DNA from: Streptomyces fungicidicus
Lineage (GTDB): Bacteria; Actinomycetota; Actinomycetes; Streptomycetales; Streptomycetaceae
Direction: 5' to 3'
Assembly: GCF_003665435.1 (NCBI RefSeq)
Contig: NZ_CP023408.1
Span: forward strand, 1 to 64,000
Length of the DNA: 64,000 nucleotides
A program made the position numbers and the translations under genes. The notes under the pieces are model-generated. The model searched no databases and was not told the origin of the DNA. It saw nothing but the letters and a program-made list of their open reading frames with translations. Positions 1-64,000 of the stretch are shown here, in pieces (the stretch's first letter is position 1; each line of letters opens with the position of its first letter).

Positions 1-1
1 C

Positions 2-364
2 CTGCACCAGACCCGCACGTCCACCGCCGCGGGACTGCGCGGCACCGACGACCTCGACGAGGCGCTGTCCGGCGACGCCCTGCCCGACGCCGGCCCCTGG
101 CGCGCCCACTTCCACGTCCCGCTGCACGCGGCCCCCGCCGCGCCCCTCACCTCCACCCTGCCCGTCCTGAAGTCCGTCCTGACCCGGCTCGTCGGCGGCC
201 CGCACCCGCTCACCCGCCACCTCGAGGTCGAGACCTACACCTGGCAGGCGCTCCCGCCCGAGCTGCGCCCCCGCGGCCGCACCCAGCTCGCCGACGGCAT
301 CGCCGCCGAACTCACCCTGGCCCGCGACCTGCTGACGGACCTCGGCCTGAAGGAACTCCCATGA
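2..364 (+). CDS. eboE: EboE-type TIM-barrel protein, C-terminal part (cut by window start)
   Basis: The frame is open from the first bases and ends at a TGA that overlaps the ATG of the next gene (ATGA). The 120 visible residues end ...ARDLLTDLGLKELP. They include the stretch FHVPLH and the pattern HLEVETYTWQALP, which fits the last strands of a xylose-isomerase-like TIM barrel of the EboE 'metabolite traffic' family. The next gene is an EboF-like alkaline-phosphatase-superfamily protein, which is the usual neighbour order in Ebo clusters. The Ebo genes are proposed to move a prenylated or other precursor across the membrane; the exact reaction is unknown. The call rests on context plus the conserved C-terminus, because most of the protein is outside the window. 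Confidence 0.65.
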   Translation: MHQTRTSTAAGLRGTDDLDEALSGDALPDAGPWRAHFHVPLHAAPAAPLTSTLPVLKSVLTRLVGGPHPLTRHLEVETYTWQALPPELRPRGRTQLADGIAAELTLARDLLTDLGLKELP

Positions 365-1733
365 GCGACCCCACCCCCCTTCTCGTCCTGGACGTCGTGG
401 GCCTCACCCCCCGTCTCCTCGACCACATGCCGCACCTCAAGAGGCTCGGCCAGTCCGGCTCCCGCGCCCCGCTCGGCACCGTGCTGCCCGCCGTCACCTG
501 CGCCGCCCAGTCCACCTTCCTCACCGGCACCATGCCCTCGGAGCACGGCATCGTGGGCAACGGCTGGTACTTCCGCGAACTCGGCGACGTACTGCTGTGG
601 CGGCAGCACAACGGTCTCGTCGCCGGCGACAAGATCTGGGACGCCGCCCGCCGCGCCCACCCCGGCTACACCGTCGCCAACATCTGCTGGTGGTACGCCA
701 TGGGCGCCGACACCGACATCACCGTCACCCCCCGGCCGGTCTACTACGCTGACGGCCGCAAGGAACCCGACTGCTACACCCGGCCGCCGGCACTGCACGA
801 CGAACTCACCCAGGAACTCGGCACCTTCCCCCTCTTCCACTTCTGGGGCCCCGGCGCCGACCTGGTCTCCAGCCAGTGGATCATCGACGCCACCCGCCAC
901 ATCATGCGCACCCGGCACCCGGACCTGACGCTCTGCTACCTCCCGCACCTCGACTACGACCTGCAGCGCTACGGCCCCGACGACCCGCGCTCCCTCCGGG
1001 CGGCCGCCGACCTCGACGCCGCCCTGGCCCCGCTCCTCGACGACGCCCGCGCCGAGGGCCGTACCGTCGTCGCCCTGTCCGAGTACGGCATCACCCGCGT
1101 GAACCGGCCCGTGGACATCAACCGCGCCCTGCGCCGCGCGGGCCTCCTCGAGGTGCACACCCAGGACGGCATGGAATACCTCGACCCGATGGCCTCCCGC
1201 GCCTTCGCGGTCGCCGACCACCAGCTCGCCCACGTCTACGTGCGCCGCCCCGAGGACCTCGACGCCACCCGCGCCGCCCTCGACGGACTGCCGGCATCGA
1301 CGTGCCTCGACGACGAGGGCAGAAGAGCACACCTCGACCATCCCCGCGCCGGGCGAACTCGTCGCCGTCGCGGAACCCGACGCCTGGTTCACCTACTACT
1401 ACTGGCTCGACGACGACGCGCTCCCGACTTCGCGCAGCTCGTCGAGATCCACCGCAAACCCGGCTACGACCCGGTCGAACTCTTCATGGACCCCCTCGAC
1501 CCTTACGTCAAGGTCAAGGCGGCCACCGCACTGGCGCGCAAGAAGCTCGGCATGCGCTACCGCATGGCCGTCGTGCCCCTGGACGCCTCACCTATCAGGG
1601 GCAGCCACGGCCGCCTCCCCGCGAGCGACGACGACGGTCCGCTCCTCATCTGCTCCACCCCCGCGCCGTCGGAGACCGCGTCGCGGCCACCGACGTGAAA
1701 CAACTCCTGCTCCGGCTGGCCGGACTCGGCTGA
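361..1733 (+). pseudogene. EboF-like nucleotide pyrophosphatase / alkaline phosphatase family protein, frame broken several times
   Basis: Residues 1-300 read cleanly as an alkaline-phosphatase-superfamily enzyme: a metal-binding Asp in LLVLDVVG, a nucleophile region TCAAQSTFLTGTMPSEHG and a DxH-type segment LPHLDYD. From about 1290 the expected protein jumps between frames. LDHPRAG is in frame 1, ELVAVAEPDAWFTYYYWLDD (about 1360-1415) is in frame 2, APDFAQLVEIHRKPGYDPVELF is back in frame 1, and the natural C-terminus DRVAATDVKQLLLRLAGLG ends at 1733 in another frame. As printed, frame 1 stops at 1698 with an unrelated tail. Each break can be repaired by one base in a G/C run. Either the gene is decaying or the sequence has errors. 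Its start overlaps the EboE stop by 4 nt, so the two were translated together. Confidence 0.7.
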
Positions 1734-1848
1734 CGCACCACTCGGCGCGGCCCCACGAATCCGACTACCGAGAGTGAAACACACGGCACTGACAACGGCC
1801 GGTCCCGGCGGGACCGGAACCGGCCACGACCGAGAAGGCAGGCCACCC

Positions 1849-3039
1849 GTGACCCTGAACCCCGACCTCTCCCGCACCGAGGACACCACCGGCGGCGGCC
1901 CCGACGAGGGACTGCGCCGCACCCTCGGCGTGGACCGGCGCCGCTTCCTCAGCACCTGCACCGCCGTCGCCGCCGGGGCCGTCGCGGCCCCCGTCTTCGC
2001 CGCCGCCCCCGCCCTGGCCCAGGACCGCGGCAGAGACCACGGCCACGACCGCGGCGGACAGGTGCTCGTCCCGCCGCACAAGCGCGGCATCATCCTCTAC
2101 ACCGTCCGTGACGCCACCGCCCGCGACCCGCTCGCCAGCGACCTGCCCTCCGGCTTCCGCGAGGTGTTCAAGCAGCTGGCCCGCCACGGCTACCGCCAGG
2201 TGGAGTTCGCCGGCTACCGCCAGCACGCCAACGCGCCGGGCGGCGACAACCTGGAGACCGTGCAGGGAGCCAGGCTGCTGCGCTCCTGGCTCGACGAGCA
2301 CGGCCTGCGCGCTCAGGGCAACCACGGCTTCATCCCGCCCTCCTGGCCGCTCACCACGGCGGACCTGGACACCTTCAAGAAGCATCTCGAGATCGCCAAC
2401 ATCCTCGGTATGGACCACATGGGCACCGGCGGCGACCCCACCGGCAGCTCCTACCGCGCCGACTGGGACGTGGCCGCCGACAAGTGGAACGCCCTGGGCG
2501 CCATCGCCCGCCGCGAGGGCATCAAGCTGTACACCCACAACCACGACAGCGCCTACGGCTTCCTCCTCGACGGAGGCCCGCTGGACGACCAGGCCGGCCC
2601 ACCCGCAGCTCCGGGATCCGGAAGCTGGGAGTACTTCCTGAAGGTCACCGACCCGAAGCTCGTCTGGCTGGAGATGGACATCTTCTGGGCGCACGTCGCC
2701 CAGTACAAGTTCCACACGTACACCGCCCACGACGGCGCCAGCCGGAAGAGCGTCTTCGACCCGGCGGGCCTGGTCGCCCGCAACAACAAGCGCTACCCGC
2801 TGTTCCACGCCAAGGACGGCGTGGTCAGCACGACCAACGGCATGGGCTACGACATGGTGCCCTTCGGCACCGGCGTCATCGACTACACGACGTTCTTCTC
2901 GAGGGTCGGCCAGCGCAACTACCGCAACCCGATGGTCGAGGACGACAACTCGCCGAGCGCCACCGACCCCGCGCAGTCGCTGCGCGAGGCCAAGATCAGC
3001 TACGACAACATGGCGGCCCTGCGCAAGCGGCGCGGCTGA
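1849..3039 (+). CDS. Tat-exported sugar phosphate isomerase/epimerase-like TIM-barrel protein
   Basis: The protein is about 396 residues. I choose the GTG at 1849 because a purine-rich site (GAAGGCAGG) lies just upstream; an open frame reaches back to 1774 without a better start. A twin-arginine signal is present (DRRRFLSTCTAVAAGAVAAPVFAAAPALA), so the folded protein is exported. The mature part matches the AP-endonuclease-2/xylose-isomerase fold: YTVRD at the first strand, HGYRQVEFAGY, EHGLRAQGNHGFIP, YTHNHDSAYGF and a WLEMDIFWAH metal-site strand. It follows the Ebo-type genes and probably belongs with them. The substrate is not predictable from sequence. Confidence 0.8.
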   Translation: MTLNPDLSRTEDTTGGGPDEGLRRTLGVDRRRFLSTCTAVAAGAVAAPVFAAAPALAQDRGRDHGHDRGGQVLVPPHKRGIILYTVRDATARDPLASDLPSGFREVFKQLARHGYRQVEFAGYRQHANAPGGDNLETVQGARLLRSWLDEHGLRAQGNHGFIPPSWPLTTADLDTFKKHLEIANILGMDHMGTGGDPTGSSYRADWDVAADKWNALGAIARREGIKLYTHNHDSAYGFLLDGGPLDDQAGPPAAPGSGSWEYFLKVTDPKLVWLEMDIFWAHVAQYKFHTYTAHDGASRKSVFDPAGLVARNNKRYPLFHAKDGVVSTTNGMGYDMVPFGTGVIDYTTFFSRVGQRNYRNPMVEDDNSPSATDPAQSLREAKISYDNMAALRKRRG

Positions 3040-4499
3040 CCCGGAACACGGACCGGGCGGCCCCTCCCATGCCGCGGGAGGGGCCGCCCGGTCCGTGCGG
3101 CGGGGGAGGGCTTCGCCGGATCATCCCTCGCCGAGCGGGCGGGGTTGGGCGTGACGCGCCTGTCCCGGTCACGTCCCGGTGGCCGCAGGAACAGCGCCAC
3201 GATCCCGGCGAAGATCGAGATGCAGCCCGCCAGGGTGAAGGCGCCGTTGTAGCCCCAGGCGCCGACGACCACGGCCCCCATGCCCGCGCCCAGCCCGGAG
3301 ACGAGCTTGGAGCTGTACACCATCCCGTAGTTGGTGGCGTTGTTGTTCTCGCCGAAGTAGTCCGCCGTCAGCGCCGCGAACATCGGGAAGATGGCCCCGC
3401 CGCCGAAGCCGGAGACGGCGGAGAAGAACAGGAACAGCGGCAGGTTCCCGATCTCGGCCGACCAGATGATGCCGAACTGGGCGAGGCCCAGGATCGCGCA
3501 CACGTGGAGCAGGCACTGCTTGCGGCCGTAGAGGTCGGAGAGCCAGCCGATGACCCCGCGTCCGGTGCCGTTGACGATCGCCTTCAGCGACATCGCGGTG
3601 GCCACGACGCCCGCCGCGAAACCCGCCTCCTCACCGATGTCCACCTGGAAGGCGATGCCGAAGATGTTGACGCCCGAGGTACAGGCGAGACAGAACCACA
3701 TCAGCGCCACCCGGCCGGTCCGCCAGGCCTCCATCGGGGAGTACTGCTTGGTGGCCGGGGGGTTCTTCTCCAGCGAACGCCGTGCCCGGGGGTCGTCCGG
3801 CGGGTTCAGCGGGTCGACGGAGGCCGGCCACCAGTTCTTCGGCGGGTCCCGGAAGTAGAAGCCGGCGAGAGCCACCGTGGCGGCGAGGAACACACCCGCC
3901 GAGACCAGCACCCAGCGGAAGTTGGAGCCGTCCATGTAGCCGTGGAAGATGAAGACGAACGGCACCGAGCCGTAGGCGAAACCGCCGTTGACGAAGCCCG
4001 TCTTGCCTCCCCGGCGCTCCGGGTACCACTTGCCGACCATGTTGACGCAGGTCGCGTACACCATGCCGGCGCCCATGCCGCTGAACACGCCGAAGCCGAT
4101 GAAGGCGACCGCGACGTTCGGCGCGTACGCCAGGGACAGATAGCCGAGCAGTGTGCCGACCGAGCCCAGCATCATCGCCCAGCGCGCGGGGAGTCTGCCG
4201 TTCTCCCGCAGCCGCCCCGCCGGGAAGGCGACCGCGGCCTGGCAGAAGATCCAGGCGGTCATCATCCAGTAGATGCTGCCGCTGGACCAGTTGTGGGCCT
4301 CGTGCAGCGTGCTCTCGGCGGACGCGAACGCGTACTCGGCGGAGGAGATGCCCATCATGCCGATCCAGGGCAGGATCACCATCCACTTGCGTTTGCGCCC
4401 CATGATGTCGATGTCGGACTCGCCCACGCGGTAGACGCGTCCGTTCCTGTCGGTCACCTCCCGGTGGATGGCGACCCGTGTGACATCGGTGGTTGTCAT
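3000..4499 (-). CDS. OFA-family MFS transporter (oxalate:formate antiporter-like)
   Basis: About 12 hydrophobic segments with the MFS loop patterns, for example LRENGRLPAR and a second-half GWLSDLYGRKQ. An N-terminal soluble stretch VYRVGESDIDIMGRKRKW precedes TM1. It is placed at the end of a divergent-facing set with acyl-CoA ligase, frc and oxc, so import of oxalate or exchange with formate is the natural inference. The ATG at 4499 has AAGGGGTG upstream. The printed frame runs to 3000, through the terminator hairpin and into the neighbour's 3' end. One base added near 3132-3138 would give the family-typical end ...TPNPAPLGEG with a stop at 3121. The true 3' end is therefore probably 3121. 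Confidence 0.8.
   Translation of the reverse strand: MTTTDVTRVAIHREVTDRNGRVYRVGESDIDIMGRKRKWMVILPWIGMMGISSAEYAFASAESTLHEAHNWSSGSIYWMMTAWIFCQAAVAFPAGRLRENGRLPARWAMMLGSVGTLLGYLSLAYAPNVAVAFIGFGVFSGMGAGMVYATCVNMVGKWYPERRGGKTGFVNGGFAYGSVPFVFIFHGYMDGSNFRWVLVSAGVFLAATVALAGFYFRDPPKNWWPASVDPLNPPDDPRARRSLEKNPPATKQYSPMEAWRTGRVALMWFCLACTSGVNIFGIAFQVDIGEEAGFAAGVVATAMSLKAIVNGTGRGVIGWLSDLYGRKQCLLHVCAILGLAQFGIIWSAEIGNLPLFLFFSAVSGFGGGAIFPMFAALTADYFGENNNATNYGMVYSSKLVSGLGAGMGAVVVGAWGYNGAFTLAGCISIFAGIVALFLRPPGRDRDRRVTPNPARSARDDPAKPSPAARTGRPLPRHGRGRPVRVPGQPRRLRRAAMLS
3050..3094. terminator. Strong bidirectional terminator hairpin
   Basis: A perfect 19-bp inverted repeat (arms 3050-3068 and 3076-3094, 7-nt loop) starts 11 nt after the stop of the TIM-barrel gene. 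It sits between two convergent genes and would serve both strands. Confidence 0.85.
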
Positions 4500-4621
4500 G
4501 TCGTTTGCACCCCTTGCGTCGAAAGTTCTGGCCAGCGCCCCCTGTCCAATGCCTTTCGTGTGCGCTCGGGACCCGGGGCCGGCCGACGCGCACCGCCGGC
4601 CGGCCCCCCGGTTCGCTCACC

Positions 4622-6769
4622 TCATGAACCGCCCCCCAGCACCCCGGCCGCGCGCGCCCAGCGGTACTTCGCGCCGAGCACGGCCACCGGCCTCTCGGTG
4701 GTGTACGGGTACGCCACGACACCGCGCTCGAAGAGGTACTGGCACGCCTCCTCGACCTCCACGTCCCCGGCGAGCGAGGCCACCACGGGCTTGGAGATCC
4801 CGCGTTCCCGGAACTCCGCCACCACCCGTGCGGTGAGCTCGGCGAACACCATGGGAGGAGTGACGATGGTGTGCCAGTAGCCGAGCACCAGCGCGTGGAT
4901 GCGCGGGTCCTCCAGGCCCAGCCGGATCGTCGCCTCGTACGTCGACGGCGGCTCCCCGCCGGTGATGTCCACGGGGTTGCCCGCGGCCCCGAACGGCGGG
5001 ATGAACTCCCGGAACGCCGCGTCCAGATCGGGCGGGATCTCCATCAGCGACAGCCCGTTGTCGGTCACCGCGTCCGACAGCAGCACCCCGCTGCCGCCGG
5101 CCCCGGTGATGATCACGACGTTGTCGCCCCGCGGAGCGGGCAGCACGGGCAACGCGCGCGCGTACTCCAGCATGTCGTGCAGACCGGGTGCCCGGATGAC
5201 GCCCGCCTGCCGCAGGATGTCGTCGTACACGGCGTCGTCGCCCGCCAGCGCCCCGGTGTGCGAGCCCGCGGCCTTCGCGCCCGCCGCCGTACGCCCGGCC
5301 TTCAGCACCACGACCGGCTTTTTGGGCACGGTCGCCCGTGCCGCCTCGACGAAGGCGCGCCCGTCCTTGAGGTCCTCCAGGTGCATCGCGATGCACTCGG
5401 TGTGCGGGTCCTCCCCGAACCAGGTCAGCAGGTCGTCCTCGTCCAGGTCCGACTTGTTGCCGAGCCCGACGATCGCCGACACACCCGTCTTCGTGGTGCG
5501 CGCGAAGCCCAGGATGGCCATCCCGATGCCGCCCGACTGACTGGTCAGCGCGACCGGTCCCTTGACGTCGTACGGCGTGCAGAACGTGGCGCACAGGTCC
5601 TGCCAGGTCGAGTAGTAGCCGTAGATGTTGGGCCCGAGCAGCCGCACGCCGTGCCGCTCGGCGATCGCCACGATCTCCTCCTGGAGCCCGTGCTCGCCGG
5701 TCTCCGCGAACCCGGAGGGGATCAGCACGGCGTTCGGGATCCTCTTGCGTCCCACCTCTTCGAGTGCCGAGGCCACGAACCTGGCGGGGATCGCGAAGAC
5801 CGCCACATCCACCTCACCGGGAACGTCGGTGACACTCTTGTACGCCTTGCGGCCCAAGATGTCATCGGCCCGCGGGTTCACCGGGTGGATCTCCCCGGCG
5901 AAACCGCCGTCGACGAGGTTGCGCATCACCGAGTTGCCGATCTTGCCGGACTCGTTGGACGCGCCGATCACCGCCACCGAACGCGGCTGCATCAGCCGGC
6001 GCATCGAGGCGAGGATCTCCTCGCGCGAGTAGCGCCGCCGCTCCTTCGGCGTGCCGGTGGAGAGGATCACGCGGATGTCGGCGGCGACCGCGCCGTCCGC
6101 CGTGGCGATCACCGGGTTGAGGTCCACCTCGGCGATCTCCGGGAAGTCGGTGACGAGTGCGGAGACCCGGCGGATCTGCTCGGCCACCGCCCACCGGTCC
6201 ACGCCCGCCCGGCCCCGCACGCCGCGCAGGACCTCCGCCGACCGGATGGAGTCCAGCATCGACAGCGCCTCGTCGGCCTCCACCGGCGCCAGCCGGAAGG
6301 TGACGTCCTTGAGCACCTCGACGAGCACCCCGCCGAGCCCGAACGCCACGACCTTCCCGAACGTCGGGTCGGTGACCGCGCCGACGATGACCTCCTGCCC
6401 CTCCGGCAGCAACTCCTGCACCTGCACGCCGTCGATCCGGGCGTCCGGGGCGTACGCGCGCGCGTTCCCGACGATGCGGCAGAACGCCGCCCGTACCTCC
6501 GCGGCGCCCTCCACTCCGACGACCACACCGCCGGCGTCGGTCTTGTGCAGGATGTCCGGCGACACGATCTTCATCACCACCGGCCCGCCGAACCGCGCCG
6601 CGCACGCCACGGCCTCGTCGACGTCCGTCGCCAGTTCCTCACCGGGTACGGAGATCCCGTACGCGTCGGCGATCACCTTGCCCTCGGGCGCGGTGAGCGC
6701 GGTGCGCCCCTCGGCGCGCACCGAGTCCAGCAGCGCACGCACCCGCGGCGCCCGGTCCTCTGCCATCAC
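4622..6769 (-). CDS. NDP-forming acyl-CoA ligase (acetate-CoA ligase ADP-forming family), ATP-grasp first
   Basis: 715 residues. An ATP-grasp domain lies at about residues 20-235 (VVMKIVSPDILHKTDAGGVVVG). A CoA-binding Rossmann domain follows at about 255-390 (MQPRSVAVIGASNESGKIGNSV). Next come succinyl-CoA-ligase-like domains with the phosphorylatable His in GSHTGALAGDD. The order (beta-like before alpha-like) is permuted relative to enzymes such as PatZ. GTG at 6769 is chosen because GGAG lies 9 nt upstream, inside the end of frc; an ATG at 6766 is the alternative. It reversibly forms an acyl-CoA from acid, CoA and ATP. Next to frc and oxc, oxalate or formate are plausible substrates (inference). 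Confidence 0.85.
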   Translation of the reverse strand: MMAEDRAPRVRALLDSVRAEGRTALTAPEGKVIADAYGISVPGEELATDVDEAVACAARFGGPVVMKIVSPDILHKTDAGGVVVGVEGAAEVRAAFCRIVGNARAYAPDARIDGVQVQELLPEGQEVIVGAVTDPTFGKVVAFGLGGVLVEVLKDVTFRLAPVEADEALSMLDSIRSAEVLRGVRGRAGVDRWAVAEQIRRVSALVTDFPEIAEVDLNPVIATADGAVAADIRVILSTGTPKERRRYSREEILASMRRLMQPRSVAVIGASNESGKIGNSVMRNLVDGGFAGEIHPVNPRADDILGRKAYKSVTDVPGEVDVAVFAIPARFVASALEEVGRKRIPNAVLIPSGFAETGEHGLQEEIVAIAERHGVRLLGPNIYGYYSTWQDLCATFCTPYDVKGPVALTSQSGGIGMAILGFARTTKTGVSAIVGLGNKSDLDEDDLLTWFGEDPHTECIAMHLEDLKDGRAFVEAARATVPKKPVVVLKAGRTAAGAKAAGSHTGALAGDDAVYDDILRQAGVIRAPGLHDMLEYARALPVLPAPRGDNVVIITGAGGSGVLLSDAVTDNGLSLMEIPPDLDAAFREFIPPFGAAGNPVDITGGEPPSTYEATIRLGLEDPRIHALVLGYWHTIVTPPMVFAELTARVVAEFRERGISKPVVASLAGDVEVEEACQYLFERGVVAYPYTTERPVAVLGAKYRWARAAGVLGGGS

Positions 6770-6770
6770 G

Positions 6771-8003
6771 TCAGATCACTCCGTTCGACTTGAGCAGGCG
6801 CAGCTCCTCGTCACCGAGGCCGAGTTCGCCGACGTACACCTCTTCGTTGTGCTCGCCCAGCAGCGGGGAACTGCGCACGTCCACGGGGGAGTCGGAGAGC
6901 TTCAGCGGGCTGCCGACGGTGACGAACTCGCCGCGCTCGGGGTGCGGGACGGTGACCACCATCCCGTTGTCGGCCAGCGAGCGGTCCTCGATGATCTCCT
7001 TGGTCGAAAGGATCGGCCCGCAGGGGATGTTGTGGGCGTTCAGCCGCTCCAGCACCTCCCACTTGGGCAGGGTCGAGGACCACTCCTCGATCAGCTGGAA
7101 CATCTTGTTCAGCTGGGGCAGCCGCGCCTCCGGCGTCGCCCACTCGGGGTCCTCGGCCAGCTCCGGCCGGCCGATCAGCTCGCTCAGCGGCTTCCAGCCG
7201 ACGGGCTGCACGATGACGTACACGTAGTCGTTGGGCCCGCCCGGCGCGCACTTGACCGCCCAGCCGGGCTGCCCGCCGCCGGAGGCGTTCCCGGAGCGGG
7301 GGACCTCGTCGCCGAAGTCCTCGTTGGGGTATTCGGCGAGCGGACCGTGGGCCAGCCTTTGTTGGTCGCGCAGCTTCACCCGGCAGAGGTTGAGCACCGC
7401 GTGCTGCATGGCCACGTTCACCCGCTGCCCGCGCCCGGTGCGCTCCCGCTGCAGCAGGGCGGCGAGGATGCCGGCCACCGCGTGCACACCCGTGCCCGAG
7501 TCCCCGATCTGGGCGCCCGTCGCCAGCGGCGGCCCGTCCTCGAAGCCGGTGGTCGACATCGACCCGCCCATGGCCTGCGCGACGACCTCGTACGCCTTGA
7601 ACCCGGTGTACGGGCCGTCCCCGAAGCCCTTGATGGAGGCGTAGACGATTCGCGGGTTGATCTCCCGGACGCGGTCCCAGGTGAAGCCCATCCGGTCGAT
7701 GGCGCCCGGCCCGAAGTTCTCGACCATGACGTCCGAGCGCCGGATCAGCTCGGTGAGGATCTCCTTGCCGCGCTCGGTCTTGGTGTTCAGGGTGATGCTC
7801 CGCTTGTTGCAGTTCAGCATCGTGAAGTAGAGGGAGTCGACGTCCGGCAGGTCGCGCAGCTGCTTGCGCGTGATGTCGCCGGTGGGCGCCTCCAGTTTGA
7901 CGACGTCCGCGCCGAGCCAGGCCAGCAGTTGCGTCGCGGAGGGCCCGGACTGGACGTGCGTCATGTCCAGGACGCGGATGCCCTCAAGTGCCTTGGGGGT
8001 CAT
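6771..8003 (-). CDS. frc: Formyl-CoA:oxalate CoA-transferase (class III)
   Basis: About 410 residues of CaiB/BaiF class III CoA-transferase. The N-terminus [33 protein letters not shown] is diagnostic. The catalytic Asp is in AQIGDSGTG at about residue 167, next to the position of Asp169 in the Oxalobacter enzyme, and [17 protein letters not shown] is also conserved. It moves CoA from formyl-CoA to oxalate, giving oxalyl-CoA and formate. ATG at 8003 is chosen over GTG at 8010 because GAGG is 8 nt before it. The gene lies 10 nt downstream of oxc and is the expected partner of that decarboxylase. Confidence 0.92.
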
Positions 8004-8013
8004 GGCGTGCACC

Positions 8014-9696
8014 TCACTTGTACATGGTCTGGTTCATGGTTCCGGGGGCGTACGCGTCGGGGTCCACCCAGACGTTGACCAGCGACGGCTTGCCGGACTC
8101 GCGCGCCCGGCGCAGCGCGGGGCCGATGTCGGCGGGGTCGCGGACCTCCTCGCCGTGGCCGCCCAGCATCCGCGCGAACTCGTCGTAGCGGACGTCGCCG
8201 AGGGTGTTGCCGACCCGCTCGCGTTCCTTGCCGTACTTGGCGGCCTGCCCGTAACGGATCTGGTTCATCGAGGAGTTGTTGCCGACGATGCCGACGAAGG
8301 GCAGGTCGTAGCGGACCAGGGTCTCGAAGTCCCAGCCGGTGAGGGAGAAGGCGCCGTCGCCGAAGAGCGCGACGACCTCCTTGTCGGGCCGGGCCTGCTT
8401 GGCGGCGAGCACGAACGGCACGCCGACGCCGAGGGTGCCCAGCGGTCCCGGATCCATCCAGTGGCCGGGCGACTTTGGCTGCACGACCTGCCCGGAGAAG
8501 GTGACGATGTCGCCGCCGTCCCCGATGTAGACCGAGTCCTCGGTGAGGAAGTCGTTGATCTCGCTGACCAGCCGGTAGGGGTGGATGGGGGAGGCGTCCG
8601 ACCGCAGCTGCGGCAGCCGCTTGTCCAGGGCGGTCTGCTCGGCGGCGCGCAGCTCGTCCAGCCACTCCTTGCGCCGGGACGCGCCGCCGTTCACCCGTCC
8701 GGAGGCCGCCTCGGTCACCGACCTCAGCACCAGTCCCGCGTCGCCCACGACGCCGAGGTCGATGTCGCGGTTCTTGCCGACCGTGCGGTAGTCGAGGTCG
8801 ATCTGCACGACGGTGGCGTCGGGGGAGAGGCGCTTGCCGTAGCCCATGCGGAAGTCGAAGGGCGTACCGACGATCACGATGACGTCGGCGTGGGAGAAGG
8901 CGTACCGGCGGGACAGCTGGAAGTGGTGCGGGTCGCCGGGCGGGAGCGTGCCGCGCCCCGCTCCGTTCATGTACGCGGGGATGTTGAGCGTGCGCACCAG
9001 CTCGACGGCGGCCTCGGTGCCCCGCGTCGTCCACACCTGACTGCCGAGCAGGATGGCCGGCCTCTCGGCGTGCACCAGCAGGTCCGCCAGCTTCTCGATC
9101 GCCTCGGGGTCGCCGGCCGAGCGGGTCGAGGCCCGGTAGGCGCCCTCCCGCGGCACGCGCGCCTTCGACGCCGGCACCTTGGCGTCCAGCACGTCGCGCG
9201 GGATCTCCAGGAAGGAGGGTCCGGGAGCGCCGTGGTAGCACTCGCGGAAGGCCATCGACACCATGTCCGCCGCGCGCGCCGTGTCGGGCACGGTCGCCGC
9301 GAACTTGGTGATGGGGCTCATCATGTCGACGTGCGGCAGGTCCTGCAGGGACCCCATCTTGTGCTGGGTGCGGGCTCCCTGACCGCCGATCAGCAGCATC
9401 GGGGACTCCGCGCGGAAGGCGTTGGCGACTCCGGTGACGGCGTCGGTGGTCCCCGGACCGGCGGTGACGACGGCGCAGCCGGGCTTGCCGGTGAGCCGCG
9501 CGTAACCGTCGGCGGCGTGCGCGGCCACCTGTTCGTGCCGTACGTCGACCACCTCGATGCCCTCGTCGACGCAGCCGTCGTAGATGTCGATGATGTGGCC
9601 GCCGCACAGCGTGTAGATGCGGTCGATGCCCTCGGCCTTGAGTGCCTTGGCGACGAGATGACCGCCGGAGATGACGTCCTGGGTGTCGTCGGGCAT
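8014..9696 (-). CDS. oxc: Oxalyl-CoA decarboxylase (ThDP-dependent)
   Basis: 560 residues from the ATG at 9696 (AAGGAC upstream). The ThDP-enzyme N-terminal domain carries the activating Glu in [18 protein letters not shown] (about residue 52). The cofactor motif [16 protein letters not shown]...GIVGNN is near residues 444-472. The sequence [20 protein letters not shown] and the C-terminal [21 protein letters not shown] match oxalyl-CoA decarboxylases rather than acetolactate synthases. It converts oxalyl-CoA to formyl-CoA and CO2; Frc then reloads oxalate. It is first in a leftward operon oxc-frc-ligase(-transporter), controlled from the divergent region that holds the palindrome at 9750-9773. 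Confidence 0.93.
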
Positions 9697-9749
9697 GGCG
9701 AAGTCCTTGTCCCTTCCTAGGGGGCGGGGAACGCTCTCGCGGTACATTG

Positions 9750-9773
9750 CATACAGTCGACGAATACTGTATG
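9750..9773. promoter_or_regulatory. GntR-like operator between oxc and sucC-like genes
   Basis: A perfect inverted repeat CATACAGT-N8-ACTGTATG lies 53 nt upstream of the oxc start and about 114 nt upstream of the sucC-like start. Eight-base arms with an ATACAGT core are the style of GntR/FadR-family sites. No regulator gene for it is in the window. Confidence 0.6.
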
Positions 9774-9887
9774 AAGCTTGTTATCCCTCATCCGATGAGA
9801 GGTGTCCAGGGGGTGCGCGGCACTTTTCGGCCGCCCTTCCCCGGCCCCTCTCCGGACCCTCCGGCGACTTCGCAGACAGGAGCCGAG

Positions 9888-11018
9888 ATGGACCTGTACG
9901 AACACCAGGCAAGGGAACTCTTCGCAGAACACGGCATCGTGGTGCCCCGGGCCGAGGTCACCGGCTCGCCCAAGGAGGCCCGCGACATCGCCCGCCGGCT
10001 CGGCGGCCGCGTGGTCGTCAAGGCGCAGGTCAAGACCGGCGGACGCGGCAAGGCGGGCGGCGTCAAGCTCGCCGCCGACCCGGCCGCCGCCGAACTCACG
10101 GCACGTCAGATCCTCGGCATGGACATCAAGGGACACACCGTCGGCACGGTGATGCTGGCCCAGCCCGTCGACATCGCCGAGGAGTTCTACGTCTCCTACG
10201 TCCTCGACCGGACGGCCGGCCGCTTCCTCGCCATCGCCTCCGCCGAGGGCGGCATGGACATCGAGGAGGTCGCCGCCACCCGCCCCGAGGCGGTGGCGCG
10301 CGTCCCCGTCGACCCGGCCGAGGGCGTCACCCCGGCGACGGCGGCCCGCATCGCCGAGGCCGCCGGACTGCCGGCGCGGACCGTCGACGTGCTGGTGCGG
10401 CTCTGGGAGGTCCTCGTCCGCGAGGACGCCCTGCTCGTCGAGGTCAACCCGCTGGTCCGCACCCGCGACGGGCGGATCATGGCGCTCGACGGCAAGGCCA
10501 CCCTCGACGACAACGCCCGGTTCCGCCAGGAACGCTGGGGGGACCAGGACGACACCCACACCGACCCGCTGGAGGCCGCCGCGGCCGCCAAGGGCCTCAA
10601 CTACGTCAAGCTCGACGGCGAGGTCGGCATCATCGGCAACGGCGCCGGACTCGTCATGTCCACCCTCGACGTGGTGGCCGGCTGCGGAGCCCGCCCCGCC
10701 AACTTCCTAGACATCGGCGGCGGAGCCTCCGCGCAGGTCATGGCGGACGGACTGTCGGTCATCCTCTCCGACCCGTCCGTGAAATCCGTCTTCGTCAACG
10801 TCTTCGGCGGCATCACCGCCTGCGACGCGGTCGCCGACGGCATCGTCCGCGCCCTGGACACCGTACGGCTGACCAAGCCGCTCGTCGTCCGCCTCGACGG
10901 CAACAACGCGGCCCGCGGCCGGGCCGTCCTCGACGCGCACGCGCACCCGCTCGTCGAACAGGTCACCACCATGGACGGCGCCGCCGCCCGGGCCGCCCGT
11001 CTCGCCACCACACCCTGA
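9888..11018 (+). CDS. Succinyl-CoA ligase (ADP-forming) beta subunit paralogue
   Basis: 376 residues with an ATP-grasp N-terminus ([41 protein letters not shown]) and the C-terminal CoA-ligase part ([50 protein letters not shown]). The ATG at 9888 has AGGAG 6 nt upstream. It makes the nucleotide-binding half of a ligase with the next gene. The locus is oxalate-related, so this is probably a second, specialised copy rather than the TCA-cycle enzyme. The natural acid could be succinate or another acid used to recycle CoA (inference). Confidence 0.88.
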
Positions 11019-11029
11019 GGAGAGCGGAC

Positions 11030-11914
11030 ATGGCGATCCACCTCACCAAGGAGAGCAAGGTCCTCGTCCAGGGCATGACCGGCGGCGAGGGCATGAAGCA
11101 CACCCGGCGGATGCTCGCCGCCGGCACCGACGTCGTCGGCGGCGTCAACCCGCGCAAGGCGGGCCGCAGCGTCGCCTTCGACGAGCGGGCGGTGCCCGTC
11201 TTCGGCTCGGTCGCCGAGGGCATGGACGCGACGGGCGCCGACGTCACCGTCGTCTTCGTGCCACCCGCCTTCGCAAGGGCCGCCGTCACCGAGGCCGCCG
11301 ACGCCGGCATCGCCCTGGCGGTCGTCATCACCGAGGGCATCCCCGTCCACGACTCCGTCGCCTTCCTCGCCCACGCCCGCCGCAGGGGCACCCGCGTCAT
11401 CGGCCCCAACTGCCCCGGTCTGATCACCCCCGGCCAGTCCAACGCGGGCATCATCCCCGCCGACATCGCCAAGCCCGGCCGGATCGGCCTGGTCTCCAAG
11501 TCCGGCACGCTCACCTACCAGCTCATGTACGAGCTGCGGGACACCGGCTTCTCCACCTGCGTCGGCATCGGCGGGGACCCCGTCGTCGGCACCACCCACA
11601 TCGACTGCCTGGCCGCCTTCCAGGACGACCCCGACACCGACCTGATCGTCCTCATCGGCGAGATCGGCGGCGACGCCGAGGAGCGCGCGGCGGCGTACAT
11701 CCGCGACCACGTCACCAAGCCCGTCGTCGGCTACATCGCGGGCTTCACCGCCCCCGAGGGCCGTACCATGGGCCACGCGGGCGCGATCGTCTCCGGTTCG
11801 TCCGGCACGGCGCGGGCGAAGCAGGAAGCACTGGAGGCGGCCGGCGTCAGGGTCGGCCACACGCCCACGGAGACGGCCCAGCAGGTGCTCGCCGTCCTGA
11901 ACGACGGCCGCTGA
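11030..11914 (+). CDS. Succinyl-CoA ligase (ADP-forming) alpha subunit paralogue
   Basis: 294 residues: the CoA-binding domain ([35 protein letters not shown]), the ligase domain ([32 protein letters not shown]) and the phosphohistidine motif [15 protein letters not shown] at about residue 247. The start ATG is 12 nt after the beta-subunit stop and its GAGGAG ribosome site overlaps that stop, so the subunits are translated together. The pair is complete and all key residues are present. Confidence 0.9.
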
Positions 11915-11978
11915 GGTCACCGGCCCCTAAGAGGGCCACCCTTTCTCTCGACCGTGCACCGAGAGCGGAGCCCACCGC

Positions 11979-13520
11979 ATGCCACCCACCCTCACCCTCA
12001 AATCCGGCACGTCCTGGACCGACGCCTGGCAGCGCTGCCTCACCGCCGCCCCCGAAGCCTTCCGGGACGACCGCGTCCTCAACCTCTGGAACGCCGCCTG
12101 GCAGCCCGACGGCCGGCCCCTGCCCGCCGTCAGCCCCGTCGACGGCACTCCCGTCGCCGGCCCGCCACGCCTGGACCGGGCCACCGCCCGGCAGGCCGTG
12201 CGCGCCGCGCTCGACCAGCACCGGGCCTGGCGGCACGTCCCGCTGCCCGAGCGCCGGGCCCGCGTCGCGGCCACCCTCGACGCCCTCACCGAGCACCGCG
12301 AACTGCTCGCGCTGCTGCTCGTCTGGGAGATCGGCAAGCCATGGCGGCTCGCCCAGGCGGACGTCGACCGGGCAATCGACGGCGTGCGCTGGTACGTCGA
12401 CGGCATCGACGGGATGCTCGCCGGCCGGGCCCCGCTCGACGGGCCCGTCTCCAACATCGCCAGCTGGAACTACCCGATGAGCGTGCTCGCGCACGCGCTG
12501 CTGGTGCAGGCCCTGGCGGGCAACGCGGTCATCGCCAAGACCCCCACCGACGGCGGCGTCGCCTGCCTCACGCTGGCCGCGGCGCTCGCCGCCCGCGAGG
12601 GGATTCCCGTCACCCTCGTCAGCGGCGGCGGAGGCGAGCTGTCCGAGGCGCTGGTGCGGGCGCCCGAGATCGGCTGCGTCTCCTTCGTCGGCGGCCGGGA
12701 CACCGGCGCGGCGGTCGCCACGGCCGTCGCCGACCTGGGCAAGCGGCACATCCTCGAACAGGAGGGACTCAACACCTGGGGCATCTGGAACCACTCGGAC
12801 TGGGACACGCTGAGCGCGGTGATCCCCAAGCTCTTCGACTACGGAAAGCAGCGCTGCACCGCCTACCCGCGCTTCGTCGTCCAGCGCGGTCTCTTCGACG
12901 ACTTCCTGGCCGCCTACCTCCCCGCCGTCCGCACGCTGCGGGTCGGCCACCCGCTGGCCGTCGAACACCCCGCCGACCCCCCTCCGCGGCTGGACTTCGG
13001 CCCCGTGATCAACGCGGCCAAGGCCAAGGAACTGCACGACCAGGTCGCCGAGGCCATCGACCGCGGCGCCGTGCCGCTGCACCGGGGGACGCCGTCCGAG
13101 GCCCGCTTCCTGCCCGGCCAGGACACCTCGGCGTACGTCCAGCCGGTCACGCTGCTGAACCCGCCGCCCTCCTCGCCGCTGCACCACGCGGAGCCGTTCG
13201 GCCCGGTCGACACCATTGTCCTGGTCGACACCGAGGCCGAACTCCTGGCCGCCATGAACGCGTCCAACGGCGCCCTGGTGGCCACCCTTTCCACCGACGA
13301 CCGGTCCACCTACGACCGGCTGGCCCCGCAGATCCGCGCCTTCAAGGTCGGCCACGGCGTCCCGCGCTCCCGCGGCGACCGGGACGAGCTGTTCGGCGGC
13401 TTCGGCGCGTCCTGGCGCGGCGCGTTCGTCGGCGGCGACCTCCTGGTGCACGCGGTGACCCAAGGACCGGCGGGGGAGCGGCTCCCGGGCAACTTCCCGG
13501 AGTACCAGCTCATGCCCTGA
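11979..13520 (+). CDS. Aldehyde dehydrogenase family protein
   Basis: 513 residues. NAD(P)-dependent aldehyde dehydrogenase fold: SNIASWNYPMSVLAHALLVQALAGNAVIAKTP is the cofactor site, Glu in LEQEGLNTWG is near residue 262, and the catalytic Cys in YGKQRCTAYPRFV is near 292. The variant signatures (NYPMS for NFP, EQEGLN for ELGGK) put it in a divergent subgroup often listed only as 'aldehyde dehydrogenase family'. It starts 65 nt after sucD-like and is probably co-transcribed with the ligase pair. Glyoxylate or another small aldehyde linked to C2 metabolism is a possible substrate, but nothing in the sequence proves it. Confidence 0.82.
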   Translation: MPPTLTLKSGTSWTDAWQRCLTAAPEAFRDDRVLNLWNAAWQPDGRPLPAVSPVDGTPVAGPPRLDRATARQAVRAALDQHRAWRHVPLPERRARVAATLDALTEHRELLALLLVWEIGKPWRLAQADVDRAIDGVRWYVDGIDGMLAGRAPLDGPVSNIASWNYPMSVLAHALLVQALAGNAVIAKTPTDGGVACLTLAAALAAREGIPVTLVSGGGGELSEALVRAPEIGCVSFVGGRDTGAAVATAVADLGKRHILEQEGLNTWGIWNHSDWDTLSAVIPKLFDYGKQRCTAYPRFVVQRGLFDDFLAAYLPAVRTLRVGHPLAVEHPADPPPRLDFGPVINAAKAKELHDQVAEAIDRGAVPLHRGTPSEARFLPGQDTSAYVQPVTLLNPPPSSPLHHAEPFGPVDTIVLVDTEAELLAAMNASNGALVATLSTDDRSTYDRLAPQIRAFKVGHGVPRSRGDRDELFGGFGASWRGAFVGGDLLVHAVTQGPAGERLPGNFPEYQLMP

Positions 13521-13660
13521 AGCCCCCGTGACCACCCGCACACCCGCCGTGAACCCCCGCCCGGAGGGACGGAAAACGCAGGTGAAAGGCGCTGCGAAAC
13601 CTTGGTATGGTTGTCCATGTCGCCACGGGGGGAACACCCCGCCGGGGCGGCAGACACCTT

Positions 13661-13745
13661 GTCCGGGTGGCGGAATGGCAGACGCGCTAGCTTGAGGTGC
13701 TAGTGCCCTTTATCGGGCGTGGGGGTTCAAGTCCCCCCTCGGACA
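13661..13745 (+). tRNA. tRNA-Leu (anticodon GAG)
   Basis: An 85-nt cloverleaf: acceptor stem GTCCGGG pairing with CTCGGAC, a D-arm, and an anticodon stem CTAGC/GCTAG around loop TTGAGGT (anticodon GAG). A long variable arm GCCC-ttta-TCGGGC is typical of leucine tRNAs, followed by T-arm GGGGGTTCAAGTCCCCC. CCA is not encoded. Confidence 0.95.
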
Positions 13746-13753
13746 CATCGCTC

Positions 13754-13797
13754 AGCCGGTGGCCCCGACCGAAACGGTCGGGGCCACCGGCTGTTTT
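13754..13797 (+). terminator. tRNA-Leu terminator
   Basis: A 17-bp perfect stem (arms 13754-13770 and 13776-13792) followed by GTTTT lies 8 nt after the tRNA. This is a clear intrinsic terminator. Confidence 0.9.
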
Positions 13798-14066
13798 CGT
13801 CGCCGGACACACCCCGCTCGTAAGACCGGGTGGCGAGCGTGATCGCGGCGCGCTTGGTAGGCAGCTCCACGGCCACGAGTGTGACGGTGTCGTGTGCGTC
13901 GCTGTCGTACGGGACGCCCCCAGGCGTCGAGGCAGTGCTCGCACGTGCGCCGGGCGGGAGGCCGACCCTGCGGTAACGGTCAACGGCGAGCCGCAGGAAG
14001 TGGTGACGGGAGGACTCCGACCGGAATTCGCACTCGGTCGCTCAGTCTCCGGATGCGCCAGACAGA
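13798..14066. other. Gene-free stretch between tRNA-Leu and the MHS transporter
   Basis: No frame here has both a ribosome site and a recognisable product. The 3' side of tRNA genes is a common integration site. I see no integrase gene and no direct repeat of the tRNA end. Confidence 0.5.
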
Positions 14067-14103
14067 CGCGGCCCCCTTCCGTCCCGGACGGAAGGGGGCC
14101 GCG
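14067..14103 (-). terminator. Terminator of the MHS transporter gene
   Basis: A 17-bp perfect stem with a CCG loop (arms 14067-14083 and 14087-14103), 18 nt past the stop codon of the leftward transporter gene. Confidence 0.85.
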
Positions 14104-14121
14104 ATCTAGGTGCCGGAGGAC

Positions 14122-15534
14122 TCAGCGGGCCGCGGTGGCGGCCGGAACCTCGTCCTGCTCGGGAGAGCCGGGAGCCTCGCCCTCGTCGAGCCCGACGTTC
14201 TTCGTCTCCTTGCCGAGCAGCAGCGCCACCAGCGTCAGCAGCGCCATCGAGGAGAGGTAGACGCCGACCAGCCAGGGCGAGCCGTCGCCGGCCTCCCACA
14301 GGGCCACCGCTATGAACGGGGCGACGGCCGCGCCCAGGATGGAGCTGACGTTGTACGAGATGCCCGAGCCGGTGTAGCGCACGCTCGTCGGGAAGAGCTC
14401 CGGCAGCAGCGCGCCCATCGGCCCGAACGTCATGCCCATCAGGGTGAAGCCGAACACCAGCCACAGCACCACGCCCAGCGTGCCCATGCCGATCAGCGGC
14501 ACCCACACCAGGCCGAAGACCAGGATTCCGGCGGTGACCGCGATCAGGGTGGCGCGCCGGCCGTACTTGTCGGCGAGCGGGCCGGAGACCAGGGTGAACA
14601 CGGCGAAGAACAGCACGCCGAAGATCATCATCAGTACGAAGTCACTGTAGCCGTACCCGAGGCCGGGCACCGCGGCGTCCGTCGCGGCGCGGCCGTAGCT
14701 CAGCGAGAACGTGGTCATCAGATAGAAGAGGACGTAGGTCGCGAGCATGAAGAAGGTGCCGAGGACCAGCTGCTTCCAGTGGCTGCGGAAGACGGTGGCC
14801 AGCGGCAGCTTGCGCACCAGCCCGGCCTCCCTGGTCTTGGCGAAGACCGGCGCCTCGACCAGGCGCATCCGCACCCACAGGCCGATCGCGACCATCACGG
14901 CGGAGAACAGGAAGGGGATGCGCCAGCCCCAGCTCAGGAAGGCGTCCGAGGGCTGGGACGGGTCGGCGCCCGCCGTGGACGGCAGCAGCGCGCCGATGAT
15001 CAGGAAGAGCCCGTTGCCGATGATGAAGCCGAGCGGGGCGCCCAACTGGGGGAAGGTGCCGTAGAGGGCGCGCTTGCCCTTCGGGGCGTTCTCGGTCGCG
15101 ACCAGCGCCGCGCCGCTCCACTCGCCGCCGAGGGCGAAGCCCTGCGCCAGCCGCATCAGCACCAGCAGCGCGGTCGCGATCCAGCCGGCCTGCGCGTAGG
15201 TGGGGAGCACGCCGATGAGGAAGGTGGCGATGCCCATCGTGAGCAGCGAGGCCACCAGCGTGCCCTTGCGGCCGAGCCGGTCGCCGAGGTGCCCGAAGAC
15301 CACCGCGCCGATCGGGCGCGCGACCATCGCGGCGCCGAACACCGCGAAGGACGACAGGAGCGCCGTGGTCGGGTCGCTGCTCGGGAAGAAGAGCTTGGGG
15401 AAGACCAGGACGGCGGCGGTCGCGTAGATGTAGAAGTCGTAGAACTCGATCGTCGTGCCGATGAGGCTCGCGATGAGTACGCGGGACCGCGAGTTGACGG
15501 GTGCCGGGGCTGGGCTGGTGGCTGGTGCGGGCAT
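14122..15534 (-). CDS. MFS transporter, metabolite:H+ symporter (MHS/ShiA-ProP-like) family
   Basis: 470 residues with 12 membrane segments. The MHS signatures are clear: IGTTIEFYDFYIY in TM1, GHLGDRLGRKGTL in loop 2-3, MRLAQGFALGGEWSGAAL, and FRSHWKQLVLGTFF before TM7. Family members import organic acids or osmolytes with protons; the substrate is open. ATG at 15534 gives the family-length N-terminus; the frame is open to 15579. The 15636-15690 stretch upstream is unusually AT-rich for this genome and holds an imperfect repeat (TCTGAATG/CTTCCAGA, 15641-15656), a likely promoter/operator region. The gene stands alone. Confidence 0.85.
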   Translation of the reverse strand: MPAPATSPAPAPVNSRSRVLIASLIGTTIEFYDFYIYATAAVLVFPKLFFPSSDPTTALLSSFAVFGAAMVARPIGAVVFGHLGDRLGRKGTLVASLLTMGIATFLIGVLPTYAQAGWIATALLVLMRLAQGFALGGEWSGAALVATENAPKGKRALYGTFPQLGAPLGFIIGNGLFLIIGALLPSTAGADPSQPSDAFLSWGWRIPFLFSAVMVAIGLWVRMRLVEAPVFAKTREAGLVRKLPLATVFRSHWKQLVLGTFFMLATYVLFYLMTTFSLSYGRAATDAAVPGLGYGYSDFVLMMIFGVLFFAVFTLVSGPLADKYGRRATLIAVTAGILVFGLVWVPLIGMGTLGVVLWLVFGFTLMGMTFGPMGALLPELFPTSVRYTGSGISYNVSSILGAAVAPFIAVALWEAGDGSPWLVGVYLSSMALLTLVALLLGKETKNVGLDEGEAPGSPEQDEVPAATAAR

Positions 15535-15726
15535 GTCTCGGTCTTTCGCACGAGGGCGGAGCACAGGCGCCGGCGGCACACCGCCGACGGCCCGTCCGGC
15601 CGCGCCTTCCCGGAGGAGGGCGCGTGTACGGTACAGGCAATCTGAATGCTTCCAGACATCTCAATAATCAGTCGGCGCATATCAGAATGCGGACAGCGTT
15701 GAGGCGTGAACGGCGAGACGGCCGGC

Positions 15727-15915
15727 TCAGTCGTCCTGCGCCTCGGCCTCCACCGGCTTCGGGATCATGAAGGAGGTGGCGAAGGCGGCGGCCAGGATGA
15801 CCACGCCGGCGATCATGCCGGCGGTGCAGTCGGCGGGCGACGTGGGGTCGTCCGGCAGGGCCGCGGTCTTGACCGCGTACAGCAGCGCGAAGCCGAGGCC
15901 CGCGGACGCCCGCAA
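15727..15915 (-). pseudogene. Short membrane-protein remnant
   Basis: A 62-residue frame (possible TTG at 15915) ends ...PKPVEAEAQDD. It has two hydrophobic stretches, RASAGLGFALLYAV and GMIAGVVILAAAFATSFMIP, separated by a short acidic loop. It resembles the last two helices of a multi-helix transporter rather than a complete protein, and no full-length frame continues upstream. It could also be a genuine small membrane protein; I cannot identify a family. Confidence 0.35.
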
Positions 15916-16017
15916 ATTGCGTGGCACCGCCCCTTCGCCCCTCCCTACACTCGACGCACCAACAGGCGCCGCCCCGCTCGGGGGCGCGCCGTCGAGACCG
16001 GTGAGGGGGGTCGGGCC

Positions 16018-16143
16018 GTGCGTGACCACGCCGCCGTCGCCGTCCCCCGGACCCGGTCCGTCCGGTCCGAGGTGATCCTGGTGTCCCGGGCCGCCCGGTG
16101 CCCGCTGCGCGGCCGGCACCGGATGCCCGTGACGCACGTCTGA
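16018..16143 (+). CDS. Possible small basic protein (41 aa)
   Basis: GTG at 16018 is preceded by GAGGGGGG at a usable distance. The product begins [14 protein letters not shown], is Arg-rich and ends PVTHV. It lies 91 nt before the EF-G-like gene. No family is recognised; it may be a leader peptide or a chance frame. Confidence 0.3.
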
Positions 16144-16234
16144 CCGCCGGCGCCCCGCACAGCGGGGGCGCCCGACGCCGTGCGTCAGGGGAATCGCGCC
16201 GCCCTTCTCCCGGTTCATCCGAAAGGCCACGGCC

Positions 16235-18283
16235 ATGCGCACCAACCCACTCGCCGCCGTCCGTAACCTCGGCATCCTCGCCCACGTGGACGCCGGCAAG
16301 ACCACCGTCACCGAGCGGATCCTGTTCGCCACCGGCACCACGCACAAGCGCGGCGAGGTCCACGACGGCACCACCGTCACCGACTTCGACCCGCAGGAAC
16401 GCGACCGGGGCATCACCATCTTCGCGGCGGCCGTCAGCTGCGCCTGGGACGGTCACCGGATCAACCTCATCGACACCCCGGGCCACGTCGACTTCGCCGA
16501 CGAGGTGGAGCGCTCCCTGCGCGTCCTCGACGGCGCGGTCGCCGTGTTCGACGCGGTCGCCGGTGTGGAGCCGCAGAGCGAGTCGGTGTGGCGGCAGGCC
16601 GACCGGCACGGTGTGCCGCGCCTCGCGTTCGTCAACAAGATGGACCGGGCCGGCGCGGTGCTGGACGACGCCGTCGCCTCCGTCCGGGAGCGGCTGCACC
16701 CCGCCCCGCTGGTGGTACAGCTGCCCATCGGCGCGGAGGACACCTTCACCGGCGTCGTCGACCTGCTGCGCATGCGGGCCCTGACCTGGACCGACGAGGG
16801 CGAGGCCAACCCCGCGGCACCGGTGCCGGACGACCTCCGGGCGGAGGCGGCGCGGCGGCGCAGGCTGCTGGAGGAGGCCGTCGCCGAACTGCACCCCGGA
16901 GCCCTGGAGGAGTTCTGCGACACGGGCGCGCTCGGCACCGGGACGCTCACCGGCGCCCTGCGGGACCTGACCCGCAGCGGTGACGCCGTCGTCGTGCTGT
17001 GCGGCTCGGCCTACCGCAACCGCGGCATCGAACCGCTGCTGGACGCCGTGCTCGCCTATCTGCCGTCGCCGCTCGACGTGCCGCCGGTACGGGGCACGGG
17101 CGACGACGGCACCGAGCGGCGGCGGCCCGCCGACCCGGCGGCGCCGCTGGCCGCCCTCGCGTTCAAGGTGAGCGCCACCGCCACCGGGCGGCTGACCCAT
17201 CTGCGGGTCTACTCGGGAACGATCGGGAAGGGGGACACGGTGTGGGACGCCACCGCGCGGCGGCCCGAGCGCATCGGGCGCATCCTGCGCGTACAGGCCG
17301 ACCGGCACGCCCCGCTGGACCGGGCCGTCGCCGGTGACATCGTCGCCGTGGTCGGACTGAAATCCGCCCGCGCCGGCTCCACGCTGTGCGCGCCCGACGC
17401 CCCGCTGGTGCTGGAACCTCCGGGGGTCGCCGAACCGGTCGTCTCCGTCGCGGTCGAGGCGCTCCGGGGCACGGACACCGGCCGTCTGGCGTCCGCGCTG
17501 GCACGGCTCGCCGAGGAGGACCCCTCGCTGGCGGTGCGCACCGACCCGGAGACCGGTCAGACGGTGCTGTCCGGCATGGGGGAGCTGCATCTCGAGGTCG
17601 CGGTGGAGAAGATCCGCCGGGACCACGGGATGGGCGTCAACGTCGGCAGGCCCCGCGTCAGTTACCGGGAGACCGTCGGCCGTGGGGTGTCCGGGTTCGT
17701 GTACCGGCACGTCAAACAGGACGGCGGGGCGGGCCAGTTCGCCCATGTCGTGCTCGACGTCGAGCCGCTGGACACGCCCGGCGCCGGCTTCGAGTTCCGC
17801 TCGGCGGTCGTCGGCGGGCGCGTGCCGCAGGAGTACGTGCGTGCCGTCGGCGCCGGCTGCCGGGACGCGCTGGCCGAAGGGCCGCTGGGCGGGCACCCGG
17901 TGACGGGTCTGCGCGTCACGCTCACCGACGGGGCGACCCATGTGAAGGACTCGTCGGACACCGCGTTCCGCACCGCGGGCCGGTTCGGACTGCGGGACGC
18001 CCTGCGGGCCTGCGCGATGGTCCTGCTGGAGCCGGTCGTCGAGGTCACGGTCACCGTGCCCGAGGACGCGGTGGGCGGGGTGCTCGGTGATCTGGCCGCG
18101 CGCCGCGGCCGGGTGACCGGCTCGGTCGTCCGGGCGGGCGCGACGGTGGTGACGGCGACCGTGCCGCTGGCCGAACTGTTCGGCTACGCGACCCGGTTGC
18201 GCAGCCGCACCCAGGGCCGCGGCACCTTCACCAGCCGGCCCACCGGCTACGCGTCGGCACCGGCGCCCGCGCCCACGCGGTGA
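16235..18283 (+). CDS. Elongation factor G paralogue (EF-G2-like translational GTPase)
   Basis: 682 residues. G1 AHVDAGKTT (about residue 16), switch region RDRGITIF, G3 [21 protein letters not shown] (about 80), G4 NKMDRAG (about 134), then domains II-V including the domain IV stretch [29 protein letters not shown]. The GTPase core looks like EF-G rather than the TetM/OtrA ribosomal-protection group, which usually has RGITI(Q/R). There are no rps genes around it, so it is a second copy outside the str operon. Its role could be ribosome recycling or stress translation (inference). Confidence 0.88.
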
Positions 18284-18292
18284 CACGGGAAC

Positions 18293-18329
18293 GGCGGCCC
18301 CTCCCGCGAATGAGCCGGGAGGGGCCGCC
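18293..18329. terminator. Bidirectional terminator between convergent genes
   Basis: A 14-bp perfect stem (18293-18306 with 18316-18329, 9-nt loop) lies between the EF-G paralogue and the leftward GH55-like gene. Confidence 0.85.
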
Positions 18330-18394
18330 ACCGCCGCCGTACGAGCACACCCGGACCGCCGGCGTCGGTCGCGGGCGTGCTCCCGGCGCCGGGG

Positions 18395-20188
18395 TCAGGG
18401 GTAGGACACCACCTTGGACGGCACGGTGTCGCTGCCGGACGTCGGGGCCCCGGTGTCGTTGATGACGCACTCGTACTGTCCGTGGCCGCTCAGCGAGACG
18501 ACCAGCAGATGGTGGAAGCGCACCCCCGGCCGTACCGGGGCGGCGAAGCCGTGGTGCTGCACGATGTCCGGGTTGACGTTGTAGTAGCAGTAGCTGCCCA
18601 TGCCCCAGCCCTCGTGGGTGGTGACGTGGTCGCCGACCTTGTACGCCGCGTAGCCCTTGACCGTGCCGTTCTGGACGGCGGCCTGGTCGGGGGCGTCGTA
18701 CGCCTTCTCGTTCTGGAAGAAGACCGTGCGGCCGCGTTCGCCGTTCCACTGCACGTCGTACTTGTTGAAGTGCTCGACGAACAGGCCGGTGGCGAGGACG
18801 TCGTGGCCGTTGACGACGACGCCGTAGTCGCAGCGGTTGGTCTCCCAGCCGACGCCCTCGCCGTGGTCGGCGCGCCAGACCCAGGTGTGGTCGATGATGG
18901 TGTTCCGGGCGTTGACCACCATGCTGGTGGTGGCCCTGCCGGGGCCGGCTCCGCCGATCCGGATGAACACGTCCTGCACGGTGATGGGGTTGGCCGAGTG
19001 GTCCCGGGACGCCCCGCTCGGGCCGATCTCCAGCAGCGTGCGGGAGTTGACCGGTCCGGCGTCGATCAGGAAGCCGGCCAGCCGCACGCCGTCCACGTCG
19101 GCGACCTTGAGGGCGGTGGCGCCGTTGCCGGGAATCAGGGTGGCGTACCCGAGGCCCAGGACGACCGTGCCGGCGCGGTTCACCCGTACCGGCTGGTCGA
19201 CGTGGTAGATGCCCGGCGTGAGCAGCAGGTGCAGGCCCTGGTCGAGCGCCTGGTTGAGGGTGGCCGCCGAGTCGCCGGGCCTGGCGACGTAGAAGCGGTC
19301 CAGCGGCAGGGAGGTGCCGCGCGGGGTGCCGTTGCCCCAGGTGACCCCGCGCGCGTCCCTGCGCAGCGCCGGCAGGAAGACGCGGTAACGGTCGCCGTCG
19401 AGGTACAGGAAGGGCTTCTCGCGGGAGAGGGGCGTGGTCCCGAGCGTGGTGTACGGCGGGTCGGGGAAGCTCTGCGCGGGGGCGCCCTCGACACCGGAGA
19501 ACACCATGTTCCAGACGGCGTTGGTCCAGCCGCCGACCGAGCTGTCCCGGGTGTACCACTGCTGCTGCGAGTACGGCCCGACCGTGCCGTCGACGCGGCT
19601 GTCGGCGATGTAGCCGCCGCTCGCCCAGCCGTAGCCGGACGGGGCGAGGTTGAGCCCGCCGCGCACATGCATCCGGCGGAACGGGGCGGCCTGCGCGACC
19701 GCCCACCGGTTGGTGCCGTTGACCGGGACGATCGCCAGGTTCTCCGCCGAACGCCAGAAGTTCTGCGTGGCGTTGCCGTCGAACCAGCCGGCGTCGACCG
19801 TCACGTCACCGTTGATGGTGGTGTCGTCGGGGGAGAGGCCGAGGCCGGAGATGGAGGTGTAGAAGCCGATCTGCGCGTTGAGCCCGTGGTACGTGCCCGG
19901 CTTGAACAGCAGCTGGCAGCGGCCGGTGCCGAACTGCGCCGACTCCTGCCGGGCGAACACCTCGTCCAGCCTGGCCTGGATGCCCGGAGTGGACGGGTCG
20001 AAGACGATCACGTCGGGGCCGAGATCGCCACCGCCCTTCAGCCGGCGCGGTTTTCCGCGAGGCGCCGACGGCGCGGCGGAGGCCGCGGAGGGGAGTCCGG
20101 CCAGGACCGGGGCGGCGGCCGCGGCACCGAGGACGGCGCGGCGGCCGAGGGGCTGCGGCCGGGAGGACGACGGGGAGTCGGACGTCAT
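18395..20188 (-). CDS. Secreted GH55-like exo-beta-1,3-glucanase (right-handed beta-helix)
   Basis: 597 residues with a Tat signal (GRRAVLGAAAAAPVLAGLPSAASA). The mature part is two beta-helix halves: first half QLLFKPGTYHGLNAQIGFYTSISGLG and GGWTNAVWNMVFSG, second half LLLTPGIYHVDQPVRV and IDHTWVWRADHGEGVGWETN. This bipartite layout and the segments FVEHFNKYDVQWNGERGRTVFFQNE and YDAPDQAAVQNG fit Streptomyces GH55 laminarinases. Such proteins are often mislabelled 'adenylyl cyclase' or 'coagulation factor 5/8'. It probably cuts laminarin outside the cell, feeding the divergent importer and GH1 enzyme. AGGAG lies 10 nt before the ATG. Family assignment is from memory of the fold and not from a search. 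Confidence 0.75.
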   Translation of the reverse strand: MTSDSPSSSRPQPLGRRAVLGAAAAAPVLAGLPSAASAAPSAPRGKPRRLKGGGDLGPDVIVFDPSTPGIQARLDEVFARQESAQFGTGRCQLLFKPGTYHGLNAQIGFYTSISGLGLSPDDTTINGDVTVDAGWFDGNATQNFWRSAENLAIVPVNGTNRWAVAQAAPFRRMHVRGGLNLAPSGYGWASGGYIADSRVDGTVGPYSQQQWYTRDSSVGGWTNAVWNMVFSGVEGAPAQSFPDPPYTTLGTTPLSREKPFLYLDGDRYRVFLPALRRDARGVTWGNGTPRGTSLPLDRFYVARPGDSAATLNQALDQGLHLLLTPGIYHVDQPVRVNRAGTVVLGLGYATLIPGNGATALKVADVDGVRLAGFLIDAGPVNSRTLLEIGPSGASRDHSANPITVQDVFIRIGGAGPGRATTSMVVNARNTIIDHTWVWRADHGEGVGWETNRCDYGVVVNGHDVLATGLFVEHFNKYDVQWNGERGRTVFFQNEKAYDAPDQAAVQNGTVKGYAAYKVGDHVTTHEGWGMGSYCYYNVNPDIVQHHGFAAPVRPGVRFHHLLVVSLSGHGQYECVINDTGAPTSGSDTVPSKVVSYP

Positions 20189-20230
20189 GGGGCGGCTCTC
20201 CTGGTTCAGGAAGTGAACGGCGTGGGGTGC

Positions 20231-20244
20231 TGGGAGCGCTCTCT
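20231..20244. promoter_or_regulatory. CebR/LacI-like operator
   Basis: TGGGAGCGCTCTCT differs in two places from the CebR consensus TGGGAGCGCTCCCA. It lies 43 nt upstream of the GH55-like start, in the region shared with the sugar-importer promoter, so one repressor could control both directions. Confidence 0.7.
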
Positions 20245-20319
20245 CGACGCTGAATGGTTCATCCGTGGAACGGAGGAGTCAAGGGGTACGGCGAGAGTGG
20301 GGTGAGTCCGTCCGAACCC

Positions 20320-20348
20320 TTGACGTGCCGCGCCGGGAGGGTTTAACT
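20320..20348 (+). promoter_or_regulatory. Probable promoter of the sugar ABC operon
   Basis: TTGACG (20320-20325), a 17-nt spacer and TTAACT (20343-20348) lie about 80 nt before the binding-protein ATG, in an AT-richer patch. Confidence 0.5.
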
Positions 20349-20429
20349 CACGTCCTAAATTAAGCCGTGAGGCGATTCCTCGGCACCGAGGCGCCGCCCC
20401 GCGCACCCCGGAAAGGGACATCAGGAGCC

Positions 20430-21746
20430 ATGCGCAGTATCCGAGCCGCGGCCACCGGCGCCGTCATCCTGTCTCTCGCCCTCGCCGCATCGGCCTGCGG
20501 AGGCGGATCGAGCACCGGCGGCGGGTCCAACGACTCGCCGGAGGAACTGACTTACTGGGCCTCCAACCAGGGCGCCAGCATCGAGGTGGACAAGAAGGTC
20601 CTCCAGCCCGAACTCGACAAGTTCGAGAAGGAGACCGGGATCAAGGTCAAGCTGGAGGTCGTGCCCTGGTCCGACCTGCTCAACCGGATCCTCACCGCGA
20701 CCACCTCGGGACAGGGCCCGGACGTGCTGAACATCGGCAACACCTGGTCCGCATCGCTCCAGGCGACCGGCGCCCTGCTGCCCTGGGACGCCGAGAACTT
20801 CGACAGGATCGGCGGCAGGGACCGCTTCGTCGACTCCGCGCTCGGCTCCACCGGCGTCGAGGGCCAGGACCCGGCGGCCGTCCCGCTGTACTCGATGGCG
20901 TACGCCCTCTACTACAACAAGCAGATGTTCGCCGACGCCGGCATCGACGGTCCGCCGGCCACCTGGGACGAGCTGACCGCCGCCGGCGAGAAGCTGTCCA
21001 AGGACGGCAAGTGGGGGATCGGCGTGGAGGGTTCCAACCCCTCCGAGAACATCCACCACGTCTTCGTCTTCGCCAAGCAGCACGGCGCCGACTTCTTCAC
21101 CGCCGACGGCAAGGCCGACTTCACCAACGACGGCGCCGTCGCGGCCGTCAAGCAGTACGTCGACCTGATGGCCAAGGACAAGATCATCGCCCCGGGCAAC
21201 GCCGAGTACGCCCAGAACCAGTCGGTCAGCGACTTCGCCAAGGGCAGGACGGCGATGCTGCTGTGGCAGTCCGCCTCCGCCAACCTCAAGTCCCAGGGCA
21301 TGAGCGAGGACGCCTACGGCATCGCCCCGGTGCCCGTGCGGTCCGGCACGCCCGGCACCGGCGAGCAGGTCAACTCGATGGTCGCCGGCATCAACCTCGC
21401 CGTCTTCAAGAACAGCGACAACCTCGACGGCGCGACGAAGTTCGTGAAGTTCATGACCAGCGACGCCGAACAGAAGATCCTCAACACGGCGTACAGCTCG
21501 ATCCCGCCGGTCGAGGCAGCCCAGCAGGACGCCGCCTTCAACTCCCCGGCCAACGCGGTCCTGAAGGACACCCTCGCCAAGAGCGCCGCCGCCCTGCCGC
21601 AGGTGCCGGACGAGTCGCAGTTCGAGACCGCCGTCGGCACCGCAGTCAAGAACCTGTTCGCCGACGCCGCCGCCGGACGCGCGGTGACCACCGGCTCGGT
21701 GAAGGCCGCGCTCGCCAAGGCGCAGCAGCAGATGCCCGCGAAGTGA
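20430..21746 (+). CDS. Sugar ABC transporter substrate-binding lipoprotein
   Basis: 438 residues. Lipoprotein signal peptide with lipobox LAASAC, then a Gly/Ser linker and an extracellular solute-binding protein family 1 fold (ELTYWASNQG, TTSGQGPDVLNIGNTW, ALYYNKQMFADAGIDGPPATWDELTAAGEKL, GINLAVFKNSDNLDGATKFVKFM). It captures an oligosaccharide for the two permeases that follow; no ATPase gene is present, so a shared MsiK-type ATPase is likely used, as for other Streptomyces sugar importers. ATG at 20430 has AGGAG just before it. Laminari- or cello-oligosaccharide is inferred from the neighbouring hydrolases. Confidence 0.88.
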   Translation: MRSIRAAATGAVILSLALAASACGGGSSTGGGSNDSPEELTYWASNQGASIEVDKKVLQPELDKFEKETGIKVKLEVVPWSDLLNRILTATTSGQGPDVLNIGNTWSASLQATGALLPWDAENFDRIGGRDRFVDSALGSTGVEGQDPAAVPLYSMAYALYYNKQMFADAGIDGPPATWDELTAAGEKLSKDGKWGIGVEGSNPSENIHHVFVFAKQHGADFFTADGKADFTNDGAVAAVKQYVDLMAKDKIIAPGNAEYAQNQSVSDFAKGRTAMLLWQSASANLKSQGMSEDAYGIAPVPVRSGTPGTGEQVNSMVAGINLAVFKNSDNLDGATKFVKFMTSDAEQKILNTAYSSIPPVEAAQQDAAFNSPANAVLKDTLAKSAAALPQVPDESQFETAVGTAVKNLFADAAAGRAVTTGSVKAALAKAQQQMPAK

Positions 21747-22750
21747 GCCCCGACACCGCCATGACTGCCACTGCTCCCACGGCGGAGGCCGCCGTGCGCA
21801 AGAGCTCCCCCGGCGCGGCGCGCGGCCCCCGCCGCCGTCCCGGGCGGATCCGCCGCGCCGGACTGCCCTATCTGCTCCTCCTGCCCGCCCTGCTCCTCGA
21901 ACTCCTCGTCCACCTGGTGCCGATGGTCATCGGCGCCGTGATGAGCCTCAAGGAACTCACCCAGTTCTACATCCGCGACTGGGGCACCGCCCCCTGGGCC
22001 GGCCTCGACAACTACGCGGTGTCGGTGGACTTCGACGCCCCCGTCGGCAAGGCCCTCCTCCACTCCTTCCTCATCACCATCGCCTTCACGCTGCTGTCGG
22101 TCGGCCTGTGCTGGCTGATCGGCACGGCCGCCGCGGTCTTCATGCAGGACACCTTCCGCGGACGCGGCCTGCTGCGCGCCCTGTTCCTGGTCCCGTACGC
22201 CCTGCCGGTCTACGCGGCCGTCATCACCTGGGTGTTCATGTTCCAGCACGACAACGGCCTGGTGAACCACGTCCTGCACGACCAGCTCGGCCTCACCGAC
22301 AAGCCGTCCTTCTGGCTCATCGGCGACAACAGCTTCCTCGCCCTGCTGACCGTCTCGGTGTGGAAGGGCTGGCCGTTCGCCTTCCTCATCGTGATGGCCG
22401 GCCTGCAGAACATCCCGCGCGAGCTGTACGAGGCCGCCGCCCTCGACGGCGCCGGGATGCTCCAGCAGATCCGCCGCATCACCCTGCCGTCGCTCCGCCC
22501 CGTCAACCAGGTGCTGGTCCTCGTCCTGTTCCTGTGGACGTTCAACGACTTCAACACCCCGTACGTCCTCTTCGGCAGGTCCGCGCCCGAGGCCGCGGAC
22601 CTCATCTCCGTCCACATCTACCAGGCGTCCTTCGTCACCTGGAACTTCGGCACCGGCTCCGCGATGTCCGTCCTGCTCCTGCTGTTCCTGCTCGTCGTCA
22701 CCGGCGTCTATCTCGTACTCACCTCGCGCGGACGGAGGACCGCCCCATGA
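21743..22750 (+). CDS. Sugar ABC transporter permease (MalF/UgpA-like)
   Basis: 335 residues from a GTG whose GTGA overlaps the stop of the binding protein; an ATG at 21761 is the alternative start. Six hydrophobic segments and the cytoplasmic EAA loop [23 protein letters not shown], which docks on the ATPase. A basic N-terminal tail precedes TM1. It forms the membrane channel with the next gene. Confidence 0.88.
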
Positions 22751-23607
22751 GCACACCCCGGTCCCCGATGGCCCCGCCCCGCTCGTTCCTGTGGGCCCGA
22801 CGGGTCTTCCTGACCCTGCTCACCGGGTTCGTGCTGGTCCCGGTCTACGTCATGGTCTCCAGCTCGCTGAAGCCGCTCGCCGACGTCACCGGCACGTTCC
22901 GCTGGCTGCCCACCGAGCTGACCATCCGCCCGTACATCGACATCTGGTCCACGGTCCCGCTGGGCCGCTACTTCGTGAACTCGCTGATCGTGGCGGGCGC
23001 GGCGACGGTCTGCTCGGTGGTGATCGCCGTCTTCTCCGCCTACGCCGTCAGCCGCTACCGCTTCCGCGGCAGGCGCGTCTTCACGGTGACCGTCCTGTCG
23101 ACGCAGATGTTCCCGGGCATCCTGTTCCTCCTCCCGCTGTTCCTCATCTACGTCAACATCGGCAACGCCACCGGCATCGCCCTCTTCGGCTCCCGCGGCG
23201 GACTGATCCTGACGTACCTGACCTTCTCGCTCCCGTTCTCCATCTGGATGCTGATCGGCTACTTCGACTCGGTCCCGCGCGACCTGGACGAGGCGGCGAC
23301 GGTGGACGGCTGCGGCCCCCTCGGCGCCCTGTTCCGCGTCGTCGTGCCGGCGGCGGTCCCCGGCATCGTCGCGGTCGCGGTCTACGCCTTCATGACCGCG
23401 TGGGGCGAAGTGCTGTTCGCGTCCGTGATGACGAACGACACCACCCGCACCCTCGCCGTCGGCCTCCAGGGCTACTCCACCCTCAACGACGTGTACTGGA
23501 ACCAGATCATGGCCGCCTCCCTCGTGGTGAGCGTCCCCGTGGTCGCCGGATTCCTGCTCCTGCAGCGCTACCTCGTCGCCGGACTGACGGCGGGAGCCGT
23601 CAAGTGA
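22747..23607 (+). CDS. Sugar ABC transporter permease (MalG/UgpE-like)
   Basis: 286 residues. The ATG overlaps the previous stop (ATGA). Six membrane segments, periplasmic loop after [18 protein letters not shown], and the EAA loop [28 protein letters not shown]. It pairs with the upstream MalF-like permease. The ending [17 protein letters not shown] is typical of the family. Confidence 0.88.
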
Positions 23608-23636
23608 CCGGCTCCTCTCCACCCGAAGGGACTTCC

Positions 23637-24995
23637 GTGACCATCGACTACGCCGCCCTCCCCGACGACTTCCTGTGGGGCACGGCCACCTCGGCGTACC
23701 AGATCGAGGGGGCCGTGGCGGAGGACGGCCGTTCCCCGTCGATCTGGGACACCTTCTCGCACACCCCCGGCACGATCGCGGGCGGCGACCACGGCGACAC
23801 CGCCTGCGACCACTACCACCGCTGGCGCGAGGACATCGGCCTGATGCGCCGCCTGGGCACCAACGCCTACCGGCTGTCCGTCGCCTGGCCGCGCGTCGTG
23901 CCGGGCGGCGACGGCCCGGTGAACGCGAAGGGCCTGGCCTTCTACGACCGGCTGGTCGACGGACTCCTGGAAGCCGGCATCACCCCGTCCGTCACCCTCT
24001 ACCACTGGGACCTGCCGCAGACCCTCCAGGACCGCGGCGGCTGGCCCGAGCGCGACACCGCCGAGCACTTCGCCGCGTACGCCTCAGCCGTCGCCGAACG
24101 CCTCGGCGACCGCGTGCGTCACTGGGCGACCCTCAACGAGCCCCTGTGCTCCGCCTGGATCGGACACCTCGAGGGCAAGATGGCCCCGGGCCGGACGGAC
24201 CTCACGGCCGCCGTCCGCGCCTCCTACCACCTCCTGCTCGGCCACGGCCTGGCCGCCCGCGCCCTCCGCGCCGCGGCCCCGGACGCCCAGGTCGGCATCG
24301 TCAACAACCTCTCCACCATCCACGCCGCGAGCGACAGCCCCGAGGACCGGGCGGCGGCGGTCCGCATGGACGGCCACACCAACCGCTGGTGGCTCGACCC
24401 CGTCCACGGCCGCGGCTTCCCCGAGGACATGCGCGAGGTGTACGGCGTCGCACTCCCGGAGCGGCAGGGCGACCTGGAGACCATCGCCGCCCCGCTCGAC
24501 TGGCTGGGCCTGAACTACTACTTCCCGCAGGTGGTGGCCGCCGACCCGGACGGGCCCGCCCCGCACGCCGCGTTCGTGCGCCGGGACGGCGTGCCGCGCA
24601 CCGGCATGGACTGGGAGATCGACGCGAGCGGCATCGAGACGCTGCTGCTGCGCCTGACGGACGAGTACGGCGCCCGCAGGCTCTACGTCACCGAGAACGG
24701 CTCCGCCTTCCCGGACGTCGTCCGCCCCGACGGCACCGTCGACGACCCGGAGCGCCAGGACTACCTGATCCGGCACCTGGCCGCCTGCGCCGACGCCGCC
24801 CGCAAGGGCGCCCCGCTGGCCGGCTACTTCGCCTGGTCCCTGCTGGACAACTTCGAATGGGCGTACGGCTACGACAAGCGCTTCGGCCTCGTCCACGTCG
24901 ACTACGCCACCCAGGCCCGCACCATCAAGGGCAGCGGTCACCGGTACGCGGACATCATCCGCGGACACCGCGACCGCGCACGGCGAGCGGCCTGA
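23637..24995 (+). CDS. GH1 beta-glucosidase
   Basis: 452 residues, cytoplasmic (no signal). N-terminal [29 protein letters not shown] is the GH1 signature. The acid/base Glu is in TLNEPLC (about residue 168) and the nucleophile Glu in TENGSAF (about 352). [23 protein letters not shown] closes the active site. GTG at 23637 follows AAGGG by 6-7 nt. It would split imported beta-linked disaccharides to glucose, completing the path from the secreted GH55-like enzyme through the importer. Confidence 0.92.
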
Positions 24996-25022
24996 CGCCC
25001 CGGACGCACCCCTGCGGGGACG

Positions 25023-25565
25023 TCACAGCGGCCCACTGCCGGGCGGCAGTGGGCCGTTCCTCTTCACCTGGGGGCAGGAGTGGTCGAGATCGAGCTTGGT
25101 GATCCGGTGTTTGGAGAGGGCCTTCCACATCCAGCGCCGCACGGACAGCGACCGGTAACAGGTGAGGAAGGCGACCTCCTCCTGGAGGGCGAGGAGGACG
25201 CTCTCCGCCTCGCTCTCCCGCAGGGCGAACCGGTCGCAGGTGGCGGGCAGCAGCCCGAGGGTGGGCTCGGGCAGCCGGGAGAGGGAGACGGGTATCCCGT
25301 ACAGCTCCTGCACCTGCTCCGGGCTGAGCAGCGCGGACAGCGCGCTGGTGACCGACGGGGACTTCCCCTGGACCCGCTGTATCGACTCGAGGAGCAGCAG
25401 GACGCCGGTGCGCGGCTCGGCCCGCTGGGTGATGGTCAGGAAGCGGAGGTACTCGCGCTCCCCGATCAGGTATTCGTCGAACCGTTCACCCGTCTGGGCC
25501 GTCGGGCGGAGACCTTTCAGGAGGAGGGTGAACCCCCAGCGGTCGATGAGTACTTGTGTCGCCAT
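25023..25565 (-). CDS. Hypothetical protein, last gene of the HerA-like ATPase operon
   Basis: About 180 residues; no family recognised. It begins MATQVLIDRWGFTLLLKGLRPTAQTGERFDEYLIGEREYLRFL and has a conserved-looking hydrophobic/acidic middle (RTGVLLLLESIQRVQGKSPSVTSALSALLSPEQVQELYGIPVSL). The ATG shares its A with the stop of the AbrB-like gene (TGATG), so it is translationally coupled. The C-terminus KRNGPLPPGSGPL is encoded by the terminator hairpin and may be non-functional read-through sequence. As the fourth gene behind a DNA-pump-like ATPase it is probably a partner of that complex. Confidence 0.75.
   Translation of the reverse strand: MATQVLIDRWGFTLLLKGLRPTAQTGERFDEYLIGEREYLRFLTITQRAEPRTGVLLLLESIQRVQGKSPSVTSALSALLSPEQVQELYGIPVSLSRLPEPTLGLLPATCDRFALRESEAESVLLALQEEVAFLTCYRSLSVRRWMWKALSKHRITKLDLDHSCPQVKRNGPLPPGSGPL
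25029..25056. terminator. Hairpin terminator at the end of the sugar operon
   Basis: A 12-bp perfect stem (25029-25040 and 25045-25056) followed on the + strand by a pyrimidine-rich run. It lies inside the last codons of the convergent gene 25023-25565, so that gene encodes the hairpin as its C-terminus. Confidence 0.75.
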
Positions 25566-25897
25566 CACACCTCACGGTCGATCTCTTCCTGGAGCTGTGC
25601 GGCCAGATCGGCCTCCAGCCGCCAGAGCTGAAGCCGTTTGGACCATTCGCCGGCCCGCACGATCACCACGAAGTCCCCGATGTGCGCGACATGGACCGAT
25701 CCCCCCTCCTTCAGCTCCCACTCGTTGCGCGCCGAGCCGGGCAGGGTCAGCTGCCCGGACCTCGACACCTTGTAGTTGCGGAACCCCGAGCCGGGTTCCA
25801 GCCGGTCCCGTGGTGGCGCGGGAGGAACGCCACCCGATTCCCCGGCGCGTTCGGCGCTCTCGTTGAAGTTGTCCACATCGCGGTCGGCCCCGCTCAT
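25565..25897 (-). CDS. AbrB/MazE-like (SpoVT-AbrB fold) small protein
   Basis: 110 residues. After a disordered N-terminus (MSGADRDVDNFNESAERAGESGGV) comes a swapped-hairpin-type segment YKVSRSGQLTLPGSARNEWE followed by LKEGGSVHVAHIGDFVVIV, the pattern of AbrB/MazE DNA-binding domains, then an amphipathic helix rich in Leu and Glu (LQLWRLEADLAAQLQEEI). The start overlaps the previous stop (ATGA). There is no toxin partner of the usual kind, so it may be a DNA-binding subunit or a regulator of the operon. Confidence 0.7.
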   Translation of the reverse strand: MSGADRDVDNFNESAERAGESGGVPPAPPRDRLEPGSGFRNYKVSRSGQLTLPGSARNEWELKEGGSVHVAHIGDFVVIVRAGEWSKRLQLWRLEADLAAQLQEEIDREV

Positions 25898-26217
25898 GAG
25901 GCGTTCCACGTTCCGACCAGCTGCTGGTAGATCGCGTTGTACTTGCCCGAGTCGTCCTGGTCGAACAGCGCGGCCAGCGGGTCGGGGTACGCCTTGGCCG
26001 GCCGGCCGCACACGATGACCATCTTGTCCTCCCGCCGCAGCTGCAGCTGGCTGGAGAAGAACAGCACGCTCAGCGCGATGACCTTGTCGCGCTCGATGTT
26101 CAGCTCCTCCGCGATCGCGTCGATCCGTACGTCGATATCGGTGTCCAGGTGCTCCCAGGCGGTCTGCAGTACGGGATCGATCCGTTCGGCACGGCCTTCG
26201 AAATCCGGGGTGCTCAT
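25894..26217 (-). CDS. Hypothetical protein between HerA-like ATPase and AbrB-like gene
   Basis: 107 residues, acidic (MSTPDFEGRAERIDPVLQTAWEHLDTDIDVRID...). A helical region with an HTH-like stretch AIAEELNIERDKVIALSVLFF is followed by a basic patch RREDKMVIVCGRP. The ATG at 26217 has GGAG 7 nt upstream, inside the end of the ATPase gene. No family recognised. Tight coupling to both neighbours says it acts with them. Confidence 0.75.
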   Translation of the reverse strand: MSTPDFEGRAERIDPVLQTAWEHLDTDIDVRIDAIAEELNIERDKVIALSVLFFSSQLQLRREDKMVIVCGRPAKAYPDPLAALFDQDDSGKYNAIYQQLVGTWNAS

Positions 26218-26219
26218 GG

Positions 26220-28631
26220 TCAACTCCGCAGAGGTAGGGAATCGGATGGGGTGTCGGCGGGTTCCGGGTCCGCGCGGGCAACCCGCCCTTTCCGTGACTT
26301 CCGCCGGGCCAGCCAGTCGTCGAGCGGACTGGACGACGAGGGGGAGGGCGCGTCCTCGGGGCCTTCGGGGAGGAGCTCGAACGGCGCGTCGCCCGACGGC
26401 GGCGACGAGTCGCGGGAGGGGCGGCGCTCCGGTGCCCGCGGCCGGCCGGGCTTGCCGTGCGCCCGGAAGGACTCCAGGTCCTTCTGCAGCGTGCGCAGTT
26501 CGTCCCGCGGTCGCATGATCCCCTGTGCGATCATCCGCTCCCGCACCCGGCCGGCCACGGAGGCGTCCCCCCGGCCCGAGACCTCGTGGCCTACCACGAG
26601 GCTGAACGCGGGCTGCTCCGCGTTCCCGATCACGGTGCGCGCCAGCGCCTCGTACTGCGCGATGTTGCGCACCTGCGCCTCGTTCACCGAGAACTCGTCC
26701 GCGAAGGCCTTCACGTCCCGGCCCGAGGTCTTCATGACGATCATGGTGCCCACGTTGGAGAAGATCGCCTCGGCGAGCCGCGCGTTGGCCGACCCCTCGT
26801 ACCGGGAGAAGGCCTCCAGCTGCCGCAGGTTCTGGTGCGCGAAGGTCAGCCCCACGTTGAACTTGCGTGCCTCGGCGACGAGTTCCTCGACCTCATGGCT
26901 GACGAACCGCTGGAACTCGTCGACGTGGATGAAGAACGGCGCCGCCTTGGCGGAGCCGCCCGCCCGCGCGGCGCGGTAGATCCGGTTGAACATCAGGGAG
27001 CCCAGGAACTGCCCCGACATCGGGCCCATCATGGTCTCGGGCAGCTTGACCAGCAGGATCTTCCGCTCGTCGTAGATGTCCTGGAAGGACAGCGGGGAGG
27101 AGCCGGCGGTGAGCAGCTGGAGCGGGTTGCCGCTGGTGAAGTCCGCGAACTTCGCCGCCGCCCAGCGGACCGTCTCCGCCACCGAACTGGCCAGCATGCC
27201 CTCGAACGCCCGCCACTGGTCCGCCAGTTCCGGGTCCACGTCGCCCAGTACACCGGCGGCCCACTTGCGCATGCCGGGGGTGCGCAGGACCTCCAGGGCG
27301 AGCGGGATGCTGGGCAGCAGGTCGCCCCGGATCTCCCGGTGCCAGATCGTCTTCAGCATCAGCCGGGTCGTGTCGTCGAAGACCGGCCCGGTGAACTGGC
27401 TGTACGAACGGCGGATGATGATCTCGAGGATCTCCTCGACCGCCATCTGGTAGTCGCTCTCCGCCTCGACGTCGATGAGGAACGGGTTCACCACCGGCAG
27501 GTACGCGGGGTCGCCGAAGTCCAGGTGGACGACGTCCTCGACGCGGTCCCCGGCGTGCTCCAGGGCGTAGTCGACGAGGTCGCCGTGCGGGTCGATGACG
27601 GCGCAGCCGTTCCCGTTGCGGATGTCCTGCCGGACCAGCGACTTCAGCACGTTGGTCTTTCCCGAGCCGGTCTTCCCGACGACGTACGTGTGCTTGGTGC
27701 GGTCCGCGTCGCTGATCTCCACCACCTCGTCCTTGGTGAAGCGCGCTCCGTGCCATCGCGCCCGGCCCAGCGTGACGCCCGCCTCGACCTTGGGCGGTTT
27801 GCGGCGCATCGCGATACGCGTGTCCCGCCACGAACCGAGGCCCCGGCCCTGCATGTTCCCGTACGGCGCGTGCCACACCCGGATCAGCTGTTCCGGGCAG
27901 CCGACCACGCCCAGTGCGGGGCTGCTGGTGATCGGCCGGTACCGCTGGACCGGCCGCAGCCGCACCGGCGTGCCGAACAGCATGCGGCCGGTCGTCCTCG
28001 CGAAGACCTGGTCGATGGGCGCCGTGGACTGGAGCGTCACCGTCACCATCAGCTGACGCTGACCCTCCTGGTGGTACCGGCACTCCGCCGCGGCCGCCTC
28101 GAAGAACGCGGTGGCCCGGTCGATGCTCGTGATGTGACCCGTCCTCAGGGACGCCCGGTGCTTTCCCGCCCGCACGTCGGTCAGCGTGCAGGTGATGTCC
28201 AGCGCCACGTCGTCCTCACGGCGGCGGAAGAGGTCCACGAGTTCCGCCCAGTCCCGTTTGATGGGCAGTTCGTCCCCGCGCCGGGCGGACGGGACGATAC
28301 GCGTCCGGTACTTGTAGCCGACCCGGAGTTCGCTGGCCCCGAGAATGTTGTACGCGGGAAGCAGCGCCACCGCGCTGAGATCATCGAGAGTGCGCGCCTC
28401 GGCCGCGGAGATCGTTTCCTTGTCGCGGGAAAGGCAGCGCAGATCGAAAAGGGCGCTCGGTTCCGCGTTCGGACCGCCTTCCGGTGAAGTCCTGAGCCGG
28501 TACACGAGAGCGACATCGGGTGTGTCGAGATCCTGCAGGGCGCGCAGAAGATCGAGTTGACTCGGCAGGGTCGCGGGCGCCTCGTCGTCGTAGATTCCGA
28601 GAACCTTGCCCCAGTGCAGATAAGCGGGCAC
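26220..28631 (-). CDS. HerA/VirD4-like DNA-translocase-type ATPase
   Basis: About 803 residues. GTG at 28631 is chosen because a strong GAGGAGGT site lies 7 nt upstream. Residues 1-300 are an unassigned platform domain. The ATPase follows: Walker A VVGKTGSGKTN (about 317), VIDPHGDL shortly after (the FtsK/VirB4/TraD mark), Walker B FFIHVDEFQRF (about 565), and a sensor-like SGRDVKAFADEF. The tail after about residue 730 is Pro/Ser/Arg-rich and disordered. Family members move DNA or peptides through hexameric rings. No relaxase, coupling genes or tra genes are near, so this is not an obvious conjugation locus. Four genes (ATPase, hypothetical, AbrB-like, hypothetical) make one unit. Confidence 0.85.
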   Translation of the reverse strand: MPAYLHWGKVLGIYDDEAPATLPSQLDLLRALQDLDTPDVALVYRLRTSPEGGPNAEPSALFDLRCLSRDKETISAAEARTLDDLSAVALLPAYNILGASELRVGYKYRTRIVPSARRGDELPIKRDWAELVDLFRRREDDVALDITCTLTDVRAGKHRASLRTGHITSIDRATAFFEAAAAECRYHQEGQRQLMVTVTLQSTAPIDQVFARTTGRMLFGTPVRLRPVQRYRPITSSPALGVVGCPEQLIRVWHAPYGNMQGRGLGSWRDTRIAMRRKPPKVEAGVTLGRARWHGARFTKDEVVEISDADRTKHTYVVGKTGSGKTNVLKSLVRQDIRNGNGCAVIDPHGDLVDYALEHAGDRVEDVVHLDFGDPAYLPVVNPFLIDVEAESDYQMAVEEILEIIIRRSYSQFTGPVFDDTTRLMLKTIWHREIRGDLLPSIPLALEVLRTPGMRKWAAGVLGDVDPELADQWRAFEGMLASSVAETVRWAAAKFADFTSGNPLQLLTAGSSPLSFQDIYDERKILLVKLPETMMGPMSGQFLGSLMFNRIYRAARAGGSAKAAPFFIHVDEFQRFVSHEVEELVAEARKFNVGLTFAHQNLRQLEAFSRYEGSANARLAEAIFSNVGTMIVMKTSGRDVKAFADEFSVNEAQVRNIAQYEALARTVIGNAEQPAFSLVVGHEVSGRGDASVAGRVRERMIAQGIMRPRDELRTLQKDLESFRAHGKPGRPRAPERRPSRDSSPPSGDAPFELLPEGPEDAPSPSSSSPLDDWLARRKSRKGRVARADPEPADTPSDSLPLRS

Positions 28632-28657
28632 CCCTGGTACCTCCTCATTCCCGCCGT

Positions 28658-28687
28658 AGCGTAGGAGTGCCGTCACTCGCCCGTCAA
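28658..28687 (-). promoter_or_regulatory. Probable promoter of the HerA-like operon
   Basis: On the minus strand TTGACG (28687-28682), an 18-nt spacer and TACGCT (28663-28658) lie 27 nt before the GTG start. This gives a very short leader with the strong ribosome site. Confidence 0.6.
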
Positions 28688-28739
28688 AGGATCTCAAAGA
28701 GAAATGACGTGGCGTCAACGAAATGACGGGCTATCGGGG

Positions 28740-28768
28740 TTGACGTTGCTGATGGACGACGGTATCCG
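28740..28768 (+). promoter_or_regulatory. Probable divergent promoter facing the coiled-coil membrane protein
   Basis: TTGACG (28740-28745), 17-nt spacer, TATCCG (28763-28768). It is about 150 nt upstream of the ATG at 28916 and back to back with the HerA-like promoter. Confidence 0.45.
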
Positions 28769-28915
28769 CTCTTTCCCGGGTTCAACGAGGCTTCGGGAAT
28801 GGCTCAACGCGTTCATTTGCCGACGCTTTTCCCCTCGGTGGAGGCTGCATTGCGACACCGGCCCTTCAGCGTGGCACTCCGCCGGCACGGCCCATCTCCA
28901 TGAGGACGACATCCC

Positions 28916-29467
28916 ATGTCTTGTTCTGTTTCTCCGACGGCCCGGAAGGTGATCGAGACCTGCATGGAGGCGGCGCGGGCCGGCCACACCGCGGGCGGTG
29001 ACGGCGCGCTGTTCGGCGGGTGGACCTGGGCCGCCGTCGTGGCGGCCGTCGCCGTCGCGGTGTCCCTGCTGATCGCCTTCGTGGGATGGCGCAAGCGGGC
29101 CTTCGACAAGACGGCCGCCCAGCTTCAGCCCTTCCACGACCGGCTCGGCGCGGTCGAGGCCGAGATGGAGACCCTCGAGGCGAAGGACACCGTGCGCAAG
29201 GCCGACTTCGCCACCCTCACCACGCTGCGCGGTCAGCTCCGGGACGACGCCAGGCGCTGGCCCGACAGCCCGCTGGACGAGATCGACGGCCTGATCGAGA
29301 AGTACGTCGCCGCCCTCTCCGAGGAGCACGCCCGCCCGCTGTGGCCGTGGCGGTGGAGGGTGAGCAAGAAGGTCGGGCTGACCCTGAAGAGGTGCGACAT
29401 CGCCGCGGACCTCCGCACTCGGCTCACCGAGGCGAAGGAGTGGATCGAACGCCTGCTCACCCGATGA
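28916..29467 (+). CDS. Single-pass membrane protein with cytoplasmic coiled coil
   Basis: 183 residues. A short N-terminal head (MSCSVSPTARKVIETCMEAA), one strong membrane segment (WTWAAVVAAVAVAVSLLIAFVGW), a stop-transfer RKRAF, then a charged helical region (DRLGAVEAEMETLEAKDTVRKADFATL) and a Trp/Arg-rich C-terminus. No family recognised. It is divergent from the HerA-like operon, so an anchor role for that complex is possible but unproven. Confidence 0.7.
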   Translation: MSCSVSPTARKVIETCMEAARAGHTAGGDGALFGGWTWAAVVAAVAVAVSLLIAFVGWRKRAFDKTAAQLQPFHDRLGAVEAEMETLEAKDTVRKADFATLTTLRGQLRDDARRWPDSPLDEIDGLIEKYVAALSEEHARPLWPWRWRVSKKVGLTLKRCDIAADLRTRLTEAKEWIERLLTR

Positions 29468-29532
29468 GGCCGCCCTCTGGGCCGCCCCTCGGGCGCGGCA
29501 CCGGGCCGGACCCCGACCGGGGTCCGGCCTAC

Positions 29533-29822
29533 CGTCGGGCCTCCGAGCGGCGCCCGGTCCCCTGTCGGGCCTCTGAGCGGCGCCCGGTCCCCTGTCGGGC
29601 CTCTGAGCGGGACCGGGTCCACCGTCGGGCCTCCGAGCTGGCCCGTCCACCGTCGGACCGCTGAGCGGGCCCGCTCAGCGCCGGACCCCTGAGCGGGGAC
29701 CCGTCCGCTGTCGGATCTCTGAGCGGGACCGGGTCCACCGTCGGACCGCCGAGCGGGCCCGCCCACCGTCGAGCCTCCGAGCGGGGCCGGTCCACTGTCG
29801 TGCCCCGCTCGGGGTTCGGCAT
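29533..29822. repeat. Degenerate 28-30 bp tandem repeat, about 10 units
   Basis: Units begin at 29533, 29563, 29593, 29623, 29651, 29679, 29709, 29739, 29767 and 29796. The core is YGTCGGRCCTCYGAGCGGG followed by RCCGGTCCAC. The array fills the gap between two convergent genes. Units are adjacent with no spacers, so it is a minisatellite and not a CRISPR. Confidence 0.85.
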
Positions 29823-29829
29823 GCCGCAG

Positions 29830-32736
29830 TCAGCCGGTGGTGAGCAGGGACTCCAGGGCTTCGGCTGTCGCCGGGTGGCGGGCCGCCAGGGCGGCGCCCG
29901 CCGGGGCCGGTTCCGCCGCCGTCGCCCAGCCCCCGTCGCAGCCGAGCAGTGCCGCCACGGCGTCGCACGCCGCCGGGTGCGCGGCCAGCAACGGCACGCC
30001 CGCGGGGGCCGGGACGCCGGACGGTGCCCAGCCCCCGTCGCAGCCGAGCAGTGCCGCCACGGCGTCGCACGCCGCCGGGTGCGCCGCGAGGAGCGCGGCG
30101 CCCCGGGGAGCGTCGGGCGCGGGTGTGCGCGGAACGGCGGCGAACGGATCCGTCTCCGGCGTCCGCCACGGCGGCACCCACGCGTCCAGGGCCGCCAGCC
30201 TGCCCGGGAAGATCCGGCCGGCCTCGCGGATCAGCAGCGGGGCGAGGTCCGCCGCCCCGGAACGCAGCGTGGTGATCAACAGCGGCAGCCAGGGCAGCAG
30301 CACCGCGTCCGGCAGCCGCCCGAACGCGTTCGACACCGCCTCCACGACCACGTCCGCCAGCCCGGGCACCGGCTCCAGCGCGTGCACGAAGCCGCTCAGG
30401 TACCGCGGATAGGCGGGCACCACCAGGGGGTTGTCCAGGAGCTCGTCGCACCGCTCGCGCAGTGCGCCCCGGGACAGGGTGCCCAGCTGCACCTGCGCCG
30501 CCCACAGCAGAGCCGTCTTCGCCGGCTCGTCCGGGTGCGACTGGGCGACCGCGAGCTCCAGCTGGGTGCGGTCGCAGCCCAGCGACAGCGCGAGGCCCTC
30601 CATGCCGAACAGGAAGCCGAGCATCGCCGCGACCTGCCCGACCGTCGCGTCCTCGTCCCGGAACGCCGTCGGCAGCAGCGTGCAGTAGTGGGCGTACCCC
30701 GCCTTGACGAACGACTCGATCCACGACGGCAGCACCGGCTCGCTCGTCCGGTAGTACGCCAGCAGCGCACGCACCCGGCTCAGCACCTCGGGCGCCCCGT
30801 CCACGCTGCGCTCGGCGGCGAGCAGCTTCAGCGCGTGCGAGCCGAGTTCGTCGGCGAGCCGGCGGCTGCCCAGATACAGCGTCGCGTCCTCCACCGCCGC
30901 CAGCACCGCCGCCGTCGTCGCCTGCGGCCCGTACGCGTCGCGCCGCAGCCGCTGCTCCAGCACCTGCTCCAGGCTGACGCCCTCGTAGCCCAGCTCGATC
31001 AGGGCCCGCTGATGGGTGCCGAGCGCCAGGTCCCACGACTCCTGGATCGACCGCTCGCCCAGCCGCCGCTCACCCATGATGGGCCGCGCCGCACCCCGCG
31101 GCAGCAGACGGCGCAGCATCCACAGCACGTCGGAGCAGGCCCGCAGTTCGGGCCGGGACGCCATGTCGAGCAGCGCCCGGCGCACCCCGCGCTGCTCCAG
31201 CTTCAGCTCCAGCGGCGCGAGCCGGTCGAACACGTCGCGGGCGAGCGGCGGCAGCGAGTCGTACCCGACCTGGCCGATCCGGTCACCGCCCATCATGATC
31301 TCGACGAGCCGCCGCACGTCCCGCCGCCCCGGGACGCTGTCCTTCTCGATGCAGGTGACCGCCGCGTCCTGGAAGTCGTACGGCGTCGGCTTCGCCCGGT
31401 CCCGCATGCCGGCCAGCAGGATCGACGTCTCGAAGACGGCGATGGCGTCGGCCGTCGAGGCGAGATAGCCGTTGCGGCGGGCCGCGCGCACGATGTCCAC
31501 CGACCAGCCGAGCAGTTCGGCCTCGTCAAGACCGTCGAGCACGGGCGGCCGGCGCAGGAAGCCCGACAGCTTGTCCGTGGCGACCTCGGACGGTGGAGCG
31601 GGGACGACGGCCGCCTTCTTGGCCGCGGACTTCCGCTTCCCGGCCTGGCCCTCCAGCACGTACGGCTTCACCCGGGTCCGCTTCAGGCCCTTGGCCCACT
31701 CCGTCGCCGCGATCGACACCGAACCCGCGGCCAGGCCGAACTGCGCCTCGATCGCGGCGTGGCTCGACGGGATCAGCCCGTACTGCCAGGCGGTGGCGGT
31801 GCGCGGGGAGATCTCGAAGGCGCCCGGGACGCCGTGCACGCCGAACTCCTCGACACGGCTGGCCGCGTGGAACGCCCCGCACACGTACAGGCAGTCCTCC
31901 GGGTCCGTGCCGGTCACCGCCAGATGCTCGCGCATCCGGGTCCACATGTACCGCTCGCGGTCCTCGTCCACCCGCACCCGGGACCCGTCACCCGGGGCGA
32001 GCCGCCGGAACAGGCTGCCGATGAGGAACATGACCTGGCGGTAGGTGTCGTGGTCGCTGTCCCCGAGCGGGACCTCGACGTACTGGTGCCACCACTCCGA
32101 CCAGTGCCGCACCTTGCCGTGGCGCAGCAGGTGCTCCTCCAGTTCGGCGAAGCGCGGCCGCAGGTCGCCGATCCCGACGCCGACGGCCTCGCCGTGCAGC
32201 GCGGCCTCCGGTTCCTCCGCCGGCCCGTCCCCCTCCGGGGCCTCCTCGCCCCGGCTGTCCCACTGGAAGACGTGGTCCGCCGACCGGTCGACCAGGACCA
32301 GCTCCACCCCCGGGGTGTCCAGGGCGTACGCGATCGCCTGGTACTCGGCGGACGCCTCGGTGACCGGCGCGACCACCGAGAGCGGGGCCCAGTCGGCGGG
32401 GAAGCCGTCGACGTCGCCGGCGAACGCCTGCACCGCCACCGGCAGCCGGCAGTTGCGCAGCTCGGTCAGGAGCGGCGCCATGTCCTCGCACAGCTCCAGA
32501 TACACCACCTTGGGCTGCTTCTCGCGCAGGCGGCGGGCCATGGCGAGCGCCGAGGCGGGGGAGTGGTGGCAGACCGGGAAGATCTCCAGGGGTTCGCCCA
32601 CCGCCCGGTCGACGTCGTCGACCATGCCGAGCAGGATGCCCTCCAGCGCGTCCGGACCTCCCGCGAACGTGGCCGCCGCGTCCCGCAGTTGGCCGCGCAG
32701 CCCGGCGAAGGCGCCGTTCTCCCGGGGAGCGCTCAT
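29830..32736 (-). CDS. DUF5682-like large protein, last gene of the MoxR/VWA operon
   Basis: 968 residues. The N-terminal third (EIFPVCHHSPASALAMARRL, VYLELCEDM, CGAFHAASR) has spaced His motifs recalling the ChaN/TraB/EreA superfamily. The rest is helical and repeat-like. The C-terminus carries two near-identical 34-residue repeats (AALLGCDGGWA and LLAAHPAACDAV) and a diverged third. The start overlaps the AAA gene stop by 4 nt. Conserved in actinobacteria next to MoxR and VWA proteins; the biochemical role is unknown. A hydrolase or conflict effector is an inference from the His motifs. Confidence 0.8.
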   Translation of the reverse strand: MSAPRENGAFAGLRGQLRDAAATFAGGPDALEGILLGMVDDVDRAVGEPLEIFPVCHHSPASALAMARRLREKQPKVVYLELCEDMAPLLTELRNCRLPVAVQAFAGDVDGFPADWAPLSVVAPVTEASAEYQAIAYALDTPGVELVLVDRSADHVFQWDSRGEEAPEGDGPAEEPEAALHGEAVGVGIGDLRPRFAELEEHLLRHGKVRHWSEWWHQYVEVPLGDSDHDTYRQVMFLIGSLFRRLAPGDGSRVRVDEDRERYMWTRMREHLAVTGTDPEDCLYVCGAFHAASRVEEFGVHGVPGAFEISPRTATAWQYGLIPSSHAAIEAQFGLAAGSVSIAATEWAKGLKRTRVKPYVLEGQAGKRKSAAKKAAVVPAPPSEVATDKLSGFLRRPPVLDGLDEAELLGWSVDIVRAARRNGYLASTADAIAVFETSILLAGMRDRAKPTPYDFQDAAVTCIEKDSVPGRRDVRRLVEIMMGGDRIGQVGYDSLPPLARDVFDRLAPLELKLEQRGVRRALLDMASRPELRACSDVLWMLRRLLPRGAARPIMGERRLGERSIQESWDLALGTHQRALIELGYEGVSLEQVLEQRLRRDAYGPQATTAAVLAAVEDATLYLGSRRLADELGSHALKLLAAERSVDGAPEVLSRVRALLAYYRTSEPVLPSWIESFVKAGYAHYCTLLPTAFRDEDATVGQVAAMLGFLFGMEGLALSLGCDRTQLELAVAQSHPDEPAKTALLWAAQVQLGTLSRGALRERCDELLDNPLVVPAYPRYLSGFVHALEPVPGLADVVVEAVSNAFGRLPDAVLLPWLPLLITTLRSGAADLAPLLIREAGRIFPGRLAALDAWVPPWRTPETDPFAAVPRTPAPDAPRGAALLAAHPAACDAVAALLGCDGGWAPSGVPAPAGVPLLAAHPAACDAVAALLGCDGGWATAAEPAPAGAALAARHPATAEALESLLTTG
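29924..30083 (-). repeat. In-frame 102-bp duplication in the DUF5682-like gene
   Basis: A block of about 58 nt starting at 29924 is repeated almost exactly from 30026 (offset 102 nt = 34 codons). It produces the repeated C-terminal residues of the protein above and indicates recent slippage or unequal exchange. Confidence 0.8.
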
Positions 32737-33854
32737 GACAGGGTGGCGATCGCGTCGCGGCCGCCCTCGAGGAACTCGGGCCAGGAGCCGCCCTCCTCCT
32801 TGCTGCGCGGCTCGACGACGCCGTGCAGGTACTTGTTGAGGATGGCCAGGTCCTCCGGCTCGCGCCGGGTGAGGGAGCCGACCAGCGAGGAGGCGAGGGT
32901 GCGCGCCGTCAGGGCGCGCTCGCCGAAGAAGTTGCTGTGCAGCACGGCGTCCTCCAGCACGCCGATCTGCTCGGCCGTCGACAGCGCGGACTCCAGCTTC
33001 TCGTCGTCGCTGCCGGCCGCGGCCGCGGAGGCGCGCAGGTCGGCGAAGCTCTGCAGCAGCACGTCCAGCAGGGTCGGCGGCACGTCGAGGTCGATCGCGT
33101 GCCGGCGCAGCAGTTCCTCGGTGCGGAAGCGGACGATCTCCGCCTCGCTCCGCTTGTTCGTCACGACCGGGATGCGGACGAAGTTGAAACGCCGCTTCAG
33201 CGCGGACGACAGGTCGTTGACGCCCCGGTCGCGGCTGTTGGCCGTGGCGATGATCGAGAAGCCCGGCTTGGCGAACACGATGTTGTCGCTGCCGCCGCTC
33301 TCCAGTTCCGGAACGGAGATGTACTTCTCGGACAGGATCGAGATCAGCGCGTCCTGCACATCACTCGTGGAACGGGTCAGCTCCTCGAAGCGGCCGATCG
33401 ACCCGGCCTCCATCGCGGTCATGATCGGCGAGGGGATCATCGACTCCCGCGACTGGCCCTTGGCGATGACCATCGACACGTTCCAGGAGTACTTGATGTG
33501 GTCCTCGGTGGTGCCGGCCGTGCCCTGCACCACCAGGGTGGAGTTGCGCGAGATCGCGGCGGACAGCAGCTCCGCCAGCCAGCTCTTGCCCGTGCCGGGG
33601 TCACCGATGAGCAGCAGACCGCGGTCGGAGGCGAGGGTGACGATGGACCGCTCGACGAAGCTGCGGTCGCCGAACCACTTCTGCGCCACCTCCCGGTCCA
33701 GGCCGTCGGCACGCTCGGAGCCGAGGATGAACAGACGGACCATCTTCGGGGACAGCCGCCACGAGAACGGCTTGGGGCCGTCGTCGATCGACTCCAGCCA
33801 GTCGAGCTCCTCGGCGTACTTGATCTCGGCGGGAGCGCGCAGCAGGTCGGACAT
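32733..33854 (-). CDS. MoxR-type AAA+ ATPase
   Basis: 373 residues. Walker A LLIGDPGTGKSWLAELL (about residue 85), the MoxR-type second motif DALISILSEKYI (about 168), sensor 1 FSIIATANSRDRG, and ALKRRFNFVRIPVV. ATG at 33854 has AAAGG 10 nt upstream. MoxR AAA+ proteins act as chaperones or remodelers together with VWA partners, and the next gene upstream encodes one. Ends in a 4-nt overlap with the DUF5682-like gene. Confidence 0.9.
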   Translation of the reverse strand: MSDLLRAPAEIKYAEELDWLESIDDGPKPFSWRLSPKMVRLFILGSERADGLDREVAQKWFGDRSFVERSIVTLASDRGLLLIGDPGTGKSWLAELLSAAISRNSTLVVQGTAGTTEDHIKYSWNVSMVIAKGQSRESMIPSPIMTAMEAGSIGRFEELTRSTSDVQDALISILSEKYISVPELESGGSDNIVFAKPGFSIIATANSRDRGVNDLSSALKRRFNFVRIPVVTNKRSEAEIVRFRTEELLRRHAIDLDVPPTLLDVLLQSFADLRASAAAAGSDDEKLESALSTAEQIGVLEDAVLHSNFFGERALTARTLASSLVGSLTRREPEDLAILNKYLHGVVEPRSKEEGGSWPEFLEGGRDAIATLS

Positions 33855-33903
33855 GAGGGTAAGGCCTTTCCGTACGGTGATCACGGCGGGGTGTGCGCGG
33901 TGA

Positions 33904-35316
33904 TCAGGTGAGGAACGTCTTGAGCTCGTGCACGAGCTTCTTGATGTGGCCGGAGATCACCGGCGTACCGAGGTCCTTGAACTTCTCCCGGAACCACGGG
34001 TTGACGCTGCCGCGCCCGGAGCTGGTCACCGAACCCACCGGGATGAACTTCGCCCCCGAGCGGTGGATGGCGGCCATGCTCTCGAACAGCTCGTCCGTGC
34101 GCCATTCGTAGAAGTCGGAGATCCACACCACGACCGTGTTCCGCGGCTCGGCGATCTTCGGCTGGGCGAGCGTCATGGCGACCGTGCCGTCGGTGCCGCC
34201 GCCCAGCTTGGTGCGCAGCAGCGTCTCGAACGGGTCGTGCGCCCAGGGCGTGAGGTCCAGCGCCTGAGTGTCGTACGCGATCAGATGGACGTCGACCTTC
34301 GGCAGTCCGGCGAAGATGGACGCCAGGATGGTGCAGTTGACCATGGAGTCGACCATCGAACCCGACTGGTCCACGACCACGATCAGCCGCTGCGGAGTCG
34401 TCTTGCGGCTGGTGTGCCGGTAGTAGAGCCGGTCGACGTAGAGCCGCTCCTGCTCCGGGTCCCAGTTGGTGAGGTTCTTCCAGATGGTGCGGTCCAGGTC
34501 GAGGTTGCGGAAGACGCGCTTGGGCGGCACGGACCGGTCGATGTCACCGACCGTGGCCTTCTCCACCTGGGTGCGCAGCACCTCGGTGACCTCGTCGACG
34601 TAACGCCGGATGAGCGCCTTGGCGTTGGCGAGGGCGACACCGGAGAGGTTGTCCTTGTCGCGCAGCAACTGCTCGATCAGCGACATGCTCGGCGTCAGCC
34701 GGGACGCCAGCGCGGGGTCGGCCAGCACCTCGCGCAGCCGCATCCGCCGGACGAGGCCGGCCTCGATGGAGCCGAGCTCCGGCCCGATCTCGGGGATCAG
34801 GCGGCCGAGGTCGGGCGTAGGGCCGCCGTGACCGGTCCCGGTCGGGCTGACGCCCTTTCCGGCTCCCGCGGGACGCCCGCCGCGCAGCTCGCCGGGCCGG
34901 CAGCCGAGCGCCCGCTCCAGCCAGCCCGCGTCGGACTGCCAGCGCGACAGCTGCTCGGCCGTGACCGTGCCCGGGGGGTTCGCGAAGACGTTCAGCAGCA
35001 CCTTCGAGGCGAGCGCCGCGCGCCGCACCTCGGCGGCCCGGTCACGCGCACCGTCCTCGTCCGGCTCGGGCGTCATCAGACCGTCGAACTCCGGGGCCAG
35101 GTCCGGATGCCGCTGCACGACGGAGTCGACGGACGCCCCCGGATCCAGCAGCGCGGCCGGCAGGCCGATGTCCTCGACGACGGCGAGACTCGCCGACTCC
35201 AGGCCGGCCTGCTCCTCGGGGTCGAAGAGCCGGGCCAGCAGCCGCCAGTACAGCACCTGCCGCCGGTTCTCGTCAGGATCGGGTGCCGGGGCGCCCGCAA
35301 GGGTCGGCTCGCTCAT
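33904..35316 (-). CDS. VWA-domain protein, partner of MoxR ATPase
   Basis: 470 residues. N-terminal helical part, then a von Willebrand A domain with a complete MIDAS (VVVDQSGSM near residue 317; GGGTDGT; WISDFYEW). The layout follows CoxE/ViaA-type partners of MoxR ATPases. The ATG overlaps the previous stop (ATGA). There is a 49-nt gap to the AAA gene. Confidence 0.88.
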   Translation of the reverse strand: MSEPTLAGAPAPDPDENRRQVLYWRLLARLFDPEEQAGLESASLAVVEDIGLPAALLDPGASVDSVVQRHPDLAPEFDGLMTPEPDEDGARDRAAEVRRAALASKVLLNVFANPPGTVTAEQLSRWQSDAGWLERALGCRPGELRGGRPAGAGKGVSPTGTGHGGPTPDLGRLIPEIGPELGSIEAGLVRRMRLREVLADPALASRLTPSMSLIEQLLRDKDNLSGVALANAKALIRRYVDEVTEVLRTQVEKATVGDIDRSVPPKRVFRNLDLDRTIWKNLTNWDPEQERLYVDRLYYRHTSRKTTPQRLIVVVDQSGSMVDSMVNCTILASIFAGLPKVDVHLIAYDTQALDLTPWAHDPFETLLRTKLGGGTDGTVAMTLAQPKIAEPRNTVVVWISDFYEWRTDELFESMAAIHRSGAKFIPVGSVTSSGRGSVNPWFREKFKDLGTPVISGHIKKLVHELKTFLT

Positions 35317-36704
35317 TTCCGCAGCAGCTTTCCGGCGCGCTCGCGCAGTACCTTCACGGCGTCGGTGGCCGCCTTCTCGGCCCGCACCCCGGCCTTGTCG
35401 GCCGTACCGCCGGCCCACGCCCCGGCGTGCACGGCGACGGTCTTCTTCCGCACCGTCCGCTCCACGGCGAGCGGCTGCAGCAGGAACTCCCCGGCGTCCC
35501 AGCGCAGCAGCCCGACACATGCGCCGGACGCGGTGACGGCCTCGGGCGTGAGCGGACCGGCCGCCGGCATCCGGTCGGTGTCGACGGGCAGCCGCAGCCC
35601 GGCGACCCGGAACACCGTCCGGCCCTCGTCCTCCTCCACGGCGTACCCCTCCAGCAGGACGGGCACGGCGATCCCGGCCGGATGACGGTCCAGCGGAGCG
35701 GTCGCGAAGGCCACGGCGGCGGGCAGCGCCACCCGCGCGGTGGCGAACGCCTCGGCGGGCTCGCCCGCCCCGGCCCGGGCGTCGTCCCACAGCAGATCGC
35801 CCGCACCGGTCATGGGCATCGCGTCGAGGTCCATGGCGCGCCCCTCGCTCACGGCGGCCAGCAGCGCCATGCGCGGCCGGAGCGACTGCCACAGCCCCGC
35901 CCCGACGACGGTGTCCGGCTTGGGCGCGGACACACTGGCCCGCACCAGCCGCGGCGTGCCGCCGTCCGCCGGCTCCAGCACCGCGTGCACCTGCGCCTGT
36001 ACGGCGGTGGCGTGCTCCTGCACGTCGACGCCGAGCGGCAGCAGCCGGCCGGACACCTCGGTGACGGCGGGCGCCGAAACGGCTCCCGGCACCGTCAGCA
36101 GCATGGCGCGCGACCACAGGTCGGCCCACCGCCGCACCGGGACGCGCTCCAGCGTCGCCCCGGGGCAGCACGCGGCGAGTTCGGCGGCGAAGCCGTCCAG
36201 CAGCGTGGCGAGGCGGCGCAGCGCGGGGTCGGGCAGCATCGCGGAGACGACGGGCGCGGCCCCGCCGACCAGTTCGTGGTCGATGCCCTGCCACCCGGCC
36301 CGCGCCAGATCGCACAGCCAACTACGGGCCGCGGCATGCAGATTGACCGCGTGCGCGGAGCCGCCGGCCGGCGTGGCGGCCTCCTCGGCGCGCGCCCGCC
36401 CGACGGCCTCCTCGACCCGCTGCACGAGCGCGTCGTGCACCGAGCCGAGCAGCGCGGTCCGGGCGGCGGCGAGCGCCACGAAGTGGTCCTCTCCCGCGGC
36501 GCCCGCGGCCGTCTTCTCCGCCGCCTCGGCGACCCGTGCCGCCAGCGGCGACCCGGCGACCGCCACGGCGAGCGCGGCCAGCCCTTCCGCCTGGGCGGGC
36601 TGCGGACGCAGCAGCCCGGCGACCAGCACCTCGTCGAAGCCGTCCACGGCCCGAAGGACCTCGTCGACCCCGTCGACGGAGTCGCCCAGCAGATCGGCAC
36701 GCAT
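35313..36704 (-). CDS. DUF5691-like hypothetical protein of the MoxR/VWA operon
   Basis: 463 residues, Ala-rich and helical, with no catalytic motif that I can name. ATG at 36704 shares its A with the stop of the SWIM gene (TGATG), and its own stop overlaps the VWA start. The N-terminal half is a series of hydrophobic helices (LAALAVAVAGSPLAARVAEAAEKTA); the C-terminal half is beta-rich (GRTVFRVAGLRLPVDTDRMP). Probably a structural or adaptor subunit of the complex. Confidence 0.75.
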   Translation of the reverse strand: MRADLLGDSVDGVDEVLRAVDGFDEVLVAGLLRPQPAQAEGLAALAVAVAGSPLAARVAEAAEKTAAGAAGEDHFVALAAARTALLGSVHDALVQRVEEAVGRARAEEAATPAGGSAHAVNLHAAARSWLCDLARAGWQGIDHELVGGAAPVVSAMLPDPALRRLATLLDGFAAELAACCPGATLERVPVRRWADLWSRAMLLTVPGAVSAPAVTEVSGRLLPLGVDVQEHATAVQAQVHAVLEPADGGTPRLVRASVSAPKPDTVVGAGLWQSLRPRMALLAAVSEGRAMDLDAMPMTGAGDLLWDDARAGAGEPAEAFATARVALPAAVAFATAPLDRHPAGIAVPVLLEGYAVEEDEGRTVFRVAGLRLPVDTDRMPAAGPLTPEAVTASGACVGLLRWDAGEFLLQPLAVERTVRKKTVAVHAGAWAGGTADKAGVRAEKAATDAVKVLRERAGKLLRK

Positions 36705-37222
36705 CACGCCACCGCCCTCGTCGTCGGGAACCACTGCATCTCGGGCAACGGGGCGGTGGCCGGCTCGAACTCGAGATAGGCCAGGTGCCGCAGGAACCGG
36801 CTGAACACCTGCGCCGCCGCCGAACCGTCGCCGTTCACGGGCCGCGTGGCGGTCATCGCGTGGGTGACGTCGTCACCGTCGGGCGCCTCCCCGCCGACCT
36901 CCACCTTCAGGTACCGGGTCACCCGCTCGACGCCGTACTGCAGCACTGCCTCGAAGACGAGCGCCCGTATGTGATTGCAGAACCAGCCGCGCGCCCCGCC
37001 GCAGGGCCGGTTGTTGTTGGTGCTGCACGCGAACGCGTACGTCCCCGCCTCGACCGACGACACGTACACCCGCCCGATGTCCGACCCGCTGGACACCACA
37101 CCCTGCAACCGCCCGTCGGCCAGCTCCACGAACGGCACCTTCGCGAGTTTCCGCGGCCGCGCGGAGGGCACCACCCGTGCCGTACTCGACTTCTCCCAGA
37201 CCGACAACGCACCATCTCCCAT
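36704..37222 (-). CDS. SWIM zinc-finger family protein
   Basis: 172 residues from ATG 37222; a TTG at 37243 is possible and neither has a good ribosome site. The zinc-binding part reads YAFACSTNNNRPCGGARGWFCNHIRAL: the final C-x-H is as in SWIM domains, with Cys ligands before it. SWIM domains bind nucleic acid or protein. First gene of the five-gene operon with overlapping stops and starts down to the DUF5682-like gene. Confidence 0.75.
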   Translation of the reverse strand: MGDGALSVWEKSSTARVVPSARPRKLAKVPFVELADGRLQGVVSSGSDIGRVYVSSVEAGTYAFACSTNNNRPCGGARGWFCNHIRALVFEAVLQYGVERVTRYLKVEVGGEAPDGDDVTHAMTATRPVNGDGSAAAQVFSRFLRHLAYLEFEPATAPLPEMQWFPTTRAVA

Positions 37223-37326
37223 GCACGCGAAAGGGGACGTCAACGCCGGAGCGGCGCAACGGGATCAAGCTATCGGCAGCCACTGACAACGCCCACGGCG
37301 CGCCCGCCGGAAAGCCGCCACCGCGA

Positions 37327-37684
37327 CGATGAGCGGAGCGAGGCACCCGACGGCAGCGCCGTCGTCCTCGACCCCTGCTTCTCCGGCGGAAGCTTCCCGC
37401 TCACCTCAACCTCCCCCTACGCCCTCCAGGTGCGGCAGTTCGGAGTCGGCGTCGACGAAGTGGTCCCGGGCGGACCGGACGGGCGGACGATGGTCACGAC
37501 GAGCGCGGGTTTCGCCTACGTCGTGGACCTCGGCGCCTGCCTCGCGCTGGCGGCCGACACCCTCGGCACTGCCTGCAGGGCCGTGGGCCGCGGCTTCACC
37601 CGCGACGAGTGGGAGGAGCAGGTGCCGGAGGCCGCGTTCGCGGAGTCCTGCCCGGATGGGTCCGCGCACGACACCGACGGGTGA
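37327..37684 (+). pseudogene. WD40-repeat protein, C-terminal remnant
   Basis: In this frame the sequence reads PDGSAVVLDPCF..., DGRTMVTTSAGFAYVVDLGACLALAADTLGTACRAVGRGFTRDEWEEQVPEAAFAESCP. The last 30 residues match the standard tail of Streptomyces WD40/NTPase sensors ('CR.VGR.LT.EEW..hVP'). There is no start codon with a ribosome site and the rest of the propeller is absent. It is a decayed end piece stranded between two genes. Confidence 0.65.
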
Positions 37685-37714
37685 GGGACGCCGGGCCCGG
37701 CCACCCGCGAGCGG

Positions 37715-37731
37715 CGTTGACGTCGTCAACG
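37715..37731. promoter_or_regulatory. Palindrome upstream of the N6-methylase gene
   Basis: CGTTGACG-T-CGTCAACG, perfect 8-bp arms, 48 nt before the ATG. CGTTGA-N5-TCAACG with the same spacing occurs upstream of the giant sigma factor gene (54440-54456). Confidence 0.6.
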
Positions 37732-37778
37732 ATCGCCTTCGATTGATGCCGGTCGCGACGCTGTGTACCGTGGCCGGT

Positions 37779-39437
37779 ATGCCACAGACACCGGCCACGC
37801 CGACGAACCCGTTGGTCACCGGCTCCGAGATCGCCCGTATCGCGGGTGTGACCCGCGCGGCCGTGTCGAACTGGAGGCGGCGGTACGACGACTTCCCGGC
37901 ACCGGCCGGCGGCGGCGCCAACAGCCCCCTCTTCGACCTGGCCGAGGTGCAGGCCTGGCTGGACAAGCAGAGCAAGGGGCAGGACGTCACCGACGAGGTC
38001 CAGCTCTGGCAGGTGCTGCGCGGCGCCTACGGCGACGACATCCTCGGCGGGCTCGCGGACGTGGCACGGGCCCTCGCGTCGCCCGACGAGAAGACACCGG
38101 CTGAGCTGCCCGACCAGGCGGTCCGGCTCGCCCGCCGGATGGCCGGCGGCGGATCCCCCGGCGACGTGGTGAACGGCCTCGCCGAGCGCTTCACGGAGTC
38201 CGTACGGCGAGCCGGTTCGGACCAGGTGACCTCGCCCCGGGTGGTCCGCGCCGTCCGCCACTTCGCGGGAGACGTGGCCGCCGACGCGGTGCTCTTCGAC
38301 CCCGCCTGCGGAATCGGCACCCTGCTGCTCACCCTCGGCGCCGGACGGGACACCAGACGGCACGGCCAGGAAGTGGACGCCCGCAGCGCCCGCCTCGCAC
38401 AGTCACGGGCCGGCCTCGGCGGACTGACCCGTACCGAGATCGCGCACGGCGACTCGCTGCGCGCCGACCGGTGGCCCGGCCTCAAGGCCGACCTCGTCGT
38501 CTGCGACCCCCCGGTCAGCGACACCGACTGGGGCCGCGAGGACCTCCTCCTCGACCCGCGCTGGGAACTCGGCACCCCCTCCCGCGCGGAGGGCGAACTC
38601 GCCTGGCTCCAGCACGCCTACGCGCACACCGCTCCCGGCGGCCGGGTCGTGATGGTCATGCCCGCCTCGGTGGCCTACCGCAAGGCCGGCCGCCGCATCC
38701 GGGCCGAACTGGTCCGCCGCGGCATCCTCACCCAGGTCACCGCGCTGCCCCCCGGCACGGCCGCCGCGCACTCCCTGCCCGTCCACCTGTGGCATCTGCG
38801 ACGCCCGCGGACCCCGGACGACGCGGCCACCACCGTGCGCATGGTCGACCTCACCTCCAACGACCCCGACGACCCCCTGGAGCCCAGGGCCCAGCAGATC
38901 ACCGAGGTCCCCCAGATCGATCTGCTCGACGACCTGGTCGACCTCACCCCGAGCCGGCACGTCGAGGAGTCCCACCGCGACTACGTCACCGAGTACGACA
39001 CCCTGCGCGAGGAACTCACCGCACAGGTGCGGCGCCTGACCGAACTGCTGCCCGCCCTCGTCGCCGGCGAGGGCGCCGGCGCCCTGGACGGGCCCAGCGT
39101 CGGCGTCGCCGACCTGGTCAGGGCCGGCCTCGTCGAGTACGCCGACCCGGAACCGGTGTCGGTCAGCGACCAGCTCGACACGGACTTCCTCCAGGGCTTC
39201 CTGCACAGCGCCGCCAACAGCCGCCGCTCCACCACCGCCAGCGGCACCTTCCGGCTGGACAGCAAGGGCGCCCGCGTCCCCCAGATGGACATCGCCACAC
39301 AGCGCGGGTACGGCTCCGCCTTCCACGCGCTGCGGGAGTTCGAGGAGCGGTCCCGGCGGGTGGCCGAACTGAGCCGCCAGATCGCCGCACTGGCCCGCGA
39401 CGGACTCGGCAACGGCGCCCTGAAACCGGACGCCTGA
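37779..39437 (+). CDS. Orphan N6-adenine DNA methylase-like protein (HsdM-type) with N-terminal HTH
   Basis: 552 residues. Residues 10-60 are an excisionase/MerR-like HTH (GSEIARIAGVTRAAVSNWRRRYDDFPAP). The AdoMet site is FDPACGIGTLLLTLG. The catalytic tetrapeptide position reads CDPPVSD instead of (N/D)PPY/F. The C-terminal part has coiled-coil helices (REELTAQVRRLTELLPAL, EERSRRVAELSRQIAAL) like HsdM. No HsdR or HsdS gene is nearby. It may methylate poorly or act as a DNA-binding regulator. A palindrome just upstream suggests repression. Confidence 0.8.
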   Translation: MPQTPATPTNPLVTGSEIARIAGVTRAAVSNWRRRYDDFPAPAGGGANSPLFDLAEVQAWLDKQSKGQDVTDEVQLWQVLRGAYGDDILGGLADVARALASPDEKTPAELPDQAVRLARRMAGGGSPGDVVNGLAERFTESVRRAGSDQVTSPRVVRAVRHFAGDVAADAVLFDPACGIGTLLLTLGAGRDTRRHGQEVDARSARLAQSRAGLGGLTRTEIAHGDSLRADRWPGLKADLVVCDPPVSDTDWGREDLLLDPRWELGTPSRAEGELAWLQHAYAHTAPGGRVVMVMPASVAYRKAGRRIRAELVRRGILTQVTALPPGTAAAHSLPVHLWHLRRPRTPDDAATTVRMVDLTSNDPDDPLEPRAQQITEVPQIDLLDDLVDLTPSRHVEESHRDYVTEYDTLREELTAQVRRLTELLPALVAGEGAGALDGPSVGVADLVRAGLVEYADPEPVSVSDQLDTDFLQGFLHSAANSRRSTTASGTFRLDSKGARVPQMDIATQRGYGSAFHALREFEERSRRVAELSRQIAALARDGLGNGALKPDA

Positions 39438-39544
39438 CACCTCTGTGTCGAAAACGTGTACGCGCACGGCCCGGCTGTCTGGCACGATGAGACGCCGCAC
39501 CGATGTGTCCACGCGGGCCGAGCGTTCTGACCGAAGGGGATCCC

Positions 39545-39943
39545 ATGGCGGACTGGATCTACATCCTCGATCCGCGCAAGGACACGCTGGACGGGGAGCC
39601 GTCCGACAAGGAGTCGATGCTCCAACTGGCCGAGGAGGAGCCGGAGCTGGAGCTCTGGCTCAGCCGCCGCTACCGCATGGCGCCGGGTGACCGGCTCTGG
39701 TTCCTCTTCGCGCGGCCGCAGTCCGAGGTCGCCGCCGTGGCCGGGGTCGACGAGGAGCCCCGCGCGGACGACGAGGACCCCGACGTCCCCTTCCTGGTCC
39801 CCGTGACCCTGGTGACCGAGGCGACGAAGGCGCTGTACCGCGACCCGGTGAGCCGCGAGGAACTGGGACTGGGCCAGGTGCGCTCGGTCCAGAAGGTCAA
39901 ACCGGAGGCGCTGCCCGTACTGCTGACGCGGGCCGGACTGTAG
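39545..39943 (+). CDS. Small protein, possible EVE/PUA-like fold
   Basis: 132 residues from an ATG with AAGGGG 5-6 nt upstream. WIYILDPRKDTLDG, then YRMAPGDRLWFLFARPQSEVAAVAGV and a C-terminal helix. The order 'short strand, GDRLWFY-like strand, AxVAGV strand' recalls EVE/PUA domains, which bind modified bases. It follows the methylase by 107 nt, which makes a modified-base reader an attractive but unproven idea. Confidence 0.55.
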   Translation: MADWIYILDPRKDTLDGEPSDKESMLQLAEEEPELELWLSRRYRMAPGDRLWFLFARPQSEVAAVAGVDEEPRADDEDPDVPFLVPVTLVTEATKALYRDPVSREELGLGQVRSVQKVKPEALPVLLTRAGL

Positions 39944-40126
39944 ACGACACGGCAGGCCCGGCCGCACCGCACGCGCGGCGACGCACCGCACCCCCAGCGA
40001 CGACGCACCGCACCCAGGGAGCCGCCTTGTCCGCGACCGCCGCCCTTCCCCTCCGCTCCAGGATCCTGCTGATCCTCGCCAGTCGTCGCGTTCACCCGGG
40101 TCGCCGACCGGCAGGTCGACCTGTCC

Positions 40127-40954
40127 GTGCGCTCAGCGGCCCTGGGCGGCCGCACGGTCAAGGTCCGGCTGCTCACCCCCGACGGCTGGAACCCCGGCGA
40201 CCGGCGCAGGCACTGGCCGACCCTGTGGCTGCTGCACGGCTGCTGCGGCGACTACACGTCGTGGACCGCCAGGACCGACGTGGCGGCGACGGACAGCCTG
40301 CGCGACGTGCTCGTCGTCATGCCGGAGGCCGGCTGGAACGGCTGGTACAGCGACTGGTGGAACCACGGCGCGGGCGGCGACCCGGCGTGGGAGACCTTCC
40401 ACACGGTCGAACTGCGGCACCTCCTGGAACACGGCTGGGGCGCCGGCCCGAACCGGGTCGTCGCCGGCCTGTCGATGGGCGGCCAGGGCGCCCTGCTCTA
40501 CGCCGCCCGCCACCCCGGCATGTTCAAGGCGGCCGCCGCCTACTCCGGCTCCGCCCACCCCCTCCTCGACGACGAGTCGGTCAGCCGCATCATGGGCTTC
40601 TTCGCGGGACAGGGCAACGACCCCCTGCGGGTCTGGGGCGACCCGGTCGCGCAGCGCCGCATCTGGCAGGCCCACGATCCGGTCCACCTGGCCGGGCGGC
40701 TCAAGTCGCTCCCGGTGTACCTGTCCTGCGGCGACGGCACCACCGGCCCCCTGGACACCCCCGGCGCCACCAGCGCCCTCGAGGCCGACTTCAACCGGCA
40801 GAACCACGCCCTGGCCGCCGAACTGGAGCGCGTGGGGGCGAAACACCTGAAAACCCACTTCTACGGCCCCGGCACCCACACCTGGGCCTACTGGGAACGC
40901 GAATTGCACGCTTCCCTGCCGATGCTGCTGGGCGCCCTCGGCGTCGACGGCTGA
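40127..40954 (+). CDS. Secreted esterase (esterase D/Ag85-like alpha/beta hydrolase), N-terminus frameshifted
   Basis: 275 residues from a GTG at 40127. LWLLHGCCGDYTSW is the oxyanion region, the nucleophile Ser is in GLSMGGQGALLYAARHP, and the catalytic His in HFYGPGTHTWAYWERELHASLP. A likely signal peptide starts at TTG 40027 (SATAALPLRSRILLILA), and the mature N-terminus FTRVADRQVDLSVRSAALGGRTV is in the frame of the main body. A break of one or two bases near 40080-40090 separates the two. The intact gene was probably 40027-40954. Function: hydrolysis or transfer of acyl groups outside the cell. Confidence 0.75.
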   Translation: MRSAALGGRTVKVRLLTPDGWNPGDRRRHWPTLWLLHGCCGDYTSWTARTDVAATDSLRDVLVVMPEAGWNGWYSDWWNHGAGGDPAWETFHTVELRHLLEHGWGAGPNRVVAGLSMGGQGALLYAARHPGMFKAAAAYSGSAHPLLDDESVSRIMGFFAGQGNDPLRVWGDPVAQRRIWQAHDPVHLAGRLKSLPVYLSCGDGTTGPLDTPGATSALEADFNRQNHALAAELERVGAKHLKTHFYGPGTHTWAYWERELHASLPMLLGALGVDG

Positions 40955-41113
40955 GAGCCGACGCGGGTGAGACCCGCTCAGCCACGTGCCCGGAGGCACG
41001 CCCCGCCCGAGCCGCCCCCCTCCCCGCCCCAACTGCCCCGCCCCAAAGGGGTGGTGTACGTCGGGGACGTCCCGCGCGGCTATGGTCTTCTTGACTCGGG
41101 ACGCGGAGGGGGA

Positions 41114-41236
41114 GTGACGGACGTGCTGCTGGGTCCCGCCCTCCCCGCGGTCTGCGCCGCCGGCGCGCTCATCGCCGCGGCCGACGCCGCCGTCGCGAGC
41201 GGGCTCCGCGCGCGCGGGAGCGTGGCGGTGTCATGA
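41114..41236 (+). CDS. Small hydrophobic protein coupled to the next gene
   Basis: 40 residues from GTG 41114 with a purine-rich GGAGGGGGA site directly before it. One Ala-rich hydrophobic segment (LPAVCAAGALIAAADAAVASGL). Its stop overlaps the ATG of the following membrane protein (ATGA), which supports real translation. Confidence 0.5.
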   Translation: MTDVLLGPALPAVCAAGALIAAADAAVASGLRARGSVAVS

Positions 41237-41643
41237 CGCTGCTCCCGGTATTCGTCGGACTCGTCGTCGGTTGGGTCGCGCTGCGCGGGCTGCTGGTGCA
41301 CCCGCTGCTGCCGTGGTGGGTGCGGACGGCGGTGTTCTGGTCGGCCCCGCTCGGCGCCCTCACCTGGTGCGTGATCATGACGGCGGACGACCCCTTCCTG
41401 TTCCCGGAGACCGCGCCCTGCCCCGGGGAGCCGATGCGGGAGGGCGTCATCGGCGGCGGCGAAGTCTCCGGAGTCTCCACCCCGTTCCCCCCGCGGGCCT
41501 ACTGCCTGTGGGAGGACGGAACCGTCTACGACCTCGCCCCCGGCGCCGAGTTCCTGTTCTGGGTCTTCTTCGCCCTCACCTCCGTACCGCTCGCGACGGG
41601 ACTCCTGCACGCGCTGCGGGAACCGAAGTCGCTCCTGCGCTGA
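41233..41643 (+). CDS. Membrane protein of unknown function
   Basis: 136 residues with three or four hydrophobic segments (MTLLPVFVGLVVGWVALRGLL, AVFWSAPLGALTWCVIM, FLFWVFFALTSVPLATGLL) and an exposed loop with two Cys. No family recognised. Translationally coupled to the 40-aa frame before it. Confidence 0.6.
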   Translation: MTLLPVFVGLVVGWVALRGLLVHPLLPWWVRTAVFWSAPLGALTWCVIMTADDPFLFPETAPCPGEPMREGVIGGGEVSGVSTPFPPRAYCLWEDGTVYDLAPGAEFLFWVFFALTSVPLATGLLHALREPKSLLR

Positions 41644-41656
41644 GCCGCCCGGAGAG

Positions 41657-43189
41657 TCAGCCCACGGTCCAGTCCGTGGTCAGAACCTGGGTCAGCGTCA
41701 CGAGTTCCCCGTGGTCCAGCGGGGTCCGGTGGGACAGGATGTTGCGCGCTGTGTGCAGGGTGCGCAGACGGTGCCGTTGCGCCGTGGTCAGGGCGAGCAT
41801 GTAGGCGGCGTGGGAAAGGCCGCCGAGCTCCAGTTCCTCGAGATCGGGCACGGCGCCGTCCGGTGCGTTCCTCAGATGCTGGGAGCGGGCCTTCTCGCAG
41901 AACTCCCGGAGGGTGAAACGCTGTGTGCGCAGCAGTCCGGGCACGAGGTGGATCAGGGCGCTGCGGGCCTCCTCGATGAGGGGAAGCAGCACACGGTTCT
42001 GGGCGTGGCAGACGAGGACGCGCAGCTCCTGGGAGCCGGGGTCCAGGAGGGAGCTCCCGCGGGTGGCGTGGATGCGCCCGTCCCAGCTGTCGACGGCGCC
42101 ACGGGCCCAGGCGCCGTGGATCTCGGCGTCGGGGGTCGAGGCGTGGGCGGTGGACAGGCGTCTGGGCAGCACGGGATCGGCGGGGTCGGCCGTCCGCCCG
42201 GGCAGCACCCGGCCGAGCGCGCTGCGGAGCGTGCCCAGGTCGCCGCCGTCCCAGGCGTCACGGAGGGCGAGGGCGCGGTCGATGTCGGGGCCGCAGACCT
42301 CGGCGACGACGGCGTCGGTGACGCGGCGGGACAGCATGGCGGCGGCGTCGGCGGTTCCCGAGCGGGAGTTCCAGGCCATGAGGACTTCGGTGTCGAGACG
42401 GGTCCACACCCTCCACCACCAGTGGACGGCGGCGCGGCCCTGGCTGCCCAGGGTGGCGCGGGGCAGGTCGGCGGCGCGCGCGGTCAGCAGGAACCGCGGC
42501 CGCCGGTGACCGGGCAGACCGGCTTCGTGGAAGGTGGCCTGGGCGACGCGCAGGAGCCGGGCGGCCTCCTCGGGGGAGGCCTCGTCCCAGCAGCGCACGA
42601 CGATCACGTGCGGCGCCTGTCCGGCCGCGGCTTGCTCGGCCAGGGACTCCACGGGGTCGCCCATGACGCCGAGTTCCTTGGCGAGGCGGTCCTCCAGCGT
42701 CGCCGCCTGCGCGGCGGCGGCCGGGGCCAGGCTGGGCCGCACGCCGCCACCGGGGGCGACGAGCCCGCTCAGGAGGCTGCCGTAGGGGTCGTCGGACAGA
42801 TCCGTGCCCCACGCCTCCTGGTCCGTGTCCGCCCAGGGGTCGTGCGACGCGGCGACCGGCGTGCGCTGCGCGGGCAGGGAGGGCGCGCCGGTGTGGCGGT
42901 CGGCACGGGAGACGACACCGGGAACCGGGATCACCGCCTCGAGACGGTGCGTGAGCTCCCGTACGAAGAAGTCGGCACGGCCCATCTCCACGACGGGGTC
43001 GGGGAAGTACCAGACGCAGCTGCGCCCCGCCCGCAGGTCCGCCTCGAGCACGCCCAGGTGCCGGCGCGGGCCGGGGAGCCGGGCGAGGTCCTCGTCCAGG
43101 ATCCGCCGGCCGGCCCCGTCGGTGACCGGTTCCGGCGCGGCGGGCCCCGGTGACGCGGACTCCTCGGCACCGGGGTTCACGGCGTTCAC
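41657..43189 (-). CDS. Partner protein of the giant ATPase with a C-terminal HEPN-like motif
   Basis: 510 residues. GTG at 43189 overlaps the stop of the giant ATPase gene (GTGA), so the two are strictly coupled. The middle (HVIVVRCWDEASPEEAARLLRVAQATFHEAGL, RFLLTARAADLPRA) resembles an ATPase core without a P-loop. The C-terminus is helical and ends TLHTARNILSHRTPLDHGE. R482-x4-H487 after 'LHTA' is the R-x4-6-H pattern of HEPN (Swt1-type) RNases. No wider family recognised. A toxin or RNase arm released by the ATPase is an inference. Confidence 0.6.
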   Translation of the reverse strand: MNAVNPGAEESASPGPAAPEPVTDGAGRRILDEDLARLPGPRRHLGVLEADLRAGRSCVWYFPDPVVEMGRADFFVRELTHRLEAVIPVPGVVSRADRHTGAPSLPAQRTPVAASHDPWADTDQEAWGTDLSDDPYGSLLSGLVAPGGGVRPSLAPAAAAQAATLEDRLAKELGVMGDPVESLAEQAAAGQAPHVIVVRCWDEASPEEAARLLRVAQATFHEAGLPGHRRPRFLLTARAADLPRATLGSQGRAAVHWWWRVWTRLDTEVLMAWNSRSGTADAAAMLSRRVTDAVVAEVCGPDIDRALALRDAWDGGDLGTLRSALGRVLPGRTADPADPVLPRRLSTAHASTPDAEIHGAWARGAVDSWDGRIHATRGSSLLDPGSQELRVLVCHAQNRVLLPLIEEARSALIHLVPGLLRTQRFTLREFCEKARSQHLRNAPDGAVPDLEELELGGLSHAAYMLALTTAQRHRLRTLHTARNILSHRTPLDHGELVTLTQVLTTDWTVG

Positions 43190-46100
43190 TGCGCGGGCTC
43201 GATCGTCTTCAGCGCCCGGAAGGTGACCGGGTCGAGACGGACGCCTCCTTGTTTGTCCGGGTCGAGGACCGCCAGGCCGTCCAGGCGCTTCAGGAGATGC
43301 TCGGCCGCCTCGAGCGAGTCGTCCCCGCTCTTGTCGAGGAACGCGGCGGCGAGGTCGCCCGGAGTCATGACGGCCTTGCCGTCCGCGTACTCCTCGTCGC
43401 TGTAGAACTGGGCCCAGGCCGTGAGGAGGGAGACGTCGGCGGACGTCAGACCGGCCGCCCGCAGATGGGCCGTCGCGGCGTCCGGTGTCTCCAGACGCTC
43501 GCGCAGGCCCTGGAGGACCTCCTTCTGCCGCATGCCGGACCGCACGTTGTGCATGGCGGTCTCGACCAGCCCGGGCCATCCCCCGGTGGAGTCCATCAGG
43601 GCACGCCGTTCCTGCGGGGAACCGAACGGCGACTCCGGCCAGGCGCGCACACTGTCGACGGTCCACCGCTCCGGCAGCACATGGCCCGCCCCCGTCTCCA
43701 CCGCTTCCCCCGCGGCGTCCGGCGAGCAGAGGACCACGGCGTACCGACGGGACGCGCCGGGAGCCGCGTCACTGTCGGGCGGCGTGCCGCCGGTGTGCTT
43801 GACGAGCCGCTCGGCGGCCTCCCTGACCTCGTCGGCGTCCCGGCCCCGCAGGTCCACGAAGAGCACCCGGGAACCCTTGCGGCGCGAGTTGGCGGTGATC
43901 GCGTCGGTGAGGCTGTCGCCGGGTGCGACGCCGATGATGTCGAGGCCGTACCCGCCGCCGTACAGGCGCAGCCCGCGTTCGACGTGGTCGTCGCCGAGCG
44001 CCCGGGTGCACGGCACCAGCGTGGTGCGGGTGGGGTGGCCGAGCATGTCGCCGAACTGGCCCTCGGTGAGCGGGCTCATCCGCTGGACGCCGCCGGGGGA
44101 GCCGATGGAACGGCGGGCGGCGCGCGGGTTGTAGTCGTACGGCAGGTCGAACTCGGTGTCGTTCAGCTCGCTCTGCAGCTCGTTCTGGGTGCCCAGCATG
44201 TTGACCACGTTGGGGCTGCGCATCGCGTAGGCGCGTTCCTCGCCGGGAACCCGGATGAGCAGACCGAGGCCGACCATCTCGTCCAGGAAGATGGTGAGCT
44301 GACGTTCGCTGTTGAGGGGGAAGCCCTCCTGCCAGATCTCGTGGGCGGCCTCCAGCAACTCACTGGGCCGGGACGCGTGGGTGTAGCCGTGCTCGAGGCT
44401 GCGCAGGGCGACCAGGAGGGTGAGTACGCGGTAGCGGTCCTCCAGGTTGATGGTGTAGCGCAGGCGCTCCGCGATGAGTTCGCGGACCCGCTCCAGGTTC
44501 GCGACCGCCTGGACGTCGTCCCAGGTGATGGGGGCGTGACGGCCGTCGGCAGGCACGGCGCGCTGCTGCATGTAGGCGACGAGGTGGTCGCAGAAGATCT
44601 GCACCAGGTTGGCCTGGTAGTTGGTGACGCCGAGGATGTGCCAGACCAGGTCGGGGGTCTCGAAGGTGAGACCGACGGCGGCCAGGGGTTCCTCGACGAG
44701 CCCGACGGCGGCCTGCGGCTTGAGCGGACCGACGAGGATGCCCGGCCCGCCGTGCGCGGTGACCACGTTGGTGAGGTGGTTGAAGCGCTGAACCTGGTGC
44801 AGGCCGGCGAAGACGACCTTGAACGACCGGCCGGTGGTCTCCATCAGGCGCTGGAGCCGCTTGACGGTACGGAAGGTCGACTGGCCTCCACCGGTGTAGA
44901 CGGCCTGGGCGTCGGCGGTGAGGAAGGCGTCGGCCTCGTCCGCGAGCAGGAGGACACGGCGGCCGGGTTCGGCCTCGATCCACTGCTGGACCGCGTCGGC
45001 GATCGCGTCGATGCCGACGGCACGGTCGGAGACGTTCGTTCCAATGACACCGCGGCGCTTCAGCTCGGCCAGCAGGACCCGCCAGATGCCCTCAGGGGGT
45101 TCGGCATGCCCGATGTCGGCCTTGAGGAGGTCCATGTAGACGGCGATGTGGCGGTCCCGGTCGGCCTTCTGGAACACCTCGACGGCTTGCCGAAGGAGGG
45201 ACGACTTGCCGAGCTGGCGACCGCCGAAGAGGAAGATGGACCCGTCCGGGCGGAGGATCTCCTGCATCTCCTCGGCGCGTCCCTTGAAGACCTCCGGCGG
45301 AACGAGCCCCGCGACGTGCGGGGTGTAGGGGGTGTAGCCGGTCCAGGGCAGGGTGACACGCTGCGTCATCCTGAACGAACGCGGGGCGCGCGCGGCGACC
45401 CAGCCGACGACGGCCGGATCGACGACCAGGGCCTGCTGGCCGCGGTTGCGGGAGGCGAGCGCGAGTTGGCGGCGTCCTTCCGTGCCGAGGGGCTGCAGGT
45501 AGAGGATCAGATTGGCGCCGATAGCCGATTCTGGAAGGTGACGCAGTGGGCCTTCGCCGCGAAGTTCGTCGGCGATGACGACGACCTTGTACATGCGGCG
45601 TGCCTGGGAACCGAGGGCGGCGACGTAGCCGGGGGTGCTCTCGGTGATGTCGGCGCGCACGCTGAGCCGGGTGACGCCGTACCTGGCCTCCTCGACGTTG
45701 GCCTCGGTCACGGTCAGACCGAGCAGGCGCAGGACGCTCATGACCAGGCCGCGGATCTTCCGCTGGTCCCGCTCGCCGATCAGTTCCTGCCAGGCACCGA
45801 GCCCGGAGAGCGCGTTTTGCACCAGCGGTTTGTCCTCCGCGTAGTGCTGGGCCCACCAGCGGGCCCCGACGCCGCGACGGGTGAACTGGGGAGCCTCCGG
45901 GTGGGCGACGCCCTTCAGGAAGCGGGCCAGCTCCTCCCCGGCCGGTTCGGCGGGGACGGGCAGGGCTTCACCACGCCGGGCGAACGACAGGAGTTCCTCG
46001 GCGGCCACCGTCTTGCCCCGGTCCAGCAACTGCCGGATGCGCAGGCGCTCGGCGTCGGGCAGCTGAGCCGCGTCGAGCTGACGGTAGAGCCTCTCGGTCT

Positions 46101-49100
46101 GCTGCTTCTCCAGGTCGCGCAGTTCCCGGCCGATGGCGGCGACGGCCCGGAAGCGCTCCCCGAACCGGTCGTCGTGGTCGTCGCCCTCCAGGTCGAGGAG
46201 CCGGGCGGTGAAGTCGTGCTCCTCCTCGGGCTTCAGCAGGTTCTGCACCCGGATCTGGGCGAGGATCAGCTGGGCACGCCGGTGTTCGTCAGCGCATTTG
46301 CGGCCCCAGCTCACGGCCGCGTCGGCGATGCGCTGCCGCCACTCGGCGAGCTGCGCGGCCGGCATGGCGGCGCCGACGATGCGCTCCTGCTCGAGCCGCT
46401 CCAGCAGACGGTTGGCGAGGTGCAGGTCGCCCGTCTCCCGGTGGCACTGCAGCGCCACCGCCGGGTCGGCAGGACCGAGCAGACCCAGCATCGCCCCGAA
46501 CGCGTCCGGATGTCCGAGATCGGGTTCGTCCTGCTCCTCGTGGACGTGCCAGCGCAGCCCGGGCAGGTGCAGCAGGCCCTCGGCGGGCGGCCGGAACCCC
46601 GTGTCGCGGGGCTCGGGGGCGTAGGAGCCGTCGAGCCAGCGCAGCAGGAGCGCGAGGAGGGCGCCGCCCACGCCGGGCAGCGGCTCGGCCTGACGCGCGT
46701 CCGCGATCGCGCGCATCAGGTCCCGGCCGATGTCACGACCGCCGGACGGACGCGGGGCCGAAGCGACGCGCAGCGCCGTCGTCAGCAGGTCCTTGACGGT
46801 CTTGATGTGGGTACGGAGCTGGTCACGGGCCGCCGAGTGGATGTCGCTCTTGGACTGCTTCGGCGTTCGTTTGGCCCGGTCGGTGGTGTCGATGATCCGG
46901 TCGGCGGCGTCGGAGCGCTTGTAGTGCTCCTCCATCTCCGTGGCGAGCCCCTCCGCCTCGATCCGCCCCTCGGCCCAGTCCTGGATCAGCTTCAGGGTGT
47001 GCCCGAGCCGGCCGTCGGGCGCGGCCAGGGTCTGCAGGACGATCGTGCCGCGCTGGAGCTTGATGGTGCGCAGCGGCAGGTCCAGCGCGAGCTGCCGGGC
47101 CCGGTCGCCGATCTCCTCCTGCCGGTCCGTGACCGGCGTCACCGTCGACTTGTCCAGGTCGCCCGGCTGTATCCCCGTGGACTGCCGTACCGCGTGCACC
47201 AGTTCGTCGACCACCGGCGCCCACGGCTCGGGAACGCCCGGCATCGACGTGAAGTCGGTGAGGACGCTGCTCGCCCAGCGCGCCGACAGCCCACTGCGGA
47301 TGGCCGCGGTCAGCAGGACCATGTAGGCGTCACGGTCGTCGTCCCGGGAGTGCCCCTCGTTCATCGCCTCGATGAGCTCCTCGGCCCGCACCTGGAGGTC
47401 GGAGGCCTCGGCCGGGGAGGTGTGGAAGGCGGCGTCCGCGAACGCGAGCGCGAGAGTGCGGTGGGCGGGGGCGCCGGCAGCGCGGGTCAGCCAGTACGAC
47501 TCGGCGAGCCGGCCCTCGGTGACGAGGGTCTCCACCGGGGAGGGAGCACCCGCCCAGACGTCCGACAGGACGGGGACGGGGACGGGGACGGGGGCGGGGG
47601 CGGCCGGGGCGGAGGGCTCGGCGGGCGCCGACTCCGACTCCGGAAAGTCGGCGGAGCGTTGCGGGACTGGGGCGGGGGCCGGCACGGCGGCCTCCGGGGC
47701 GGGAGCTGCCGGTGCCGTCTCCTCCGTCTCCTCCGCATCTTCCTTCTCCGGAGCGCCGGTGGATGCCTCGGAGGGCTGCCGAGCCCCGGGCAGCGACACT
47801 CCGGAGTCCGCCGCGGATTCACCGGCCCCGGCCGTCATACCCACGGTGCCGTCGGACACGAACTCCCCGGCCGGGGCCTCTTCCGGCTCCGTCCGGGCGG
47901 CCGGGCCGGGCGCGTCCTGAACGACCGGCTCGGCGGCTTCCGCTGTGGGGGACGGAGACTCTGCGGCCTCCTCGCGGAAGTCGTCGGACCGTTGAGGTTC
48001 CGGATCGGGCTCCGGCTCGCTGCGGTCCCCCTGCTCCGTCCCGTCACCGGAGTCACCGGAGTCACCGGCTTCCGCCACGGCGGACTGCATGGCCCCGGCG
48101 TCCGCCACGTCTTCGCGTAGCTCGCGGAGCCGCTGCTCGAAGTGCTCGATCTGACCTCGCAGGCTCTTCCGCAGCAGATCGTTCGTGGCCATGTCGTACA
48201 TGGCCTGCGCCTCGTCCAGCGCCTCCGCGGTCGACCCGATCTCCAGGTCGACCGCCTGCTGACGGCGCTGCTCGTCCCGCAGCCTCTCGACGAGCGTCCG
48301 GGCCGCGGCCCAGTCCTGGTCGTCGCCCCATCCCTCGTCCGCACCGGCCGCCCTGAACGCCTGGTCCAGTGCCCGTCGTCGCCGGACCCACGACAGGGTG
48401 TCCCGCAAGAGCTCCCGACCGTCGGCCTGCCGCCCCTCGCGGAGCGTCGCGGCGAAGGCATCCAGCCTTCCGGCCACCGCCGTCGCCGACTCGTTCAGCC
48501 GCACGAGCTCCCGCTCGAGGCCGTCGGCGTCCAGTTCCACCACGGTCGCGTTCCCTCGCCCTTCCCCGGAGACGGCCGTCCCGCCGTCCGCTTCCGACTC
48601 CGTCGCTTCACCGGTGCCCTGCTCATGGCCCCGGCCCCGGTGCACACATGTCAGCCGCTCGTAATCGGCTTCCGTGAGAGGAGCGGCATCGCGCAACGCG
48701 GCCTCCAGGAGCTCCCCCGAGTGGCTGTGCGCCCACGAGTGGGCAGGCGCGTCGGAGAAGAGGGCGTAGCCGTGGAGCAGAAGCTGCGCCAGGTCCGGCG
48801 GCAGGGCCTCCAGCATGCGCGTGAGCTGCTCGAGGCCGGGATCCTGGATCTCGTCCTCGAACCCCAGCTCACGCAGTCGCTCTTCGGCGATCGACGTGCC
48901 GCATCCGCAGACGTTGATCAGCAGTCGCTCCGGCGCCCGGGTGACCCACATGCGGGCGCCCGCCGACTTGCGCAGCTTCGCGGTCGCCGGGCCGCCCTGG
49001 AACTGCAGCGCGGCCGGCCCGTGCGCCTGCTCGACGTGCCGGAACAACGAGAGCACCAGGTCGGGCATCTCCTGCAGCCAATGCCGGAGCGACGAAACCG

Positions 49101-49107
49101 AGTACAC
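43186..49107 (-). CDS. Giant (1973 aa) P-loop ATPase, STAND/AAA-like
   Basis: GTG at 49107 follows a G-rich site. Residues 1-170 form an N-terminal domain with Cys/His patches (INVCGCGTS). Residues 190-340 are helical/coiled coil; 340-520 is a Pro/Ala/Glu-rich linker; 520-1100 is helical. About 1130-1230 is beta-rich. The NTPase is near 1290-1390: Walker A FLFGGRQLGKSSLLRQAV, Walker B VLLLADEADAFLTA, then a winged-helix-like ARC2-type part. The last 300 residues contain a second alpha/beta domain (GLDIIGVAPGDSLTDAIT, RVLFVDLRGRDADEV). The layout (sensor arms plus one NTPase) recalls STAND immune proteins. It is the first gene of a two-gene operon. Confidence 0.7.
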   Translation of the reverse strand: MYSVSSLRHWLQEMPDLVLSLFRHVEQAHGPAALQFQGGPATAKLRKSAGARMWVTRAPERLLINVCGCGTSIAEERLRELGFEDEIQDPGLEQLTRMLEALPPDLAQLLLHGYALFSDAPAHSWAHSHSGELLEAALRDAAPLTEADYERLTCVHRGRGHEQGTGEATESEADGGTAVSGEGRGNATVVELDADGLERELVRLNESATAVAGRLDAFAATLREGRQADGRELLRDTLSWVRRRRALDQAFRAAGADEGWGDDQDWAAARTLVERLRDEQRRQQAVDLEIGSTAEALDEAQAMYDMATNDLLRKSLRGQIEHFEQRLRELREDVADAGAMQSAVAEAGDSGDSGDGTEQGDRSEPEPDPEPQRSDDFREEAAESPSPTAEAAEPVVQDAPGPAARTEPEEAPAGEFVSDGTVGMTAGAGESAADSGVSLPGARQPSEASTGAPEKEDAEETEETAPAAPAPEAAVPAPAPVPQRSADFPESESAPAEPSAPAAPAPVPVPVPVLSDVWAGAPSPVETLVTEGRLAESYWLTRAAGAPAHRTLALAFADAAFHTSPAEASDLQVRAEELIEAMNEGHSRDDDRDAYMVLLTAAIRSGLSARWASSVLTDFTSMPGVPEPWAPVVDELVHAVRQSTGIQPGDLDKSTVTPVTDRQEEIGDRARQLALDLPLRTIKLQRGTIVLQTLAAPDGRLGHTLKLIQDWAEGRIEAEGLATEMEEHYKRSDAADRIIDTTDRAKRTPKQSKSDIHSAARDQLRTHIKTVKDLLTTALRVASAPRPSGGRDIGRDLMRAIADARQAEPLPGVGGALLALLLRWLDGSYAPEPRDTGFRPPAEGLLHLPGLRWHVHEEQDEPDLGHPDAFGAMLGLLGPADPAVALQCHRETGDLHLANRLLERLEQERIVGAAMPAAQLAEWRQRIADAAVSWGRKCADEHRRAQLILAQIRVQNLLKPEEEHDFTARLLDLEGDDHDDRFGERFRAVAAIGRELRDLEKQQTERLYRQLDAAQLPDAERLRIRQLLDRGKTVAAEELLSFARRGEALPVPAEPAGEELARFLKGVAHPEAPQFTRRGVGARWWAQHYAEDKPLVQNALSGLGAWQELIGERDQRKIRGLVMSVLRLLGLTVTEANVEEARYGVTRLSVRADITESTPGYVAALGSQARRMYKVVVIADELRGEGPLRHLPESAIGANLILYLQPLGTEGRRQLALASRNRGQQALVVDPAVVGWVAARAPRSFRMTQRVTLPWTGYTPYTPHVAGLVPPEVFKGRAEEMQEILRPDGSIFLFGGRQLGKSSLLRQAVEVFQKADRDRHIAVYMDLLKADIGHAEPPEGIWRVLLAELKRRGVIGTNVSDRAVGIDAIADAVQQWIEAEPGRRVLLLADEADAFLTADAQAVYTGGGQSTFRTVKRLQRLMETTGRSFKVVFAGLHQVQRFNHLTNVVTAHGGPGILVGPLKPQAAVGLVEEPLAAVGLTFETPDLVWHILGVTNYQANLVQIFCDHLVAYMQQRAVPADGRHAPITWDDVQAVANLERVRELIAERLRYTINLEDRYRVLTLLVALRSLEHGYTHASRPSELLEAAHEIWQEGFPLNSERQLTIFLDEMVGLGLLIRVPGEERAYAMRSPNVVNMLGTQNELQSELNDTEFDLPYDYNPRAARRSIGSPGGVQRMSPLTEGQFGDMLGHPTRTTLVPCTRALGDDHVERGLRLYGGGYGLDIIGVAPGDSLTDAITANSRRKGSRVLFVDLRGRDADEVREAAERLVKHTGGTPPDSDAAPGASRRYAVVLCSPDAAGEAVETGAGHVLPERWTVDSVRAWPESPFGSPQERRALMDSTGGWPGLVETAMHNVRSGMRQKEVLQGLRERLETPDAATAHLRAAGLTSADVSLLTAWAQFYSDEEYADGKAVMTPGDLAAAFLDKSGDDSLEAAEHLLKRLDGLAVLDPDKQGGVRLDPVTFRALKTIEPAQ

Positions 49108-49646
49108 CGTAGAGCCCCCCTTGCCATGCGCCTCGCGCGCACCTTTCAGCCCGGACGCACCGGGTGACGTCCGACCGCACTCCCCCTGCGATCGAGGAAG
49201 GCATCTGTGACCCGCGCTGACGGCACGTCACCGTGTTCGTCACGCCGGCTCGGCAGAGCGCTTCCGAGGGGCACAATCCTTCCACGTCCCACCAGCCGCT
49301 TCACAGTCTCCGGCGCACTGGAACACCTGATCGTTGCGGAAGTCCCGCCGGCGCGTCCGGCGTGTGGCAGGTCGTCGAAGCCCTTGGTGATCTGCCGTGG
49401 GCTGATCGATTGCACCGCACGCGGTACCGAGCCTCAGCGGAGCAGAAACGGGCTAGCGGTCCCGCTCCACGACACCGCGCGTGCCTCCCTCGCCCTCGTG
49501 CCTCGAGACGAACAGCAGGCACCGCTCCCGCAGCAGATCCGACGACGGCGTCCTGAGTTGGTGGATGCCCACGCGGCACTGGCAGTCGGGGGAGAGACGG
49601 CCAGTACGGAGGGGGATCCGGGTGATGTCAGGGCGTGACGGGGAGG
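49108..49646. other. Gene-free stretch upstream of the giant ATPase
   Basis: About 540 bp with slightly lower GC. It must hold the promoter for the ATPase operon and the 3' end region of the Rrf2 gene. No frame has a convincing start and product. I see no strong hairpin. Confidence 0.5.
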
Positions 49647-50081
49647 CTAGCGAGGTGCCGCGAGTACGTCCCGGAGTACGTTCTCGAGCGTGACGCGGGC
49701 CAGTTCGTGTCGCAGGGTCTGCTCGATGCCCTCGTAGATGTTCTGCATCGCCGGCTGGATGCCGTGGCCCACCACGCATCCCTGGTCCGGGGCGGTGCGG
49801 TGCAACGCGAACAGTGGGCCGGGTTCCACTGCCTCGTACACGTCGAGCAGGGTCATCGACTCCAACTCGCGTGCCAGCGACCAGCCTGCGCCCGCGCCCC
49901 GCCGGGACTCCACGAGCCCGGCCTTGCGCAGTTCGCCGAGCAGTCGTCTGATCACCACGGGGTTGGTGTTCGCGCTGGTCGCAATCTGCTCGGAGGTGGC
50001 GACCTCATGGCCCTGGCGCTGGTAGAGACCGATCCAGGCCAGCGCGTGGGCGGCAATGGTCAACCTGCTGTTGGCACTCAT
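49647..50081 (-). CDS. Rrf2-family transcriptional regulator
   Basis: 144 residues, winged HTH: MSANSRLTIAAHALAWIGLYQRQGHEVATSEQIATSANTN..., then VVIRRLLGELRKAGLVESRRGAGAGWSLA. The three-Cys Fe-S cluster of IscR/NsrR is absent (only one Cys, in DQGCVVGHG), so it belongs to the YwnA/SaiR-like group that senses thiol or electrophile signals. ATG at 50081 with GAGGGG upstream. Divergent from the short-chain dehydrogenase, which is the usual target arrangement. Confidence 0.85.
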   Translation of the reverse strand: MSANSRLTIAAHALAWIGLYQRQGHEVATSEQIATSANTNPVVIRRLLGELRKAGLVESRRGAGAGWSLARELESMTLLDVYEAVEPGPLFALHRTAPDQGCVVGHGIQPAMQNIYEGIEQTLRHELARVTLENVLRDVLAAPR

Positions 50082-50111
50082 GAACCCCTCCTCTCGACCG
50101 CAACGGTTCAT

Positions 50112-50176
50112 GTTACGACGACGTAGCTGTAACAATAAAGGTTGCGACAAGCTGTCGTAACAACTAACGTTGCGAC
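50112..50176. promoter_or_regulatory. Operator cluster between Rrf2 and SDR genes
   Basis: The octamer GTTRCGAC occurs at 50112, 50141 and 50169, and its complement GTCGTAAC at 50154. GTTGCGAC-N5-GTCGTAAC (50141-50161) is a near-perfect palindrome. The region is AT-rich and covers both promoters. Confidence 0.65.
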
Positions 50177-50211
50177 TGTCGGGGGAAGGGTCAATCAACG
50201 AGGTGAGAAGA

Positions 50212-50961
50212 ATGAGCAAGCCACTCACGGGCAAGGTCGCCCTGGTCACCGGGGGGTCGCGCGGACTGGGAGCCGCGACCGTACGGCTGCTGGCCGAGCA
50301 GGGCGCCGATGTCGCCTTCACCTACGTCAGCTCCGAGAAGCAGGCGCGGGCCGTCGTCGACGAGGTGCACGGCAAGGGGGCCAAGGCCGTCGCCCTCCAG
50401 TCCGACCAGGCGGACACGAGCCGGGCGCCGGCGCTGATCGACGACGTGGTCGCGCACTTCGGCGGCCTGGACATCCTGGTCAACAACGCGGCGATCTCCG
50501 TGGCCGGCACGGTGGACGACCCGGACGCCGACACCGCCGCACTGGACCGGATGCACGCCACCAACTACCTCGGCGTCATCGCCGTCATCCGGGCCGCCTC
50601 CCGAGTGCTGCGCACGGGCGGACGCATCATCACGGTGAGTTCCGGACTGGGCTCCCGGGTCGGTGCCCCCGGCCTCGCCGACTATGCGGCGACCAAGTCC
50701 GGGATCGAGAGGTACACCATGGGCGTCGCACGCGACCTCGGGCCCCGGAACATCACGGCCAACGTCGTGGAGGCCGGACTGATGGAGGGCGGCATGGAGC
50801 CGCCGGACCCCGAGACGCTCAAGGTCCTTGTCGGCTCGCTGTCCTTGCAGCGCATGGGGCACCCCGACGAAATCGCCGCGGCGATCGCCTTCCTCGCGAG
50901 CCCCGCCGCGTCGTACGTCACGGGCGCGGTGCTGGACGCCCACGGTGGCTACAACGCCTGA
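50212..50961 (+). CDS. Short-chain dehydrogenase/reductase (SDR)
   Basis: 249 residues, classical SDR: cofactor motif TGGSRGLG (TGxxxGxG), NNAAIS, catalytic Ser in TVSSGLGS and YxxxK in YAATKSG, ending in SYVTGAVLDAHGGYNA. ATG at 50212 with AGGTGAGAAG before it. NADPH preference is suggested by SRG after the first Gly. Substrate unknown. Probably repressed by the divergent Rrf2 protein. Confidence 0.9.
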   Translation: MSKPLTGKVALVTGGSRGLGAATVRLLAEQGADVAFTYVSSEKQARAVVDEVHGKGAKAVALQSDQADTSRAPALIDDVVAHFGGLDILVNNAAISVAGTVDDPDADTAALDRMHATNYLGVIAVIRAASRVLRTGGRIITVSSGLGSRVGAPGLADYAATKSGIERYTMGVARDLGPRNITANVVEAGLMEGGMEPPDPETLKVLVGSLSLQRMGHPDEIAAAIAFLASPAASYVTGAVLDAHGGYNA

Positions 50962-51342
50962 ACCGAACCCTGCCACGCGCCCCGAAGGACATCGCGCCTT
51001 CGGGGCGCACACACCGCCAACGACCCGCGCGTGCGTGGACGGCTCCCCCCGCGCGCGAAAGAGAGGGAGCCGCGACCGCTCCGCCGCCAGCCCCGAACGG
51101 CACCTCGTTGAGGATCAGGCCGAACCAGAAACTCAGGGTCGCCAGTGGCCAGGGTCGACGTGGCGCGACAACGGCGAAGGACCCCTTCTGGTTACGGACA
51201 TGCAGATCTCGCGCGAGCGTCTGTGCGGGGTGCCCCCCGTACGGTGCGTCACCGTACGGGGATGACAGGTGGGTTGTACGAGTGTCCTGTTGGCTCCTCC
51301 TGGAGTTTTTCATCAGAGGAACCCGGTGCGCGTGGGCCTCGG
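50962..51342. other. Gene-free stretch between SDR and XRE genes
   Basis: About 380 bp. Open frames here lack support. An imperfect inverted repeat CCGTACGGTGCGTCACCGTACGG type (51237-51260) lies just upstream of the XRE gene and may be its operator or a terminator. Confidence 0.4.
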
Positions 51343-52203
51343 ATGACGACCGACCATGTGGAGCCGGCGGTGCCGGGCGGGGAGTGCGAGCGGGAGCCGG
51401 ATCCGTCGGACAGTCTGCGGACGTTCGGGGCTGTCGTGCAGGCGCTGCGCGAGCATGCGGGTCTGAGCAGGGTGCAGTTCGGGGAGTTGGTGCGGTTCTC
51501 CAAGCACACGGTGGAGTCGGTGGAGTTGGGGCGGCGGATGCCGGATGCGTCCTTCGTGGAGCGGGCGGAGGAGGCGCTGGGGAACACGGGGGCGCTGCGG
51601 CACTCGGCCAGATTTCTGACGCGGGGGGATGCGGGGCTGGCGGCTTGGTTTCGGCAGTGGGCGAGGCTGGAGCGTACGGCGGTGAGTCTGTGTACGTATG
51701 AGTGCCGGTTGATCCCCGGGCTGTTGCAGTCGGAAGGGTATGTACGGGCTCTCTGTGAGAACGAGATTCCACCTCTCTCGGACGATGCCCTGGAAGCCAC
51801 CGTCCAGGTGCGCATGGAGCGTCAGCAACTGCTCCGCGAACGTCCCAACACGACCTTCGACTTCGTCATCGAAGAAGCTGTTCTCATGCGTCGCTTGGGA
51901 GGGGCGCAAGTCACGGTGGAGCAGCTCGACCTCATCCTTGACCTCGGCTTTCTGCGTAACGTCACCGTCCAGGTCATGCCTGCAAACAGCGAGCAGCACG
52001 CGTGCCTTTCGGGACCAGTACGACTGCTGGAGATGCCGGACGGCCGCTGGCGGGCGTATTCCGAGGGCCAGGAGAACGGCCGCTTGATCGCTGGCCCGAA
52101 AGAGGTGAGCCGCATCCATATGCGCTATGCAAGACTGCGTTCGCAGGCACTTTCCCCGAAGGACTCCATGGGCCTGCTGATGCGGATCAGAGGAGCGCTA
52201 TGA
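51343..52203 (+). CDS. XRE-family regulator with DUF5753 (Scr1/WhiJ-like)
   Basis: 286 residues. HTH SLRTFGAVVQALREHAGLSRVQFGELVRFSKHTVESVELGRRMPD, then the DUF5753 sensor (YECRLIPGLLQSEGYVRAL, FDFVIEEAVLMRRLGG, NVTVQVMPANSEQHACLSGPVRLLE). ATG at 51343 gives the usual short N-terminus; an in-frame ATG at 51262 is possible. Such proteins pair with DUF397 partners and control development or act like antitoxins in Streptomyces. Base use is a little less GC-rich than its neighbours. Confidence 0.9.
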   Translation: MTTDHVEPAVPGGECEREPDPSDSLRTFGAVVQALREHAGLSRVQFGELVRFSKHTVESVELGRRMPDASFVERAEEALGNTGALRHSARFLTRGDAGLAAWFRQWARLERTAVSLCTYECRLIPGLLQSEGYVRALCENEIPPLSDDALEATVQVRMERQQLLRERPNTTFDFVIEEAVLMRRLGGAQVTVEQLDLILDLGFLRNVTVQVMPANSEQHACLSGPVRLLEMPDGRWRAYSEGQENGRLIAGPKEVSRIHMRYARLRSQALSPKDSMGLLMRIRGAL

Positions 52204-52382
52204 ACACGTCCGAACTCGGTTGGTTCAAGTCCAGCTACAGCAGCGCACAGGGCGACGACTGTGTAGAGGTCGCTGTTACGGAGCAGGCCGTCCACGTACG
52301 GGACTCCAAGGACGTGGTACGACGGCCGTTCGCCGTAGGGCGTGAGGGTTGGGCGCACTTCGTGGGCTTCGCGGCGTCCTAA
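52200..52382 (+). CDS. DUF397 protein
   Basis: 60 residues, LGWFKSSYSSAQGDDCVEVA, VHVRDSKDVVRRPFAVGREGWAHFVGF: the whole DUF397 domain. The ATG overlaps the XRE stop (ATGA). It is the cognate small partner of the upstream regulator. Confidence 0.93.
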   Translation: MNTSELGWFKSSYSSAQGDDCVEVAVTEQAVHVRDSKDVVRRPFAVGREGWAHFVGFAAS

Positions 52383-52390
52383 GCCACGTC

Positions 52391-52426
52391 GTCCCGGCGG
52401 TCGCGTGAAGACGCGTACCGCCGGGA
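52391..52426. terminator. Bidirectional terminator between DUF397 and EcsC genes
   Basis: GTCCCGGCGGT...ACCGCCGGGAC arms with an inner GCGT/ACGC extension and GAAG loop, between convergent stops at 52382 and 52434. Confidence 0.85.
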
Positions 52427-52433
52427 CGCCCTG

Positions 52434-53561
52434 TTAGCGGAGGTCGGGGCCGCCCTCTTCGACGATCTCGTCGAGCACGCTGATCTTCTCGTCGACGTCG
52501 TCCGAGACGTCCGTGTCGGTGAACGTCGCGAACGCCTCCTCGTCGGCGAGGTACGGGTACTTCTCCAGGAGGAACCGGCGCCGGTACGCCATCTCGGCCG
52601 CGTCGACGACCCCCTCCAGCGTCGCCCAGTTCAGGGTGGAGCCGACGACGATGCCGAACGCGGGTACGACCTTACCGAGACCCATCTTGGTGAGGCGGAC
52701 GCCGAACGCATTCGTGAATTTCTCGGCGACCTTGGTGACGAAGGCGTTGTTGAGGACCTCCCACGTCTTGCCGCGGAAGAGCGCCTGGGTGAGCTTCGAG
52801 ATGTCGGCCATCGCCGCGTTTTTGGCAGCGGCCGAACTCGCGGTCCCCAAATTGACGACAGACATGATGAAGAGCTTCTCGGACGGCTCTTCGGGGTCGT
52901 ATCCGTAGGACAGGGCGACCTGGCCGACGGCCCGGGACGAGAGTCCGAGAACGACTGCGGTATCGGCGGTGAACGCGCCCGCGATCGCACCGGCCGAAGG
53001 TGCTGCCGCGGCGCCGGCGGAGGCGGTGATGGCGAGCTGCCCTCCGGTGATCGCCAACCCGGCACCCGCTCCCGAGAGCGCCGCCGCAGCGGGGTAGTAC
53101 CAGCTCGCCGCCCGGCCGCGGACTTTCTCGACCAGTTCGAGGTCGAGTTGACGCACGTCGGAGAGCGAGGTGATGTCGTGCCCGCGCTTGTTGTGGAGCG
53201 CCACCACCCGCTTGGGAGAGAGTCCCGCGCGCGAGACCTTCCCCACCGTCTTCCGTACGGACTGCACGGCGGTGCCGCCCCATTCCGGCATGGCCTCGGC
53301 GGCGCTGCGTGCCTTCGCTCCGGCCTTGGACGCACCCTTGGCGACGAACTCCTGCCCCCGTGACACGGCCGACGCGGCGCGCGGGTACTTCTCCAACTGC
53401 TTCGCCGCGTGCTTGCCGAGTTGTGTGACGCCGTTGGCCACGTGCTCTCCGGCGTTCTGCATCGCCTGTGACAGCGGGCGACCCTTGAATCGCTGGATGG
53501 ATTCCCATATCTCGAGTTCGTACTTCGAGGGCATAGGATTGGGCTGCTGCGGGTTGCTCAT
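52434..53561 (-). CDS. EcsC-family protein
   Basis: 375 residues from ATG 53561 with AGGGGGG upstream. N-terminus MSNPQQPNPMPSKYELEIWESIQRFKGRP, then an Ala-rich helical region and the EcsC core (YGYDPEEPSEKLFIMSVVNLGTAS, LGKVVPAFGIVVGSTLNWATLEGVVDAAEMAYRRRFL). EcsC proteins are peripheral/membrane-associated and of unknown biochemical role. Single gene with its own terminator. Confidence 0.85.
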   Translation of the reverse strand: MSNPQQPNPMPSKYELEIWESIQRFKGRPLSQAMQNAGEHVANGVTQLGKHAAKQLEKYPRAASAVSRGQEFVAKGASKAGAKARSAAEAMPEWGGTAVQSVRKTVGKVSRAGLSPKRVVALHNKRGHDITSLSDVRQLDLELVEKVRGRAASWYYPAAAALSGAGAGLAITGGQLAITASAGAAAAPSAGAIAGAFTADTAVVLGLSSRAVGQVALSYGYDPEEPSEKLFIMSVVNLGTASSAAAKNAAMADISKLTQALFRGKTWEVLNNAFVTKVAEKFTNAFGVRLTKMGLGKVVPAFGIVVGSTLNWATLEGVVDAAEMAYRRRFLLEKYPYLADEEAFATFTDTDVSDDVDEKISVLDEIVEEGGPDLR

Positions 53562-53606
53562 GGTCCCCCCTGGGATGTCGATGGTGAGCACGCGCGGGTG
53601 TTGTGG

Positions 53607-53875
53607 TCAGGCGGGGTGGCGCGGGCCGTGGCCTGGGCGTGGGGTGAGGGTGGACGTGTAGTTCTCGCCGTCCACGAGCGGGTTCTCCAGGGTGAGGCCG
53701 GCGTCGGCCATGCGGTCGTACTCGGCGAGGATCAGTTCCTTCGTGCGGTACGTGCCGTAGGCCTTCGTGTCGTTGTCGCGGGTGACGTTGAAGGTGTCAA
53801 ATACGTAGGACGTGTCGTCGCGGGACAGGCCGTACAGGTGGCAGAAGAAGGCGTCCAGCTCCGCACGGCCCGGCG
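53607..53875 (-). pseudogene. Eco57I/PglX-type methylase, C-terminal fragment
   Basis: The frame ending at 53607 reads ELDAFFCHLYGLSRDDTSYVFDTFNV, then TRDNDTKAYGTYRTKELILAEYDRMADAG. This is the diagnostic tail of type IIG / BREX PglX-like methylases ('hLYGL.rdd..YiLdtF', 'YGtYRTK.lIL..Y..M'). Upstream of about 53875 the coding sense is lost and a kinase fragment begins in another frame. The rest of the gene (over 800 codons) is gone: a deletion scar inside the island. Confidence 0.75.
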
Positions 53876-54273
53876 GCGATCTGCGCGCCGATCGCGGCGG
53901 CCCCGGAGACGGGCGGCTGGGACTCCTCCTCGACGAGGTCGCGCAGCGTCTCGCCGTCCAGGAACTCCATCGCCAGGAACGGCAGGCCCTCCGCCCGCTC
54001 GTCGATGCCGCCCGCCACGAGACGGGTCAGGTTGGGGTGGCGCAGTCTGCGGGTGATGCGCACCTCGCGGGAGAAGCGCTGCACGGCCTTGGCGTCGTCA
54101 CCGGTGTCGATCCGCGCGCCCGTGCGACTGCGCAGGATCGTCTTGACGGCCACGGTGCGCTCGGGGGAGCCCTCCGGAGCGTGCAGGTCCTCGGCGCGGT
54201 GGACCTCCCCCATGTTGCCCCTGCCGATGACCTGTCCGATGCGGAACCTGCCGTCGACCAGCTCCTGGCTCAC
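53797..54273 (-). pseudogene. Truncated Ser/Thr protein kinase (N-lobe only)
   Basis: GTG at 54273 opens a kinase: VDGRFRIGQVIGRGNMGEVHRAED (Gly loop), TVAVKTIL (catalytic Lys), FLAMEFLDGETLRDLVEE (hinge). After PPVSGAAAIGAQIAAG the family would continue to the HRD and DFG motifs, but the frame instead runs into unrelated residues and stops at 53797. The break at about 53875 is where the methylase fragment begins. It could still make a 158-aa inactive protein. Confidence 0.75.
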
Positions 54274-54439
54274 TGCCCCTCGCTCCTTCGTCCCTCGTGC
54301 ACGTTCCCGCGTCCTGCCCGCCCTGCCCGGGTGGACGGGAACCCCCTCACGTGTCGCTGCGCCCACTCATCGTGACAGAGGGGAAGCGGCGGCAGGCGAA
54401 ACCGTACACGACGAGCGATCGAAGTGATAGGTGACAGTG

Positions 54440-54471
54440 CGTTGACACCATCAACGTGCGGGACTTAGCGT
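54440..54471 (+). promoter_or_regulatory. Promoter with overlapping palindrome for the giant sigma factor operon
   Basis: TTGACA (54442-54447), 18-nt spacer and TAGCGT (54466-54471). The -35 box is inside the palindrome CGTTGA-N5-TCAACG (54440-54456), so a bound protein would block RNA polymerase. The same palindrome is at 37715-37731. Confidence 0.65.
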
Positions 54472-54502
54472 GGGTGGTCGAGGGAAGTTTAGGGGTGAAC
54501 TA

Positions 54503-57500
54503 ATGGCGCAGTGGTCTGCGGTCGACGCCGGATCGTCCGGTCTGCGTGCGGCGCTCGGTGAGGTGCTGGCGCGGCTGCGGCGCGCGGCCGTGGGCGGCGT
54601 CGTCCCGGAGCGCGTCTTCGCCGAGAGCGTGCGGGCGCTCGCCCTGGGGGACGCCGAGCGGGAACGGCTGCGCCAGGAGCTGGCCCGGCTGGGGCTGCCC
54701 GTGAGGGAATTGCAGATGCACGCAGGGGGTGACCAGCGGGGTGGTGAAAAGGTTGCACAGAATCGTGTAGAAAATGTGTTCCCCCGCCTGTCGCTCGTAC
54801 AGAACCTGCTGGCCCGCTACGCGGACGCCGACGGGTACGTGACCCCGAGGGTCGTGGAAGGGGTGATCCGGCTCACCGGGCTCGGCGCGCACGAGGCCGC
54901 TCGGCTCCGTGTGGGTGCTCTGGTGCGGGGCCCGGAAGGAGAGCCCGACGCCGGGAACGGTGAGGAAACCGATGAGCCGGACGCGCCCGATGTCGCGGAG
55001 GACGCCGAAGCCGAGGCGCCTGGCCCGGGGAAGGACGCGTCCACGGGGGACGTGTCACGAGGGGACCTCGCGGAGTCGGTGGCCGCGGCGCACGCCGTGC
55101 TGGACACCGACCGGCGGGTGCGGCGCCCCGGCAGCCGGTTGCTGAGCGCGCAGGCCGAGGTCGGCTTGGCCGTGCTGCTGCGGGGCGGACCGGACCGCAT
55201 CGCGCAGGAACCGGGCGAGGACGAACTGAAGGCGCTCTCTCCCGAAGACGTCAGAATCCGCGCCCGGGACTGCCTCGTGGTGCACAATCAGCGGCTCGTG
55301 CACTCCCTGGTGCGGCCCTACCTGGAGCAGGGGCTCGACTACGAGGACCTCCTCCAGCACGGTTTCCTCGGTCTCCTCAGGGCGGCGCGGAAGTTCGACC
55401 CGACCATGGGCAACAAGTTCTCCACCTACGCCACCTGGTGGATCCGGCAGTCCATCACCCGGGCCATCGCCGACGAGGGCGCGTTGATCCGCGTCCCGGT
55501 GCACATGCACGAACAGATGCGGAAGGTGGCCAGGGCCGAACGTGCCCTCGCGGCGGAGGGGCGGCGCGCGGGCGACGCCGATGTCGCGGTGCGGTGCGAC
55601 ATGACCCTGCAGAAGGTGCAGGAGATCAGAAAGCTCACCCGGCGTACCGACTCCCTGGACCGGGTCATCGGCGATGGCGCCACCCTGGCGGACTTCGTGG
55701 CGGAGACCCATGTCCTGCCGTCGGTGGAGCGGCAGGTGGTGGGAGCCCTGTTCACGGAGAAACTCCTGGCCGTGGTGGACACGTTCACCGAACGGGAGGC
55801 ACGCATCCTGGTGCGGCGGCTCGGGCTCGACGGGGACGAGCCCTCGACGCTGGACGACCTCGGACGTGAGTTCGGAGTCACCCGGGAGCGCATCCGGCAG
55901 ATCGAGGGCAAGGCCCGGCCCGTGTTGCGGGAGCGGGTGCGTGAGGCGGGTCTGGTCGGTCTGGACGACGTGTGCGAAAAGGCCGAGCAGGCGGCGGAAC
56001 GCGCCGCCGAGGCCAAGCGGGCGGCGAGGATCGCCCGAGTCACCCTCGCGGCCCGCACCGCCCGAGCCCGGGCCGCCCTGCGCAAGGCCAGGGCGGAGCG
56101 CATCGCCCGGGCCGCCGAGGAGCAGGCCGCGGTGGTTGCGGCTCCGATACCGACCCCGCTGGCGGGGGACAGGGAGGAGGACGACGGCGACAGGTCTGTC
56201 GCCGAGGCGGAGCTGGAGCTCGCCGTAACAACCACCCACCAGGAGAGCGCCCGAGTCGAGGCGATTGCCGCCGCCGATGAGGCCGTCGACACCGAGGTGG
56301 CGCCGGACGTTACCGAGGCGGCTCCGGACGCCGTCGCCGCCGACTGGGAACGCGCTTGCCGGATGTCGGAGGAGCCCGTCGACCACCTTTGGTGGCTCGC
56401 CGACTACGCGCGTGCGGCGCTGGGGGACGACGGTCTGGCGGCGGTGCTGGGGCAGCCGGCCGCCGACGCCGTGGTGCGGGAGGCCCGCGAGAACAACCAC
56501 CTTTCACGTCCGGTGCTGACCGCGCTGGAAGTGCTGCGCCGGGTCTTCGACGCCCTGGTGGCCGCCGGGCAGCGGCCGGAGGACTTCTTCGACCGCCCCG
56601 CCGAAGCGCTCGTCGGGGTGACTCCCCGCGACTATCTCGTGCGCAGGCCCCTCGTGGACCGTGAGTCGCGGCTGGCCGTACGGGACGCGCTGCGGGAGTT
56701 CCTCGCCGTGGTGGCGAAACCGGCGGAGCCCGAGAGCGTGCAGGCGCCGGAGCCTAAGAGCGTGCAGCCACCGGAACCCGAGAGCGAGCAGGCACCGGAG
56801 CCTGAGAACGAGCAGGTACCGGAGCCTGGGAATGAGCAGGTACCGGAGCCCGAGGCCACGCAGGTGTCCGGTTCCGAACCGGTATCGGTACCGGAGACGG
56901 GACGAGCGGCGGAGACCGCCGGCCCGGCGGCCGGCACGCCGCAGATCACCGCCGACTGGGACAAGGCCCTGACGCTGACGCGCCCACAGCTGGGCGGAGG
57001 AGTGACCTGGCTCGCCGAGTACGCTCTGCTCGCCCTGGGACATCTGCAACTGTCCGTGCTGCTCGGTTCCTCCGCCACGGACGCGGTGGTGCGCGCCGCG
57101 CGGCAGCGGGGGACGCTCGACCGGCCCGTGGTCGAAGCCCTGGAAGTCCTGCAGAAGGTTCTCGACTCCGTCAAGAACGCGGGACTGCGGCCCGAGCACT
57201 TCTTCGAGCGGCCCGCCGGAGCGTTGGTCGGTGCCACCCCCCGGGCGCACCTGGCCGCAAGACCGCTGGTGAGCGCCGAGTCGCGCCTTGCCGTCGGCGC
57301 CGCCCTCGCGGAGTTCGTCGCCGCGCGCCCGCCACGGACGGTTCCTGCCTCCGGAAACGGCAGTGCCGGTGAGAGCACGGTCGCGGAGCAGGCAGCCTGC
57401 GCGACAGGCGGACGTCCGGCAATCCCTCCCGCTCCTTCCGTACCGGTTGAGCCGCGGTCGGCCGACACCGAGCCGTCTCTCGCCGAGGTCCGCGCCCGGC

Positions 57501-58324
57501 ACGATGCCCGGATCGCCCTGCTGACGCAGGAGAACGAGCTTCGGCTGGACCAGGAACGGCGCCGTGCCGACGAGCGTGTCGCGGCCGTACGGGCCGACGC
57601 CGAGCGACAGCTCGACGCTTGGGAAGAGGTGCTGTTGCACCGGGCGGACCGATCCCGGGAGCGGCGTGAGAAGCACGTGCGGCGCCAGGCCGAGGAGCAT
57701 CTCGCGCGTCTGAAGGAGCAGCACCGCGAGGCTTACGAGGCAGTACTGCGCCGTGCCGAGCGTGCGGAAGAGGCCGCCCGGGAGACGGCCGGCACCAGGC
57801 AGCGGGCGGACGAGCTGGAGCAGAGGCTGCGCGACTACCGCGAGGGTGCCGAGGCCCGCATCGGGGACCTCGAGGTACAGCTGAGTGAGACCCGGGCGGT
57901 GGCCGCCGAGCGTGAACGCGCCGCCGGGGCGTGGGTCGCCGAGCTGGAGACCCGTCTACGGAAGGCCGAGACGACTGCCGACGAGCGGGAGCGGGCCGCC
58001 GCGTCGGCACGGGAGGAATACCGCCAGGGCGCCCGACTGCGTGTCGCCGAGGTGGAGGCACGCCTGCGGGAGGCCGAAGCGGCCGTCGCCCAGCGGGACC
58101 TGTTCGTCGAGGCGGCACGGCGGCGCGCCGAGGAGGCCGAGCAGGAGGCGGCCCAGCGCATCGCACAGAGCGAGCACGACGCCTGGATCCGCATCACCGA
58201 CCTGCAGACGCAACTCGGCGAGATGCGGACGCAGCTCAGCGAGGCGCAGGCACAACTGGCCGAGGCCCAGGAAGCAGTGGACCGCGGTCGCGGCTCCCTC
58301 CGGGACCGCTGGCGCCGCTCCTGA
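54503..58324 (+). CDS. Giant RNA polymerase sigma factor (sigma-70 regions 2-4 fused to repeat and coiled-coil domains)
   Basis: 1273 residues from ATG 54503 (AGGGGTGA upstream; the GTG at 54470 lies in the -10 box). Residues 1-130 resemble sigma region 1.1-like helices. Region 2 is at about 262-320 (YEDLLQHGFLGLLRAARKFD, FSTYATWWIRQSITRAI), region 3 at about 322-400 and region 4 at about 402-483 (FTEREARILVRRLGL, GREFGVTRERIRQIEGKA). Then comes an Ala/Arg coiled coil (490-545), a novel domain (about 612-737), a PEPE-type linker (738-800), a second copy of that domain (815-942) and a long coiled coil (993-1266). Group 1/2 sigma factors are 300-600 residues. It is 53 nt before drmA-like and likely co-transcribed. 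Confidence 0.85.
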   Translation: MAQWSAVDAGSSGLRAALGEVLARLRRAAVGGVVPERVFAESVRALALGDAERERLRQELARLGLPVRELQMHAGGDQRGGEKVAQNRVENVFPRLSLVQNLLARYADADGYVTPRVVEGVIRLTGLGAHEAARLRVGALVRGPEGEPDAGNGEETDEPDAPDVAEDAEAEAPGPGKDASTGDVSRGDLAESVAAAHAVLDTDRRVRRPGSRLLSAQAEVGLAVLLRGGPDRIAQEPGEDELKALSPEDVRIRARDCLVVHNQRLVHSLVRPYLEQGLDYEDLLQHGFLGLLRAARKFDPTMGNKFSTYATWWIRQSITRAIADEGALIRVPVHMHEQMRKVARAERALAAEGRRAGDADVAVRCDMTLQKVQEIRKLTRRTDSLDRVIGDGATLADFVAETHVLPSVERQVVGALFTEKLLAVVDTFTEREARILVRRLGLDGDEPSTLDDLGREFGVTRERIRQIEGKARPVLRERVREAGLVGLDDVCEKAEQAAERAAEAKRAARIARVTLAARTARARAALRKARAERIARAAEEQAAVVAAPIPTPLAGDREEDDGDRSVAEAELELAVTTTHQESARVEAIAAADEAVDTEVAPDVTEAAPDAVAADWERACRMSEEPVDHLWWLADYARAALGDDGLAAVLGQPAADAVVREARENNHLSRPVLTALEVLRRVFDALVAAGQRPEDFFDRPAEALVGVTPRDYLVRRPLVDRESRLAVRDALREFLAVVAKPAEPESVQAPEPKSVQPPEPESEQAPEPENEQVPEPGNEQVPEPEATQVSGSEPVSVPETGRAAETAGPAAGTPQITADWDKALTLTRPQLGGGVTWLAEYALLALGHLQLSVLLGSSATDAVVRAARQRGTLDRPVVEALEVLQKVLDSVKNAGLRPEHFFERPAGALVGATPRAHLAARPLVSAESRLAVGAALAEFVAARPPRTVPASGNGSAGESTVAEQAACATGGRPAIPPAPSVPVEPRSADTEPSLAEVRARHDARIALLTQENELRLDQERRRADERVAAVRADAERQLDAWEEVLLHRADRSRERREKHVRRQAEEHLARLKEQHREAYEAVLRRAERAEEAARETAGTRQRADELEQRLRDYREGAEARIGDLEVQLSETRAVAAERERAAGAWVAELETRLRKAETTADERERAAASAREEYRQGARLRVAEVEARLREAEAAVAQRDLFVEAARRRAEEAEQEAAQRIAQSEHDAWIRITDLQTQLGEMRTQLSEAQAQLAEAQEAVDRGRGSLRDRWRRS

Positions 58325-58377
58325 GCCCGTCGGCCGCCCACCCGTCCCGTTCCCCACTCATCAACATCAGGAATGTC

Positions 58378-61300
58378 ATGGACCCCAGACAGGAACTCGT
58401 CTCCTACCTGCGGCGGCAACTCGTCGGACCGGTCGACGGCGACGACGAGACGCTCGACGCACCGCCCGACCGGCAGTACCTGATGGGCACCCTCTACCCA
58501 CAGGAAGCCGATCTGCAGGGTCAACTCGACCTCGCCCGGGAAGAGTTCGAAGGAGCTGGCACCGAGCGGGGGGCCGAGGACACCGCACCGGCGGGCGACC
58601 CCGTACCGGAGTCGAATTCCTGGCTGCCGTCCTCGCTCGGATTCAGCTTCTACACCGACGCCGAGACCCTCGAGGTCGAGTGCTCCGCCGCCCGCTACCG
58701 CACCCAGTCGCGCAGCGACCAGCGCGGCAGGACGTGGCAGCGGATCGCCCTACCGGCCGAGACACACCTCCTCGGCCCGGGCCGGGAGCAGGTCTCCGTC
58801 CTGGACGCGCGAGCTGAACTGCGCGTCAAGCGCCGTGACTTCGGAAACGGGAAGCTCGTCACCGTCGCCCTCGTCAACGCCGCCCGGTACGACTCCGCGC
58901 TCGGCAAGAGCGCCCACTGGGACGGAATGCTGTTCCAAGTGGAGCTGCGGGCGCGGCCCGTGGACGGGCAGGTGCTCCAGTACCCGAGTGTCCGCCTCAC
59001 CAGCCGCGACCTGGAGGAACAGGAGCTGCGCCTGCAGTACCGGCATGTGCGCACCCACGCCGTCGGCCACGGGTGCGCCGTCGAGGAACTGCGGGACGGC
59101 GACGACCGGACGGTGACGGGACTTCGGACGGCCGTGATGCCCGAGGCGGAGGTCACGGGCGTACGAGCCGCCGGACTGACCGACACACCGGTGCTCAGCC
59201 TCGCCCACCTCGCCGACCCGACCGTCTCCGTCGACCAGCTCCGTGAGGAACTGGCCGAGTTCGCCTCCGCCTACCGGGCCTGGTACGTCGGTCAGCTCAA
59301 CACCGAGGTACCCGAATGGGGCCGCGAGGCAGCCGAGCGCGTCCTCGGGCGGATCGGCACCGCGGTCTCCCGCATCGAGTCCGGCGTCCGTACCCTCTGC
59401 GACCCCCGACGCCCCGAACTACTGCACGCCTTCCGGGCCGCCAACCACGCCATGGCCCTGCAGATGCGCCACTCGGCAGCCGACCTCGCCGGCACCAGGC
59501 GCCCCCGCCGCGACAACGGCGTACCGCCGGACCCGCAGCCGTACGCGGACGCCACCTGGCGCCCCTTCCAGCTCGCGTTCTTCCTGCTGGCCGTCGACGG
59601 AGCCGTCGACCCCCGACACCCGGACCGTGCCGTCACGGACCTCATCTGGTTCCCGACCGGTGGTGGCAAGACCGAGGCGTACCTGCTGCTGGCCGCGTTC
59701 GTCATGGTGCTGCGCCGGGGTGAACCCGACGGCGGAGGCACCGCCGTGCTCAGCCGGTACACGCTCAGCCTGCTGACCACACAGCAGTTCCAGCGCGCCG
59801 CGACGACCGTGTGCGCCCTGGAGTCCATGCGCCGGGCCGACCCGGCCACCTACGGCGAGGAGCCGTTCTCCATCGGACTGTGGGTCGGTGAGACCACCAC
59901 CGCCAACAGCTACGACAAGGCGCGCCGCGACTTTGACAACGCGCGCGAGGCCGCCACCCCGGACGACGTGTTCATCCTCGACCGCTGCCCGTGGTGCGGC
60001 ACGCGCGTCCTGCCCGCCCACAAGTCGCCCGACATCGACGACTACGGGGTGCGTGCCGCCGCCGACTCCTTCGCCTTCTTCTGCCCCAGGGACGAGTGCC
60101 TCTTCCACGACGAACTGCCCGTCGCCGTCGTGGACGACCACCTGTACGACCGTCCGCCCACCTTCGTCCTCGGCACCGTCGACAAGTTCGCCCGCCTAGC
60201 CTGGGAGCCGCGCGCCGGACGGCTCTTCGGCGCCGGCACCGGGCACCGGCCGCCGTCCCTCGTCATCCAGGACGAACTGCACCTGCTCACCGGCCCGCTC
60301 GGCACCACCGTCGGCCTCTACGAGTCCGCCGTCCTCGGACTGTGCGCCGCACCGGACGGCACCGGGCCCAAGGTCGTGGCGTCCACCGCCACCATCCGCC
60401 GCTCCGGCGAGCAGGTCCGCGCGCTCTACGGGGGAGACGTCCAGCTCTTCCCGCCCGCCGGACTCGACGCCCGCCACTCCTACTTCGCCGAGCCCGACAC
60501 GACCCGGCCGGGTCGCCGCTACGTCGGAGTCATGGCCCAGGGACACACCGCCGGCCGTGCCTCCGTCGCCACCGCCGCAGCCCTGCTCCAGGGCGCCTGG
60601 GAACTGCCCCAGGAACACCGGGACGCCTACTGGACTCTCGTCGCCTACCACCACAGCCTGCGCGAACTGGGCCGCACGGTCACCGCCGCCGCCGACGACA
60701 TCCCCGCCCAGCTCGCCGGACTCGACACCGGCGACGGCGTCCGCCCCCTGCCGGACCACCAGGTCGAGGAACTCACCAGCAACCTGCCGCGCTCCGAGCA
60801 GCCCGTGCTCCTCGACCGGCTGGAGAAGAGCTGGGACGACACGGGGTCGGTGTCCTTCCTGCCCTGCACCAACATGCTGTCCGTCGGCGTCGACGTGAAG
60901 CGGCTCGCCCTGATGCTGATGCAGGGGCAGCCCAAGACGACCGCCGAGTACATCCAGGCCACCAGCCGCGTGGGCCGCCACGCCGTGCCCGGACTCGTGG
61001 TGACCTTCTTCAACGCCACCCGCCCCCGCGACCGTTCGCACTACGAGACCTTCGACGTGTACCACCGCGCGCTCTACCGGCACGTCGAGCCGACCAGCGT
61101 CACCCCCTGGTCCGTACCCTCCCGCCGCCGCGCCCTGCACGCCGTGCTCGTCGTCCTCGTACGGCACCGGCTCGGACTGGCGGCCGAGAACCAGGCCGGG
61201 CGGATCCTCGACCGGATGACCGAAGCGGAGGAACTGGCGGAGGAGTTGGCGGTGCGGGCGGACACCGCGGAGCCGGGGGCCGGTGACGCGGTGCGCAAGG

Positions 61301-61506
61301 AACTCGCCGGGCTGCTCGCCGCCTGGGAGGACCTCGCGCGCCAGGCCCGCAAGGACGGCCGCGAGCTGTACTACCGCAGCCAGGGCAAGGGCCAGTCCAA
61401 CCTCATCAAGAGCTTCGAGCAGGTCCACGGACTGTGGGAGACACCCAACTCGATGCGCAACGTCGACCGGGAATGTCAGATGACAGTGAAGGGAGCCGAC
61501 CTGTGA
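58378..61506 (+). CDS. DrmA-like helicase (DISARM core helicase family)
   Basis: 1042 residues from ATG 58378 (AGGA 8 nt upstream). The N-terminal 400 residues are specific to the family. Helicase motifs: Walker A DLIWFPTGGGKTEAYLLLAAF (about 420), motif II QDELHLLTGPLGTT (about 630), motif III-like ASTATI, motifs V-VI NMLSVGVDVKRLALMLMQGQ and TAEYIQATSRVGR (about 830-865). A CPWCG/CPRDEC zinc-like insert (about 535-575) lies between motifs I and II. 'FPTGGGKTEAY' with 'DELH' is typical of DrmA. SF2 DNA translocase expected. Its stop overlaps drmB-like (GTGA). Confidence 0.85.
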   Translation: MDPRQELVSYLRRQLVGPVDGDDETLDAPPDRQYLMGTLYPQEADLQGQLDLAREEFEGAGTERGAEDTAPAGDPVPESNSWLPSSLGFSFYTDAETLEVECSAARYRTQSRSDQRGRTWQRIALPAETHLLGPGREQVSVLDARAELRVKRRDFGNGKLVTVALVNAARYDSALGKSAHWDGMLFQVELRARPVDGQVLQYPSVRLTSRDLEEQELRLQYRHVRTHAVGHGCAVEELRDGDDRTVTGLRTAVMPEAEVTGVRAAGLTDTPVLSLAHLADPTVSVDQLREELAEFASAYRAWYVGQLNTEVPEWGREAAERVLGRIGTAVSRIESGVRTLCDPRRPELLHAFRAANHAMALQMRHSAADLAGTRRPRRDNGVPPDPQPYADATWRPFQLAFFLLAVDGAVDPRHPDRAVTDLIWFPTGGGKTEAYLLLAAFVMVLRRGEPDGGGTAVLSRYTLSLLTTQQFQRAATTVCALESMRRADPATYGEEPFSIGLWVGETTTANSYDKARRDFDNAREAATPDDVFILDRCPWCGTRVLPAHKSPDIDDYGVRAAADSFAFFCPRDECLFHDELPVAVVDDHLYDRPPTFVLGTVDKFARLAWEPRAGRLFGAGTGHRPPSLVIQDELHLLTGPLGTTVGLYESAVLGLCAAPDGTGPKVVASTATIRRSGEQVRALYGGDVQLFPPAGLDARHSYFAEPDTTRPGRRYVGVMAQGHTAGRASVATAAALLQGAWELPQEHRDAYWTLVAYHHSLRELGRTVTAAADDIPAQLAGLDTGDGVRPLPDHQVEELTSNLPRSEQPVLLDRLEKSWDDTGSVSFLPCTNMLSVGVDVKRLALMLMQGQPKTTAEYIQATSRVGRHAVPGLVVTFFNATRPRDRSHYETFDVYHRALYRHVEPTSVTPWSVPSRRRALHAVLVVLVRHRLGLAAENQAGRILDRMTEAEELAEELAVRADTAEPGAGDAVRKELAGLLAAWEDLARQARKDGRELYYRSQGKGQSNLIKSFEQVHGLWETPNSMRNVDRECQMTVKGADL

Positions 61507-63353
61507 GCCGCACACTCCGGGTACGTCAGTCGCAGACCGTGGTGCCCTTCGGGGTCGGGGCCGTCTTCGACATCCAGGGCGAGTCGTTCGTCGCCACCGG
61601 CATCGGCGACTGGCCCTCCCGCGGCAGACAGCCCATCGACTCGCCCCGGCTGGCCGACCGCCTCGGCGTCTCCGGCTTCTACGCCGCGCCCGCCGCCGCG
61701 GGCGACCGCTTCGACGTCGCGGACGCACCCGGAGCGCCGTACATCCGCTTCCCCTCCTGGCTGTTCTGCGGTGCCTGCCGACGGATGAAGCGGTGGAGGA
61801 TCGCCGACGAGAAGCGCGGCCAGGCACCGCGCTGCCCCTCCTGCTCCCCGACGCGGACGCTGGCGCCGATGCGGTTCGCTCAGATCTGCCAGGCCGGGCA
61901 TCTCAGCGACGTCGACTGGTGGTTCTGGGCGCACTCGCGGCGCGACGGTGGCGAACGGCGGCAGTGCGGGGAGCGCGAGAAGCTGCGCTTCCTCGTCTCC
62001 GAACGGGCCTCCGGCCTCGAAGCGCTCTCCGTCGCCTGCACCGCGAAGGGCTGCGGAGCCGTCCGGGACCTGCTCGACATCCTCGGCACCCACGGTATGC
62101 GCTGCTCGGGACGGAACCCGTGGCAGCGTGCCGGTGAAGCCGTCGACTGTCCCCGCCCGGTGCAGATCGTGCAGCGCACCGCCGGCAACCTCTACTACCC
62201 GATCGTGCACTCCGCGCTCGACATCCCCGAGACCGACGTCCCCGCGCACACCGACGACGCGCTCGCGGACCAGGTCCGCGAACACCACCTCTGGGTGTCG
62301 CTGTGCCGCGACCCCGCCTCGCCCCGTGCCCCCCTGTTCCGGCAGATGATCCAGGAGGACACGGCGGCCGACGACGGTCTGCTGGACGCACTCCTGGCCG
62401 AGGAGACGGGCGGAACGAGCCCTGCCGTTACGGCTGCCGCGCCCGACGGCCCCGCACGGCCCGACCTGAGCCGGGAGGAATGGGCCGCGTTCACGGCACC
62501 CGCCCCGCCCGCCACCCGTGACTTCGCCCTGCGCGAGACCACGCTCGGCCTGGCAGGCGAGACCGACGAACCCTGGGCCGGTCTCGCGAGCCGCTTCGGA
62601 CGCGTCGTCCTCGCCGACCGGCTCCGTGAGGTCCGTGCCCTGTCCGGCTTCACCCGGGTTTCCCCGGACGCCGCCGTCGTTCCCGTCGACACCTCGCGCC
62701 GGCTGAAGTGGCTGCCTGCCGTCGAGGTCTTCGGCGAGGGCATTTTCCTCACCCTCGACCAGGGCGAGCTGAAGGACTGGGAGGAGGACCCGGAGGTACG
62801 CAGACGCGTCAAGGGCATGCGGGCCGACCTCGACCGCTCCTTCCAGAAGGACCGACTGCAGAACGTGACCGGTCCCGAACTCTCCCCGCGCTTCGTCCTG
62901 TTGCACACCCTGGCCCACCTCGTGATCCGCCAGCTGTCCTTCGAGTCCGGCTACACGACGGCGAGCCTGCGCGAACGGATCTACGCCCGCCCCGAACAGG
63001 ACCAGTACGGCATCCTCGTCTACACCGCCGCGGGGGACGCCGAAGGAACCCTCGGCGGACTGGTCCGCCAGGGCGAGCCACCACGGCTCGCCGAAACGCT
63101 GCTGCGGATGGTCGAGTCCGCCGCCTGGTGCTCCGCCGACCCGCTGTGCGCCGAACACTCGGGGCAGGGCTTCGGCAACCTCAACCGGGCCGCCTGCCAC
63201 GCCTGCGCCCTGCTCCCGGAGACCAGCTGCGAGGCCGGTAACAGCCTCCTGGACCGGGCACTCGTCGTCGGCGGCGAACGGGTTCCCGGCTACCTGCAGT
63301 CGATCGTCACCGCGGCCCGCGCCGCCGCGGCGGGCGCCCTGGAGCGAACATGA
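61503..63353 (+). CDS. DrmB-like protein (DUF1998)
   Basis: 616 residues from a GTG overlapping the drmA-like stop, with AAGGGAG upstream. N-terminus RTLRVRQSQTVVPFGVGAVFDIQGESF is the DrmB start. A four-Cys zinc site FCGACRRMKRW...RCPSCSP lies at about 89-120. The DUF1998 domain is at 460-600 (LLHTLAHLVIRQLSFESGYTTASLRERIY, DQYGILVYTAAGDAEGTLGGLV, Cys cluster WCSADPLC...NRAACHACALLPETSCE). In DISARM, DrmA and DrmB form one complex; the same is expected here. Confidence 0.87.
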   Translation: MSRTLRVRQSQTVVPFGVGAVFDIQGESFVATGIGDWPSRGRQPIDSPRLADRLGVSGFYAAPAAAGDRFDVADAPGAPYIRFPSWLFCGACRRMKRWRIADEKRGQAPRCPSCSPTRTLAPMRFAQICQAGHLSDVDWWFWAHSRRDGGERRQCGEREKLRFLVSERASGLEALSVACTAKGCGAVRDLLDILGTHGMRCSGRNPWQRAGEAVDCPRPVQIVQRTAGNLYYPIVHSALDIPETDVPAHTDDALADQVREHHLWVSLCRDPASPRAPLFRQMIQEDTAADDGLLDALLAEETGGTSPAVTAAAPDGPARPDLSREEWAAFTAPAPPATRDFALRETTLGLAGETDEPWAGLASRFGRVVLADRLREVRALSGFTRVSPDAAVVPVDTSRRLKWLPAVEVFGEGIFLTLDQGELKDWEEDPEVRRRVKGMRADLDRSFQKDRLQNVTGPELSPRFVLLHTLAHLVIRQLSFESGYTTASLRERIYARPEQDQYGILVYTAAGDAEGTLGGLVRQGEPPRLAETLLRMVESAAWCSADPLCAEHSGQGFGNLNRAACHACALLPETSCEAGNSLLDRALVVGGERVPGYLQSIVTAARAAAAGALERT

Positions 63354-64000
63354 CCATCAGCTACCTCGACCTGGACCCCGACCAGCGGGCCGGCCTCGAC
63401 AGTCTTCCCTTCGACGGCAACCACCTGGTCGGCGGGCCGCCTGGCAGCGGCAAGAGCGTGCTGGCCGCGCAGCGCGCGGCCATGCTCGCCCTCACCGGCA
63501 CCCCGGTGGTCCTGCTGACCTACTCCAACCTGCTGCGTCAGTCACTCGCCGGCACGGTGCACGCACTGGGCCCCGCGGACCGCTCGGTGCGCGTCATGAC
63601 CGCACACCGCTGGCTCGCCGAGTGGTACGGAGCCACGCCGCCGGGCAGTGGCGACGGCTGGTACGACTGGGACGCCCTCCACAACCGTGCAGCCGAGACC
63701 GCCCCCACCGTCGGACCCACGCTGGTCATCGACGAAGGCCAGGACCTGCCGCCGGAGTTCTACCTGCTCTGCCGCATGCTGGGCGCCCGTACGACCGTCT
63801 TCGCGGACCAGTGCCAGCGGCTCACCGATACCAACTCGACCCTCGACGAGATCGTCCGCAACCTCGGCCGGTGCACCCGGCACGAACTCGACGGCAATCA
63901 CCGCAACACCGAACAGATCGCATCCCTGGCGGCCCATTTCCACACCGGAGCCGACGTGCCGATCCTGCCCGCCCGCCAGGGACCGGTGCCGCGCCTACAC
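63350..64000 (+). CDS. SF1 (UvrD/DUF2075-like) helicase, N-terminal part, cut by window end
   Basis: 217 residues visible. ATG overlaps the drmB-like stop (ATGA). LDPDQRAGLDSLPFDGNHLVGGPPGSGKSVLAAQRAAMLAL is the Q-motif and Walker A; TLVIDEGQDLPPEFYLL is motif II (DEGQD), and FADQCQRL with HELDGNHRNTEQIA are motifs III-IV. It is the fourth gene of the sigma-drmA-drmB cluster, so the system extends beyond the window. Confidence 0.85.
   Translation, partial: MTISYLDLDPDQRAGLDSLPFDGNHLVGGPPGSGKSVLAAQRAAMLALTGTPVVLLTYSNLLRQSLAGTVHALGPADRSVRVMTAHRWLAEWYGATPPGSGDGWYDWDALHNRAAETAPTVGPTLVIDEGQDLPPEFYLLCRMLGARTTVFADQCQRLTDTNSTLDEIVRNLGRCTRHELDGNHRNTEQIASLAAHFHTGADVPILPARQGPVPRLH

Follow-up and report, generated by a model that had tools for sequence, protein, structure and literature searches.

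What is a sigma-70 factor doing at the head of an operon whose other genes encode two DISARM-like proteins and a helicase? The window, by which we mean the whole 64,000-nucleotide stretch of DNA analysed here, covers the initial 64 kb of a 927-kb Streptomyces replicon in a genome of 7.67 Mb, and it bears genes for a sigma factor, DrmA, DrmB and an SF1 helicase as one operon. A preliminary description had recognised these four same-direction genes and suggested a new defence system. The coordinates and family profiles verify the gene content:

54503 (ATG) to 58324 (stop), plus strand: drm-sigma, a sigma-70 factor of 1273 aa with Pfam regions 2, 3 and 4
58378 to 61506, plus strand: drmA, a YprA-family SF2 helicase of 1042 aa with intact GGGKT, DELH and SRVGR motifs
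61503 (GTG) to 63353, plus strand: drmB, a DUF1998/MZB protein with a C-terminal cysteine cluster
63350 to 64435 of the contig (63350 to 64000 in the window), plus strand: hel, a minimal SF1 helicase of 361 aa with Walker A GPPGSGKS and Walker B VIDEGQD
53857 to 54294, minus strand: stub of a divergent Ser/Thr kinase-DruE3-like helicase gene, a decayed N-terminal fragment of 122-143 codons

The spacings had been given as 53, 4 and 4 nt; the gap of 53 nt between sigma and drmA stands, whereas both 4-nt values are overlaps (drmA/drmB and drmB/hel). Downstream of 64435 lies an unrelated minus-strand gene for a secreted protein. The gene type of the stub also adjoins sigma in seven related loci.

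The window DrmA has a homologue of solved structure in the Serratia DrmA (E = 2e-149) and matches the PADLOC DrmA profile (E = 1e-204), and DrmB scores well above its NCBIfam cut-off (DrmB_fam; 440 bits versus 240). Hel has the Walker A, Walker B, V and VI motifs of UvrD/GajB-like SF1 helicases and appears as a generic SF1 protein in the profile searches (UvrD and NERD-helicase matches). Its AlphaFold model, built from an alignment of only 5 sequences, has a mean pLDDT of 47 and a pTM of 0.39 and is not counted as evidence. A relationship to HelD was considered and rejected, as the 31 bits obtained against a cut-off of 419 were counted as generic SF1 similarity.

DISARM systems of classes 1 and 2 consist of DrmA, DrmB, DrmC, DrmD or DrmE and a methylase. 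The cassette shares with them a DrmA helicase and a DrmB (DUF1998) protein that are homologous over nearly their full length and encoded by adjacent separate genes. However, its core is devoid of methylase, DrmC, DrmD and DrmE and pairs DrmAB with sigma and a minimal SF1 helicase, and the window DrmA falls just below the NCBIfam DrmAS cut-off (E = 2e-269; 897 bits versus 950). In agreement with the initial statement that neither a methylase nor a PLD nuclease is present, no methylase was detected in the operon, directly downstream of 64435 or among the profiled neighbours of the A1 and A2 loci described below; no DrmC lies directly downstream, and PADLOC and NCBIfam gave no match to the DrmC phospholipase-D nuclease, DrmD or DrmE among the operon proteins. 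The profiled neighbours of related loci are kinase-DruE, McrBC, UvrD or NERD-helicase genes, and a C5-methylase occurs near group B loci only. Because the methylase and DrmC features are lacking, we consider the cassette a DISARM-related variant rather than a member of DISARM, and read it as a new variant with a putative sigma subunit. A second, more classical DISARM-like locus (L008; G000:C1:5276001-5296000, 6119-15788) is found on the chromosome of the same genome, where neither sigma nor hel accompanies the genes for a NERD-UvrD helicase, DrmA, DrmB and a DrmMII-like C5-methylase.

Whether sigma belongs to the cassette was assessed from relatives of DrmA in 198 genomes of the order, in 297 genomes sampled from the class and in five named contigs of Streptomyces, the neighbourhoods being examined over as much as about 20 kb. 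Sigma, drmB and hel are present at all loci with a DrmA of 55% or higher identity to that of the window. Profiles of 66 DrmA neighbourhoods identified both sigma and hel in 30, hel only in three and neither in 32; the last (L099), where the sequence stops within or just after drmA, is uninformative. With three more fusion loci, the sigma-bearing loci amount to 33, all with hel and drmB, and span four actinobacterial families, among them that of Streptomyces. The occurrence of sigma next to drmAB elsewhere, set beforehand as a test of the first proposal, is thereby established, and the complete DISARM gene set that would likewise have counted against the proposal is not present downstream. Within the order, the sigma cassette is present in 22 of the 198 sampled genomes (about 11%). 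As the host genome encodes only four other sigma-70 relatives, random proximity of a sigma gene is estimated at ~1% per locus, and the co-occurrence with hel and drmB at 33/33 sigma-bearing DrmA loci excludes a chance association.

On the DrmA tree, 28 sigma-bearing rows form one clade (SH-aLRT = 99) with the fusion loci in a nearby clade, and the sigma label changes 3 times on this tree versus a shuffled mean of 22. Sigma is not present at the more distant DISARM-like loci of the DrmA set. The suggestion of a new defence system is therefore retained in part: there is a conserved DrmA-DrmB-SF1 cassette with sigma, but it constitutes a clade within DISARM-like DrmA and not an unrelated system. 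A search of plasmids with sigma returned generic factors only, and the plasmid DrmA relatives of Deinococcus and Photobacterium have hel and no sigma. In these plasmid relatives a protein of 467-576 aa is encoded 3' of hel (L090, 15215-16945; L091, 15298-16749; L092, 9061-10464), for which Pfam gave no match in the two cases searched (L090 and L091).

The order sigma-DrmA-DrmB-SF1, for which a search in other genomes had been proposed, is present there as one of four arrangements. Sigma is first and on the same strand as drmA in A1 and A2 (18 loci), divergent from drmA in A3 (5 loci, including L095), divergent from the gene of a NERD-UvrD helicase located ahead of drmA in B (5 loci, including L096), and located on the C-terminal side of hel, 3' of drmB, in the fusion layout (5 loci). 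As its orientation varies from co-directional to divergent and fused, the association of sigma withstands rearrangement. The genes adjoining the cassette differ between layouts: a giant Ser/Thr kinase-DruE3-like helicase in many A1 loci, McrB-like AAA, McrC and UvrD in A2 loci, and PDC-M33-like genes in four Streptomyces B loci, several also with a C5-methylase. The kinase-DruE3-like gene, divergent from sigma in L046 (6-6041, minus strand) with relatives in L040, L042, L045 and L047-L049, is a fused kinase-Druantia-type gene in which a Ser/Thr kinase is joined to a YprA helicase resembling DruE3; the retrieved pieces encode 1324-2013 aa. At G000:C1:2318299-2322279 lies a gene for a related helicase that has no kinase part. 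At L071-L082, sigma-less DISARM-like operons with a ~1,600-residue TmtA/helicase protein are flanked on the left by a divergent HTH plus GHKL-motif protein resembling PDC-M33A.

The sigma factor itself combines a conventional core with unusual ends:

54542 to 54931, plus strand: two N-terminal region-1.1-like domains (residues about 14-68 and 94-143), found with hhalign
55274 to 55933, plus strand: sigma regions 2-4 (residues 258-477), with the Trp pair for melting and the -35 helix both preserved, by Pfam and residue comparison
56333 to 57322, plus strand: C-terminal extension with two ~125-aa repeats with no assigned fold (residues 611-735 and 815-940; 53% identical), then a coiled-coil-like tail

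Regions 2, 3 and 4 (residues 258-325, 337-403 and 426-477), first described as intact in this 1273-aa protein, all exceed their Pfam cut-offs and carry the melting and -35 recognition residues of the sigma-70 family, and drm-sigma matches the HrdB and SigA structures with phmmer E values of 2e-54 to 8e-56. The first region-1.1-like copy resembles housekeeping region 1.1 (hhalign probability 75, E = 2.5e-5) and the second copy (probability 90). An AlphaFold model of the N-terminal half, from an alignment of only 6 sequences, has a mean pLDDT of 55 and a pTM of 0.25, a quality too low for it to serve as evidence. The label 'giant' fits the window protein but not the family, since the long C-terminal extension and the 1273-aa size are traits of subclade A1, absent from A2 and A3, and sigmas outside this subclade are often about 420-540 aa.

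We compared 33 drm-linked sigmas with 11 housekeeping factors (E. coli numbering). The two sets are near-identical at the DNA-contact residues of regions 2.3, 2.4 and 4.2: R584, E585, R588 and Q589, which recognise the -35, are invariant in all 30 drm-linked sigmas that have region 4, Y430 is invariant throughout, and the melting Trp pair is present in most. By contrast, the core-RNAP contact E407 of region 2.2 is Glu in 11/11 housekeeping factors and His in 32/33 drm-linked sigmas, so binding of core RNAP by drm-sigma may be weak or different. A branch supported at 100/99 in the sigma tree separates the housekeeping factors from all drm-linked sigmas and fusions. Other differences from HrdB/SigA are the tandem region-1.1-like domains at the N-terminus, the C-terminal extensions and the fusions. 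Purifying selection acts on the sigma core, with a dN/dS of 0.12-0.19 compared with 0.38-0.44 for the whole protein in two A1 pairs, the N- and C-terminal parts diverging fast. Three A2 loci (L050, L051 and L053) have sigmas of 416-420 aa without region 4 and the melting Trp pair, possibly a product of decay or a non-transcriptional form; as drmA, drmB and hel are intact there, sigma appears to be able to decay.

In two lineages sigma has been joined to other proteins. Five genomes of one family (L097, L098, L135, L136 and L137) contain a single frame of 936-1026 aa composed of hel followed by sigma. In each of the five, the Walker A of the hel half reads GSGMA or GSRMA and no longer has its lysine, and the Walker B (VVVDGT or VVVDGG) no longer has its acid, whereas the sigma half retains regions 2-4 with the melting and -35 residues in all five; hence the retained function of the fusion is likely that of sigma. 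In group B, sigma is fused to a C-terminal HTH (none seen in L063) and to a GHKL-motif protein matching PDC-M33A, a label based on motifs read by eye (EATQNSLDE and GGSYGLGKAT) and on the PDC-M33A profile match; a PDB search with the GHKL-like part gave no match. The sigma-HTH-GHKL gene of L061-L064 (minus strand, about 3600-7200) adjoins a DUF6339 protein matching PDC-M33C, with a C5-methylase also near the fusion in three of the four. That sigma has been joined to defence-type proteins in two separate cases speaks for an action of sigma together with the system, beyond an effect on its promoter alone. Together with fixed cluster membership, the fusion to a dead helicase in one family suggests that transcription machinery may be part of the defence itself.

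The region upstream of the sigma gene indicates that the operon is probably regulated:

54404 to 54471, plus strand: sigma promoter/operator, conserved in ten A1-type loci
54404 to 54411, plus strand: GTACACGA box
54441 to 54455, plus strand: palindrome GTTGACACCATCAAC over the -35
54442 to 54447, plus strand: -35 TTGACA, followed by an 18-nt spacer and the -10 TAGCGT at 54466 to 54471

The A1 element is made up of the GTACACGA box, about 28-30 nt further on a GTTGACA..ATCAAC palindrome covering a perfect -35, and then TAnnnT. This composite motif occurs once in the 7.67-Mb host genome (0 in the reversed control) and at eight other sigma loci of the A1 subclade, and related repeats precede the A2 sigmas; the GTTGAC palindrome, confined to A1 and near relatives, was not found in A3, B or the fusions. 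In the window the operator palindrome is found 4 times versus 0.32 expected, and a perfect GTTGACGTCGTCAAC palindrome resembling it lies at 37716-37730 without the GTACACGA box. A second copy of the promoter/operator precedes a 1538-aa ORF (at 14509) 3' of the cassette in L039/L044. The window also encodes a 1973-aa AAA-type protein (43186-49107, minus strand) for which family searches gave hardly any match; a relative at 30% is located just 3' of the cassette in L039/L044, behind a RecQ fragment and under the same promoter/operator as sigma. Judged by its elements (TTGACA-18-TAnnnT), the operon promoter is of the housekeeping class and should be readable by the primary sigma HrdB.

From these data we suggest, with a probability of roughly 0.45, that the cassette is a DISARM-related immune system with a dedicated sigma-70 factor as a working subunit that would target DrmAB-hel to promoters. 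The homology of DrmAB and the defence genes nearby point to a putative role in defence. DrmA-DrmB would form the DNA-loading helicase core and hel an adaptor or second motor, while sigma, alone or with RNA polymerase, would recognise promoters of the housekeeping type on the DNA of incoming phages, melt them and place or load DrmAB-hel there. In Serratia DrmAB, a trigger loop bars dsDNA and the complex binds ssDNA or 5' overhangs (PMC9142583). Promoter targeting is attractive because DrmAB needs ssDNA to escape autoinhibition and single strands are exposed at an open promoter; a promoter-melting sigma tied to a helicase fold could thus supply both the address and the single strands. Gene content, conservation, placement on the trees, fusions, intact or lost motifs and the promoter are observed directly; we infer the interaction of these proteins, RNAP binding, promoters as the target and phage defence as the outcome. 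The two roles suggested at first, that sigma might redirect RNA polymerase or might recognise promoter or melted DNA, are likewise hypothetical. Several points weaken the subunit reading: the loading of DISARM was demonstrated with ssDNA and 5' overhangs, and a free 5' end is absent from a transcription bubble; E407 is replaced in nearly all drm-linked sigmas; sigma is without region 4 and the Trp pair in L050, L051 and L053; and the divergent sigma of ten loci also fits a regulator. A stronger version, transcription-coupled DISARM, in which a (pseudo)helicase-tethered sigma would find the DNA and take DrmAB to invader promoters so that the start of transcription becomes the trigger of immunity, is put forward only tentatively.

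The most serious rival makes sigma a transcription activator dedicated to the defence operon to which it belongs, and to some few neighbours, providing inducible expression and taking no part in the attack on phage DNA. Sigma is a transcription factor by family, and the conserved palindromic promoter directly 5' of the A1 sigmas, with related repeats in A2, would suit such a role, as would the uniqueness of the composite motif in the host genome, its reappearance at a second gene in L039/L044 and the divergent orientation of sigma in ten loci, a common layout of regulators. Nevertheless, with a housekeeping-type operon promoter and the housekeeping -35 helix of sigma no private promoter class is apparent, and because of this housekeeping specificity sigma would make a poor operon-specific switch. 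The palindrome is moreover restricted to A1 and near relatives, and one would hardly expect a simple regulator to be fused to a dead helicase 3' of drmB or to a GHKL-like protein. We give this explanation a probability somewhat below that of the subunit reading. In view of the fusion to a dead helicase and of recognition helices of the housekeeping type, a physical component is somewhat more likely than a regulator only, and targeting is likewise somewhat more likely than simple operon regulation.

Region 4 is a usual target of phage anti-sigma proteins, and sigma could alternatively be a guard, decoy or backup for the primary sigma, which phage anti-sigma factors or RNAP modifiers bind or spare, thereby triggering DrmAB-hel or keeping the operon transcribed. 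A region 4 near-identical to that of housekeeping factors beside a changed region 2.2 core contact, tandem region-1.1-like domains suggestive of autoinhibition, and fast divergence of the N- and C-terminal parts would agree with this; however, there is no known anti-sigma partner or phage trigger for these hosts and fast divergence has other causes. We consider this reading unlikely. That sigma is a hitch-hiking or decaying neighbour without a role in the system seems very improbable: the truncated sigmas without region 4 in three A2 loci speak for it, but sigma is kept with hel in 33/33 loci of four families and four layouts, evolves under purifying selection and has been fused to system proteins in two lineages. 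Sigma as a working subunit is the preferred reading.

Among known defence systems, MZA (MzaABCDE) resembles the cassettes in having a sigma-70 factor among its genes, at the head of the system. A GHKL-like ATPase is encoded in group B cassettes, and a MutL-like one in MZA. The sigma factor of MZA is encoded by mzaA (PMC9523054), and MZA is the only known defence operon with a sigma factor that we found in the literature searched. The cassette nevertheless lacks the MZA B-E genes: MutL, Z1 and AIPR genes are absent from the window operon and from the scanned neighbours of related loci. An assignment of sigma as MzaA was rejected, as the match is confined to residues 430-672 of 683 (135 bits) and NCBIfam gives 233 bits against a cut-off of 800; only the generic sigma core is matched, and the MzaA profile also hits sigma-70 factors in 218/296 genomes and in E. 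coli and B. subtilis. ARMADA comprises a YprA helicase, a BrxHII-like helicase, a PglX-like methylase and, in type II, a GajB-like helicase (PMC12458937). A YprA-family helicase and a UvrD/GajB-like SF1 helicase within one operon are common to both, but the cassette has DrmA and DrmB split as in DISARM, no PglX, no BrxHII, a small SF1 protein without a RelE domain, and sigma. The YprA-family survey lists many uncharacterised DISARM-like classes with no sigma factor in its main text (PMC12458937), a McrBC census includes a DISARM-like neighbour and no sigma (PMC11090510), and in a BREX survey the only such feature is a SIGMA-HTH-like domain in BrxL (PMC12839542). No prior report of a sigma-DrmAB cluster was found in the literature searched.

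Sigma factors are known as transcription regulators. If our reading is true, a fixed sigma part in a helicase defence, fused to a catalytically dead helicase, would represent a new use of these proteins, and it would suggest one way in which a methylase-less DISARM-type system could choose its target DNA. The cassette would also be a practical starting point for explaining the sigma factor of MZA, and its fusion forms permit a sharp biochemical test of the role of sigma.
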